Notes under the pieces: generated by a model
What the model saw: the letters and a program-made list of their open reading frames with translations, nothing else
What the model was told of the DNA's origin: nothing
Databases searched by the model: none
In this document: one piece after another, positions 1 through 32,296 of the stretch
Numbering within the stretch: position 1 is the first letter of the stretch
Layout: each line of letters begins with the position of its first letter
Source of the DNA: an uncultured bacterium
GTDB lineage: Bacteria; Bacillota; Clostridia; Oscillospirales; Oscillospiraceae
Direction of reading: 5' to 3'
Length of the DNA stretch: 32,296 nt
NCBI GenBank assembly: GCA_946548895.1
Contig: CAMNQF010000038.1
Location: forward strand, 1-32,296
Program-made: the position numbers and the translations under genes

Positions 1-177
1 AGCGCGGCTCAGGTCAGCGCCGCTCAGGTCAGCGCCGCGCAGGTCAGCTTGGCCCAGGTCAGCGTCGCTCAGGTCAGCGCCGCTCAGGTCAGCGCGCTTG
101 CCTTTCTCTCCCATGAAATGGACCCACTCCAAATGGCACTGTAAAATATCAAGTTTCTCTTTGGAAAGCTTACGCAT
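1..177 (-). CDS. Pentapeptide-repeat protein (3' part beyond window)
   Basis: The minus strand reads from an ATG at 177 without a stop to the window edge, so only the N-terminal 59 residues are seen. About 27 residues of lead-in (MRKLSKEKLDIL...) are followed by six or more consecutive A-D-L-x-x units, the signature of pentapeptide repeats that fold as a right-handed quadrilateral beta helix. The start is chosen because GAGGGGG lies six bases upstream; an in-frame ATG at 114 and an upstream one near 207 are less well placed. Such proteins are common accessory genes of phages and some mimic DNA (Qnr type), but nothing here shows a specific role. It is divergent from the early operon and downstream of the leftward promoter near 549-577. 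Confidence 0.8.
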   Translation of the reverse strand, partial: MRKLSKEKLDILQCHLEWVHFMGEKGKRADLSGADLSDADLGQADLRGADLSGADLSRA

Positions 178-191
178 GGATATCCCCCTCT

Positions 192-269
192 TTAAATTTT
201 GCTCCATTTCCACCACCTTGCCGCTGTCGGCAAGATGGTGGTGTGAAACAAAAATTTGTTTGTCCGCAT
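192..269 (-). CDS. Possible 25-residue peptide in the leftward leader
   Basis: A minus-strand frame from ATG at 269 to TAA at 192-194 encodes 25 residues (MRTNKFLFHTTIL...). No Shine-Dalgarno lies close upstream, and the frame runs through the hairpin at 211-240, so it may be only a chance reading of structured leader RNA. It is listed because little else explains this stretch. Confidence 0.2.
   Translation of the reverse strand: MRTNKFLFHTTILPTAARWWKWSKI
211..240 (-). promoter_or_regulatory. Stable hairpin in the leader of the pentapeptide gene
   Basis: Arms 211-223 and 228-240 pair around a 4-base loop. In minus-strand RNA the 13 pairs are complete with one G-U wobble; in plus-strand RNA the same position is a C-A mismatch, so the structure favours leftward RNA. 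No T-run follows, so it is not an obvious terminator. It ends about 33 bases upstream of the start codon at 177 and could tune mRNA stability or translation. Confidence 0.45.
246..261. promoter_or_regulatory. 16-bp perfect palindrome
   Basis: AAACAAA, AA, TTTGTTT form a perfect 7+2+7 dyad in otherwise GC-rich DNA, beside the hairpin at 211-240. It may be a protein-binding site in the leftward leader. No copy was noticed elsewhere in the window. Confidence 0.3.
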
Positions 270-294
270 GGTTGCGGCTTGCGTTGCCGGGCAG

Positions 295-387
295 TTAGTC
301 ACCTCCTGCCGAACGTCCCCGGACCTTCATCAGCCCCGGATCAGCCGAACCGTTCGCACACGCGCTGTCTACTGTTTTCCCCGCCAT
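295..387 (-). CDS. Possible 30-residue peptide
   Basis: The minus strand from ATG at 387 to TAA at 295-297 encodes 30 residues starting MAGKTVDSA. The upstream GAGAGAAG is a weak ribosome site. It lies in the roughly 370-base leader between the leftward promoter and the pentapeptide gene, where no larger reading frame has convincing coding character. I do not recognise it. Confidence 0.25.
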   Translation of the reverse strand: MAGKTVDSACANGSADPGLMKVRGRSAGGD

Positions 388-548
388 TCTGAGCTTCTCT
401 CGCGGTTTCCTACTGATCCACCGTGCCGCGCGGGCCGTGTGTCGTTCGGGCCTCTGGAATCTTGCTCCTGGCGGTTGCCGCCGGGGTCCGGCTTTTGGCT
501 ACTCTGGGCCGTGGCCCGTGTTCGACGCCAGTCCCCGTTGGCAAAGGC

Positions 549-577
549 AGAATAAGTCAATATGACTTGTTTGTAAA
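549..577 (-). promoter_or_regulatory. Leftward sigma70-type promoter
   Basis: On the minus strand TTTACA (572-577) and TATTCT (549-554) are separated by exactly 17 bases. It would drive the leftward transcript through the leader to the pentapeptide gene. The 21-bp operator-like dyad at 551-571 occupies the spacer and the edge of the -10, so a bound repressor would block it. Confidence 0.5.
551..571. promoter_or_regulatory. Operator-like dyad (early switch)
   Basis: AATAAGTCA, ATA, TGACTTGTT form a 9+3+9 inverted repeat with one mismatch; the inner AAGTCA/TGACTT arms are perfect. The half-site TGACTTG recurs at 596-602 on the -35 of the rightward promoter, and AATAAGTCA recurs exactly at 1322-1330 before the HTH gene. 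Repeated half-sites over two divergent promoters fit a lysogeny-type repressor site. The repressor gene is not identified in this window. Confidence 0.55.
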
Positions 578-594
578 TAGAAAAATAAGATTTT

Positions 595-623
595 TTGACT
601 TGCTTGTGTTTTGAGTGTAAATA
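595..623 (+). promoter_or_regulatory. Rightward early sigma70-type promoter
   Basis: TTGACT (595-600) and TAAATA (618-623) are 17 bases apart, a near-consensus promoter that would start RNA near 630, about 60 bases before the macro-domain gene. The operator half-site at 596-602 overlaps its -35 box. Confidence 0.6.
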
Positions 624-692
624 TTCTTGAACGCGGCAAGCAGCAACCAGCCGGAGCAGAGAAAACCTTCTCTCAGAGAGAAAGGAAAGGAG

Positions 693-1280
693 ATGATATT
701 GAAAGAACCCAAGATTATTTTTTGCGGACTTGACCACGCGCTGTGCAGGGCATGGGAAAACGCTATTGTGTCAACGCCGTTGCCGATAGCCTGGGACGTC
801 AGGCATCAGGATATTGTCACCCTTGAGTGCACGGCGGCGGTCTCTCCAGCCAACTCATTCGGATTTATGGATGGAGGGGTTGACCTGGCCTATTCGCGCC
901 ATTTTGGCTGGCATGTGCAGCAGCGGCTGCAAAAAGCTATTCAGACAATGGAATTTTCGGAATTGCTTGTAGGGCAGGCGTTGGCGGTGGAAACAGATTA
1001 TGGGCAGATCCCCTGGCTCATTGCAGCGCCAACTATGCGGGTTCCAGGGCAAATTCTGGACAGTACGGCTGTTTTTCTCGCGGCGCGGGCTGCCATGAAA
1101 TGCGCTATCGACCATGAAATGGATACCATGGCATTCCCAGGTATGGGAACCGGCACAGGTGGCGTCAGGTATGAAGTTGCGGCGAAAATGATGATTTTGG
1201 GCTGTATGGCCGCTATCAGCCCGCAGGATTTTCCAAAGAGCCTGCGGGAGATGTTTATTCGCGGGCCAATAGCCCTATAA
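693..1280 (+). CDS. Macro-domain protein (ADP-ribose binding family)
   Basis: The 195-residue product is essentially one macro domain, the fold that binds ADP-ribose and can hydrolyse ADP-ribosyl or related NAD-derived adducts. Expected landmarks are in order: D-I after the second strand (residues 40-41), the S-P-A-N-S-F-G nucleotide loop (51-57) followed by D-G-G-V-D (60-64), and the phosphate loop F-P-G-M-G-T-G-T-G-G (148-157). The start is ambiguous: AAAGGA sits 6 bases before ATG 693, while AAGGAG sits 6 bases before an in-frame TTG at 699. It is the first gene of the rightward early operon. A role against NAD- or ADP-ribose-based host defences is an inference from family and position only. 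Confidence 0.75.
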   Translation: MILKEPKIIFCGLDHALCRAWENAIVSTPLPIAWDVRHQDIVTLECTAAVSPANSFGFMDGGVDLAYSRHFGWHVQQRLQKAIQTMEFSELLVGQALAVETDYGQIPWLIAAPTMRVPGQILDSTAVFLAARAAMKCAIDHEMDTMAFPGMGTGTGGVRYEVAAKMMILGCMAAISPQDFPKSLREMFIRGPIAL

Positions 1281-1283
1281 AGG

Positions 1284-1313
1284 AGCTTTTTTGCGCAATC
1301 GGCCTAAAAAGCT
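1284..1313. promoter_or_regulatory. Inverted repeat between macro and HTH genes
   Basis: AGCTTTTT (1284-1291) and AAAAAGCT (1306-1313) are perfect 8-base arms around a 14-base loop, just after the macro stop. The paired arm supplies T residues but no T-run follows the stem, so it is a poor terminator and may be a processing or binding site. Confidence 0.3.
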
Positions 1314-1321
1314 TATTGCTT

Positions 1322-1330
1322 AATAAGTCA
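1322..1330. promoter_or_regulatory. Operator half-site copy
   Basis: AATAAGTCA is identical to the left arm of the dyad at 551-571 and lies 17 bases before the HTH start codon. It could be a weak extra binding site that lets the same regulator act on the HTH gene. Confidence 0.35.
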
Positions 1331-1346
1331 TACAGAGGAGCTAACC

Positions 1347-1592
1347 ATGAATTCTGATCTCACAGAAGCCTTTGCAAGCCTGCTAAAAAAATATGGATCC
1401 CACTCTCACGTCGCAAAAAAGCTTGGGATATCCCCTGACCACTATCGAAAAATACGCAATGGGCGTGCGAATATCCCCCCTCGCACGGCGAATTATATTA
1501 TTTTGAAGGCTTATGAATTTTGCTCCGTCACAGCCACCCCCACCACGCCGCCCGGAGCCGGGCAGGGCGAAGGGGGCGGGGATGCTGCGTAG
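1347..1592 (+). CDS. Small helix-turn-helix regulator (Cro/YdaS-like)
   Basis: This 81-residue protein has a helix-turn-helix at about residues 18-50 (HVAKKLGISPDHYRKIRNG, then a third helix), as in Cro, CII or YdaS-type phage regulators. The tail (60-81) is Pro/Gly/Ala-rich and probably disordered. GAGGAG lies 6-7 bases before the ATG. Its position early in the rightward operon, with a copy of the operator half-site upstream, suggests a Cro- or CII-like role. Which of these cannot be told from sequence. Confidence 0.65.
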   Translation: MNSDLTEAFASLLKKYGSHSHVAKKLGISPDHYRKIRNGRANIPPRTANYIILKAYEFCSVTATPTTPPGAGQGEGGGDAA

Positions 1593-1645
1593 CTTCATCG
1601 CGCTGGTCTGTCTGTGGCTGCATATTTCCCGAAAGGGGTAATTGT

Positions 1646-1756
1646 ATGGCCGAAAAACGGGAAGTCGCCTCCCGCGCGGAGGCGTGGATTGAAATGCAAA
1701 TCGGTGAAGCTGGGTTCGGCGCTGCTGATGCAATGCCCAGAATTGCGCGCCATTGA
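1646..1756 (+). CDS. Possible 36-residue peptide reading through the CRISPR-like repeat
   Basis: ATG at 1646 with AAAGGGG about 7 bases upstream opens a 36-codon frame ending at TGA 1754-1756. Residues 7-17 (VASRAEAWIEM) are the typical translation of a type I-C CRISPR repeat, so this part of the peptide follows from the repeat itself. Another frame (in phase with the HTH gene, ending at TAA 1791-1793) looks more codon-like after the repeat (SVKLGSALLMQCPELR...) but has no good start. It may be an artefact of a non-coding RNA. Confidence 0.25.
   Translation: MAEKREVASRAEAWIEMQIGEAGFGAADAMPRIARH
1664..1695 (+). CRISPR. Solitary type I-C-like CRISPR repeat (candidate Racr)
   Basis: A single 32-base unit begins GTCGCCTCCCGCGC and ends GGCGTGGATTGAAAT. 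It has the size, stem and 3' handle of type I-C repeats, whose usual form is GTCGC...GCGTGGATTGAAAC. Arms CGCCTCC (1666-1672) and GGAGGCG (1678-1684) form a perfect 7-pair stem with a 5-base loop, and the terminal ATTGAAAT would be the crRNA 5' handle. No second repeat was found at a normal 33-37-base spacer distance, and no cas gene or leader is present. Isolated repeats in phage early regions are known as solitary repeat units that can make RNA anti-CRISPRs by sequestering Cas proteins; applying that here is an inference. Confidence 0.75.
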
Positions 1757-1788
1757 GCTGGAGTATGTGCCAGGCGCAAAAAAAAGTA

Positions 1789-1808
1789 AGTAATATCTTT
1801 GTATTACT
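1789..1808. promoter_or_regulatory. AT-rich hairpin downstream of the CRISPR-like repeat
   Basis: AGTAATA (1789-1795) and TATTACT (1802-1808) form a perfect 7-pair stem around TCTTTG. It could mark the 3' end of a short RNA covering the repeat or serve as an operator; it is too weak and lacks a T-run to be called a terminator. Confidence 0.3.
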
Positions 1809-1824
1809 AGGGTATCTCTAGACA

Positions 1825-2028
1825 ATGCGGCCATCTGAAATCATGGCGAAGTGCTTTCCGCGTGTGAGGTTGACGCCCATGCCGGCAACGCCGGAGCGCC
1901 CGGAAGGCTGGGTGCGAATTGAAATGCCGGCGGGGCATGCCGGTCCGGATGCAATTGCGGCCTATGTGCGTCAGCATGAGGCGGAAATACGCGACAGCCT
2001 GCTGAAGCGGGCAACGGGGAAGGAGTAA
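1825..2028 (+). CDS. Small hypothetical early protein
   Basis: This 67-residue acidic/basic protein has typical high-GC codon use and no recognised domain; its second half (GPDAIAAYVRQHEAEIRDSLLKR) is probably helical. No good ribosome site precedes ATG 1825 or the in-frame ATG at 1843, so the start is uncertain. It ends two bases before the next gene, consistent with co-transcription. Function unknown. Confidence 0.5.
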   Translation: MRPSEIMAKCFPRVRLTPMPATPERPEGWVRIEMPAGHAGPDAIAAYVRQHEAEIRDSLLKRATGKE

Positions 2029-2030
2029 TT

Positions 2031-2675
2031 ATGCTGCAAAGCTCTTATGGACAGCGGGCCTGTCTGGCCTGCGGGAATCCCTTTGAGGCGCTCTACGCGA
2101 ACCAGGTCACATGTTCCGATCTTTGCCGGGGAAAGCGCCGGGTGAACCTGAAGCGAATTGCAGACGCTGGCTGTCGGGCGCGCAGGAAAGAGCGCCTTGC
2201 CGGACTTGTGGCCCGTGTGGCCGAACTGGAAGCGGAAGTGGAACGGCTGAAGGGAGCGGGCGCGGAATTGGCGCACGTCAGAGCGGAACGGGACAAGGCC
2301 AAACAGGAGCTTGCGCGCGTCATGGGCGAACGGGACGAGGCGCTGGCTGCGCTGCATGCCGCCCGGCAATCCCGGCCCGTGAAATCCGCGCCGGAGTCTG
2401 TGGAAAAGATAGCTGAGCAGGCCGGTCTGCCGCCGCTGCAAGAGTGCGCCCGACTCAAGATCAAGGCCGTACATCTGCCCTGTGGCGAGTATGACCAGTG
2501 CCGCAAGCCCACGCCCTGCGCACGTCTGGGCGCGGACGTGGTTATGGAGCCGGGGGACAGGATATGCCCGGCTTGCAAACAGGTTTTCACGCCCAACCAT
2601 CCCCGGCGGAAATATTGCTCCAGGGAGTGCCAGGAGAACGCAACCAGGCCGCAGCGGTCCGGGAAGAAAAAATAA
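2031..2675 (+). CDS. Two-zinc-finger coiled-coil protein
   Basis: The 214-residue protein has a zinc-ribbon-like module at each end. The N-terminal one has C11, C14, C28 and C32 (CLACGNPF...TCSDLC); the C-terminal one repeats the pattern (CPACKQVF...YCSREC) at about residues 180-200. Between them residues 55-115 are Glu/Arg/Lys/Ala-rich with heptad spacing, a likely coiled coil. The symmetry suggests a dimer that holds two nucleic-acid or protein contacts. AAGGAG stands 6 bases before the ATG. It sits just upstream of the replication genes, but its job is not known. Confidence 0.7.
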   Translation: MLQSSYGQRACLACGNPFEALYANQVTCSDLCRGKRRVNLKRIADAGCRARRKERLAGLVARVAELEAEVERLKGAGAELAHVRAERDKAKQELARVMGERDEALAALHAARQSRPVKSAPESVEKIAEQAGLPPLQECARLKIKAVHLPCGEYDQCRKPTPCARLGADVVMEPGDRICPACKQVFTPNHPRRKYCSRECQENATRPQRSGKKK

Positions 2676-2680
2676 AAAAA

Positions 2681-2704
2681 GCCCCGGCTGGGGGACGCCG
2701 GGGC
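2681..2704 (-). terminator. Intrinsic terminator for leftward transcription
   Basis: GCCCCGGC and GCCGGGGC form a perfect 8-pair GC stem with an 8-base loop. On the minus strand it is followed by TTTTTTTATTTTTT, a classic terminator; on the plus strand no T-run follows. Since all nearby genes are rightward, it would stop antisense transcripts before they enter the early genes. Confidence 0.55.
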
Positions 2705-2743
2705 CAATGGGCAACCGCCCAAACAATAATAGATGAGGGGAGT

Positions 2744-2794
2744 ATGCCTGAAACAACTATGGATTGTCAACTACAACGGATAGGGGCGAACTGA
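2744..2794 (+). CDS. Possible 16-residue leader peptide
   Basis: ATG 2744, preceded by GAGGGGAGT, opens a 16-codon frame whose TGA (2792-2794) overlaps the ATG of the replication initiator by one base (TGATG). This is the layout of a translationally coupled leader, and may be how the initiator, whose own ribosome site is modest, is translated. Confidence 0.4.
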   Translation: MPETTMDCQLQRIGAN

Positions 2795-3780
2795 TGGAAT
2801 GGTTCCGCGCGTACCACGGCATCTGCTCTGACGCGAAATGGCCCATAGTTGCCCGCAAGGCAAAGGTTTCCGTGGGAGTTGTTGTTTCCGTCTGGCTGGT
2901 ACTGCTTGAGTCGGCCAGTCAGGCAACCGAGCGGGGGAGCGTGGCGAATTTTGACCCGGAAACCGTAGACGCCCTCTATGGCTATGAGGACGGAACAACA
3001 GAAGCCGTGTTCGACGCGCTCAGGGAAAAGGGGCTGATTTGTGATGGCCGCATCAGCGCATGGGACAAACGACAGCCCAAGCGGGAGCGCGATGACGACA
3101 GCGCCGCCAGAGTGCGCCGCCACCGTGAATTGAAACGCCTTGAAACCACGGACAGCGCCAATGTGGACGAGCGTAACGCCAGTGTAACGCCATGTAACGC
3201 CAGTGTAACGCCCCCAGAGAAGAGAAGAGAAGATAAGAATATAAATACATCCCCCCCTGTAGAGAGTCTTGTGAACCAAGATCGCGCGTGCGCGCGCGAG
3301 GCGTCGCAGGGGAGGGGGGCAACTGCGTCCGCTTGCCAGGAATGGGCAGCGACAAACCGACAGGAGCCGGAAAGCCCTCCCATGCCCGCGGATCTCTCCG
3401 GTCCGGGCCTGGAGTTCGAGGAGCTGCGAGACTTTTACAGCCGCGAAATCCGGGCGGAAGGCCCGCTCGACGGTTTTGCCGAGTACAAGCAACTCAAGGC
3501 GGCGCGCGATTCCACGGGGGCGTCGGCCTTTCCTGGCCTGTCCCGGCTGCTGGACGACCTTGCGGCCCGAAAGGCGGCTGGCGTCTGGCACGCCGGATAC
3601 GAAATCGGGCTGGCCCGTTACCTGAAAACCCGCACATGGCTTGCGCCCATCCAGGCCCGCGCATCGCCGCAGGTCAAATCCTGGCAGGAGCGAGAGGACG
3701 AGGCCAACTACGCCGCCGCGCTGCAAGAGGCCGCACGCTATGAGGCCGAAAAGGCGCGCAAGGGAGGGATGCGGCAGTGA
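2794..3780 (+). CDS. Phage replication initiator (lambda O-like layout)
   Basis: The 328-residue protein begins with a winged-helix-like domain (about residues 1-75: MEWFRAYHGICSDAKWPIVARKAK.., then a Val-rich helix and D-P-E-T-V-D-A-L), as in phage DnaD/O-type initiators. A charged low-complexity linker follows (about 90-175), and the C-terminal half is helical. The gene contains four iterons and an A-rich tract (3173-3252) in the part coding the linker, as in lambda O where the origin lies inside the initiator gene. ATG 2794 is chosen over a TTG at 2764 because it is coupled to the preceding frame. The next gene overlaps its stop by 4 bases. Confidence 0.65.
   Translation: MEWFRAYHGICSDAKWPIVARKAKVSVGVVVSVWLVLLESASQATERGSVANFDPETVDALYGYEDGTTEAVFDALREKGLICDGRISAWDKRQPKRERDDDSAARVRRHRELKRLETTDSANVDERNASVTPCNASVTPPEKRREDKNINTSPPVESLVNQDRACAREASQGRGATASACQEWAATNRQEPESPPMPADLSGPGLEFEELRDFYSREIRAEGPLDGFAEYKQLKAARDSTGASAFPGLSRLLDDLAARKAAGVWHAGYEIGLARYLKTRTWLAPIQARASPQVKSWQEREDEANYAAALQEAARYEAEKARKGGMRQ
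3173..3252 (+). other. Putative phage replication origin (iterons plus A-rich tract)
   Basis: GTAACGCC occurs four times head to tail at 3173-3180, 3184-3191, 3194-3201 and 3205-3212, with 11-, 10- and 11-base periods, one helical turn each. Right after it lies an AG/AT-rich, G+C-poor stretch (about 3216-3252) suited to strand opening. This iteron plus A-rich order inside an initiator gene matches the lambda ori design. The encoded peptide shows the repeat as NASVTPCNASVTP. Confidence 0.6.
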
Positions 3781-4325
3781 ACAAGTTTTATTTTTCCGAC
3801 AAGTTACGCGGCATATATGCGACTTTTGGCAAAGCGTATCCGGCAGCGCCCGTGGCCGAAGCGATTTTCCGGCGCGTTGAATCCATGCCTGACGGCTTCA
3901 TGGACTACTCCCTGGAACGTCTGGAAAATCAGCCCGATATGCCCAAAAATCTGGGATATCACTTGCGGCATGTGCTCTGGCCCGAATACCTGGAAAAGCA
4001 TCCGCGGCTCAAAGCCACGGAAAGTCAGAGCCGGTGCAATAACTGCTCGCCGGACATGGCCGGGTTTTTCTGGGCCTGGGAGGCTGATGGCAAGAGCTAT
4101 TGCCTCAAGTGCGCCTGTAACTCACGGCCAGACCTGGCCCATATCCAGCCCTGGACGCCGCGCATGGCCCTGGACGCCGGCTTGCGGCTCAGCGATCCGG
4201 CGGCGGACGGTCGCGCCGCGCCGCGGCATCTGCCTCCAGAGGCCCGCAAAGCCGTAGGACACAGCGAAAAGCCGCGAATCGAACATCTGCGGGAGGCGGC
4301 CTATGCCGACGCCGAAAACTGGTAG
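3777..4325 (+). CDS. Hypothetical zinc-binding replication-module protein
   Basis: GTG 3777 overlaps the initiator stop (GTGA) with AGGGAGGG upstream. The 182-residue product has a helical N-terminal half (DKLRGIYATFG..., PDMPKNLGYHLRHVLW) and a Cys cluster near 87-113 (RCNNCSPDM...YCLKCAC) likely to bind zinc. It sits where lambda-type phages put the helicase loader, but I see no Walker motif, so a loader role is not supported; a DNA- or replisome-binding accessory protein is more likely. Confidence 0.6.
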   Translation: MNKFYFSDKLRGIYATFGKAYPAAPVAEAIFRRVESMPDGFMDYSLERLENQPDMPKNLGYHLRHVLWPEYLEKHPRLKATESQSRCNNCSPDMAGFFWAWEADGKSYCLKCACNSRPDLAHIQPWTPRMALDAGLRLSDPAADGRAAPRHLPPEARKAVGHSEKPRIEHLREAAYADAENW

Positions 4326-4710
4326 GGCCCGCAAGGTCATCCCGTCTGAGCACGCGGAGCAGGCGGCATTGTTCCGCTGGTGGAATCTCCAGTACGCAAA
4401 AAGTGATCTGCGTCCCCTGCTGTTCGCCATCCCCAATGGCGGGGCGCGCAATCTGGCGACTGGCGCGCTGCTCAAGGCCGAAGGCGTACGCCGTGGCGTG
4501 CCGGATTTGTGTCTGGCCTATCCCGCTGGGGCATATCACGGCCTGTGGATCGAAATGAAACGCCGGGCGCATGGCTATGCCAGCGCAGAGCAGCTGGCCA
4601 TGCTCTCCGCGTTGCGGTCTGTCGGCTATGACGCCGCCGTCTGCCGGGGCTGGGAAGAGGCGCGGGAGAAGATTCAAAATTATCTGGGCCTGAAAACCGG
4701 AAAGGAATGA
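4303..4710 (+). CDS. VRR-NUC domain nuclease
   Basis: The 135-residue protein is a stand-alone VRR-NUC domain, a PD-(D/E)xK-type nuclease fold often found in phages as a structure-specific or Holliday-junction-type endonuclease. Visible motifs are I-P-N-G-G (about 43-47), the hallmark V-R-R-G-V-P-D (62-68), W-I-E-M-K (80-84, the E-x-K of the active site) and Q near 96 (SAEQ). It overlaps the preceding gene by 23 bases and belongs to the replication/recombination module. Confidence 0.85.
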   Translation: MPTPKTGRARKVIPSEHAEQAALFRWWNLQYAKSDLRPLLFAIPNGGARNLATGALLKAEGVRRGVPDLCLAYPAGAYHGLWIEMKRRAHGYASAEQLAMLSALRSVGYDAAVCRGWEEAREKIQNYLGLKTGKE

Positions 4711-4712
4711 CG

Positions 4713-5024
4713 ATGAAAAAAGTCTGGAAATACAAGAGATGCGAAGCAAAAAAAGCTGTGAAGAACGGAACGCTGCTGGACGAGGCCAAGGCCATCATCA
4801 ATGCCGAACGGCAGCGGGAATACGGACCGCCCCATGCCAGCTTCCGGCGGATTGCCGGGCTGTGGAGCGCGTATCTGGACATCACGGTTCATCCGCGCGA
4901 TGTGGCCTGCATGATGGCCCTGCTTAAAATCGGACGCGAGGCCCACGCGCACAAGCGGGATAACCTTGTTGACGCCGCCGGGTATTCCGCCCTTGCGGAG
5001 GATGTGGCGGGAGGGGAGGCGTAA
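4713..5024 (+). CDS. DUF6378-like phage protein
   Basis: The 103-residue protein carries the EYGPPHASFRRIAGLW ... DVACMMALLKIGR ... DNLVDAAGYSALA pattern typical of a phage family I recall as DUF6378; its fold resembles small all-alpha nucleotide-handling proteins but the function is unknown. ATG 4713 has GGAAAGGA six bases upstream, so it is preferred over ATG 4707, which overlaps the preceding stop. The MazG-like gene follows without a gap. Confidence 0.7.
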   Translation: MKKVWKYKRCEAKKAVKNGTLLDEAKAIINAERQREYGPPHASFRRIAGLWSAYLDITVHPRDVACMMALLKIGREAHAHKRDNLVDAAGYSALAEDVAGGEA

Positions 5025-5318
5025 ATGAGCAAGTCTGAACAGCGGCCCATGTCCTATGTCCGCGCCTGTCTGGCCTTTGGCAATGGCGACATGGGGCGCG
5101 GACGGCAACTCATCTTCATGCTGGCCAGGCGGCTGGAGGAAGCGCGGCAAAAGCATCCGATTTTTGCGGAAAACACGGCACAGGCCGTGGACGTTATCGG
5201 CGAAGAATGGGCGGAGCTCACGCATGCGGTGGAGCACGAAAGCCCGGAACGCCAGCGCGACGAGGCCCTGGATGTGGCCTGCACGGCCATGCGCTTCGTG
5301 GGGCGGGAGCATGAATGA
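5025..5318 (+). CDS. MazG-like nucleotide pyrophosphohydrolase
   Basis: This 97-residue protein has the all-alpha NTP-PPase metal-binding signature E61-x-x-E64 followed by E80-x-x-D83 (EEWAEL ... DEALDV). MazG-family enzymes hydrolyse NTPs to NMP and pyrophosphate. Phages use them for nucleotide metabolism or to alter alarmone signalling. It is a minimal single-domain version, and adjacent to DUF6378 as often seen. Substrate is unknown. Confidence 0.7.
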   Translation: MSKSEQRPMSYVRACLAFGNGDMGRGRQLIFMLARRLEEARQKHPIFAENTAQAVDVIGEEWAELTHAVEHESPERQRDEALDVACTAMRFVGREHE

Positions 5319-5333
5319 ACAGGAGGCATGAAC

Positions 5334-5531
5334 ATGACTGATATCCTGCGAGGATGGAAAGAAATCGAAGCCTATCTGCGCATGAAGCGGAAGGCCATTT
5401 TGCGTAATGGCTATCCCATCCGTTTTGAAGGAGGCGACACAGAGCAGCGCAGGAATGTTTTTGCTGTCCGCGGGGAACTTTTGCGGCATGCCCGAACGCG
5501 CACTTGTGTGCCGCGGGAAGAAGAAAAGTGA
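5334..5531 (+). CDS. Small helix-turn-helix protein
   Basis: The 65-residue protein begins TDILRGWKEIEAYLRMKRKA, a helix-turn-helix of the kind found in excisionases and small phage regulators, followed by a short beta segment (NGYPIRFEGG) and a basic tail. AGGAGG lies 7 bases before ATG 5334, better than ATG 5328. It is the last early gene, directly before the 29-bp repeat and the lysis genes, so a late-gene regulator is an attractive but untested reading. Confidence 0.6.
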   Translation: MTDILRGWKEIEAYLRMKRKAILRNGYPIRFEGGDTEQRRNVFAVRGELLRHARTRTCVPREEEK

Positions 5532-5560
5532 AAATGGCCTGAATTGTCCTAAAATACCCA
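5532..5560 (+). repeat. 29-bp direct repeat, copy 1 (before lysis genes)
   Basis: The 29 bases starting AAATGGCCTGAATTG and ending TAAAATACCCA are identical to 18956-18984. It lies between the last early gene and the endolysin. TAAAAT could be a -10, but no -35 lies 17 bases upstream, which fits an activator-dependent promoter or a regulator site. The core TTGTCCT recurs in the palindrome at 5589-5612. Confidence 0.7.
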
Positions 5561-5588
5561 TAACACCCATGCGGCTTGCTGCGTTATG

Positions 5589-5612
5589 CTTGTCCTCAAA
5601 GCTGAGGACAAG
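5589..5612. promoter_or_regulatory. Perfect 10-bp-arm hairpin/operator before the endolysin start
   Basis: CTTGTCCTCA (5589-5598) and TGAGGACAAG (5603-5612) pair perfectly around AAGC. The right arm contains GAGG, the only good ribosome site for GTG 5616, so in RNA the site would be hidden. The arm sequence TTGTCCTCAAA resembles TTGTCCTAAAA in the 29-bp repeat, so it may instead be a DNA operator. Confidence 0.55.
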
Positions 5613-5615
5613 CCC

Positions 5616-6140
5616 GTGGCAAAAATTCCCTATCGAAAAATACCCGGCAAGGTTGTGGCTGGCGCGGCCCTTGTGGCCCTGCTTGGCGTGGGCGCGGCGC
5701 AACTCGGCATTGAGACTGTGGCCGATTTCGAGGGCTATGTGCCGTCCGCCTATCTCGATCCGGTAGGCATCTGGACCAAGTGCTTTGGCGATACCCATGA
5801 CGTGACGCCCGGAGCCTCGTACACTTTTGACGAGTGCGTCCGCTCCCTGAACGGACAGGTCGTCGCTCACGCCAAACCAATCCTCAAGTGCATTCCCGGT
5901 CTTTCCGGACAGCCGGACAAGGTAAAGGCGGCCATGGTCAGCATGGCCTACAATATCGGCACAGGCGCATTCTGCTCCTCCAGCGTGGCGCGCTACGCCA
6001 ACGCCGGAGAATGGGAGCGCGCCTGCCGGCGCATGTCCCAGATCTACAGGACAGCCGGAGGCAAGGAGCTGCCGGGACTTGTGATGCGCCGCAGAACGGA
6101 AAGCCGGATGTGCCTTGAAGGACTGCGGGAGGGGAAATAA
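5616..6140 (+). CDS. SAR-type GH24 endolysin (lysozyme)
   Basis: The 174-residue protein is a T4-lysozyme-family muramidase that cleaves the MurNAc-GlcNAc bond. Counting from GTG 5616, the catalytic set E39, D48, T54 has the T4 spacing (E11, D20, T26), within DFEGYVPSAYLDPVGIWT. Residues about 13-31 (VVAGAALVALLGVGAAQLG) are a weakly hydrophobic, Gly/Ala-rich N-terminal segment typical of signal-anchor-release endolysins, which are exported by Sec and freed when the membrane depolarises. GTG 5616 is preferred because GAGG precedes it; ATG 5586 has no ribosome site and runs through the palindrome. Confidence 0.88.
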   Translation: MAKIPYRKIPGKVVAGAALVALLGVGAAQLGIETVADFEGYVPSAYLDPVGIWTKCFGDTHDVTPGASYTFDECVRSLNGQVVAHAKPILKCIPGLSGQPDKVKAAMVSMAYNIGTGAFCSSSVARYANAGEWERACRRMSQIYRTAGGKELPGLVMRRRTESRMCLEGLREGK

Positions 6141-6142
6141 TC

Positions 6143-6457
6143 ATGCCCACATGGCTGCTCAAAATTCTGAAATGGCTGCCCGGTGTGGGCGGGAGGATGC
6201 TGGACAAGCTGAACGGCAACGCGGCCAGGATTGAAGAAATACGCGCGGAAACCGAACAGGCCGACATCCGCGGCTTTCATCGCACAGGACGCATCAGCGC
6301 GGCGCATGCCTGGAAGTATGCCAAGGTGATCATTGCCGTGGCCCTGGCGTTCGCCTTCTGCGTCATGCTGTTTTTCCCCGGTGCGGGACGCAACGCCGTT
6401 GACCTGCTGGACGGCTTTGTGTCCGCCGTCGTCAGGCTCTTTGCCGTGGAGATGTAG
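6143..6457 (+). CDS. Small membrane protein of the lysis cassette (holin-like)
   Basis: The 104-residue protein has an amphipathic N-terminus, a charged helix (RIEEIRAETEQADIRGF) and a clear transmembrane segment at about 59-80 (YAKVIIAVALAFAFCVMLFF), then a moderately hydrophobic C-terminal helix (VDLLDGFVSAVVRLF). Placed two bases after the endolysin stop and before another membrane protein, it is the best holin or pinholin candidate. The family is not recognised with certainty. Confidence 0.6.
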   Translation: MPTWLLKILKWLPGVGGRMLDKLNGNAARIEEIRAETEQADIRGFHRTGRISAAHAWKYAKVIIAVALAFAFCVMLFFPGAGRNAVDLLDGFVSAVVRLFAVEM

Positions 6458-6460
6458 GGC

Positions 6461-6670
6461 ATGGAACACGCGGCGGCCATTTCCTCCACGCTGATTCCGT
6501 TGCTGCTGGCCCTCATTGGTTTTGAGGGCGCGATCATGGCCTGGCAGTTCAAGCGCCATCTGGACAAGAACGAGCGCGACCACGACGAACTTTTTGCGCG
6601 CACCAATGAGCATGACCGCCGTCTTTCGGTCATGGAAAACGAGGTGGGGCACCTCAACAAACGGGGATAA
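6461..6670 (+). CDS. Small membrane-anchored coiled-coil protein (lysis accessory)
   Basis: This 69-residue protein has one N-terminal transmembrane helix (about 7-28, ISSTLIPLLLALIGFEGAIMAW) followed by a charged coiled coil (KRHLDKNERDHDELFARTNEH...). The shape resembles XhlA-like or i-spanin-like lysis proteins. No lipoprotein partner frame was found overlapping it. It follows the holin candidate by three bases. Confidence 0.6.
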   Translation: MEHAAAISSTLIPLLLALIGFEGAIMAWQFKRHLDKNERDHDELFARTNEHDRRLSVMENEVGHLNKRG

Positions 6671-6937
6671 GGCGTGGCAGACGCCAGAACAAAAGGATTT
6701 TCAACCTGCGCGGCGTCCGGCCCCCCACACGCCGATCGGCCCCAGGGCGGGCGTAACGGATAAACGGGCGCGGTCTGAAAGGCTGGCATTTTGACGACGA
6801 GAAGCCAGCGCCCCTCACAGGGAAGCGGTCGGGATGGCATCCGCAGGCCCGATAATTCGCGCAGGGTAAGCCCCATGGCGGTTGAGAAAGGCCGCCGCCA
6901 CGTTCCCTTCGGGGGGCTTGAATGGAGAATGAGAAAA
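6671..6937 (+). other. 267-base gap between lysis and terminase genes
   Basis: The terminase frame stays open back to 6791, but the upstream part has Arg/Pro-rich, non-conserved-looking sequence and no ribosome site. A weak stem GCTGGC/GCCAGC (6782-6787, 6804-6809) is the only structure seen. It could hold a cos/pac site, but nothing specific supports this. Confidence 0.3.
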
Positions 6938-7468
6938 ATGGCCGCACGCTACGATTGGGAAACCATACGCGCTGAGTACGAGGCGGGGGCAAGTCAGTCC
7001 GACTTGTCCCGGCGTCATGGTCCCAGTCGTACAGCCATCCAGAAACGCATCCGGGCCGAGGGCTGGATACAGGACGTGTCCGGCACGATCAACCGACTGG
7101 CGGAGGCGAAGGTTGTGGGCGTGGTTGCAGGCTGCACCCCCCAAAAAAAGGCCGAAGCGCTTGACCGCGCGGCAGACGCCAAGGCTGCCGTCATGGTACG
7201 GCACAAGGAAGAATGGGTGCAGCATCAGAGGATCATCGACGAGGCGCTGGCCGCCGACGACTTTGACAAGGCCAAGCTGGCGAAGATAACGGCGGAAACG
7301 CTGAAAATCCGGCAGGAGGGCGAGCGGAAGGCGTGGGGTATCAAGGAGACTTCGGAAGAGACGCGCCGCGTGACTGATGTTTCTGTTGTTGTGGACCTGT
7401 CACATGCCGATTCGGCACAGATAGCCGCGCTGGTGGACGCGGCCTACAGTGAGGCGGAGCATGGATAG
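6938..7468 (+). CDS. Terminase small subunit-like HTH protein
   Basis: The 176-residue protein opens with a helix-turn-helix (DWETIRAEYEAGASQSDL, then SRRHGPSRTAIQKRI) followed by a long charged helical region and an acidic C-terminus, as in small terminases that bind the packaging site. GGAG lies 10 bases before ATG 6938; ATG 6929 is an alternative. Its stop overlaps the large subunit start by 8 bases, supporting the pairing. Confidence 0.75.
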   Translation: MAARYDWETIRAEYEAGASQSDLSRRHGPSRTAIQKRIRAEGWIQDVSGTINRLAEAKVVGVVAGCTPQKKAEALDRAADAKAAVMVRHKEEWVQHQRIIDEALAADDFDKAKLAKITAETLKIRQEGERKAWGIKETSEETRRVTDVSVVVDLSHADSAQIAALVDAAYSEAEHG

Positions 7469-8951
7469 ACAACGCGCCGTAACGACCCTGCTTGCCTTGC
7501 GGCAGGAGCTCGCCCGCAGAAACTTTGAAGCGTTTGTGCGCGAGACAACACCGGGCTACATGATGGGCTGGGTGCACAAGGAAATCTGCACCCAACTGGA
7601 CGCCTTTCTTGAAGCCGTGCATCAGGGACGCTCCCCGCGGCTCATGCTCTGCATGCCGCCGCGACACGGCAAGAGCGAACTGGCCTCTCGGCGCTTCCCG
7701 GCCTATGTGTTCGGGCGCTATCCGGATATGTCCATCATCGGCACCAGTTACAGCGCCGACCTGGCTAGCCGCCTCAACCGCGATGTGCAGCGCGTCATCG
7801 AGCAGCCCGAATACGAGGCCATCTTCCCGGAAACGCGGCTTTCCGCCAAAAACATACGAACCGTCGCTTCCCGCAACTATTTACGCAATTCCGACCTGTT
7901 TGAAATCGTCGGTCACAAAGGGAGTTACCGCAGCGCGGGCGTGGGCGGCGGCATTACCGGTATGGGCGGCGACATTCTTATTATCGACGACCCGTTCAAG
8001 GACCGTGCCGAGGCCGACAGCCCCACCATCCGGCGCAAGGTGTGGGAGTGGTACACCTCCACCCTGTACACGCGCCTTGCGCCGGGCGGGGGCATCCTGG
8101 TCATCAATACCCGCTGGCATATGGACGACCTCTCCGGCAGGCTGCTGGAGGCCGCGCGCACGGGTGAGGGCGACCAGTGGCGCGTGGTCAACTTCCCGGC
8201 CATCGCCGAGGAGGACGAGCCACACCGCGGGCGGGGCGAAGCCCTGCATCCGGAGCGCTATCCGCTGGAGCAGCTTGCGGCCATCCGCACCGCCATCGGA
8301 ACGCGCGACTGGGAAGCGCTCTACCAGCAGCACCCCACGCCGGACGGCGGCAACATCTTCAAGGTCCAATGGCTGCGCTTCTGGCTGCCCAAAGACCTGC
8401 CGGAAACGTTCGACCAGATGGTTATCTCATGGGATATGACCTTCAAGGACGGCGACGACACGGACTACGTCGTGGGGCAGGTCTGGGGGCGCAAGGGGGC
8501 GGATCGCTATCTGCTTGACCAGACGCGCGCCCGCATGGGCTTCACGGCCACGCTGGCGGCCTTCCGCGCCCTGGCCGACAAATGGCCCCAGGCGACCCGC
8601 AAGCTCGTGGAGAACAAGGCCAACGGCCCGGCGGTCATCGACAGTCTCAGGCATCATGTTCCGGGCATTATCCCGGTGGAGCCGGACGGCAGCAAGACCG
8701 CCCGCGCCCATGCCGTGACCGCGCTTTTCGAGGCCGGGAACGTCCACATCCCGCACCCGCAACACTGCCCTTGGGCGTCAGACTATGTGGCCGAGCTGAC
8801 GCAGTTCCCCGGCGCGGCCCATGACGATCAGGTGGACGCCACCACGCAGGCCCTGCGCGACATGGACCGCCGCCGCGTCCTGAATATCAATCCGGATATT
8901 CTGCGGCCCGCCGCGCCGCGCAATATTTCGCGTTTCGGGGGCATGCTGTGA
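7461..8951 (+). CDS. terL: Terminase large subunit
   Basis: The 496-residue packaging ATPase/nuclease has Walker A P-P-R-H-G-K-S-E (66-73), Walker B I-L-I-I-D-D (172-177) and an RNase H-like nuclease domain with D325 in ISWDMTF and the late H-D-D-Q-V-D motif (454-459). It translocates DNA into the prohead and cuts it. ATG 7461 has GAGGCGGAG just upstream; a GTG at 7449 is less likely. The portal gene overlaps its stop by 4 bases. Confidence 0.93.
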   Translation: MDRQRAVTTLLALRQELARRNFEAFVRETTPGYMMGWVHKEICTQLDAFLEAVHQGRSPRLMLCMPPRHGKSELASRRFPAYVFGRYPDMSIIGTSYSADLASRLNRDVQRVIEQPEYEAIFPETRLSAKNIRTVASRNYLRNSDLFEIVGHKGSYRSAGVGGGITGMGGDILIIDDPFKDRAEADSPTIRRKVWEWYTSTLYTRLAPGGGILVINTRWHMDDLSGRLLEAARTGEGDQWRVVNFPAIAEEDEPHRGRGEALHPERYPLEQLAAIRTAIGTRDWEALYQQHPTPDGGNIFKVQWLRFWLPKDLPETFDQMVISWDMTFKDGDDTDYVVGQVWGRKGADRYLLDQTRARMGFTATLAAFRALADKWPQATRKLVENKANGPAVIDSLRHHVPGIIPVEPDGSKTARAHAVTALFEAGNVHIPHPQHCPWASDYVAELTQFPGAAHDDQVDATTQALRDMDRRRVLNINPDILRPAAPRNISRFGGML

Positions 8952-10606
8952 GCCGCCGCAAGCGTCGTTTTTCCCTCCCCACCACCCCGCCGCAGGCCGG
9001 AGCTTCCCGGCCGATCCCGCCGCCACGTCTGCGCCTTTCCCCGGACGTGTGCGGCGGGATTTCCGAAGCCGCGCCCCTGACGCCGGACGAGATTCGCGAC
9101 AGCTACGGGTCCGCCCGCACCCTTGGCGCTACGGACAAGGAGCGCCTAGCCATGGACAACCAGTTGGAGGCTGACGGCGTTTTCACGCTGCTTCAGCACA
9201 CAATCCAGCTTGGCCAGGGGGCCGCGCCGCAATTCATGGGCTACGGGGCGTTGCAGAATATCGCCCAGAACGGCCTCATCCGTGCCTGCATCGATACCGT
9301 GGCCGACGACATGACCCGCGCGTGGATTTCTCTGAAGGGCGGGGAAAGGCCCGCTGCCGGCGGCGGGGATGATTGCCTGAAAAAACTGGAAGAGGCGCAG
9401 AAGAAGTGCGGCCTTCAGGCGGTGTTCCACGAAGCCGCCCAACTGGTGGGCTACGAGGGCGGGGCTTTTGTATTCATCGACACGGGCGCGGATGGCGACC
9501 AGTTGATGACCCCGCTGCATCTTGGCAAGTACAGCGCCGATTTTGCGTTGGGCCGCCCGCTGCGCTTTACCGTTGTGGATCCGGTCAACGTCTTTCCCGG
9601 CGACTACAACAGCATTTCGCCGCTCCGGCCCGACTATTTTCGCCCTTCCTGGTGGTGGGTTCTGGGCGAGCGCGTACATGCGTCGCGCCTCATCCGGCTC
9701 GTCGCCAACGAGGTGCCGGTGCTGCTGCGCCCGGCGTACAATTTCATGGGCATCCCGCAGGCGCAAATCCTGTGGGATTACGTTCTGCATTTCCAGCAAT
9801 GCCGCGCCGCCGAGGCCCGGCTGCTGACCAAGTTTTCTCTGACGGTCTTCAAAACCAACATGGCGGAGATTCTCACCTCCGCGCAGGGGACGGCCAACCT
9901 TGACGCCCGCATCCGCTACATGGTGCAGGCCGCCACCAATGACGGCGTTCTGGCCGTGGACAAGGAAATGGAAGATGTCATCAAGCTGGAGACGCCGCTT
10001 TCCGGCGTGACGGACATCGTGCGCCAGACGCTGGAATTTCTGGCCGCGCTCAACCGCACTCCGGCGGTCAAGCTGCTGGGCATTTCGCCTTCGGGCTTCA
10101 ATGCCACAGGCGAGAGCGACATCCGCAACTACTACGACCACATCAGGAGCCAGCAGGAGAAGGTTTTGCGCGCGGGCGTCCAGCGGGCGCTGGACTGCAT
10201 CCAGGTGAAGGAGTTTGGCGAGCTTGCCCGTTCCCCGAGCTTTGATTTCGCCCCGCTGGGCGAGGAAGACCGGGCCGCGCTGGCTACGCAGCAAAAGACC
10301 AGGGCGGATACCATCGCCGTGTATCTGGATCGTGGCGTCATCAGCACCGAGGAGGGGCGGGCCGCCATCGCGGCGGACCCTGACAGCGGCTTCGCGGACA
10401 TCGACCCGGACGACCTGCCCGAAAGCGCCGGCATGCCGAGCGAGATGCCGCCGGGTATGGAAGGCGGCGACGAACTGGATGACGTGGACAAGGCCGGCGC
10501 TGTGTACGACGCGGCGCTGGATGCCCACCGTCGTCCCCACATGGGAGTCGTGGGATCCTTTATGCAGAGGATAAAGCAAATCGTACGGAAGGGAGCGCAT
10601 GGCTAA
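8948..10606 (+). CDS. Portal protein (DUF1073 family)
   Basis: The 552-residue protein follows the large terminase and matches the DUF1073 portal family: YGALQNIAQNGLIRACIDTV, the strand-helix region around RFTVVDPVNVFPGDYNS, and FLAALNRTPAVKLLGISPSG with a later IRNYYDHI. The dodecameric portal forms the DNA channel at the head vertex. The first 45 residues are Pro/Arg-rich. GTG 8948 overlaps the terminase stop (GTGA). The C-terminal 100 residues are acidic. Confidence 0.88.
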   Translation: MSRRKRRFSLPTTPPQAGASRPIPPPRLRLSPDVCGGISEAAPLTPDEIRDSYGSARTLGATDKERLAMDNQLEADGVFTLLQHTIQLGQGAAPQFMGYGALQNIAQNGLIRACIDTVADDMTRAWISLKGGERPAAGGGDDCLKKLEEAQKKCGLQAVFHEAAQLVGYEGGAFVFIDTGADGDQLMTPLHLGKYSADFALGRPLRFTVVDPVNVFPGDYNSISPLRPDYFRPSWWWVLGERVHASRLIRLVANEVPVLLRPAYNFMGIPQAQILWDYVLHFQQCRAAEARLLTKFSLTVFKTNMAEILTSAQGTANLDARIRYMVQAATNDGVLAVDKEMEDVIKLETPLSGVTDIVRQTLEFLAALNRTPAVKLLGISPSGFNATGESDIRNYYDHIRSQQEKVLRAGVQRALDCIQVKEFGELARSPSFDFAPLGEEDRAALATQQKTRADTIAVYLDRGVISTEEGRAAIAADPDSGFADIDPDDLPESAGMPSEMPPGMEGGDELDDVDKAGAVYDAALDAHRRPHMGVVGSFMQRIKQIVRKGAHG

Positions 10607-11438
10607 ACTCCTCCGTGCCGTCCACCCCAATGCCGGGGTTCGCGCCGCCTACCAGCGCCGTTTGCGCAAACTCGTCGACGAGATGCAGCGTTCCACGGTC
10701 TGGTGGTTACGCGCGGCCTACCGCAAGGACGAGGCCCGGATCATTCCCGATTTCGCGCAGGACGCTTCCCCCGCGCGCATGCTGCAAAAGGTGCTCAACC
10801 GTCTGTTCCGGTACTGGATGCGCCGCTGGAGCGACGAGGCCGCGAAAATCGCCGGGGACTTCGTTCACAAGACGCAGCAGCGCACCACCAGCAGTTATGA
10901 GCAGGCGTTCAGGGCCGCCGGGTTCACCGTGAAGATGGACCCCAGCCGCGTTCGCAATGACGTGGTGCAGGCTCTTATCGCTGAGAATGTGAACCTCATC
11001 AAGTCTATTCCGCAGCACTATTTCACGGAGGTCAACGGCCTTGTGCAGCGTTCCGTCAGCACCGGGCGGGATCTGGGTTTTCTCACCGACGAGCTGGAAA
11101 AGCGCTACGGCGTCACGCGCCGTCGTGCGGACCTCATAGCCCGCGACCAGGCCAACAAGGCCACGGAGGCCATCAAGCGAGTGGAGGACGAGCGCCTGGG
11201 CGTCAAGGTGGGCATCTGGGTGCATGTGCCCGGCAAATACACCAGCCGCGCCACGCACAGGGCCATGCACGGCAAGCCTTTCCTGCTCTCCGAGGGCCTG
11301 TACGACAGCGCGGTGGGGCGCAAGGTGCTGCCGGGCGAACTGGTGGCATGCCAATGCGAATACCGGGCTTTCGTCCCTGAGTTCGGCGATACCGTAACGC
11401 CGGAAATTCAAAAGCTGCTGGAAAGGACCAACGCATGA
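10599..11438 (+). CDS. MuF-like head morphogenesis protein (SPP1 gp7 family)
   Basis: The 279-residue protein overlaps the portal gene by 8 bases. Its C-terminal half shows the family signature [14 protein letters not shown] (about 182-195) and HRAMHGKPF ... [18 protein letters not shown] (about 222-265), as in Mu gpF and SPP1 gp7, minor capsid proteins that may be ejected with DNA. The N-terminal half is basic and helical. The DUF2213 gene overlaps its stop by 4 bases. Confidence 0.85.
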
Positions 11439-13756
11439 AATACGCATCCCTGACTTTCGATACGGCCCCCAGCGCCCGCAGCGTGGACGAGAACGGCTTT
11501 CTGCATGTCGCTTCCTCGCACATCACCAAGGCCACGGTGAACCCCTACTATGGCCGCGAGATTCCCGGTTGCGAGCGTCTGGGCCTTGACCCGGAGCGCA
11601 TCTACTACGGCTTCCGCGACCCGGAGGAACTGCGCCGGTCGCTGCCCACCTGGGAAGGTCTGCCGTTGCACATCGAGCATCACCCTGACAGCGCGGACGC
11701 CCCGGAAAAACTCACCCGCGTGGGCGCGGTGGGCAAGGCCGTCTGGAACGCGCCCTACGTCGACGCGCCGCTGACAGTCTGGGACGGCGAGGCCATTGAC
11801 GCCATCGAGGACGGTTCATTCCGGGAGCTTTCCTGCGCCTATCGTTATGAGCCGGACTTTACGCCTGGCCAGTACGAGGGCGTGGAGTACGACTTCATCA
11901 TGCGCAACATTCGGGGCAACCATGTGGCGCTGGTGGAAGAAGGCCGAGCCGGGCCGGATGTGGTGGTGGCGGACGCGGCGCTGGCTGAAGACGCCGCCGA
12001 ATGGCGCACGGCGAAGAACGGCAAGAAGTACCGGATCGACGTCGAGACCGGGGAAATAACCAAGGGGAATCTGGGGCAGAAGGATGACGAACATTTTGGG
12101 CCTGTCTTTTCAGCCTTCAGAGGCAAGCCCTCAGAAGCCATTGAGCATCTCCTGAAAGAAAAAAAAGGCCATGTCCCCGGCGCGTTCCACAAGGAAGGTC
12201 TGGGAGACATTGATCTGCCGTACGGCGAAGGCGGCAAAAAGGGGTTTGGCCTTGCGCATATTATTGAACGCAGGAATGCGCAGGGCATGAATGGTGAGGC
12301 TTTTGTACGGCAGCTTCCCACACTGGTGAAAGAAGGAAAGATTGAAAAGAGGGAAAGTTATCCGGGGCGCGCGTACATCGTTCACGAAAAAATGGAGGCC
12401 GCCATACGATTGGACTGGAATGGCAAGGAACGGAACTGGATGGTGACTGCATACCCAATAAAAAGAGAAGTCCCCGGCGCTCAGGATGGTTGTCGAACCT
12501 GTGTCCTGACTTTCGATGACAGGCAGTCGTTTCCCCTGCCATACGCCGGAGGTACTGGGAAAAATATATGGTCAAAGGCGATCAAAGTAAACCGCACAGG
12601 AGGACTCATGAGCAAACTCAAAAACTGGTTCCGGGGCGCGCGTGACGCCAGCCCGGACATCGAGCGGCAGGAAGTCGACCTCGCGCAGGCCATCATTGAC
12701 CTGCACAAGGTGGACCCCGAAACCGGGGAAATTGTGGACATCACCGAGGATGAGGACAAGGCGGCGGAAATCCGCAAGCTCATCGGGGAGCTTGCCGGAA
12801 AGCTGGACCCCGCCGAAGTCAAGCGCCTGACCGACGCGCTTTCGGATTTGGCCTACTCGAAGGCCACGGGCGACGCCGACCCGGACGACAGGGGCGCGGT
12901 CATGGACGAGGACGTGAAAAAGGCCATGGACGCTTGCGGCCTTGATGCCGATGACGAAGATGCTTCCAGGGCGTTCGCCGAAGGCGTCAAGTACGGCGAG
13001 GGTCTCATGCGCGACCCGGCGGAGCGGGAAAAGCTCGACCGGGAACATGAGTCGGAAGGATTCAGAAAAGCAATGGGCGATTGCGGTCTGGACGCCGAGA
13101 ATCCGCAGGAAAGCCGCGCCTTCGCCGAAGGGGTGAAATACGGTGAAAAGCTGGAGCGCACCCCCGAAGAACGCCGCAAGCTTGATCGCGAGCACGAGTC
13201 CGCGGGCATGAAAAAGGCCATGGGCAAGGATGAGGACAAAAATGCGGCCATTGAGCGCATCCTTGCCGCCGTTCCGGACCTCACGCCGGAGCAGCGCGAA
13301 AAGCTCAGGAACAGCCTTGCCGACCTCGCCTATTCGCCGGCCACCGGGGACGAGGACATCACGGCGCAGGATCGCGCCTTGCGGGGCAACGGCTTTGCCC
13401 GCCGTACCTCACGCGCCCTCATGGCCTCGGATGCCGCGCTCATTGAATCCCGCGCCGTGGCCCGCGCGCAGGACAACATGCGCGCCATTGCCGCCGCCGT
13501 ACGCGATGTGCGCCCGCTGGTGGGCGAGCTGGATCTGCTGGCCTTTGATTCGGCGGCCAACGTCTACGGCTATGCGCTGGAACAGTGCGGCGTAGATGCG
13601 CGCCGCTATTCCCGCGAGGCATGGCGAGGCATGGTGGACATGCTCAGGCGGCAGAAGTCCGGCGCGCCGTCCGGGCGTCATCTGGCGCAGGACGCGGCCC
13701 CCGGTGAAATGAAAGGCCAGTTCGCGGGTCTCAACAACATTTCTCTTGGCGATTAA
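11435..13756 (+). CDS. DUF2213 head protein with inserted RNase-toxin-like domain
   Basis: The 773-residue protein has three parts. Residues 1-185 are a DUF2213 domain ([46 protein letters not shown]), thought to act as the prohead protease. Residues about 215-345 look like a barnase/EndoU/colicin-RelE-fold (PBECR) toxin domain: [50 protein letters not shown]. Residues 392-773 are acidic, repetitive and helical, scaffold-like, with two copies of [11 protein letters not shown] and DREHES units and two DLAYS-ATGD units. The middle part is visibly more A/T-rich, suggesting later insertion. AGGAGG before in-frame ATG 12608 suggests a nested scaffold product. Confidence 0.8.
12608..13756 (+). CDS. 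Nested in-frame scaffold-like product
   Basis: An in-frame ATG at 12608 (codon 392 of the larger gene) has AGGAGG four bases upstream, the strongest internal ribosome site in the gene. It would give a 382-residue protein starting [13 protein letters not shown], made of the scaffold-like repeat region alone. This parallels lambda C/Nu3, where the scaffold starts inside the protease gene. It is a prediction from sequence only. Confidence 0.55.
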
Positions 13757-13768
13757 AAGGAGGCTGTC

Positions 13769-14287
13769 ATGCCCTTGCAGACCAAAGTAGACCTTTCCGT
13801 GGCCCCTGGCGTTGCCGGCGACAAGGCCACGCCTGATCAGAGCGTCTATACCCCGCTCAATCCGCTGGCCGCCGTGGCGTTGCCCGTGGGCGGTTTCGTG
13901 TTTCCGGTTATCGAGGGGGGAGCGCAGGACAATTCCCGCGCCACCAACGTGGCCGGGGACGCCACCGAAGTTCTCGGTTTCGTGGAGCGCGTCATCAATT
14001 ACGTCAATTATGACGTGTTTTCTGACGGCACGCTCATGGTTCCCAAGGGTTCGGCCCTCACCGTGGCCGTGCGCGGCGACTATTGGGCCGTGTCTTCCAC
14101 CGCCGCCACCGTGGGGCAGTCCGTCCTTGCCTCCACAGCCGACGGCAGCATCAGCACCGGCACGCCGGACGCCACCCACATCGACACCGGCTGGATCGTC
14201 AAGACCGCCGGCGCGGCGGGCGAACCCATTATCATCAGTAACTGGAATTCCATGGTCAAGCCCGCAACGGCTACGCCTGGCGCATAA
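13769..14287 (+). CDS. Capsid cement/decoration protein
   Basis: The 172-residue protein lies between the DUF2213 gene and the major capsid gene, the usual place of cement proteins, and has the beta-rich, Gly/Thr-rich composition of phage structural cement proteins (VALPVGGFVFPVIEGG, GFVERVINYVNYDV, LMVPKGSALTVAVRGDYW). AAAGGAGG precedes the ATG. It would bind the outside of the expanded shell. Confidence 0.75.
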   Translation: MPLQTKVDLSVAPGVAGDKATPDQSVYTPLNPLAAVALPVGGFVFPVIEGGAQDNSRATNVAGDATEVLGFVERVINYVNYDVFSDGTLMVPKGSALTVAVRGDYWAVSSTAATVGQSVLASTADGSISTGTPDATHIDTGWIVKTAGAAGEPIIISNWNSMVKPATATPGA

Positions 14288-14299
14288 AAGGAGGATATC

Positions 14300-15313
14300 A
14301 TGAACCCCACCTTTGAACAGGTCGCCGCCCTTGGTTTCATTTTTCCGGGGGCGCGCATGTGGGCGAGCAAGGAGAACATGGCCCGCATCGCCCAGGACGC
14401 GGCGCTCATCACCACGCCCAACACCACTGTTCCGGCGGAATTTCTCGCCTATATTGATCCTATGGTCATCGAGATCATGACCGCGCCTCGTCGTGCGCGG
14501 GAGATTTTCGGCGAGGAGAAAAAAGGCGACTGGACCACGCCCTACGCCAAGTGGCGCGTGGATGAAATCACGGGCAGCACGCAGCCGTATTCGGACTACG
14601 CCAACGGCACAACCAGCGGCGTGAACTCGGAATGGCAGACGCGTCCGCAGTACGTCTTCCAGACGTCCATCACCTACGGGGACATGGAAGTGGCCATGTC
14701 CAGCGCGGCCAAGGTCAATCTGGCTACCTCCAAGCAGCGCGCGGCAGCCCGCGTCATCGACATCGACCAGAACAAGTTCTATCTGCTGGGCGTGCAGGGC
14801 CGCGAGATTTACGGCATCCTCAACGATCCGAACCTGCCTGCCTCCATCACGGCGGCCGCCACGGGCGCGGGAGGCTCAACCAAATGGGCCGACAAGACCA
14901 CCACGCAGATTTACAACGACATTCTGGCGCTGTTCGCGCAGCTCACCGAGCAATCCAGCGGCCTTATCGACAAGGATACGCCGCTCAAGCTCTGTCTCTC
15001 GCCGGAAATGAGCGTGCGCCTGGGCGCGGCCACGGATTTCAACGTGTCCGTGCTGGATATGCTGACCAAGTATTTCCGCAACCTCCAGATCGTGACCGTG
15101 CCCGAACTGCATAGCGCCACGGCGGGCGAAACGGTGATGCTCATCGCGCCCGAAGTGGCCGGGCAGAAAACCGGGTTGCTGGCCTTTGGCGAAAAAATCC
15201 GGGCAGGACGCATCGTGCCGGACATGTCCAGCATGCGGCAGAAGTTCGTCGGCTCGACTTACGGCGGCATCGTCTTGCAGCCGTATGCCTTCGCGTCCAT
15301 GACCGGCATGTAA
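14300..15313 (+). CDS. Major capsid protein (DUF2184 family)
   Basis: The 337-residue protein has the DUF2184 major capsid pattern: FLAYIDPMVIEIMTAPRRAREIF, a conserved Trp-rich strand (GDWTTPYAKWRVDEITG), QTSITYGDMEVAMSSAAKVNLA and a C-terminal VGSTYGGIVLQPYAFASM. AAAGGAGG stands just before the ATG, consistent with high expression. Position after cement protein and before neck genes fits. Confidence 0.9.
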   Translation: MNPTFEQVAALGFIFPGARMWASKENMARIAQDAALITTPNTTVPAEFLAYIDPMVIEIMTAPRRAREIFGEEKKGDWTTPYAKWRVDEITGSTQPYSDYANGTTSGVNSEWQTRPQYVFQTSITYGDMEVAMSSAAKVNLATSKQRAAARVIDIDQNKFYLLGVQGREIYGILNDPNLPASITAAATGAGGSTKWADKTTTQIYNDILALFAQLTEQSSGLIDKDTPLKLCLSPEMSVRLGAATDFNVSVLDMLTKYFRNLQIVTVPELHSATAGETVMLIAPEVAGQKTGLLAFGEKIRAGRIVPDMSSMRQKFVGSTYGGIVLQPYAFASMTGM

Positions 15314-15329
15314 CCAACAACGAATGCCC

Positions 15330-15360
15330 GGCCCCTGTGCTCCCACGCGGGCGCGGGGCC
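15330..15360 (+). terminator. Possible attenuating hairpin after the capsid gene
   Basis: GGCCCC (15330-15335) and GGGGCC (15355-15360) pair around a 19-base loop that has a small inner CCC/GGG stem. No T-run follows, so it would at most slow or protect RNA between the capsid gene and the next gene. Confidence 0.25.
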
Positions 15361-15382
15361 CGGATTCAGGAGGCAAATCTTT

Positions 15383-15847
15383 ATGGCACCGAATAAGAAG
15401 AACGACAGGCAGCCCGCACAGACGACCACACAGGCAGACGCCGCTCCCCCGGCCGCGACGCAGACCGCGCAGGCCGCGACGCAGACCGCGCAGGCCAAAA
15501 GCAAACCCACCGTTGTCGTGGCCCTCAATCGGGCCATCGGCATCCAGTTTGCCATGCCGGACGGCCGCAAGGTACTCATCAACGGCAACGCGGCGCATCT
15601 GCGCGGCAAGGAAAAAGGCGTGCTGCCCGTGGGCGGCTTCGGCCTGACCACCATCGCCGCCGAGGACTGGGAGTACATCAAAAAGACCTACGGCGGCATG
15701 GAGGTCTTTGAAAACGGCCTGCTCTTCGCCGCCGAACGCAAGGCCGACGCCGTGGACATGGCCGACGAGCGGGCCGCGCTGCGCCACGGCATCGAACCTG
15801 TGGACCCGGAAAATACGGCCACCAGACCCAACGACGGCAAGGAATAG
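15383..15847 (+). CDS. Hypothetical head/neck-region protein
   Basis: This 154-residue protein follows the capsid gene after AGGAGG. Residues 1-46 are Ala/Thr/Gln-rich and low-complexity, including an exact heptad duplication (ATQTAQA twice). Residues 47-120 look folded (VVVALNRAIGIQFAMPDGRKVLINGNA, GGFGLTTIAAEDWEYIKKTYGGM). It is probably structural but the family is not recognised. Confidence 0.65.
   Translation: MAPNKKNDRQPAQTTTQADAAPPAATQTAQAATQTAQAKSKPTVVVALNRAIGIQFAMPDGRKVLINGNAAHLRGKEKGVLPVGGFGLTTIAAEDWEYIKKTYGGMEVFENGLLFAAERKADAVDMADERAALRHGIEPVDPENTATRPNDGKE
15455..15496 (+). repeat. 21-bp tandem duplication in coding sequence
   Basis: The unit GCGACGCAGACCGCGCAGGC plus C occurs twice without a gap (15455-15475, 15476-15496) and adds seven residues to the disordered N-terminus of the gene. 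Such an in-frame unit can expand or contract by slippage. Confidence 0.7.
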
Positions 15848-15850
15848 CCC

Positions 15851-16276
15851 GTGGCCGTGGTCGTCTTTGACCCGCAGGCGTTTCTGGAGGCGTATCCCCG
15901 CTTCGCGCCGGGTGGAAAGCCCCTGCTGACCAACGCGCAACTGGAACAGGCGTTCGAGGTGGCCTGCCTGCTGCTGGACAACAGCGACGCCTCGCCCGTG
16001 CCCTATGACCCGGACAGGGGCATCATGATCCGCCGCACGCTGCTGTGGCTCATCGTCTGCCATCTGGCCACGCTGGCCCTGTGGCCTGTGGGGCAGAGCG
16101 GCCCCATGTCCAGCGCCACGGAAGGAAGCGTGAGCGTGAGCTTCAGCCTGCCGCAGAACACGGGCAAGGCCTTCTGGAACTCCACGCCCTGCGGCCAGAC
16201 TTTCTGGCAGGCCTTGCAACCTTATGTGGTGGGCGGGCGCTATTTTGGAGTGCGCCATTATCACCCGTGGGGATAG
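15851..16276 (+). CDS. Neck protein (DUF4054 family)
   Basis: The 141-residue protein begins at GTG 15851, three bases after the previous stop. The pattern F-L-E-A-Y-P-R-F ... LTNAQLEQAFEVACLLLDN ... LLWLIVCHLATL ... SATEGSVSVSFSLP ... FWQALQPYVVGGRYF matches the DUF4054 family, placed as a head-completion or connector protein in contractile phages. It is the last rightward gene before the inverted accessory block. Confidence 0.75.
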   Translation: MAVVVFDPQAFLEAYPRFAPGGKPLLTNAQLEQAFEVACLLLDNSDASPVPYDPDRGIMIRRTLLWLIVCHLATLALWPVGQSGPMSSATEGSVSVSFSLPQNTGKAFWNSTPCGQTFWQALQPYVVGGRYFGVRHYHPWG

Positions 16277-16322
16277 GTGGCGATATGGGCATCTGAAAAA
16301 TCATTTTTGACCCACGGCAAGC

Positions 16323-16365
16323 GGAACGCCCGCAAGTGTCTGAAAACGGCATTTGCGGGCGTTCC
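16323..16365. terminator. Long perfect hairpin between convergent genes
   Basis: GGAACGCCCGCAA (16323-16335) and TTGCGGGCGTTCC (16353-16365) are a perfect 13-base inverted repeat with a 17-base loop. It lies between the convergent DUF4054 and nuclease genes, so a bidirectional transcription barrier is the simplest reading. Neither side has an immediate T-run, so factor dependence or another role is possible. Confidence 0.55.
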
Positions 16366-16387
16366 GGCGTGTGCTGGCGAAATCCGG

Positions 16388-16900
16388 CTATTTTTTGTGC
16401 TTCGTTCGCTGCATTTTCCGCCACGTCCACGGCGGCACGGCGTCAGGGTCGGCCCACAGCCCGCGTCCGGCGGCTCTGGCCTCGCGCTGGTGCAGCCGCC
16501 ACAGGTCACAGACCGGCAGCTTGCAATAGCGGTCATCCACCCAGGCCAGCCCCGCGCTGACCAGCGCATCCTGAATGACCAGCATGTCCTCAAGCAGAAC
16601 GATGCCGCCCACCTCGCGCCTGTAGCTCTTGGCCTTTTGCGCGGGAACGATGTCCACGGCCTTTCCGTTCAGAATGCGGGCCGCGAGTTCCCGCGCCTCA
16701 TTGCCGTAAGGCTGGCCCAGTTCCGGGCAGTCGATGCCGTACACGCGGATCTTGAGCGGCTTCTGCCGCGCCGGTTCCACGCGCCGGGCCGTAATGCTGT
16801 CCCCGTCATGGACGGACAGCACCTCCGCCGGGAAGGCGTGAGCCGTGGCGGCGCAGAGAAGCGCGCAGAGCAGGGCGGGGAAGAAGCAGGAACGCCGCAT
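16388..16900 (-). CDS. Secreted staphylococcal-nuclease-like (SNase) protein
   Basis: The 170-residue protein has a clear Sec signal peptide (about 1-22, hydrophobic core PALLCALLCAATA, cut after AHA). The SNase fold follows: D32-G-D-S near the start, R52 and E60 with the same spacing as R35 and E43 of nuclease A (IRVYGIDCPE), and R95 (SYRRE) where R87 is expected. It would degrade DNA or RNA outside the cytoplasm. It is the last gene of the minus-strand block. A 6-bp inverted repeat (16897-16914) covers its start codon. As a phage accessory gene it may act against incoming DNA or in scavenging. Confidence 0.85.
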   Translation of the reverse strand: MRRSCFFPALLCALLCAATAHAFPAEVLSVHDGDSITARRVEPARQKPLKIRVYGIDCPELGQPYGNEARELAARILNGKAVDIVPAQKAKSYRREVGGIVLLEDMLVIQDALVSAGLAWVDDRYCKLPVCDLWRLHQREARAAGRGLWADPDAVPPWTWRKMQRTKHKK

Positions 16901-16944
16901 AGGTTATTCTATGCTGTGTGTCACCATCTCACAAGGAAAAGAAT

Positions 16945-17340
16945 TTAGCCGTCACCCAGGGGGTGCAGACTTGAGGCTGTTTTTACCAGGTTATCCGCCT
17001 CTTTTGGGGCAGTTTCAGGCATGTAGGCAGCCCGCAGAAGACCCCACAGGAGGGCAGAGGGAACGATGAGGAGGGCGAGAATAAACGCGCCGATATGTTT
17101 ATGCGCAAGTAGGATTTGGAAAAAAGCGTCGCTCCACCAGGCGCGAATGACCAAGATACCGAAGAGGAGGTAAAGAACAGCGCAAATTCCTAGACATGTC
17201 CAGAAAAGAAATCTGCGGTGGAATATTTTTTGTGTTTCAAGGCGTACACTACTGTCATTGGCAGGGAGGCTTATGTCTTTTCCATTGGAAAAATCCATTG
17301 CAAAAGTTTCTTGGTTTTTCTCTTGATTATCAGAGGTCAT
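16945..17340 (-). CDS. Two-TM membrane protein paired with ImmA/IrrE
   Basis: The 131-residue protein has a polar N-terminus (1-42) and two transmembrane helices (about 44-66 and 83-105) joined by a short loop with W68-W69 and K81, then a polar tail. It overlaps the end of the ImmA/IrrE gene by 11 bases, and GAGGAAT lies 8 bases before its ATG, so the two are translated together. No family is recognised. A membrane partner or effector of the protease is an inference from this coupling. Confidence 0.65.
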   Translation of the reverse strand: MTSDNQEKNQETFAMDFSNGKDISLPANDSSVRLETQKIFHRRFLFWTCLGICAVLYLLFGILVIRAWWSDAFFQILLAHKHIGAFILALLIVPSALLWGLLRAAYMPETAPKEADNLVKTASSLHPLGDG

Positions 17341-17809
17341 AGCCCAGATTCCTCAGTCGGTAGCCCATCGCCGCCGTTGAGACGTTGAAGAGATGGGAAA
17401 GCTGCCTCAGGCTACGAATATTCTTGACCTCGACCACCGCCTGCACAAATTGAGATGGCATCAATAAATCCGCCGCAAATTTGTTGGCTTCTACTTCTTT
17501 GGGGTCACTGGAGGTCATGGTAAAATTCGCGGGCGTATCCCGGTCACTCACCCCATGTTCAAGGACATGGTGTCCCAGTTCATGGGCAATGGTGAAACGC
17601 TGCCGCACATGGCTTTCCATAGGGTTATAGGTAATGAGCGGACCGCCATTCTTGGATGCCGTAGGTTCATAATGCCCACTGCCCTCCAGACTGGCGTCCG
17701 CCATTACCAGAATGCCCATTTTCCCGGCGATGCGAATAGGGTCAACAGGAAGACTGCCTTCATCCCAATATTTTGAGATGATATCTTTCGCCGGAGATAA
17801 ATCAAACAT
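17330..17809 (-). CDS. ImmA/IrrE-family metallopeptidase
   Basis: The 159-residue protein has the zinc peptidase motif H76-E-L-G-H80 (FTIAHELGHHVLEH) and a downstream E107 in EVEANKFAADLLMP as third ligand, the standard ImmA/IrrE arrangement. These proteases cleave a partner repressor or antitoxin. The C-terminus (SLRQLSHLFNVSTAAMGYRLRNLGY) is the usual helical segment. AAGGAGA lies 7 bases before ATG 17809. No repressor is adjacent in this operon, so the substrate is unknown; the prophage repressor outside the window or a host target are options. Confidence 0.85.
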   Translation of the reverse strand: MFDLSPAKDIISKYWDEGSLPVDPIRIAGKMGILVMADASLEGSGHYEPTASKNGGPLITYNPMESHVRQRFTIAHELGHHVLEHGVSDRDTPANFTMTSSDPKEVEANKFAADLLMPSQFVQAVVEVKNIRSLRQLSHLFNVSTAAMGYRLRNLGYDL

Positions 17810-17828
17810 GGTACACTCTCCTTGTATG

Positions 17829-17857
17829 TTTATATCCATCCACTGAGAAAAAAACAA
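17829..17857 (-). promoter_or_regulatory. Sigma70-type promoter of the ImmA/2TM/SNase unit
   Basis: On the minus strand TTGTTT (17852-17857) and TATAAA (17829-17834) are separated by exactly 17 bases. The transcript would begin a few bases before the ribosome site of the ImmA/IrrE gene. The -35 is made from the T-run of the terminator just upstream, so one unit ends and the next begins in about 50 bases. Confidence 0.65.
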
Positions 17858-17877
17858 GGCCGGGACTTCTCCCGGCC
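17851..17877 (-). terminator. Intrinsic terminator upstream of the ImmA unit
   Basis: GGCCGGGA and TCCCGGCC (17858-17865 and 17870-17877) form a perfect 8-pair stem with a 4-base loop, followed on the minus strand by TTGTTTTTTT. It would end transcription from the antirepressor-like genes at 17912-18847, insulating the ImmA unit. Confidence 0.8.
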
Positions 17878-17911
17878 CTTCCATTGTTTCAGGCTTTCCG
17901 GCCTACGCCAC

Positions 17912-18130
17912 CTACCTCAACGGCTCATCCAGCAGCCAGTGCGCGGCCTCCCGGAACCTTGGCCCCGGGATGGTGGAATACTTGCAGCCGAACCGTTCCC
18001 GTATCAGAGCGAACAGGGCGTGCTGGCACTCCCTGCGGTGACGCGGATTCCGTCCGGCCCGATAGGCTTCGACGCGGATAAGGGCCAGAATGGCCTGACG
18101 CTGGTACTCGTTGATACGCTGCATCTCCAT
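17912..18130 (-). CDS. Small antirepressor C-domain-like protein
   Basis: The 72-residue basic protein contains HALFALIRERFGCKYSTIPGPRFREAAHWL, which resembles the C-terminal (ORF6C-type) domain of phage antirepressors and related proteins. ATG 18130 follows AGGGGGC by three bases; ATG 18124 is an alternative. It begins just after the antirepressor remnant, with which it probably shared an operon. Function unknown. Confidence 0.5.
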   Translation of the reverse strand: MEMQRINEYQRQAILALIRVEAYRAGRNPRHRRECQHALFALIRERFGCKYSTIPGPRFREAAHWLLDEPLR

Positions 18131-18138
18131 CACGCCCC

Positions 18139-18847
18139 CTACCTGCTGAAGCTGACGTGCGCCCTGATGTTGTAGATCATGCGCAGGGCGTAGATGGCCT
18201 GATTGAGCGAGGTAACGGCCACGTTGGCGGCTTCGTTGGCGTTGTCGTAGAGCATCTGTTTTTCATGGGGCAGGAACGCGCTACGTCCTCCGGGGCGGGC
18301 AAAAATGTGCAGGGCTTCCCGAATGCCCTCGGCATTGCGCCGGAGCTTGTTCACATCGTCGAAAAACTGCTTGCCGTTCGCATAGGTCTTGGCGTCAAGC
18401 GTGGTGACGGCCAATGCCTGTTCAGGCGCGGGCTCAATGGCCGGGGCAACTGTCAAGGATTCCTTGTCGGTTGGCGGAGAAGGCGGCAGGGCGTCGATCC
18501 TGCCCTGCACATACTGAATGGCCTCTTTCACCTGCGCGACGGTGAGCGCGTCCACGGAGGCAACGCCGAAATGCGCGTTCACCTGCGCGCGGGCGGAAGC
18601 GTAGTGAACAGGAGCCATGTCCACCCAGGTGTTGATGATGGCCGTCAGTTGCTTGCGCTCCGGGTCGGTACGCTTGGAGAGGGGGGAAGGCAACGTGTCG
18701 GGATTTCCGACAGGTTCAGCAAGCCGCGCCCGCTCTTCCTCCGCGAGCTTATCCAGCACATCCAGAACCCAGCGCCGGAACGCCTTGGCTACGGGGGTGC
18801 AGCCGGACACGTTTTGCCAGCTCGAAAATGCGTTCTTCAAAGTCCAT
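18139..18847 (-). pseudogene. BRO-type antirepressor lacking its N-domain, joined to a foreign gene start
   Basis: A minus-strand frame (open back to 18954) encodes VAKAFRRWVLDVLDKLAEEE, PLSKRTDPERKQLTAI, YASARAQVNAHFGVASVDAL and a helical tail, which match the linker and C-terminal domain of phage BRO/Rha-type antirepressors. The BRO-N domain expected before it is missing. Instead, in another frame, GGAGGGAG and ATG 18847 start MDFEERIFELAKRV, which resembles the beginning of phage genes with a type I restriction (HSDR_N-like) nuclease domain, and then breaks off. This looks like a deletion that fused two genes out of frame. A shorter functional product cannot be excluded. Confidence 0.5.
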
Positions 18848-18955
18848 TTTTCTCCCTCCAGTACAGACTTTACAGAGTGGCGCAGACTCGCATCCGGCGC
18901 ATCCGCTTTCGCATATGTGCCCGTGCTCTGCTGACGGCAAAATGATGCGGGCATG

Positions 18956-18984
18956 AAATGGCCTGAATTGTCCTAAAATACCCA
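18956..18984 (+). repeat. 29-bp direct repeat, copy 2 (before resumed tail genes)
   Basis: Identical over 29 bases to 5532-5560. It lies between the inverted accessory block and the next rightward structural gene at 19050. Here rightward transcription must restart if the block contains a terminator, so this location supports a late promoter or activator-site role. Confidence 0.7.
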
Positions 18985-19049
18985 CATGGAAAAAGCAATT
19001 TTTGCAGCGGATTTGTGATAGAGTGTTTTTCAAAGTCGGGAGGAGCGTC

Positions 19050-19496
19050 ATGGCGGGCATTACGGTGAGCGGCGGCAATAAATGGCGGAAGGCGCTGGAG
19101 CGTCTGGCCCGAAAGGTTCAGGTGCGGGCCGGAGTGCTGGAGGGAGCCACGACTACGGAGGGGCAGTCTGTTGCTCAGTATGCCGCCTACAACGAATTTG
19201 GCACAGCCCGCATTCCTGCGCGGCCATTTATGCGGTCAACATTAACGGAACAGCGCCAGGCATGGATCAACGGCTTTTCAGCCTTGCTCAAGGCCGGACG
19301 CACACCGGATGAAGCCCTGCGACGGGTGGGGGAGCGCATGGCGAGAAATATCAAGGACAAGATTTTGAGCAATATGGAACCGGCAAATGCCGCGTCCACC
19401 ATAGCCAGGAAGAACAAAAAAGAAGCCGGTCGCGCTGGGACGCTCGTGGATACTGGCACTCTGGAAAAGTCCATCAATTTTGAGGTTCAGGCATGA
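19050..19496 (+). CDS. HK97 gp10-like neck/tail completion protein
   Basis: The 148-residue protein shows the gp10-like pattern: a basic N-terminal helix (WRKALERLARKVQ), VRAGVLEGATTTEG, the conserved YAAYNEFGTARIPARPFMRSTL and a C-terminal LVDTGTLEKSINFEV. GGAGGAG precedes ATG 19050, which is preferred over an upstream in-frame TTG. It restarts the rightward late genes after the accessory block and overlaps the next gene by 4 bases. Confidence 0.75.
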   Translation: MAGITVSGGNKWRKALERLARKVQVRAGVLEGATTTEGQSVAQYAAYNEFGTARIPARPFMRSTLTEQRQAWINGFSALLKAGRTPDEALRRVGERMARNIKDKILSNMEPANAASTIARKNKKEAGRAGTLVDTGTLEKSINFEVQA

Positions 19497-19933
19497 TCAA
19501 CCTCCACGCCGCCGTCCGTTCCGCCATCACCGGTCTGCACCCGGACGAAGCCGTAGCCCTGCGGCAGTCCGTGGGGCAGCAGAACGTGCGCGGGCGCATC
19601 ACGCCAGTCTATGCCCCGGAGCAGACAGTGCAGGCGCAGATCCAGAGTCTTGGGCAAAATGACCTCGCGCAGGCGGAACAGACCAGCAACACGCGGGTTG
19701 ACCGCAAGGCCTACCTCTACGCTCCGAATCCGGCACTTCCCCCGCAGGGCATTGTCCGTCCTCTTGCGCGCAATGGGGACATGCTCCGGCGCGCTGACGG
19801 CACATGGTGGCTGGTGACGGCCATGATTGAGGATTTCACGGCCTCCGGCTGGGTCTGCGTGGGCATCACCCAGCAGGTGGACGGCCCGGACCTGAGCGCG
19901 TCTGATGCGGGGGGCGGAAATGCCGACGCCTGA
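19493..19933 (+). CDS. Hypothetical head-tail junction protein
   Basis: This 146-residue protein lies in the neck gene cluster. It has a helical start and a beta-rich middle (VRGRITPVYAPEQTVQAQIQ, DRKAYLYAPN, DGTWWLVTAMIEDFTASGW). It overlaps both neighbours by a few bases. The fold resembles small connector or stopper proteins, but the family is not recognised with confidence. Confidence 0.65.
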   Translation: MINLHAAVRSAITGLHPDEAVALRQSVGQQNVRGRITPVYAPEQTVQAQIQSLGQNDLAQAEQTSNTRVDRKAYLYAPNPALPPQGIVRPLARNGDMLRRADGTWWLVTAMIEDFTASGWVCVGITQQVDGPDLSASDAGGGNADA

Positions 19934-20492
19934 AGCCCCTCTGGACGTGCTGGGCGCTGTTCATGACTTTCTGGCCGCGCATATCGACATTGCGCCTGCC
20001 GTCATCGTGCGCGGCTGGCAAAACCGCGCCGCTTTGCCCAATGTGTCGTCCTATGTGGTGCTGACGCTCATCAACGCGCCGCGCAGGGGCACGAACGTCC
20101 ACATCTGGGAAAACGACAACGCGGGCGACGGCATCACCGAAAGCGTGCGCATGCTCACGCTCTATGAGGTGCAGATTGACTTCTGCGGGCTGGATGAGGC
20201 CGCAGTCAACGCGCAGGCCGCGCGGCTCGTCATGCTGGCGCGCGACGCCGTGGCCGTGGATTTTTTCAGGGCGCGGGGGCTGTCGTGCCAGTATGCGGAC
20301 GACCCGCGTTCCCTGCCGTTTTCCAACGACGTGGACCAGTGGGAGGTGCGCTATTCCGTGACCCTGCGCCTGTCAGCCTGGAATGCGGCGGACATTGCCC
20401 GCGACGCCTTCCGGGACGTGAATATCAGAATTGAGGACGTGGACGTGCACCATCCCGCCCACGCCAGCATAACCGCAAAGGAGATGCCATAG
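19920..20492 (+). CDS. Tail terminator/neck protein candidate
   Basis: ATG 19920 opens a 190-residue protein with a short helical start (VLGAVHDFLAAHI), VIVRGWQNRAALPNVSSYVVLTLIN and MLTLYEVQIDFCG, typical of the phage neck or tail terminator family that precedes sheath genes in contractile phages. It ends at the first base of the sheath start codon. Confidence 0.65.
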   Translation: MPTPEAPLDVLGAVHDFLAAHIDIAPAVIVRGWQNRAALPNVSSYVVLTLINAPRRGTNVHIWENDNAGDGITESVRMLTLYEVQIDFCGLDEAAVNAQAARLVMLARDAVAVDFFRARGLSCQYADDPRSLPFSNDVDQWEVRYSVTLRLSAWNAADIARDAFRDVNIRIEDVDVHHPAHASITAKEMP

Positions 20493-22369
20493 TGAGCATT
20501 CCGGCTTCACAAATCGTCCAGGTTAATCCGCGTCTTCTGACGCCGGGCGGCACGGACCTTGAGTTCAATGGCCTGCTGCTTTCCGATTCGCCGCTGATTC
20601 CGGCGTCGCAGCTCGTTCTTCCCTTCCCGGATTCGGCGAGTGTGGGAGAGTATTTTGGTCTGGAATCGCCGGAATATCAGGCCGCCCAGGTCTACTTCCT
20701 GGGCTACAACAATTCCTTCAAAAAGCCGCGCGCGCTCTACATTGCCAGCCGTGTGGCCGAGGCCACTGCCGCATGGCTGCGCGGCGGCGCGTGGAACGGC
20801 ACGCTGACCGCCCTGAAACAGGCTGGCATAGGCGGCCTGACGCTCACGGTCAATGGCGAGACGGTCAGGGCGCAAAACGTATCCTTTGCCACGGCCGCCA
20901 GCCCGAGCGACGTGGCCCAGGTCCTCCAGTCCGCGCTTAATGCCGGTTCCACGCCCGGCACTCCGGCGCGGCCCGCTGTACTCACGGGCGGGAGCATCAC
21001 ATTTTCCGGGCTGGAGTCCATCACGGACGGCGGTTTTGCCATAGAAGTCAACGGTACGGAACACGAAGTGGAAGGGCTGGACCTCTCCGCCGTTACGTCG
21101 CCGCTGGAGCTTGCCACAGCTCTAACAGGCAAGATTCCCGGCGTCATGGTGTCCGCAAGCGCGGACGGCCTCGTGCTGACCACTACGGAAACAGGCGCTG
21201 CGGCGAGCATCGGCTATGCCGCGGTCCCGGCGTCCGGAACGGACGTTTCGACCCTGCTGGCGCTCACCTCGGCCACGGGCGCGGACAGCGTGAACGGCGC
21301 GGACGCCGTGCCGCCCGTGGGCGTTCCCGGCATTACCGTGGCCTATTCCAGCCTGACCAAGGCGTGGACCATCACCAGCCCCACTACGGGCGCGGAATCC
21401 GCCATCACCTACGCGCAAGCGCCGGAAACCGGCGTTGACTTCGCCGGGCTGCTCAATCTCACGGAGCAGGCCGGGGCCGTGCTGTCACCGGGGCTGGACG
21501 CCATGAGCCATGCGGCCAACATGGAGGCCATTCTTGACCTGACGGAAAATTTCGTCTGCTTCACCACCGTCGCGCAGCCCACGGAGGCGGACGCGCTAGG
21601 GCTGGCGCAATGGGCGTCGGGCAACGGCGTGGCCTACCTCTATATCTATTGGGACAACGACCCCAAGCTGCTCCAGCCCAACAACACGTCCACCATCGCG
21701 GCGGCGCTCACCGAGGCCAACGTGGGCGCCACCTGCGGCGTGTGGAACAGCCTGGCCTACGCCGCCATGATCATGGGCACGGCGGCCAGCATCGACTGGG
21801 AACGGCGCAACGGAACCATCACCTTCGCCTTCAAAAGCCAGGACGGACTTGCCGCCAATGTGGTGACAGGAACCGACGCCATCAACCTTGAAGCCCAGAA
21901 CATGAACTTCATGGGCGATTACGCCACACGCAACGATCAGTTCGTTTTCCTTTATCCGGGGCGCATGTTCGGCCAATGGACGTGGATCGACACCTACCTC
22001 AATGCGGTCTGGCTGAACAACGCACTTCAGGTGGCGTGCATGGCCGGTTTCGAGCAGACGCCGCGCGTGCCCTACAACGACGAGGGCTATGCGCTTGTGC
22101 GCGCCTGGATGCAGGACCCGGTGAACCGCGCCCTGTACTCCGGCATCATCGACACCGGCGTCACGCTTTCGGAATCGCAGAAGGCGGAACTGACGCGCGA
22201 GGCCGGACGCGACATTTCCGCCCAACTGTTCACGGACGGCTACGTCATCCAGGTCAACGACCCGGCCCCGACGGTGCGACAGAAGCGGGAAAGCCCGGAG
22301 GCAAGTTGTTGGTACTGTTATGGTGGAAGCGTTCACAAATTAACCATTGCAAGCACCGCCCTTGTATAG
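20492..22369 (+). CDS. Tail sheath protein (DUF3383 family)
   Basis: The 625-residue protein has the DUF3383 sheath pattern: IVQVNPRLLTPGG at the start, SVGEYFGLESPEYQAAQVYF with a following KPRALYIA, and a conserved C-terminal half (TENFVCFTTV, VAYLYIYWDNDP, YATRNDQFVFLYPGRMFGQW, ending WYCYGGSVHKLTIASTALV). Residues about 95-315 are Ala/Thr/Gly-rich repeats of beta type and probably form the outer domain. The presence of a sheath shows a contractile tail. GTG 20492 overlaps the preceding stop and has AAAGGAG upstream. Confidence 0.85.
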   Translation: MSIPASQIVQVNPRLLTPGGTDLEFNGLLLSDSPLIPASQLVLPFPDSASVGEYFGLESPEYQAAQVYFLGYNNSFKKPRALYIASRVAEATAAWLRGGAWNGTLTALKQAGIGGLTLTVNGETVRAQNVSFATAASPSDVAQVLQSALNAGSTPGTPARPAVLTGGSITFSGLESITDGGFAIEVNGTEHEVEGLDLSAVTSPLELATALTGKIPGVMVSASADGLVLTTTETGAAASIGYAAVPASGTDVSTLLALTSATGADSVNGADAVPPVGVPGITVAYSSLTKAWTITSPTTGAESAITYAQAPETGVDFAGLLNLTEQAGAVLSPGLDAMSHAANMEAILDLTENFVCFTTVAQPTEADALGLAQWASGNGVAYLYIYWDNDPKLLQPNNTSTIAAALTEANVGATCGVWNSLAYAAMIMGTAASIDWERRNGTITFAFKSQDGLAANVVTGTDAINLEAQNMNFMGDYATRNDQFVFLYPGRMFGQWTWIDTYLNAVWLNNALQVACMAGFEQTPRVPYNDEGYALVRAWMQDPVNRALYSGIIDTGVTLSESQKAELTREAGRDISAQLFTDGYVIQVNDPAPTVRQKRESPEASCWYCYGGSVHKLTIASTALV

Positions 22370-22375
22370 TAAATT

Positions 22376-22404
22376 GCGCTTACTTCTATAATTGGGGTAA
22401 GCGC
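22376..22404 (+). promoter_or_regulatory. Hairpin with embedded -10 box before the homing endonuclease
   Basis: GCGCTTAC (22376-22383) and GTAAGCGC (22397-22404) form a perfect 8-pair stem that ends directly at the ATG, with the ribosome site GGGG in the loop and stem edge. The loop also contains a perfect TATAAT (22387-22392), with TTGTAT 19 bases upstream. Read-through RNA from the sheath would fold over the start, which is how some phages silence homing endonucleases. Confidence 0.5.
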
Positions 22405-23370
22405 ATGAAAAAACAAAATTTAGTTGGTGGAAAATTTGGGAAATTGACAGTGATTGCCGAAGCCGAAAACCTGGGAGGCCGCGTCGCCTGGAAATGCCAA
22501 TGCGAGTGTGGAAATACGGCAATCGTCAGAGCCACGGATTTAAAAAGTGGCAATACAAAATCCTGTGGCTGCGCTCATGCTGATGGCGTTTTGAAAACGG
22601 CTGAAAAGAACAGAGGCAAGCCGAGCAAAAGACTTATCGACTTGGCCGGTCAGATTTTCGGTAGGCTTACGGTTATTCGGCGTGTGGAAAACAATCAAAA
22701 AGGTCTCCCCATGTGGGAATGTCAGTGTGAATGCGGAAATAAGGTAAACGTGCGCGGTGATGTCTTGCGGTATGGCATGACGCAATCGTGTGGCTGCTTG
22801 GCCCGCGAAAAAGCAGCGACGCGCATCCGTACACGTTATGCTGGCAAACCTTCACCCAAATTGAAAGATTTAACCGGGAAGGTTTTCGGCTATTTGACGG
22901 TCATCAGGAGATTGACGGAAGAGGAAGGCGCAAAACGTGGTGTGGCAAAGTGGTTATGTCAGTGTAAGTGTGGCAATATGACGCATACATGTTCAGCCAA
23001 ACTGGTTTCCGGAGAAACCAGATCATGTGGATGTCTGGGACTTGAAAATGCCACAAATGCCAAGCTGAAACATGGAGATGCGACCTACAGACGGCGTCAA
23101 CGTCTTTACGGGATATGGTGTACCATGCGTCGGCGCTGCATGGATCCTCACGTTGATGTGTGGAAATACTACGGAGGCAAAGGCATCAAGGTGTGCGAGG
23201 AATGGGCGCATGATTATGCGGTTTTCAAGGCGTGGGCATTGGCGAATGGATATCAGGCGGGTTTGACCATAGACCGGATTGATCCCGATGGGGATTATTG
23301 TCCTGAAAACTGCCAATGGATTACAGCCTTTGAAAACAGTTCAAAAGCACATCGGAAAAAGCCGAAATGA
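22405..23370 (+). CDS. HNH homing endonuclease with three zinc-ribbon repeats
   Basis: The 321-residue protein has three repeats of about 70 residues, each of the form FGxLTVI ... W-x-C-Q-C-x-C-G-N ... S-C-G-C, which should bind zinc and DNA. After them come RLYGIWCTMRRRC, VWKYYGGKGIKVC and TIDRIDPDGDYCPENCQW, the HNH-type nuclease core found in phage homing endonucleases. The gene is A/T-richer than its neighbours and splits sheath from tube, so it is a selfish insertion. No intron was seen; sheath and tube frames look complete. Confidence 0.85.
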   Translation: MKKQNLVGGKFGKLTVIAEAENLGGRVAWKCQCECGNTAIVRATDLKSGNTKSCGCAHADGVLKTAEKNRGKPSKRLIDLAGQIFGRLTVIRRVENNQKGLPMWECQCECGNKVNVRGDVLRYGMTQSCGCLAREKAATRIRTRYAGKPSPKLKDLTGKVFGYLTVIRRLTEEEGAKRGVAKWLCQCKCGNMTHTCSAKLVSGETRSCGCLGLENATNAKLKHGDATYRRRQRLYGIWCTMRRRCMDPHVDVWKYYGGKGIKVCEEWAHDYAVFKAWALANGYQAGLTIDRIDPDGDYCPENCQWITAFENSSKAHRKKPK

Positions 23371-23383
23371 AGGAGCATGAAGC

Positions 23384-23824
23384 ATGAGCCAACTTGTAGG
23401 CGACATCACCAGCGCCAACGCGACGCTGGTTCTGACTGTGGATTTTCTGTTCCCGGCGGGCATCCGTCTGGAGCAGTTCGCCACCGACCAGAGCTACAGC
23501 ATGGATGAACTGACCATTGCCGAGGACCGCATGGGCGTGGACGGCAATCTGGTGGCCGGCTGGGTTCCCAGCATCAAGTCTGTGACCATCATGCTGGAGG
23601 CGTCCAGCCCCAGTTATCAGTCAATGGCGCAGCTCTACCGCGCCTGTGAGCAAAAGCGCGGTTTTTACCGCTGCGGGCTGGTGGCGGCTGTGCCGAGCAT
23701 CGGCAAAACCTTCATCTGGTCGCAGGGCGTGCTCAAATCCGGTACGCCGGTTCCGGCGGGCAAGAAGGTGCTGGATCCGACCACTTGGAAATTCGACTTC
23801 GGCAAGCTGGAAATGCAGGGCTAG
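23384..23824 (+). CDS. Tail tube protein
   Basis: The 146-residue, beta-rich protein follows the sheath (once the endonuclease is ignored) and precedes the tail assembly chaperone, the usual tube position. Features are VDFLFPAGIRLEQFATDQSYSM, DGNLVAGWVPSIKSVTIML and a C-terminal WKFDFGKLEM. Family name is not certain, but position and composition are convincing. Confidence 0.75.
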   Translation: MSQLVGDITSANATLVLTVDFLFPAGIRLEQFATDQSYSMDELTIAEDRMGVDGNLVAGWVPSIKSVTIMLEASSPSYQSMAQLYRACEQKRGFYRCGLVAAVPSIGKTFIWSQGVLKSGTPVPAGKKVLDPTTWKFDFGKLEMQG

Positions 23825-23833
23825 GGAGGGAAA

Positions 23834-24340
23834 ATGCGGAAGGAAAAGAAGATCGTCGTCAACGACCGGGGCCGTGAACTGGCCTTTGTGGTGCGGGAAA
23901 TGCCGGCCACGAAGCTTGAAAGCTTCATCGTGCGCGCGGGCCTGCTCATTGCAGGGGCCGGGCTGGCGGACGGGATGCTGGGCGGGAAAAAGCCCGATGA
24001 ACCGCTGGACGCCGCGCACGTCATGCAGGCAGCGAGAAAGATTGTCACACAGGGCGGCGACCTGCTCCGGGCGCTGGGCGCTGTGGAGTATGAAAAGGCG
24101 CGCCCCCTGCTCGATGAACTGCTGGCCTGCTGCACCCCGGCTGATGCCGTCGCGCCCCTCACGCCCGAGACGGCGGATGGCGTCATTGAGGACGTGCGCA
24201 CGCTGTTCACGCTTCGCAAGGAGGCGTTGGCGCTCAATTTTGATTTTTTCGCCAGCGCCGGGCCGTCCGGCTCCCCGGCATCCGGGAACCAGGGCCAGTA
24301 CTCGCGCAAACCCAAAATATCAGTCCGCTCGCAGGACTGA
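23834..24340 (+). CDS. Tail assembly chaperone, short form (G-like)
   Basis: The 168-residue zero-frame product starts MRKEKKIVVNDRGRELAFVV, then has a helical region, and ends SVRSQD. It lies between tube and tape measure, the conserved chaperone position. A slippery T-TTT-TTC at 24244-24250 (codons 138-139) allows a -1 shift into the following frame. The short form should be the abundant product, as with lambda gpG. Confidence 0.75.
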   Translation: MRKEKKIVVNDRGRELAFVVREMPATKLESFIVRAGLLIAGAGLADGMLGGKKPDEPLDAAHVMQAARKIVTQGGDLLRALGAVEYEKARPLLDELLACCTPADAVAPLTPETADGVIEDVRTLFTLRKEALALNFDFFASAGPSGSPASGNQGQYSRKPKISVRSQD

Positions 24341-24480
24341 TTATCGGCGAACGGCTGGCAACCCTGCGAGAACTGGAAACATATTACAGCTATGAGGACG
24401 CCCTGAACATGGCCGAAGTCATCCAGATACGGGCGCATAATGAATACATAACGGCCAAGGCAGCGCAAAAGGCTCACTGA
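23834..24480 (+). CDS. Tail assembly chaperone, -1 frameshift form (GT-like)
   Basis: Slipping one base back at 24244-24250 would continue for 76 codons to TGA 24478-24480, giving about 215 residues. The extension contains LIIGERLATLRELETYYSYEDALNM and IQIRAHNEYI, the usual T-domain look. The -1 frame is closed upstream by TGA 24241-24243, immediately before the slippery site, and has no convincing start of its own, so frameshifting is the best explanation. The tape measure start overlaps its stop (TGATG). Confidence 0.75.
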
Positions 24481-26024
24481 TGGAAGTGGACAGCCTCGTC
24501 ATATCTCTGGGGCTTGACCCGCAACAGTTGCGGCAGGCGCTCGGCCAGGTGGAAGCCATGCTGCGGCAGTTCGTGCAACGCGTCAATGCGTTTGCCGGGG
24601 ACTTCCAGCAAGGCTTTAACGACGCCGCCAACTCCGTGGAGCAGGCCTCAAACGCGGCCGCGCGGCAGGCGGACGCGGCGGGCGAGTCAGCGCAAGAAGC
24701 GGGGCACAAATTCCAGAAGGCCGGCAAGGATGGCGGACAAGGCATGCAAGAGCTTGCCGCCAAAACGCGCCAGGCCGGAGCGGCGGCCCGCCAGACAGGC
24801 GGCGAGATGCAGACCCTTGGGCGCAAGTGGGGCGCGTTTCTGGGCGGCATGGCGGCCCGTTTCGCCGCGCCGCTGGCCGGGGCGCTTTCCGCCGGGGCCA
24901 TAGTGGGCGGTTATATGCGCGACGTGTCCCAGGTGGCGCAGATGACCGGGCGCTACTCCACACAAATGGAGGAGTGGCGCAAGAAACGTGAACTGCTGTC
25001 GCGCATCAGCCGGGAGGATGTGGAGCTGTACCGCAAGGGCAAGCTGGCCCTGCTGGACTTCAATTTTGCCATGGCCGGGCTGTCCACCACCATCATGCGG
25101 GCACTGTCCCCGGCCATCCGCTTCGGCATAGATCTGCTGACCTCGCTGGCGGACTGGATACGCCGCAACGAGCCGAACATTATCCGTTTCTTCGCCGTCC
25201 TGGCCGGAACGATTACGGCGGTGCTGATACCGGCCTTTGCCAGGCTGGCCAAAACAATGCTGATGAATCCCCTGACGCTGATCATTGCGGGCATCCTGCT
25301 GTTGGCCTTGGTTATTGACGACCTTGTGACCTACATCCGGGGCGGCGAGTCCAAATTGGAAGGCCTGTGGTCGCAGTTCGGCACGGGTGAGGAGATCGCT
25401 AGGTCTCTTGGCGAAGCCTGGGAATGGCTGAAGTCTGTCGGCGAGGTTCTATTTGACGGCCTCCTCAGCGCGGGCAAAGCGTTCATCGCCAATTTTGGCG
25501 ACGCTTTTGAGGGCCTCAAGGGGGTGGTGCAGGGAACCATCAATTTCATCAAGGCTGTTTTCGCGGGCAACTGGGAGGACGCCGGGGCCGCTGTGCGTCA
25601 GGCGTTCACTGGGGCTTTTGAGTATATTCTAGGCATATTCAAGGGGATTATCCGAACCATCAGGGACGCTATTGCCGGTCTGCTGGATATGATGCCTTCA
25701 TGGGAGGGCATCAAGTCAGGCGCGGCAGCAACATGGAAAGGAATAAAGGATTTTGGCGCAGGTCTGTTGGGCGGTAATGGAGAGGCAAAGGCTGGAACGC
25801 CCACCGCGCTCCCGCCCACCAACGCCGAATTGACCCGCACCGCCGTTCCCCCCTCCGCCACGGTGAACAATACCAAAAATCAGAAAATTGACGCCACTTA
25901 TAACACCAACGTCTATGCTCCCGGCGCGGACCCGCAGGCAATGGCCAACGCTTTCGGCAATCAGATGCGGCAACAGAACGCCCAGTTTGGCGCGCTTGCC
26001 GCTGAAGGAGGCGTCCGGCCATGA
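24480..26024 (+). CDS. Tail tape measure protein
   Basis: The 514-residue protein is Ala/Gln-rich and coiled-coil-like at the N-terminus (about 10-120) and has several hydrophobic segments, including about 236-255 (FFAVLAGTITAVLIPAFARL) and 262-284 (NPLTLIIAGILLLALVIDDL). The C-terminus is Thr/Asn-rich. This architecture and the position after the chaperone define tape measure proteins. By the usual 1.5 angstrom per residue, the tail would be short, near 75 nm. Confidence 0.85.
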   Translation: MEVDSLVISLGLDPQQLRQALGQVEAMLRQFVQRVNAFAGDFQQGFNDAANSVEQASNAAARQADAAGESAQEAGHKFQKAGKDGGQGMQELAAKTRQAGAAARQTGGEMQTLGRKWGAFLGGMAARFAAPLAGALSAGAIVGGYMRDVSQVAQMTGRYSTQMEEWRKKRELLSRISREDVELYRKGKLALLDFNFAMAGLSTTIMRALSPAIRFGIDLLTSLADWIRRNEPNIIRFFAVLAGTITAVLIPAFARLAKTMLMNPLTLIIAGILLLALVIDDLVTYIRGGESKLEGLWSQFGTGEEIARSLGEAWEWLKSVGEVLFDGLLSAGKAFIANFGDAFEGLKGVVQGTINFIKAVFAGNWEDAGAAVRQAFTGAFEYILGIFKGIIRTIRDAIAGLLDMMPSWEGIKSGAAATWKGIKDFGAGLLGGNGEAKAGTPTALPPTNAELTRTAVPPSATVNNTKNQKIDATYNTNVYAPGADPQAMANAFGNQMRQQNAQFGALAAEGGVRP

Positions 26025-26533
26025 GTCAGTTTCCGCAACGCGTCACGGGCAACTGGACGCTGAACAACGCGTCAGGCGAAGCGGTGGTGCGGTTCACGTC
26101 CTTTCTCTCGCTGGATTTGCGCAATGAAAGCCTTGTGGTGTCCGGCCCTGTGGAGGAGGGCGGTTTTGCCACATACAACAAGGTTGAAACGCCGCTGGAG
26201 GTGGATGTTTCCCTGGGCATTGAGGGCGACGACGCCACCCTGCAAACGGCGCTGGATACGCTGGACAAGCTTCAGGCCGGGACCGAACTGCTCAGCCTGG
26301 TCACGCCCAATGCGGAATACCAGGATCTGAATCTGGAAGGCTTTAGTTACAGGCGCAGGCGTGAGGATGGTCTGGGCGTGCTGTGGGTGGATCTCTCCCT
26401 GGTGGGCGTCAAGCAGGTCAAGGCCGAATATACCAACGCGCGTGTGGGGCGCCGCAAGCAGCGCGGCAAGGTGCAGGCCACGGAAAAATCGGCGCTCAAA
26501 GGCCTTAGCGAATGGATCGGCGGGGGCAAGTAA
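26021..26533 (+). CDS. Baseplate/tail protein following the tape measure
   Basis: The 170-residue protein overlaps the tape measure stop by 4 bases. It is beta-rich (GEAVVRFTSFLSLDLRNESL, ETPLEVDVSLGIEGDD, LGVLWVDLSLVGVKQVKAEY) with a basic C-terminus. It precedes the plug and hub genes, so it is a baseplate component, possibly the sheath-terminal or central ring protein. Confidence 0.65.
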   Translation: MSQFPQRVTGNWTLNNASGEAVVRFTSFLSLDLRNESLVVSGPVEEGGFATYNKVETPLEVDVSLGIEGDDATLQTALDTLDKLQAGTELLSLVTPNAEYQDLNLEGFSYRRRREDGLGVLWVDLSLVGVKQVKAEYTNARVGRRKQRGKVQATEKSALKGLSEWIGGGK

Positions 26534-26886
26534 TGCTGGAACTGCCGCTGGAAGCAACCGTCAATCAGGAATTTCTGGTCACGCTGGGCGAGCAGGATTG
26601 CACTGTGGCCCTCTATCAGCGCGGCGCGGGCATGTATCTGGATTTGCGCGTGGGTGGCGTAACCGTGTGTCAGGGGGCCATCTGCCAGCCAGGAATAGGC
26701 ATCATTCAGGCAGCAACGGACACCTTCGAGGGCCAGCTCTACATGCTGGACGAGCGCTCGCGTCCTGACCAGCAGCAAGCGCCCCAATGGACGGGGCTTG
26801 GCACGAGATGGCGGCTCTACTGGCTCACGCCGGAAGAGGTGGATGAAGTGGAAACCGCAAATTTCGAGGCGGCGCTCAATGGCTGA
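26533..26886 (+). CDS. Baseplate plug-like protein
   Basis: The 117-residue protein has LPLEATVNQEFLVTLGEQDC, an alternating-strand middle (MYLDLRVGGVTVCQGAICQPG) and GLGTRWRLYWLTPEEV, resembling the baseplate plug family of small contractile phages (Pam3-type). ATG 26533 overlaps the previous stop (TAATG). It overlaps the hub gene by 8 bases. Confidence 0.65.
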   Translation: MLELPLEATVNQEFLVTLGEQDCTVALYQRGAGMYLDLRVGGVTVCQGAICQPGIGIIQAATDTFEGQLYMLDERSRPDQQQAPQWTGLGTRWRLYWLTPEEVDEVETANFEAALNG

Positions 26887-27781
26887 CGGTTCCTTTACCA
26901 AAAAGCTGCTGGAAGTGCATGTGACGCTTCAGGCGGGACAGTTCGAGGGCGGCAACACCAAGATTATCAAGGACGTGCCGCTCAAGGTGCGCATCGAAAA
27001 GACCGGCCCGCCCGACTTCTGCAAGGCCAGCATCGAGGCACGGGGCCTGCGTTATGAGGATATGGAGAAGATGTCCACCCTGGCTTTCCGGCCTTTGTTT
27101 TCTGCGCGCAATTCCGTGGCCGTGTTCGCGGGAGACGAACGCGACGGCCTTTCGCGGGCCTTTTCCGGCTCCATCACCCAGGCTTCGGCTGATTTCAACG
27201 CCGCGCCGGACGTGTCGTTCAAGATCGAGGCCATGACCGGCTATTTCGGGGCCATCACGCCGCAAAGTCCCACAGCTGTCAGGGCCGCGCAGCCGGCGGC
27301 GGACTTTATCGCCATGCAGGCCAAAAAAGCGGGCTTCACATTTCAGAACGATGGCGTAACCACGCAACTGAACAACGCCATTTTTAACGGTTCGCCCGTG
27401 GCGCAGGCGCGCGCGGCCGCGCGGCAGATCGGCGCGGAACTGATTATCGACGACGACGTCATGATTCTCAGCCCCGCCGGGGGGGCGGGCACAAAGGCCG
27501 GAGGAGGGCGCGGCAACGCTGTTTTGCTGAGCAAGACCACAGGCATGCTCGGCTATCCCGTGTTGTCCAACGAGGGCATCCAGTTGCAGGCGCTCTACAA
27601 TCCCGCCTTCCGCCTGGGCGGACTGGTGCGGGTGGAAAGCATCGTGCCCAAGGCGTCCGGAACCTGGCGCATCATCAAGCTGACCCACGACCTCGCGGCC
27701 TTTGATCCCAAGGGCGGCCCGTGGGAAAGCCAGATGACGACGTATTACCCCAGCATGAGCGGCGCGGGAGGCAAGATATGA
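26879..27781 (+). CDS. Baseplate hub protein
   Basis: The 300-residue protein is beta-rich and fits the gp27/gpD-like hub: LLEVHVTLQAGQFEG, KVRIEKTGPPDFCKASIEARGL, a lipid-domain-like middle, then RGNAVLLSKTTGMLGYPVLS, LQALYNPAFRLGGLVRVES and GTWRIIKLTHDLAA. This last part is the standard hub C-terminal barrel. It overlaps the spike gene by 4 bases. Confidence 0.78.
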   Translation: MADGSFTKKLLEVHVTLQAGQFEGGNTKIIKDVPLKVRIEKTGPPDFCKASIEARGLRYEDMEKMSTLAFRPLFSARNSVAVFAGDERDGLSRAFSGSITQASADFNAAPDVSFKIEAMTGYFGAITPQSPTAVRAAQPAADFIAMQAKKAGFTFQNDGVTTQLNNAIFNGSPVAQARAAARQIGAELIIDDDVMILSPAGGAGTKAGGGRGNAVLLSKTTGMLGYPVLSNEGIQLQALYNPAFRLGGLVRVESIVPKASGTWRIIKLTHDLAAFDPKGGPWESQMTTYYPSMSGAGGKI

Positions 27782-28530
27782 GCAGGAAGGAAAATCGCGG
27801 CCTGCGCGACCCGTACATGCTGGCATCGGGCTACAACCAGCTTGAGTTCATCGTGCGGCGCATCATTTCGGAGATGGTCAACACCTCCGCCATCGTGCGC
27901 GTGGACGGCTGCACCTCGCAGGGGCCGGAAGGTCCGGCGGGCACGGTGAGCGCCACGCCGCTGGTGGCCCAGACCGACGCCGAGGGCAACGCCCTGCCCA
28001 TGACGCAAATCCCGTCCATGCCGCACGGGCGCGTGCAGGGCGGCATCGCCGCGCTCATCATTGACCCCGTGCCGGGCGACATCGGCGTGGCCTCGTTCTG
28101 CAAGTCCGATTCCTCCACCGTCAAACCGGGAACCAGCGAGCCGCAGCGCCCCGGCAGCTTTCGCAATTTCGACCAGGCGGACGGCATGCTGGTGGCGACG
28201 GTGAGCAACAAGGCCCCGGAAGTGTGGATCGAGATCAGGCAGGACAAGACCATCATCATTCACGCGCCGGAGGGCTGCGCCATCAAGACGGATAAAATCG
28301 CGGAAATCAAGGCCGGGGAAGGCATCGTTTTGGACACGCCGCAGACCACCATCACCGGCAATCTGACCGCCACCGGCGAAAAGGGCAACGCCATCAGCAT
28401 GACCGGGAACGTCCAGCTTGACGGCAGCCTCACCAGCACCGGCGACCAGACGGCGAACGGCATCAGCCAGACAAACCACACGCACACCGGCGTCCAGCCC
28501 GGCAGCGGCGATACCGGCAAACCGCAGTAG
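27778..28530 (+). CDS. Membrane-puncturing spike (gp138/gpV-like)
   Basis: The 250-residue protein begins with an OB-like domain (IVRVDGCTSQGPEGPAGTV, GGIAALIIDPVPGDIGVASF) followed by a beta-helix (AEIKAGEGIVLDTPQTTITG, NLTATGEKGNAISMTGNVQLDGS). It ends near THTGVQPGSG with an HxH pair (NHTH), which in gpV and gp138 spikes binds iron at the trimer tip. It would pierce the outer membrane. Confidence 0.85.
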   Translation: MSRKENRGLRDPYMLASGYNQLEFIVRRIISEMVNTSAIVRVDGCTSQGPEGPAGTVSATPLVAQTDAEGNALPMTQIPSMPHGRVQGGIAALIIDPVPGDIGVASFCKSDSSTVKPGTSEPQRPGSFRNFDQADGMLVATVSNKAPEVWIEIRQDKTIIIHAPEGCAIKTDKIAEIKAGEGIVLDTPQTTITGNLTATGEKGNAISMTGNVQLDGSLTSTGDQTANGISQTNHTHTGVQPGSGDTGKPQ

Positions 28531-28538
28531 GGACATAT

Positions 28539-28898
28539 ATGGCAATCGGGCATTCCCTCACGCTTGATCTGGACAACTGGGATCTGACGCTGGACGCGGG
28601 CGGCGACATCGCCACGGCGACCGGCCCCTATGCCATCGCCCAGAACGTGGCCAACGCCGTGCGCCTGTTCACCAACGACGCCTTTTATGACCCGCAACGC
28701 GGCATTCCGCACTTCATCGTTGACCTCGGTTTTCTGCCCCAGGAAAGCGTGGTGCGCTCCCGCGTGGGCGCGGCCGCGCGGGGTGTGGAGGGCGTGGCAA
28801 CAGTCGAGGTGGAAAATCTTGACCTTGAGGAACGGGTGCTCACCGGAAATATCCAGTTGACCACCAGCGAGGGAGATACGGTCGATGTTGCACTTTGA
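28539..28898 (+). CDS. Baseplate wedge protein (gp25/gp46-like)
   Basis: The 119-residue protein has the gp25-like order: LDLDNWDLTLDAGGDIATATG, IAQNVANAVRLFTNDAFYD with the conserved PQRGIPH, then RVGAAARGVEGVATVEVE. gp25-type proteins start sheath assembly on the baseplate. It overlaps the gpJ-like gene by 14 bases. Confidence 0.85.
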   Translation: MAIGHSLTLDLDNWDLTLDAGGDIATATGPYAIAQNVANAVRLFTNDAFYDPQRGIPHFIVDLGFLPQESVVRSRVGAAARGVEGVATVEVENLDLEERVLTGNIQLTTSEGDTVDVAL

Positions 28899-30105
28899 CC
28901 CCCAGACCGGCCTGAGCGCCGATTCCGTGAGCACGGTGCGCGAGGCCGTGCGCGAAGACTGGAAGGCGGCCTTCAGGCGTGAAGGCCTCCCCGAACTGAA
29001 CACTGAGCCGGAAACCCCGGCCGGCCAGCTTATCGACAGCCAGACCGCCGCCATTGTGGACAAGGACAATGAGGTGCTCTTCCTTGCCAACCAGTTCAAT
29101 CCGTTGACGGCCTCCGGCATCTGGCAGGATGCCTTGGGCAAAATCTATTTTCTCACGCGCAAGACGGCGCAGGCTTCGGAAGCCGTATGCCAGTGTAATG
29201 GGCTTGCCGGAACGGTCATCACGCAGGGCGCGCGCATCAAATCCAGCGCGGACGGGGCGGAATGGGTCTGTATGGAGGCGATTGTCATCCCCGCAGGCGG
29301 CACGGCGCAGGCGCGCTTTCGCTCACAGACGCCCGGTCCTGTGGCGGCGCAGGCCAATACCCTGACGGAGATCGTCACCGTCACGCCCGGCTGGGACAGC
29401 GTGACCAATCCGGCGGTGGCCACCGTTGGCCGTGACGTGGAAAGCCGGCTTGAGTTCGAGACGCGGCGCTACAACAGCGTGGCCGCCAACGCGCGCGGCA
29501 GCGTGGCGGCGCTCTACGGGGCCATCGCCAATCTTCCGGACGTGCTGGATGTGGTGGTGCTGGAAAATGTGGGCAATGACCCCATTGTTTCGTGGGGCGT
29601 GACCATCCCCGGTCATAGCGTGTGGATCGCCGTCACCGGCGGAACGGACAGCGAGATAGCCGAAACCATCTACCGCAAAAAGGACGCGGGCTGCGGCACG
29701 GCGGGCAACACGCAGATCGGCTATCAGGATGCGGAATTGCCGGGCATGCCCATTTATACTTACCGCATCGAGCGCCCCACGCCGCTGGCCTTTGGCGTAC
29801 GGGTCACGCTGCGCCTCACGCCCACCACGCCGCAGGATATTGAACAGCGGGTCAAGGATGCCATTCTGGCGGATTTCAACGGTGCTGGCCCGCATGACAA
29901 TCTGCGCGTAGGCACGGCGCAGGAGGTCTATGCCTCGCGCTTTTATTGCGCGGTCATCGGGGCGGGCGTCCAGAACCTTGTGAGCATCGAGATCGCGGCG
30001 CCCGCATCCGGCGGAACATGGGGGCCGAGTGCCACAGTCAACGCCGACCAGGCTCCGGTGCTGAGCGCGGACGACATCAGCATAGTCATCGCCGGGGACG
30101 CCTAG
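28885..30105 (+). CDS. Baseplate J-like wedge protein (gp47 family)
   Basis: The 406-residue protein is a typical baseplate J-like protein: TPAGQLIDSQTAAIVDKDNE, LTASGIWQDALGKIYFLTRK, GTVITQGARIKSSADGAEW, then RRYNSVAANARGSVAALYG and DVLDVVVLENVGND. It forms the wedge with the gp25-like and DUF2612 proteins on either side. Confidence 0.88.
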   Translation: MLHFDPQTGLSADSVSTVREAVREDWKAAFRREGLPELNTEPETPAGQLIDSQTAAIVDKDNEVLFLANQFNPLTASGIWQDALGKIYFLTRKTAQASEAVCQCNGLAGTVITQGARIKSSADGAEWVCMEAIVIPAGGTAQARFRSQTPGPVAAQANTLTEIVTVTPGWDSVTNPAVATVGRDVESRLEFETRRYNSVAANARGSVAALYGAIANLPDVLDVVVLENVGNDPIVSWGVTIPGHSVWIAVTGGTDSEIAETIYRKKDAGCGTAGNTQIGYQDAELPGMPIYTYRIERPTPLAFGVRVTLRLTPTTPQDIEQRVKDAILADFNGAGPHDNLRVGTAQEVYASRFYCAVIGAGVQNLVSIEIAAPASGGTWGPSATVNADQAPVLSADDISIVIAGDA

Positions 30106-30107
30106 CC

Positions 30108-30755
30108 ATGTTGCAACCCGGAGAAACCATTCAGAGCCAGTACGCGGCCAGCCCGACCATCCGGGCGCTGGCCGAATCGGCGCGCATCCGCATCGCCCCG
30201 GATGCGGACATCGCCCTGTTCTATCAGAACATTTTTGACATCGCCACGGCGCAGGGCGTGGGGCTGGACATCTGGGGGCGCATCCTCGGCATTGGCCGCA
30301 GCATTGAGGTCGAGGCGCGGCGTGAGTATTTCGGCTTCAACACGGCCGATTACGACCCCTTTGACACCAGCCCGTTTTACACCGGCGAAGGGGCGACGGA
30401 GCGTTACGACCTGAGTGATGACTCCTACCGTCAGTTGCTGCTCTGGAAAGCAATGGCGAACATCGCCACGGCGGACGCGGCCTCACTGAATCATCTGCTG
30501 CTGGCGCTCTATCCGGGACAGGACGTCGTTATCCATGAATGGGGCGTCATGGCCCTGGAACTGTATATCTTCTTCCCGCTGCTCCCGTGGCAGCGCACCA
30601 TTCTGCGCAATTACGGCTTGTTGGCAAAAGGCGCGGGCGTTGGCCTGAAATGGGTCGAGATTCCCACGCCTGTTTTTGGTTTTGCCGAGGCCAATTACGA
30701 ACCCTTTGACAGCGCGCCTTTCTGGACAACGCATTACACGGAGGTATCCGCATGA
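30108..30755 (+). CDS. Baseplate protein (DUF2612, gpI-like)
   Basis: The 215-residue protein has SPTIRALAESARIRI, GVGLDIWGRILGIGR, DDSYRQLLLWKAMANIA and a C-terminal FGFAEANYEPFDSAPF, the usual DUF2612 pattern; this acts where P2 gpI does, linking the baseplate wedge to fibres. A YDPFDTSPF / YEPFDSAPF motif appears twice. It overlaps the fibre gene by 4 bases. Confidence 0.78.
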   Translation: MLQPGETIQSQYAASPTIRALAESARIRIAPDADIALFYQNIFDIATAQGVGLDIWGRILGIGRSIEVEARREYFGFNTADYDPFDTSPFYTGEGATERYDLSDDSYRQLLLWKAMANIATADAASLNHLLLALYPGQDVVIHEWGVMALELYIFFPLLPWQRTILRNYGLLAKGAGVGLKWVEIPTPVFGFAEANYEPFDSAPFWTTHYTEVSA

Positions 30756-31684
30756 TTCCAGCCATTCCCACGCTGTTACCCATGCCGTTCGCGCAGAACG
30801 GCGAACGGCGCGACATTCTCGAAAACAACACCATTCCCGGCTCCGCCGACGCCTCATGGGCCACAGGCTTCCCGCCGGTGACGCGCATCAACAAGCAGGC
30901 CGGCGGCAAGCCGCCATATGGACTTGATTTTCAGGGAATTTTTTATGTTCTCAGCCAGCATCTTTTTTTTCTTCAGTCCGGGGGCGTCTACCCCTGGCAG
31001 GGAGCCAACGGCGACTTTCCCGGCCTTGATTACCTGGCCGGCGCGCATGTGCTGGGCAGCAACGGACAAGAATACATAGCCCTTAATCCGTCCGGCCCCA
31101 ATGTGCCGAAAGGGAGTGGCGGATTTGTCGGGCCTGTCGATCCGGTAACTGATGCAACCAATGAGTATTGGCGCAATGCCACTCCCAAAACTGATGCCGC
31201 AGGCCTGCGCCGTGGCGGCATTGCAGCCTACTACAACGTGACCTTCGGCGGTAGTGACGGCAGACGCCCGATTTTCTGGGGCGAAACCGAAGCTGACGAA
31301 AATTACGTTTTGTGCGACGGCGGTTCGGACGGGGCCGGCGGCATTGTGCCTGACTTGCGCGGGCGCATGATTATGGGCGCGTCCGATGCCCACCCGGCCG
31401 GCGAATCCGGCGGCTCGGAGACCCATACCCACAGTCTTTCCGGCACTGTCGGGGCCACAACGCTGACAGTTAATCAATTGGCGAGCCATACCCATGTTGT
31501 TCCCAATCAAACGGGGAAAAATACGTCCGGCAGTCATATCGGCGGGTGGAGTTGGGGATCACCTATCAATACCTATGCGACAGGAGGTTCCCAACCACAT
31601 GCGCATGACCTCGCGGCTTCCAGCGACGCGGCCTCATCATTGCCGCCCTGGTATACTTTGACGTTGGTCATGCGCATCGCATGA
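30752..31684 (+). CDS. Tail fibre with collar-like tip (currently expressed variant)
   Basis: The 310-residue protein has an N-terminal attachment part (RRDILENNTIPGSADASWATGFP), a middle with PPYGLDFQGIFYVLSQH, a collar-like domain (CDGGSDGAGGIVPDLRGRM, ETHTHSLSGTVGATTLT) and a C-terminal tip of 72 residues ending LPPWYTLTLVMRIA. The DNA coding SLSGTVGATTL is one arm of a 37-bp inverted repeat; the whole tip lies in the invertible segment and can be exchanged with the minus-strand copy. It probably contacts the host surface. Confidence 0.85.
   Translation: MIPAIPTLLPMPFAQNGERRDILENNTIPGSADASWATGFPPVTRINKQAGGKPPYGLDFQGIFYVLSQHLFFLQSGGVYPWQGANGDFPGLDYLAGAHVLGSNGQEYIALNPSGPNVPKGSGGFVGPVDPVTDATNEYWRNATPKTDAAGLRRGGIAAYYNVTFGGSDGRRPIFWGETEADENYVLCDGGSDGAGGIVPDLRGRMIMGASDAHPAGESGGSETHTHSLSGTVGATTLTVNQLASHTHVVPNQTGKNTSGSHIGGWSWGSPINTYATGGSQPHAHDLAASSDAASSLPPWYTLTLVMRIA
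31431..31467 (+). repeat. Left inverted repeat of the fibre-tip switch (IR-L)
   Basis: 37 bases starting ACAGTCTTTCCGGCACTG, identical to the reverse complement of 31888-31924 except at one base (A at 31459 versus G). Both versions encode S-L-S-G-T-V-G-A-T-T-L, the differing base being silent. ACAGT and ACTGT within it form a small internal dyad. Confidence 0.9.
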
Positions 31685-31924
31685 TGTATGTCGCCGCATA
31701 GTACGGCGGCAGGTTTTCGGCCGTGACGGCAGATGCGGAAAAAGCGTGGGCATGCTCTTGAGACGAACCGTTGTATGTCGACACGCACTCATTACTTGCT
31801 TGTGGGTAACGCGGCTCACGCACACTGCCGGAAGAGAAATATGCCTTTGATCCTACTCCATGATTATGACTCGGCATTTGCGCCGTGGTCAGCGTCGTGG
31901 CCCCGACAGTGCCGGAAAGACTGT
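31668..31924 (-). CDS. Silent alternative fibre-tip cassette
   Basis: The minus strand encodes SLSGTVGATTL and then TTAQMPSHNHGVGSKAYF, a middle EHAHAF motif, and LPPYYAATYIMRCA before its stop. It aligns with the plus-strand tip (T-V-N-Q-L-A-S-H-T-H, PHAHDL, LPPWYTLTLVMRIA) but is clearly diverged. Upstream of the inverted repeat the frame has no ribosome site or plausible start and reads antisense to the next gene, so it is expressed only after inversion. Confidence 0.85.
31888..31924 (-). repeat. Right inverted repeat of the fibre-tip switch (IR-R)
   Basis: Reverse-complement copy of 31431-31467, 36 of 37 bases identical. It lies 36 bases before the start of the next rightward gene, so inversion does not disturb that gene. 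Confidence 0.9.
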
Positions 31925-31959
31925 AGCAAACAAAAAAACAGCAAAAAAAGGAGTCTCTT

Positions 31960-32296
31960 ATGCGCGTTACCGTTGTTCCTGCTGACCGCCTCATTCTTGT
32001 TGACGGTGAGGGCCTGCAATTTGCTTTTGCCGCCCCGGAGGGTCTGCACGCCCTGCAATGGCAGGACGCCTCCGGGCATCTGGAATTCACGGAGGGCCGG
32101 CCGAATCAGGCGTTGACCGCGGCCGACTACGAGTCCCATGTCGCGCCGTTTGTCCAGGCATGGCAGGCCGAAAAAGCGCGTCTTGCCGAAGAGGCGGAGA
32201 AGGAGGAAGCCGCGCGCCTGGCCGAGTACAACAGCGAGTCCGCCCGCTATGCCCGCCTGCGCGCCGAGCGGGATCAGCGCGTGGCCGCCACGGACT
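31960..32296 (+). CDS. Tail fibre assembly/chaperone-like protein (3' end beyond window)
   Basis: ATG 31960 follows AAAGGAG and the frame is open to the window end (112 codons seen). The start is beta-rich (MRVTVVPADRLILVDGEGLQF) and followed by a charged coiled coil (QAEKARLAEEAEKEEAARL) and RLRAERDQRVAATD, the usual C-terminal look of small phage tail-assembly chaperones encoded after fibre genes. It likely helps fold both fibre variants. Confidence 0.7.
   Translation, partial: MRVTVVPADRLILVDGEGLQFAFAAPEGLHALQWQDASGHLEFTEGRPNQALTAADYESHVAPFVQAWQAEKARLAEEAEKEEAARLAEYNSESARYARLRAERDQRVAATD

Follow-up and report, generated by a model that had tools for sequence, protein, structure and literature searches.

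The window, that is, the whole stretch of 32,296 nucleotides analyzed here, is contig C38 of genome bin G000 and ends at position 32296 inside a tail fiber assembly gene. Near this end, a tail fiber gene with a constant shaft runs into a 37-bp sequence repeated in inverse orientation, and two facing tips, one attached to the shaft and one silent, precede the assembly gene (Table 1). The arms of the repeat are complementary at 36 of 37 positions and are separated by 420 nt; among the 11 inverted pairs reported in 29000-32296, the second longest was 29 nt at 72%. The repeat and the facing tips had been described in the first-pass annotation, made from the letters alone, and were found as described. 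Both arms are in frame as SLSGTVGATTLT, each on its own strand, their sole mismatch is silent (Thr ACA/ACG), and the minus-strand tip reads open as far as a stop at 31668-31670; the proposed mapping of position x to 63355-x therefore does bring the silent tip in frame with the shaft and supply a stop. A scan of the window placed the 13-bp core described below at the two tip starts only, both copies being intact. Pfam gave no domain in the fiber or tip B, and "collar" is a provisional label for these tips.

Table 1. Features at the right end of the window
Feature	Position	Strand	Basis or remark
Upstream gene, baseplate region (context)	30108..30755	+	PF11041 DUF2612
Tail fiber gene	30752..31684	+	Constant shaft to about 31436, then tip A, currently attached; phrog_12796 and phrog_5795 tail matches; shaft near-identical in L005
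Left 37-bp repeat arm	31431..31467	+	Codes SLSGTVGATTLT
13-bp core TTTCCGGCACTGT at shaft/tip A junction, proposed recombination site	31437..31449	+	Consensus of tip starts
Tip A, attached	31450..31684	+	Tip profile, 94 bits; silent homologue in L082
Overlap (17 bp) of convergent tip ends, TCATGCGCATCGCATGA	31668..31684	.	Overlap length common to most facing pairs
Tip B, silent, without a shaft in front	31668..31905	-	Tip profile, 99 bits; homologue in L082
Right 37-bp repeat arm	31888..31924	-	36/37 identical to left arm
13-bp core at start of silent tip B	31906..31918	-	Consensus of tip starts
Tail fiber assembly gene, start only (cut by contig end)	31960..32296	+	Homologue at L005 7220-7729, 71% DNA identity

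The IMG/VR record IMGVR_UViG_3300035421_000287 (L005), which is 40,801 bp long and has a terminal direct repeat of 73 bp, matches the window over 302-1280, 1276-1663, 1696-18821, and 18796-31483 at 99.2 to 99.9% and, judged by this identity, is the same phage. The identity halts just within the tip, and L005 has a different facing tip pair, the two arms of which match at 82% over 34 positions. Its assembly gene (7220-7729) matches PF16778 (Phage_tail_APC) and phrog_4912. A further relative, L006, whose fiber is 65% identical in the best segment, has a third facing pair, in which the 13-bp core is absent and the repeat sits further into the tip. Since L005 and L006 each have other facing pairs, the shaft appears stable while the tips differ.

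A second IMG/VR record, IMGVR_UViG_3300006217_000679 (L082), matches the window at 92% over 31437-32296, from the first base of the core. In this record, another fiber gene carries an attached tip D'. Three silent tips (E, A, and B') come next, then the assembly gene, and then a full recombinase gene (308 aa), located past the point where the window ends. Tip B has a homologue that is 98.4% identical and silent there (1903-2150), and tip A has one in a silent position (2432-2137; 82.8% with 48 gap positions), so tip A sits on the shaft in the window but not in L082. Likewise, silent tip D of L005 has an attached homologue in L082 (85%). The expectation of opposite arrangements in related prophages was thus borne out for homologous tips, attached in one phage and silent in another; no inverted form of the window phage itself was seen. 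In L075 (G571:C14), the right flank resembles that of the window (89% over 31641-32296) and leads to a recombinase gene split by an insertion; the first 160 bp of its tip (229-479) are 95.6% like tip B and a different end follows, suggesting that the 3' ends of tips undergo a further type of exchange. In L005, the recombinase has lost the C terminus together with the stretch where the catalytic Tyr would lie, and the silent core carries two changes; close relatives can therefore be locked. In place of that C terminus, L005 has 55 bp (8497-8551) that are 82% like the reverse of window 14144-14198, inside ORF 13769-14287. Predicted structures of the L082 recombinase and of the fiber of the window had mean pLDDT values of 46.9 and 26.8, too poor for use.

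No DNA relative of the fiber region was found among named phages, in which 101 records held fiber protein relatives, all below 60% identity and none covering 80% of the fiber. The bin itself was the sole source of fiber-region DNA in 99 genomes (the bin and 98 kin). An IMG/VR scan for facing cores 415 to 445 bp apart gave none and one for cores 446 to 476 bp apart gave L082; a protein-pattern search using the upstream gene returned the L005 record alone. We also searched a profile built from three fibers (window, L005, and L006). It matched 5 of 400 genomes of the bin's own family, namely, the bin and four weak matches, and 41 of 288 genomes in the family that includes a Desulfovibrio metagenome-assembled genome (MAG) with the relative L027. 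The tetranucleotide correlation of the window was 0.77 to 0.86 with four other contigs and 0.94 with the Desulfovibrio locus L027. Because of these tetranucleotide values, the 24 resolvase-family matches in bin G000, and the strong fiber relatives in the Desulfovibrio-type family, the contig may be misbinned. Elsewhere in the window, 29 bp are repeated exactly and in direct orientation 13 kb apart (5532-5560 and 18956-18984); the repeat is also present in L005, at 96.6%.

In several of the 41 genomes with fiber matches, tips stand in alternating orientation. Searching with a tip profile yielded 64 matches, including a very weak one, across 23 loci (20 fetched regions plus the window, L005, and L006), and arrays reached from related fiber genes ranged from 2 to at least 15 tips. 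The largest, in L062 (9348-13430), consists of at least 15 mostly alternating tips, 30 to 57% identical among themselves, with 16 cores; a recombinase gene in two frames and an assembly gene lie at one end, and no shaft appears before the contig end. Of 25 facing pairs, 21 had convergent tip ORFs sharing exactly 17 bp at their ends, and two more had an overlap of 22 bp. The 17-bp overlap (31668-31684 in the window) is near-palindromic, and its geometry is markedly fixed. The arrays are related to one another, five coming from the single genome G569, and many loci are in draft assemblies. In L068 (7156-12214), two facing tips have a recombinase gene on each side and no shaft, and the same contig has four other arrays; this arrangement is perhaps the product of recombination between prophages.

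Alignment of tip starts placed a 13-bp core, T[TGA]TC[CT]GG[CGA]ACTGT, often followed by [CG]GG, at the beginning of the tips, preceded by the shaft at attached tips and by unrelated sequence at silent ones. The relatives refine the proposed recombination site to these 13 bp, which lie within the 37-bp repeat of the first-pass annotation. The second base of the core is uniform within a locus (TAT in L064 and TTT in L069) and the base after the core differs among tips of a locus, so exchange would occur within the core. Codon usage was counted in 41 tip rows, the full set of 57 less 15 rows of L062 and 1 of L074. The core Thr codon was ACT in 39 of the 41, whereas elsewhere in those ORFs ACT made up 13% of 675 Thr codons; the core Ser codon was TCC in 40 of 41, as against 27% of 825 other Ser codons; and the core Gly codon was GGC in 38 of 41, as against a background of 51%, with the core Val codon mixed. 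As read from these figures, which relatedness of the loci inflates, the core is conserved beyond coding need. The pattern TDTCCGGCACTGTSGG had 41 matches in 16 of the 288 genomes, compared with 7 for a reversed control; clusters of two or more were tip arrays, and lone matches may be chance, given the control.

Site and enzyme differ together in two loci. L062 has the site variant TTTCTGG[GA]ACTGT, and its recombinase pieces are 49% and 61% identical to the L005 enzyme. L074 (40-720) has a divergent recombinase, 46% identical to that of L005, and a different repeated site, GAGTGCTACTAC, arranged back to back, perhaps an enzyme-site pair of other specificity.

In L005, the assembly gene is followed by a gene for a tyrosine recombinase (PF00589), and homologues were found at arrays. 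A search for a recombinase gene just right of 32296, serine or tyrosine, had been suggested by the first-pass annotation; the contig ends there, and in relatives the enzyme encoded past the assembly gene is a tyrosine, not a serine, recombinase. The four copies scanned (286 to 300 aa) contained PF00589 and no other Pfam family. Eight aligned copies keep the catalytic R, K, R, H, and Y residues, carry Tyr where box II normally has its first His, and end about 20 to 25 residues past the tyrosine of VYQH.

The recombinase adjoined 13 of the 15 multi-tip loci with a visible flank, in nine cases as one full ORF, and none of the 12 single-tip loci. Fisher's test gave p = 6e-6 with 0/12 and p = 2e-5 with the stricter 0/11 (L071 ends soon after its assembly gene), both values ignoring relatedness. 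Among the 12 single-tip loci, seven lack cores and match the tip profile weakly (26 to 83 bits); these are more distant fibers. Loci left out of the count were the window, L006, and L066, in which the contig ends before the recombinase position; L065 and L111, with a lone minus-strand tip and a recombinase; L089, whose tip stretch reads N; and L027, L083, L084, L086, and L106, which were not scanned as arrays. The two multi-tip loci without a recombinase in the fetched flank, both with facing tips, were L072, in which one core is lost and the plus tip has stops, and L077, whose genome has other recombinase copies. The gene is split or partial in L062, L075, and L076.

A recombinase profile was searched in the 288 genomes with up to eight candidates scored per genome; among those scored, 11 matches reached at least 448 bits and the next had 380. 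Nine of the 11 belong to multi-tip loci; of the remaining two, one neighbors a solitary silent tip (L065) and one the N-reading tip stretch of L089. Seven of the 11 are rows of the profile itself, and the other four (three in G569 and one in G525) are independent. Among 15 loci with integrases of 380 bits or less (L090 to L100 and L112 to L115, four of them from IMG/VR), 14 had neither tips nor cores. The remaining one, L090, has a 378-bit recombinase near a fiber whose tip stretch reads N, possibly representing a second linked recombinase clade. In both L089 and L090, the N stretch separates the end of the shaft from the assembly gene and is either a scaffold gap or masked sequence. In IMG/VR, the profile found 10 loci: L005, L082, L111 (a lone silent tip), and seven others without tips or cores.

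Comparison of 56 tips with a core yielded nine pairs at least 90% identical over at least 150 bp. In seven of these pairs, only 8 to 15 of the 40 upstream bases agree; the two others agree at 22 and at 27 (the window and L082, with the same flank). The seven pairs with unrelated upstream sequence share the core, two of them differing at its second base. Attached and silent copies were 100% identical within L063 and between the silent tip of L069 and the attached tip of L076; the latter two loci share a contig, and the 2.5 kb upstream of each are 91% identical. In the single assembly containing L063, 300 of 300 identical shaft bases run into two different tips, one of which is also present silent. 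The simplest reading is that both orientations existed in the sequenced population; a scaffolding error is possible, since the alternative junctions adjoin a 21-base run of N.

Taken together, these comparisons make it highly probable that the window holds the two-tip form of a phage tail fiber shufflon. The constant fiber shaft enters one 13-bp core, and a second, facing core starts the silent tip. A tyrosine recombinase, whose gene directly follows the assembly gene in relatives, would exchange strands between the cores, invert about 480 bp, and thereby join the other tip in frame to the shaft. Because the inversion would join the other tip to the shaft, a phage population with different fiber ends would result. 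We infer that the recombinase linked to arrays in relatives performs the inversion and that the window copy is active, its contig stopping before the recombinase. The tips most likely bind the host surface, because they match tail-protein families (phrog_5795) and form the end of the fiber, which is followed by its assembly gene; by analogy with known systems, tip exchange may alter adsorption or host range.

An invertible tip cassette acting as a switch had been proposed from the sequence, and the relatives support it; the likeness to the Mu type of switch does not extend to the enzyme linked to arrays in relatives. The overall arrangement, with a shaft, two facing tips, and then the assembly gene, is shared with Mu, and 24 PF00239 matches elsewhere in bin G000 could supply a Gin- or Cin-like serine invertase in trans, acting at the 37-bp repeats, if the bin is right. 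We nevertheless consider this Mu/P1-type explanation most improbable: the enzyme linked to arrays in relatives is PF00589, the core is a short asymmetric 13-mer, and no PF00239 match occurs in the near-identical 40.8-kb phage record with its 73-bp end repeat (G099), nor in G100, which is an 11-kb fragment, the window contig being incomplete as well. Mu and P1 inversion sites are 26 bp long, and the 13-bp core does not, as we judge it, look like gix or cix. The suspicion that the site may be of a different type, unlike gix/hix, was supported: relatives point to a 13-bp core with a tyrosine recombinase rather than a Gin-type serine invertase.

Homologous recombination or gene conversion might instead exchange the tips through short repeats, with no dedicated enzyme and the facing pairs serving as donor copies. 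Tip 3' ends do appear to have been exchanged (the L075 tip versus tip B), and the extent of the repeat differs between the window and L006. Against this, identity switches at the 13-bp core with unrelated sequence upstream, and 13 bp is too short for ordinary homologous exchange; moreover, codons are fixed at the core and arrays are linked to one recombinase clade, which leaves homologous exchange as the sole process quite improbable. A relic, in which a formerly inverting cassette has become locked in one state and tip B is left over without use, is compatible with the shufflon reading, concerns this copy only, and is rather unlikely. The truncated recombinase and changed silent core of L005 (more than 99% the same phage) and the damaged enzyme genes noted above favor such a relic, but both window cores are intact and tip B is open and nearly identical to a copy in L082, which has a full recombinase.

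Tyrosine-recombinase shufflons of this general kind are described for Bifidobacterium prophages, as Rin (PMC6109161), and for Eggerthella lenta prophages (PMC8778435), with short asymmetric cores of 11 bp (TTCCCTAACCC) and 8 bp (ttccgtat). Rin acts on a phage receptor-binding protein whose constant N-terminal part is joined by inversion to alternative C-terminal parts; a tyrosine recombinase without an arm-type domain lies beside the array and a short asymmetric site at each variable part. Here, too, a constant fiber part is accompanied by alternative C-terminal parts facing both ways, and a short asymmetric site, with a core unlike rix, is repeated at each. Alternative orientations occur between relatives and, apparently, within one assembly (L063). 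In relatives, a tyrosine recombinase in which PF00589 was the sole Pfam family of the four copies scanned lies beside the tips, the window contig stopping before that position. Unlike in Rin, homologous tips form facing pairs with a 17-bp stop overlap, the assembly gene lies between tips and recombinase, and the hosts belong to the Desulfovibrio family, with up to at least 15 tips. The window system is best likened to Rin by its layout, as a probable variant of the phage tyrosine-recombinase shufflon.

The R64 shufflon, with its Rci enzyme and sfx sites, is similar in multiple inversion at short asymmetric sites with one side conserved and one variable and in a tyrosine recombinase without an arm-binding domain, but it is plasmid-borne and acts on a pilus adhesin (PMC11852207 and PMC8138268). 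Rci homologues have an extra C-terminal domain, which the array enzymes lack as judged by length (they end about 20 to 25 aa past the Tyr). A plasmid collection gave 93 matching records, all below 60% identity, the best among the matches listed being 43%. The Mu G segment (Gin) and P1 C segment (Cin) resemble the present system in that a tail fiber end is inverted and fiber specificity changed; unlike here, they use a serine recombinase, of which none was found in the near-identical phage. Desulfovibrio piger prophages diversify tail fibers by diversity-generating retroelements, with a retron-type reverse transcriptase and a variable repeat and without inversion, according to a report whose main text does not contain the words inversion, recombinase, invertase, or shuffl- (PMC12724379). 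No description of a Desulfovibrio tail fiber shufflon was found in the literature searched, which included no preprints and few subscription papers.

Receptor-binding protein shufflons with tyrosine recombinases are known from Bifidobacterium and Eggerthella prophages (PMC6109161 and PMC8778435) in the literature searched, and the Desulfovibrio-type system is apparently a separate lineage. We tentatively suggest that phages of the Desulfovibrio family carry their own tail fiber shufflon lineage, with a distinct armless recombinase clade lacking the Rci C-terminal domain, enzyme and site that have codiverged, arrays from two to at least 15 tips, and a cassette of tips, assembly gene, and recombinase moving between shafts. 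As part of the same tentative reading, prophages may trade tips in trans, because cores are shared in genomes with several prophages; if so, a lysogen would hold a common library of fiber ends. Alternative tips probably let the phages change what they grip. The family offers graded array sizes, naturally damaged copies, and more than one kind of enzyme-site pair, and is therefore well suited to studying how an armless enzyme without the Rci domain favors inversion over deletion and for finding new site-enzyme pairs.

Contig ends tend to fall near the arrays (about 370 bp past the array in the window, inside the right arm in L006, and inside the array in L062), and this tendency is a warning for assemblies. 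Apart from the tail region, the window contains a macro-domain gene (PF01661) at 627-1280, and macro-like ORFs were seen by eye near arrays in L089 (8220-8774) and L077 (11038-11592).
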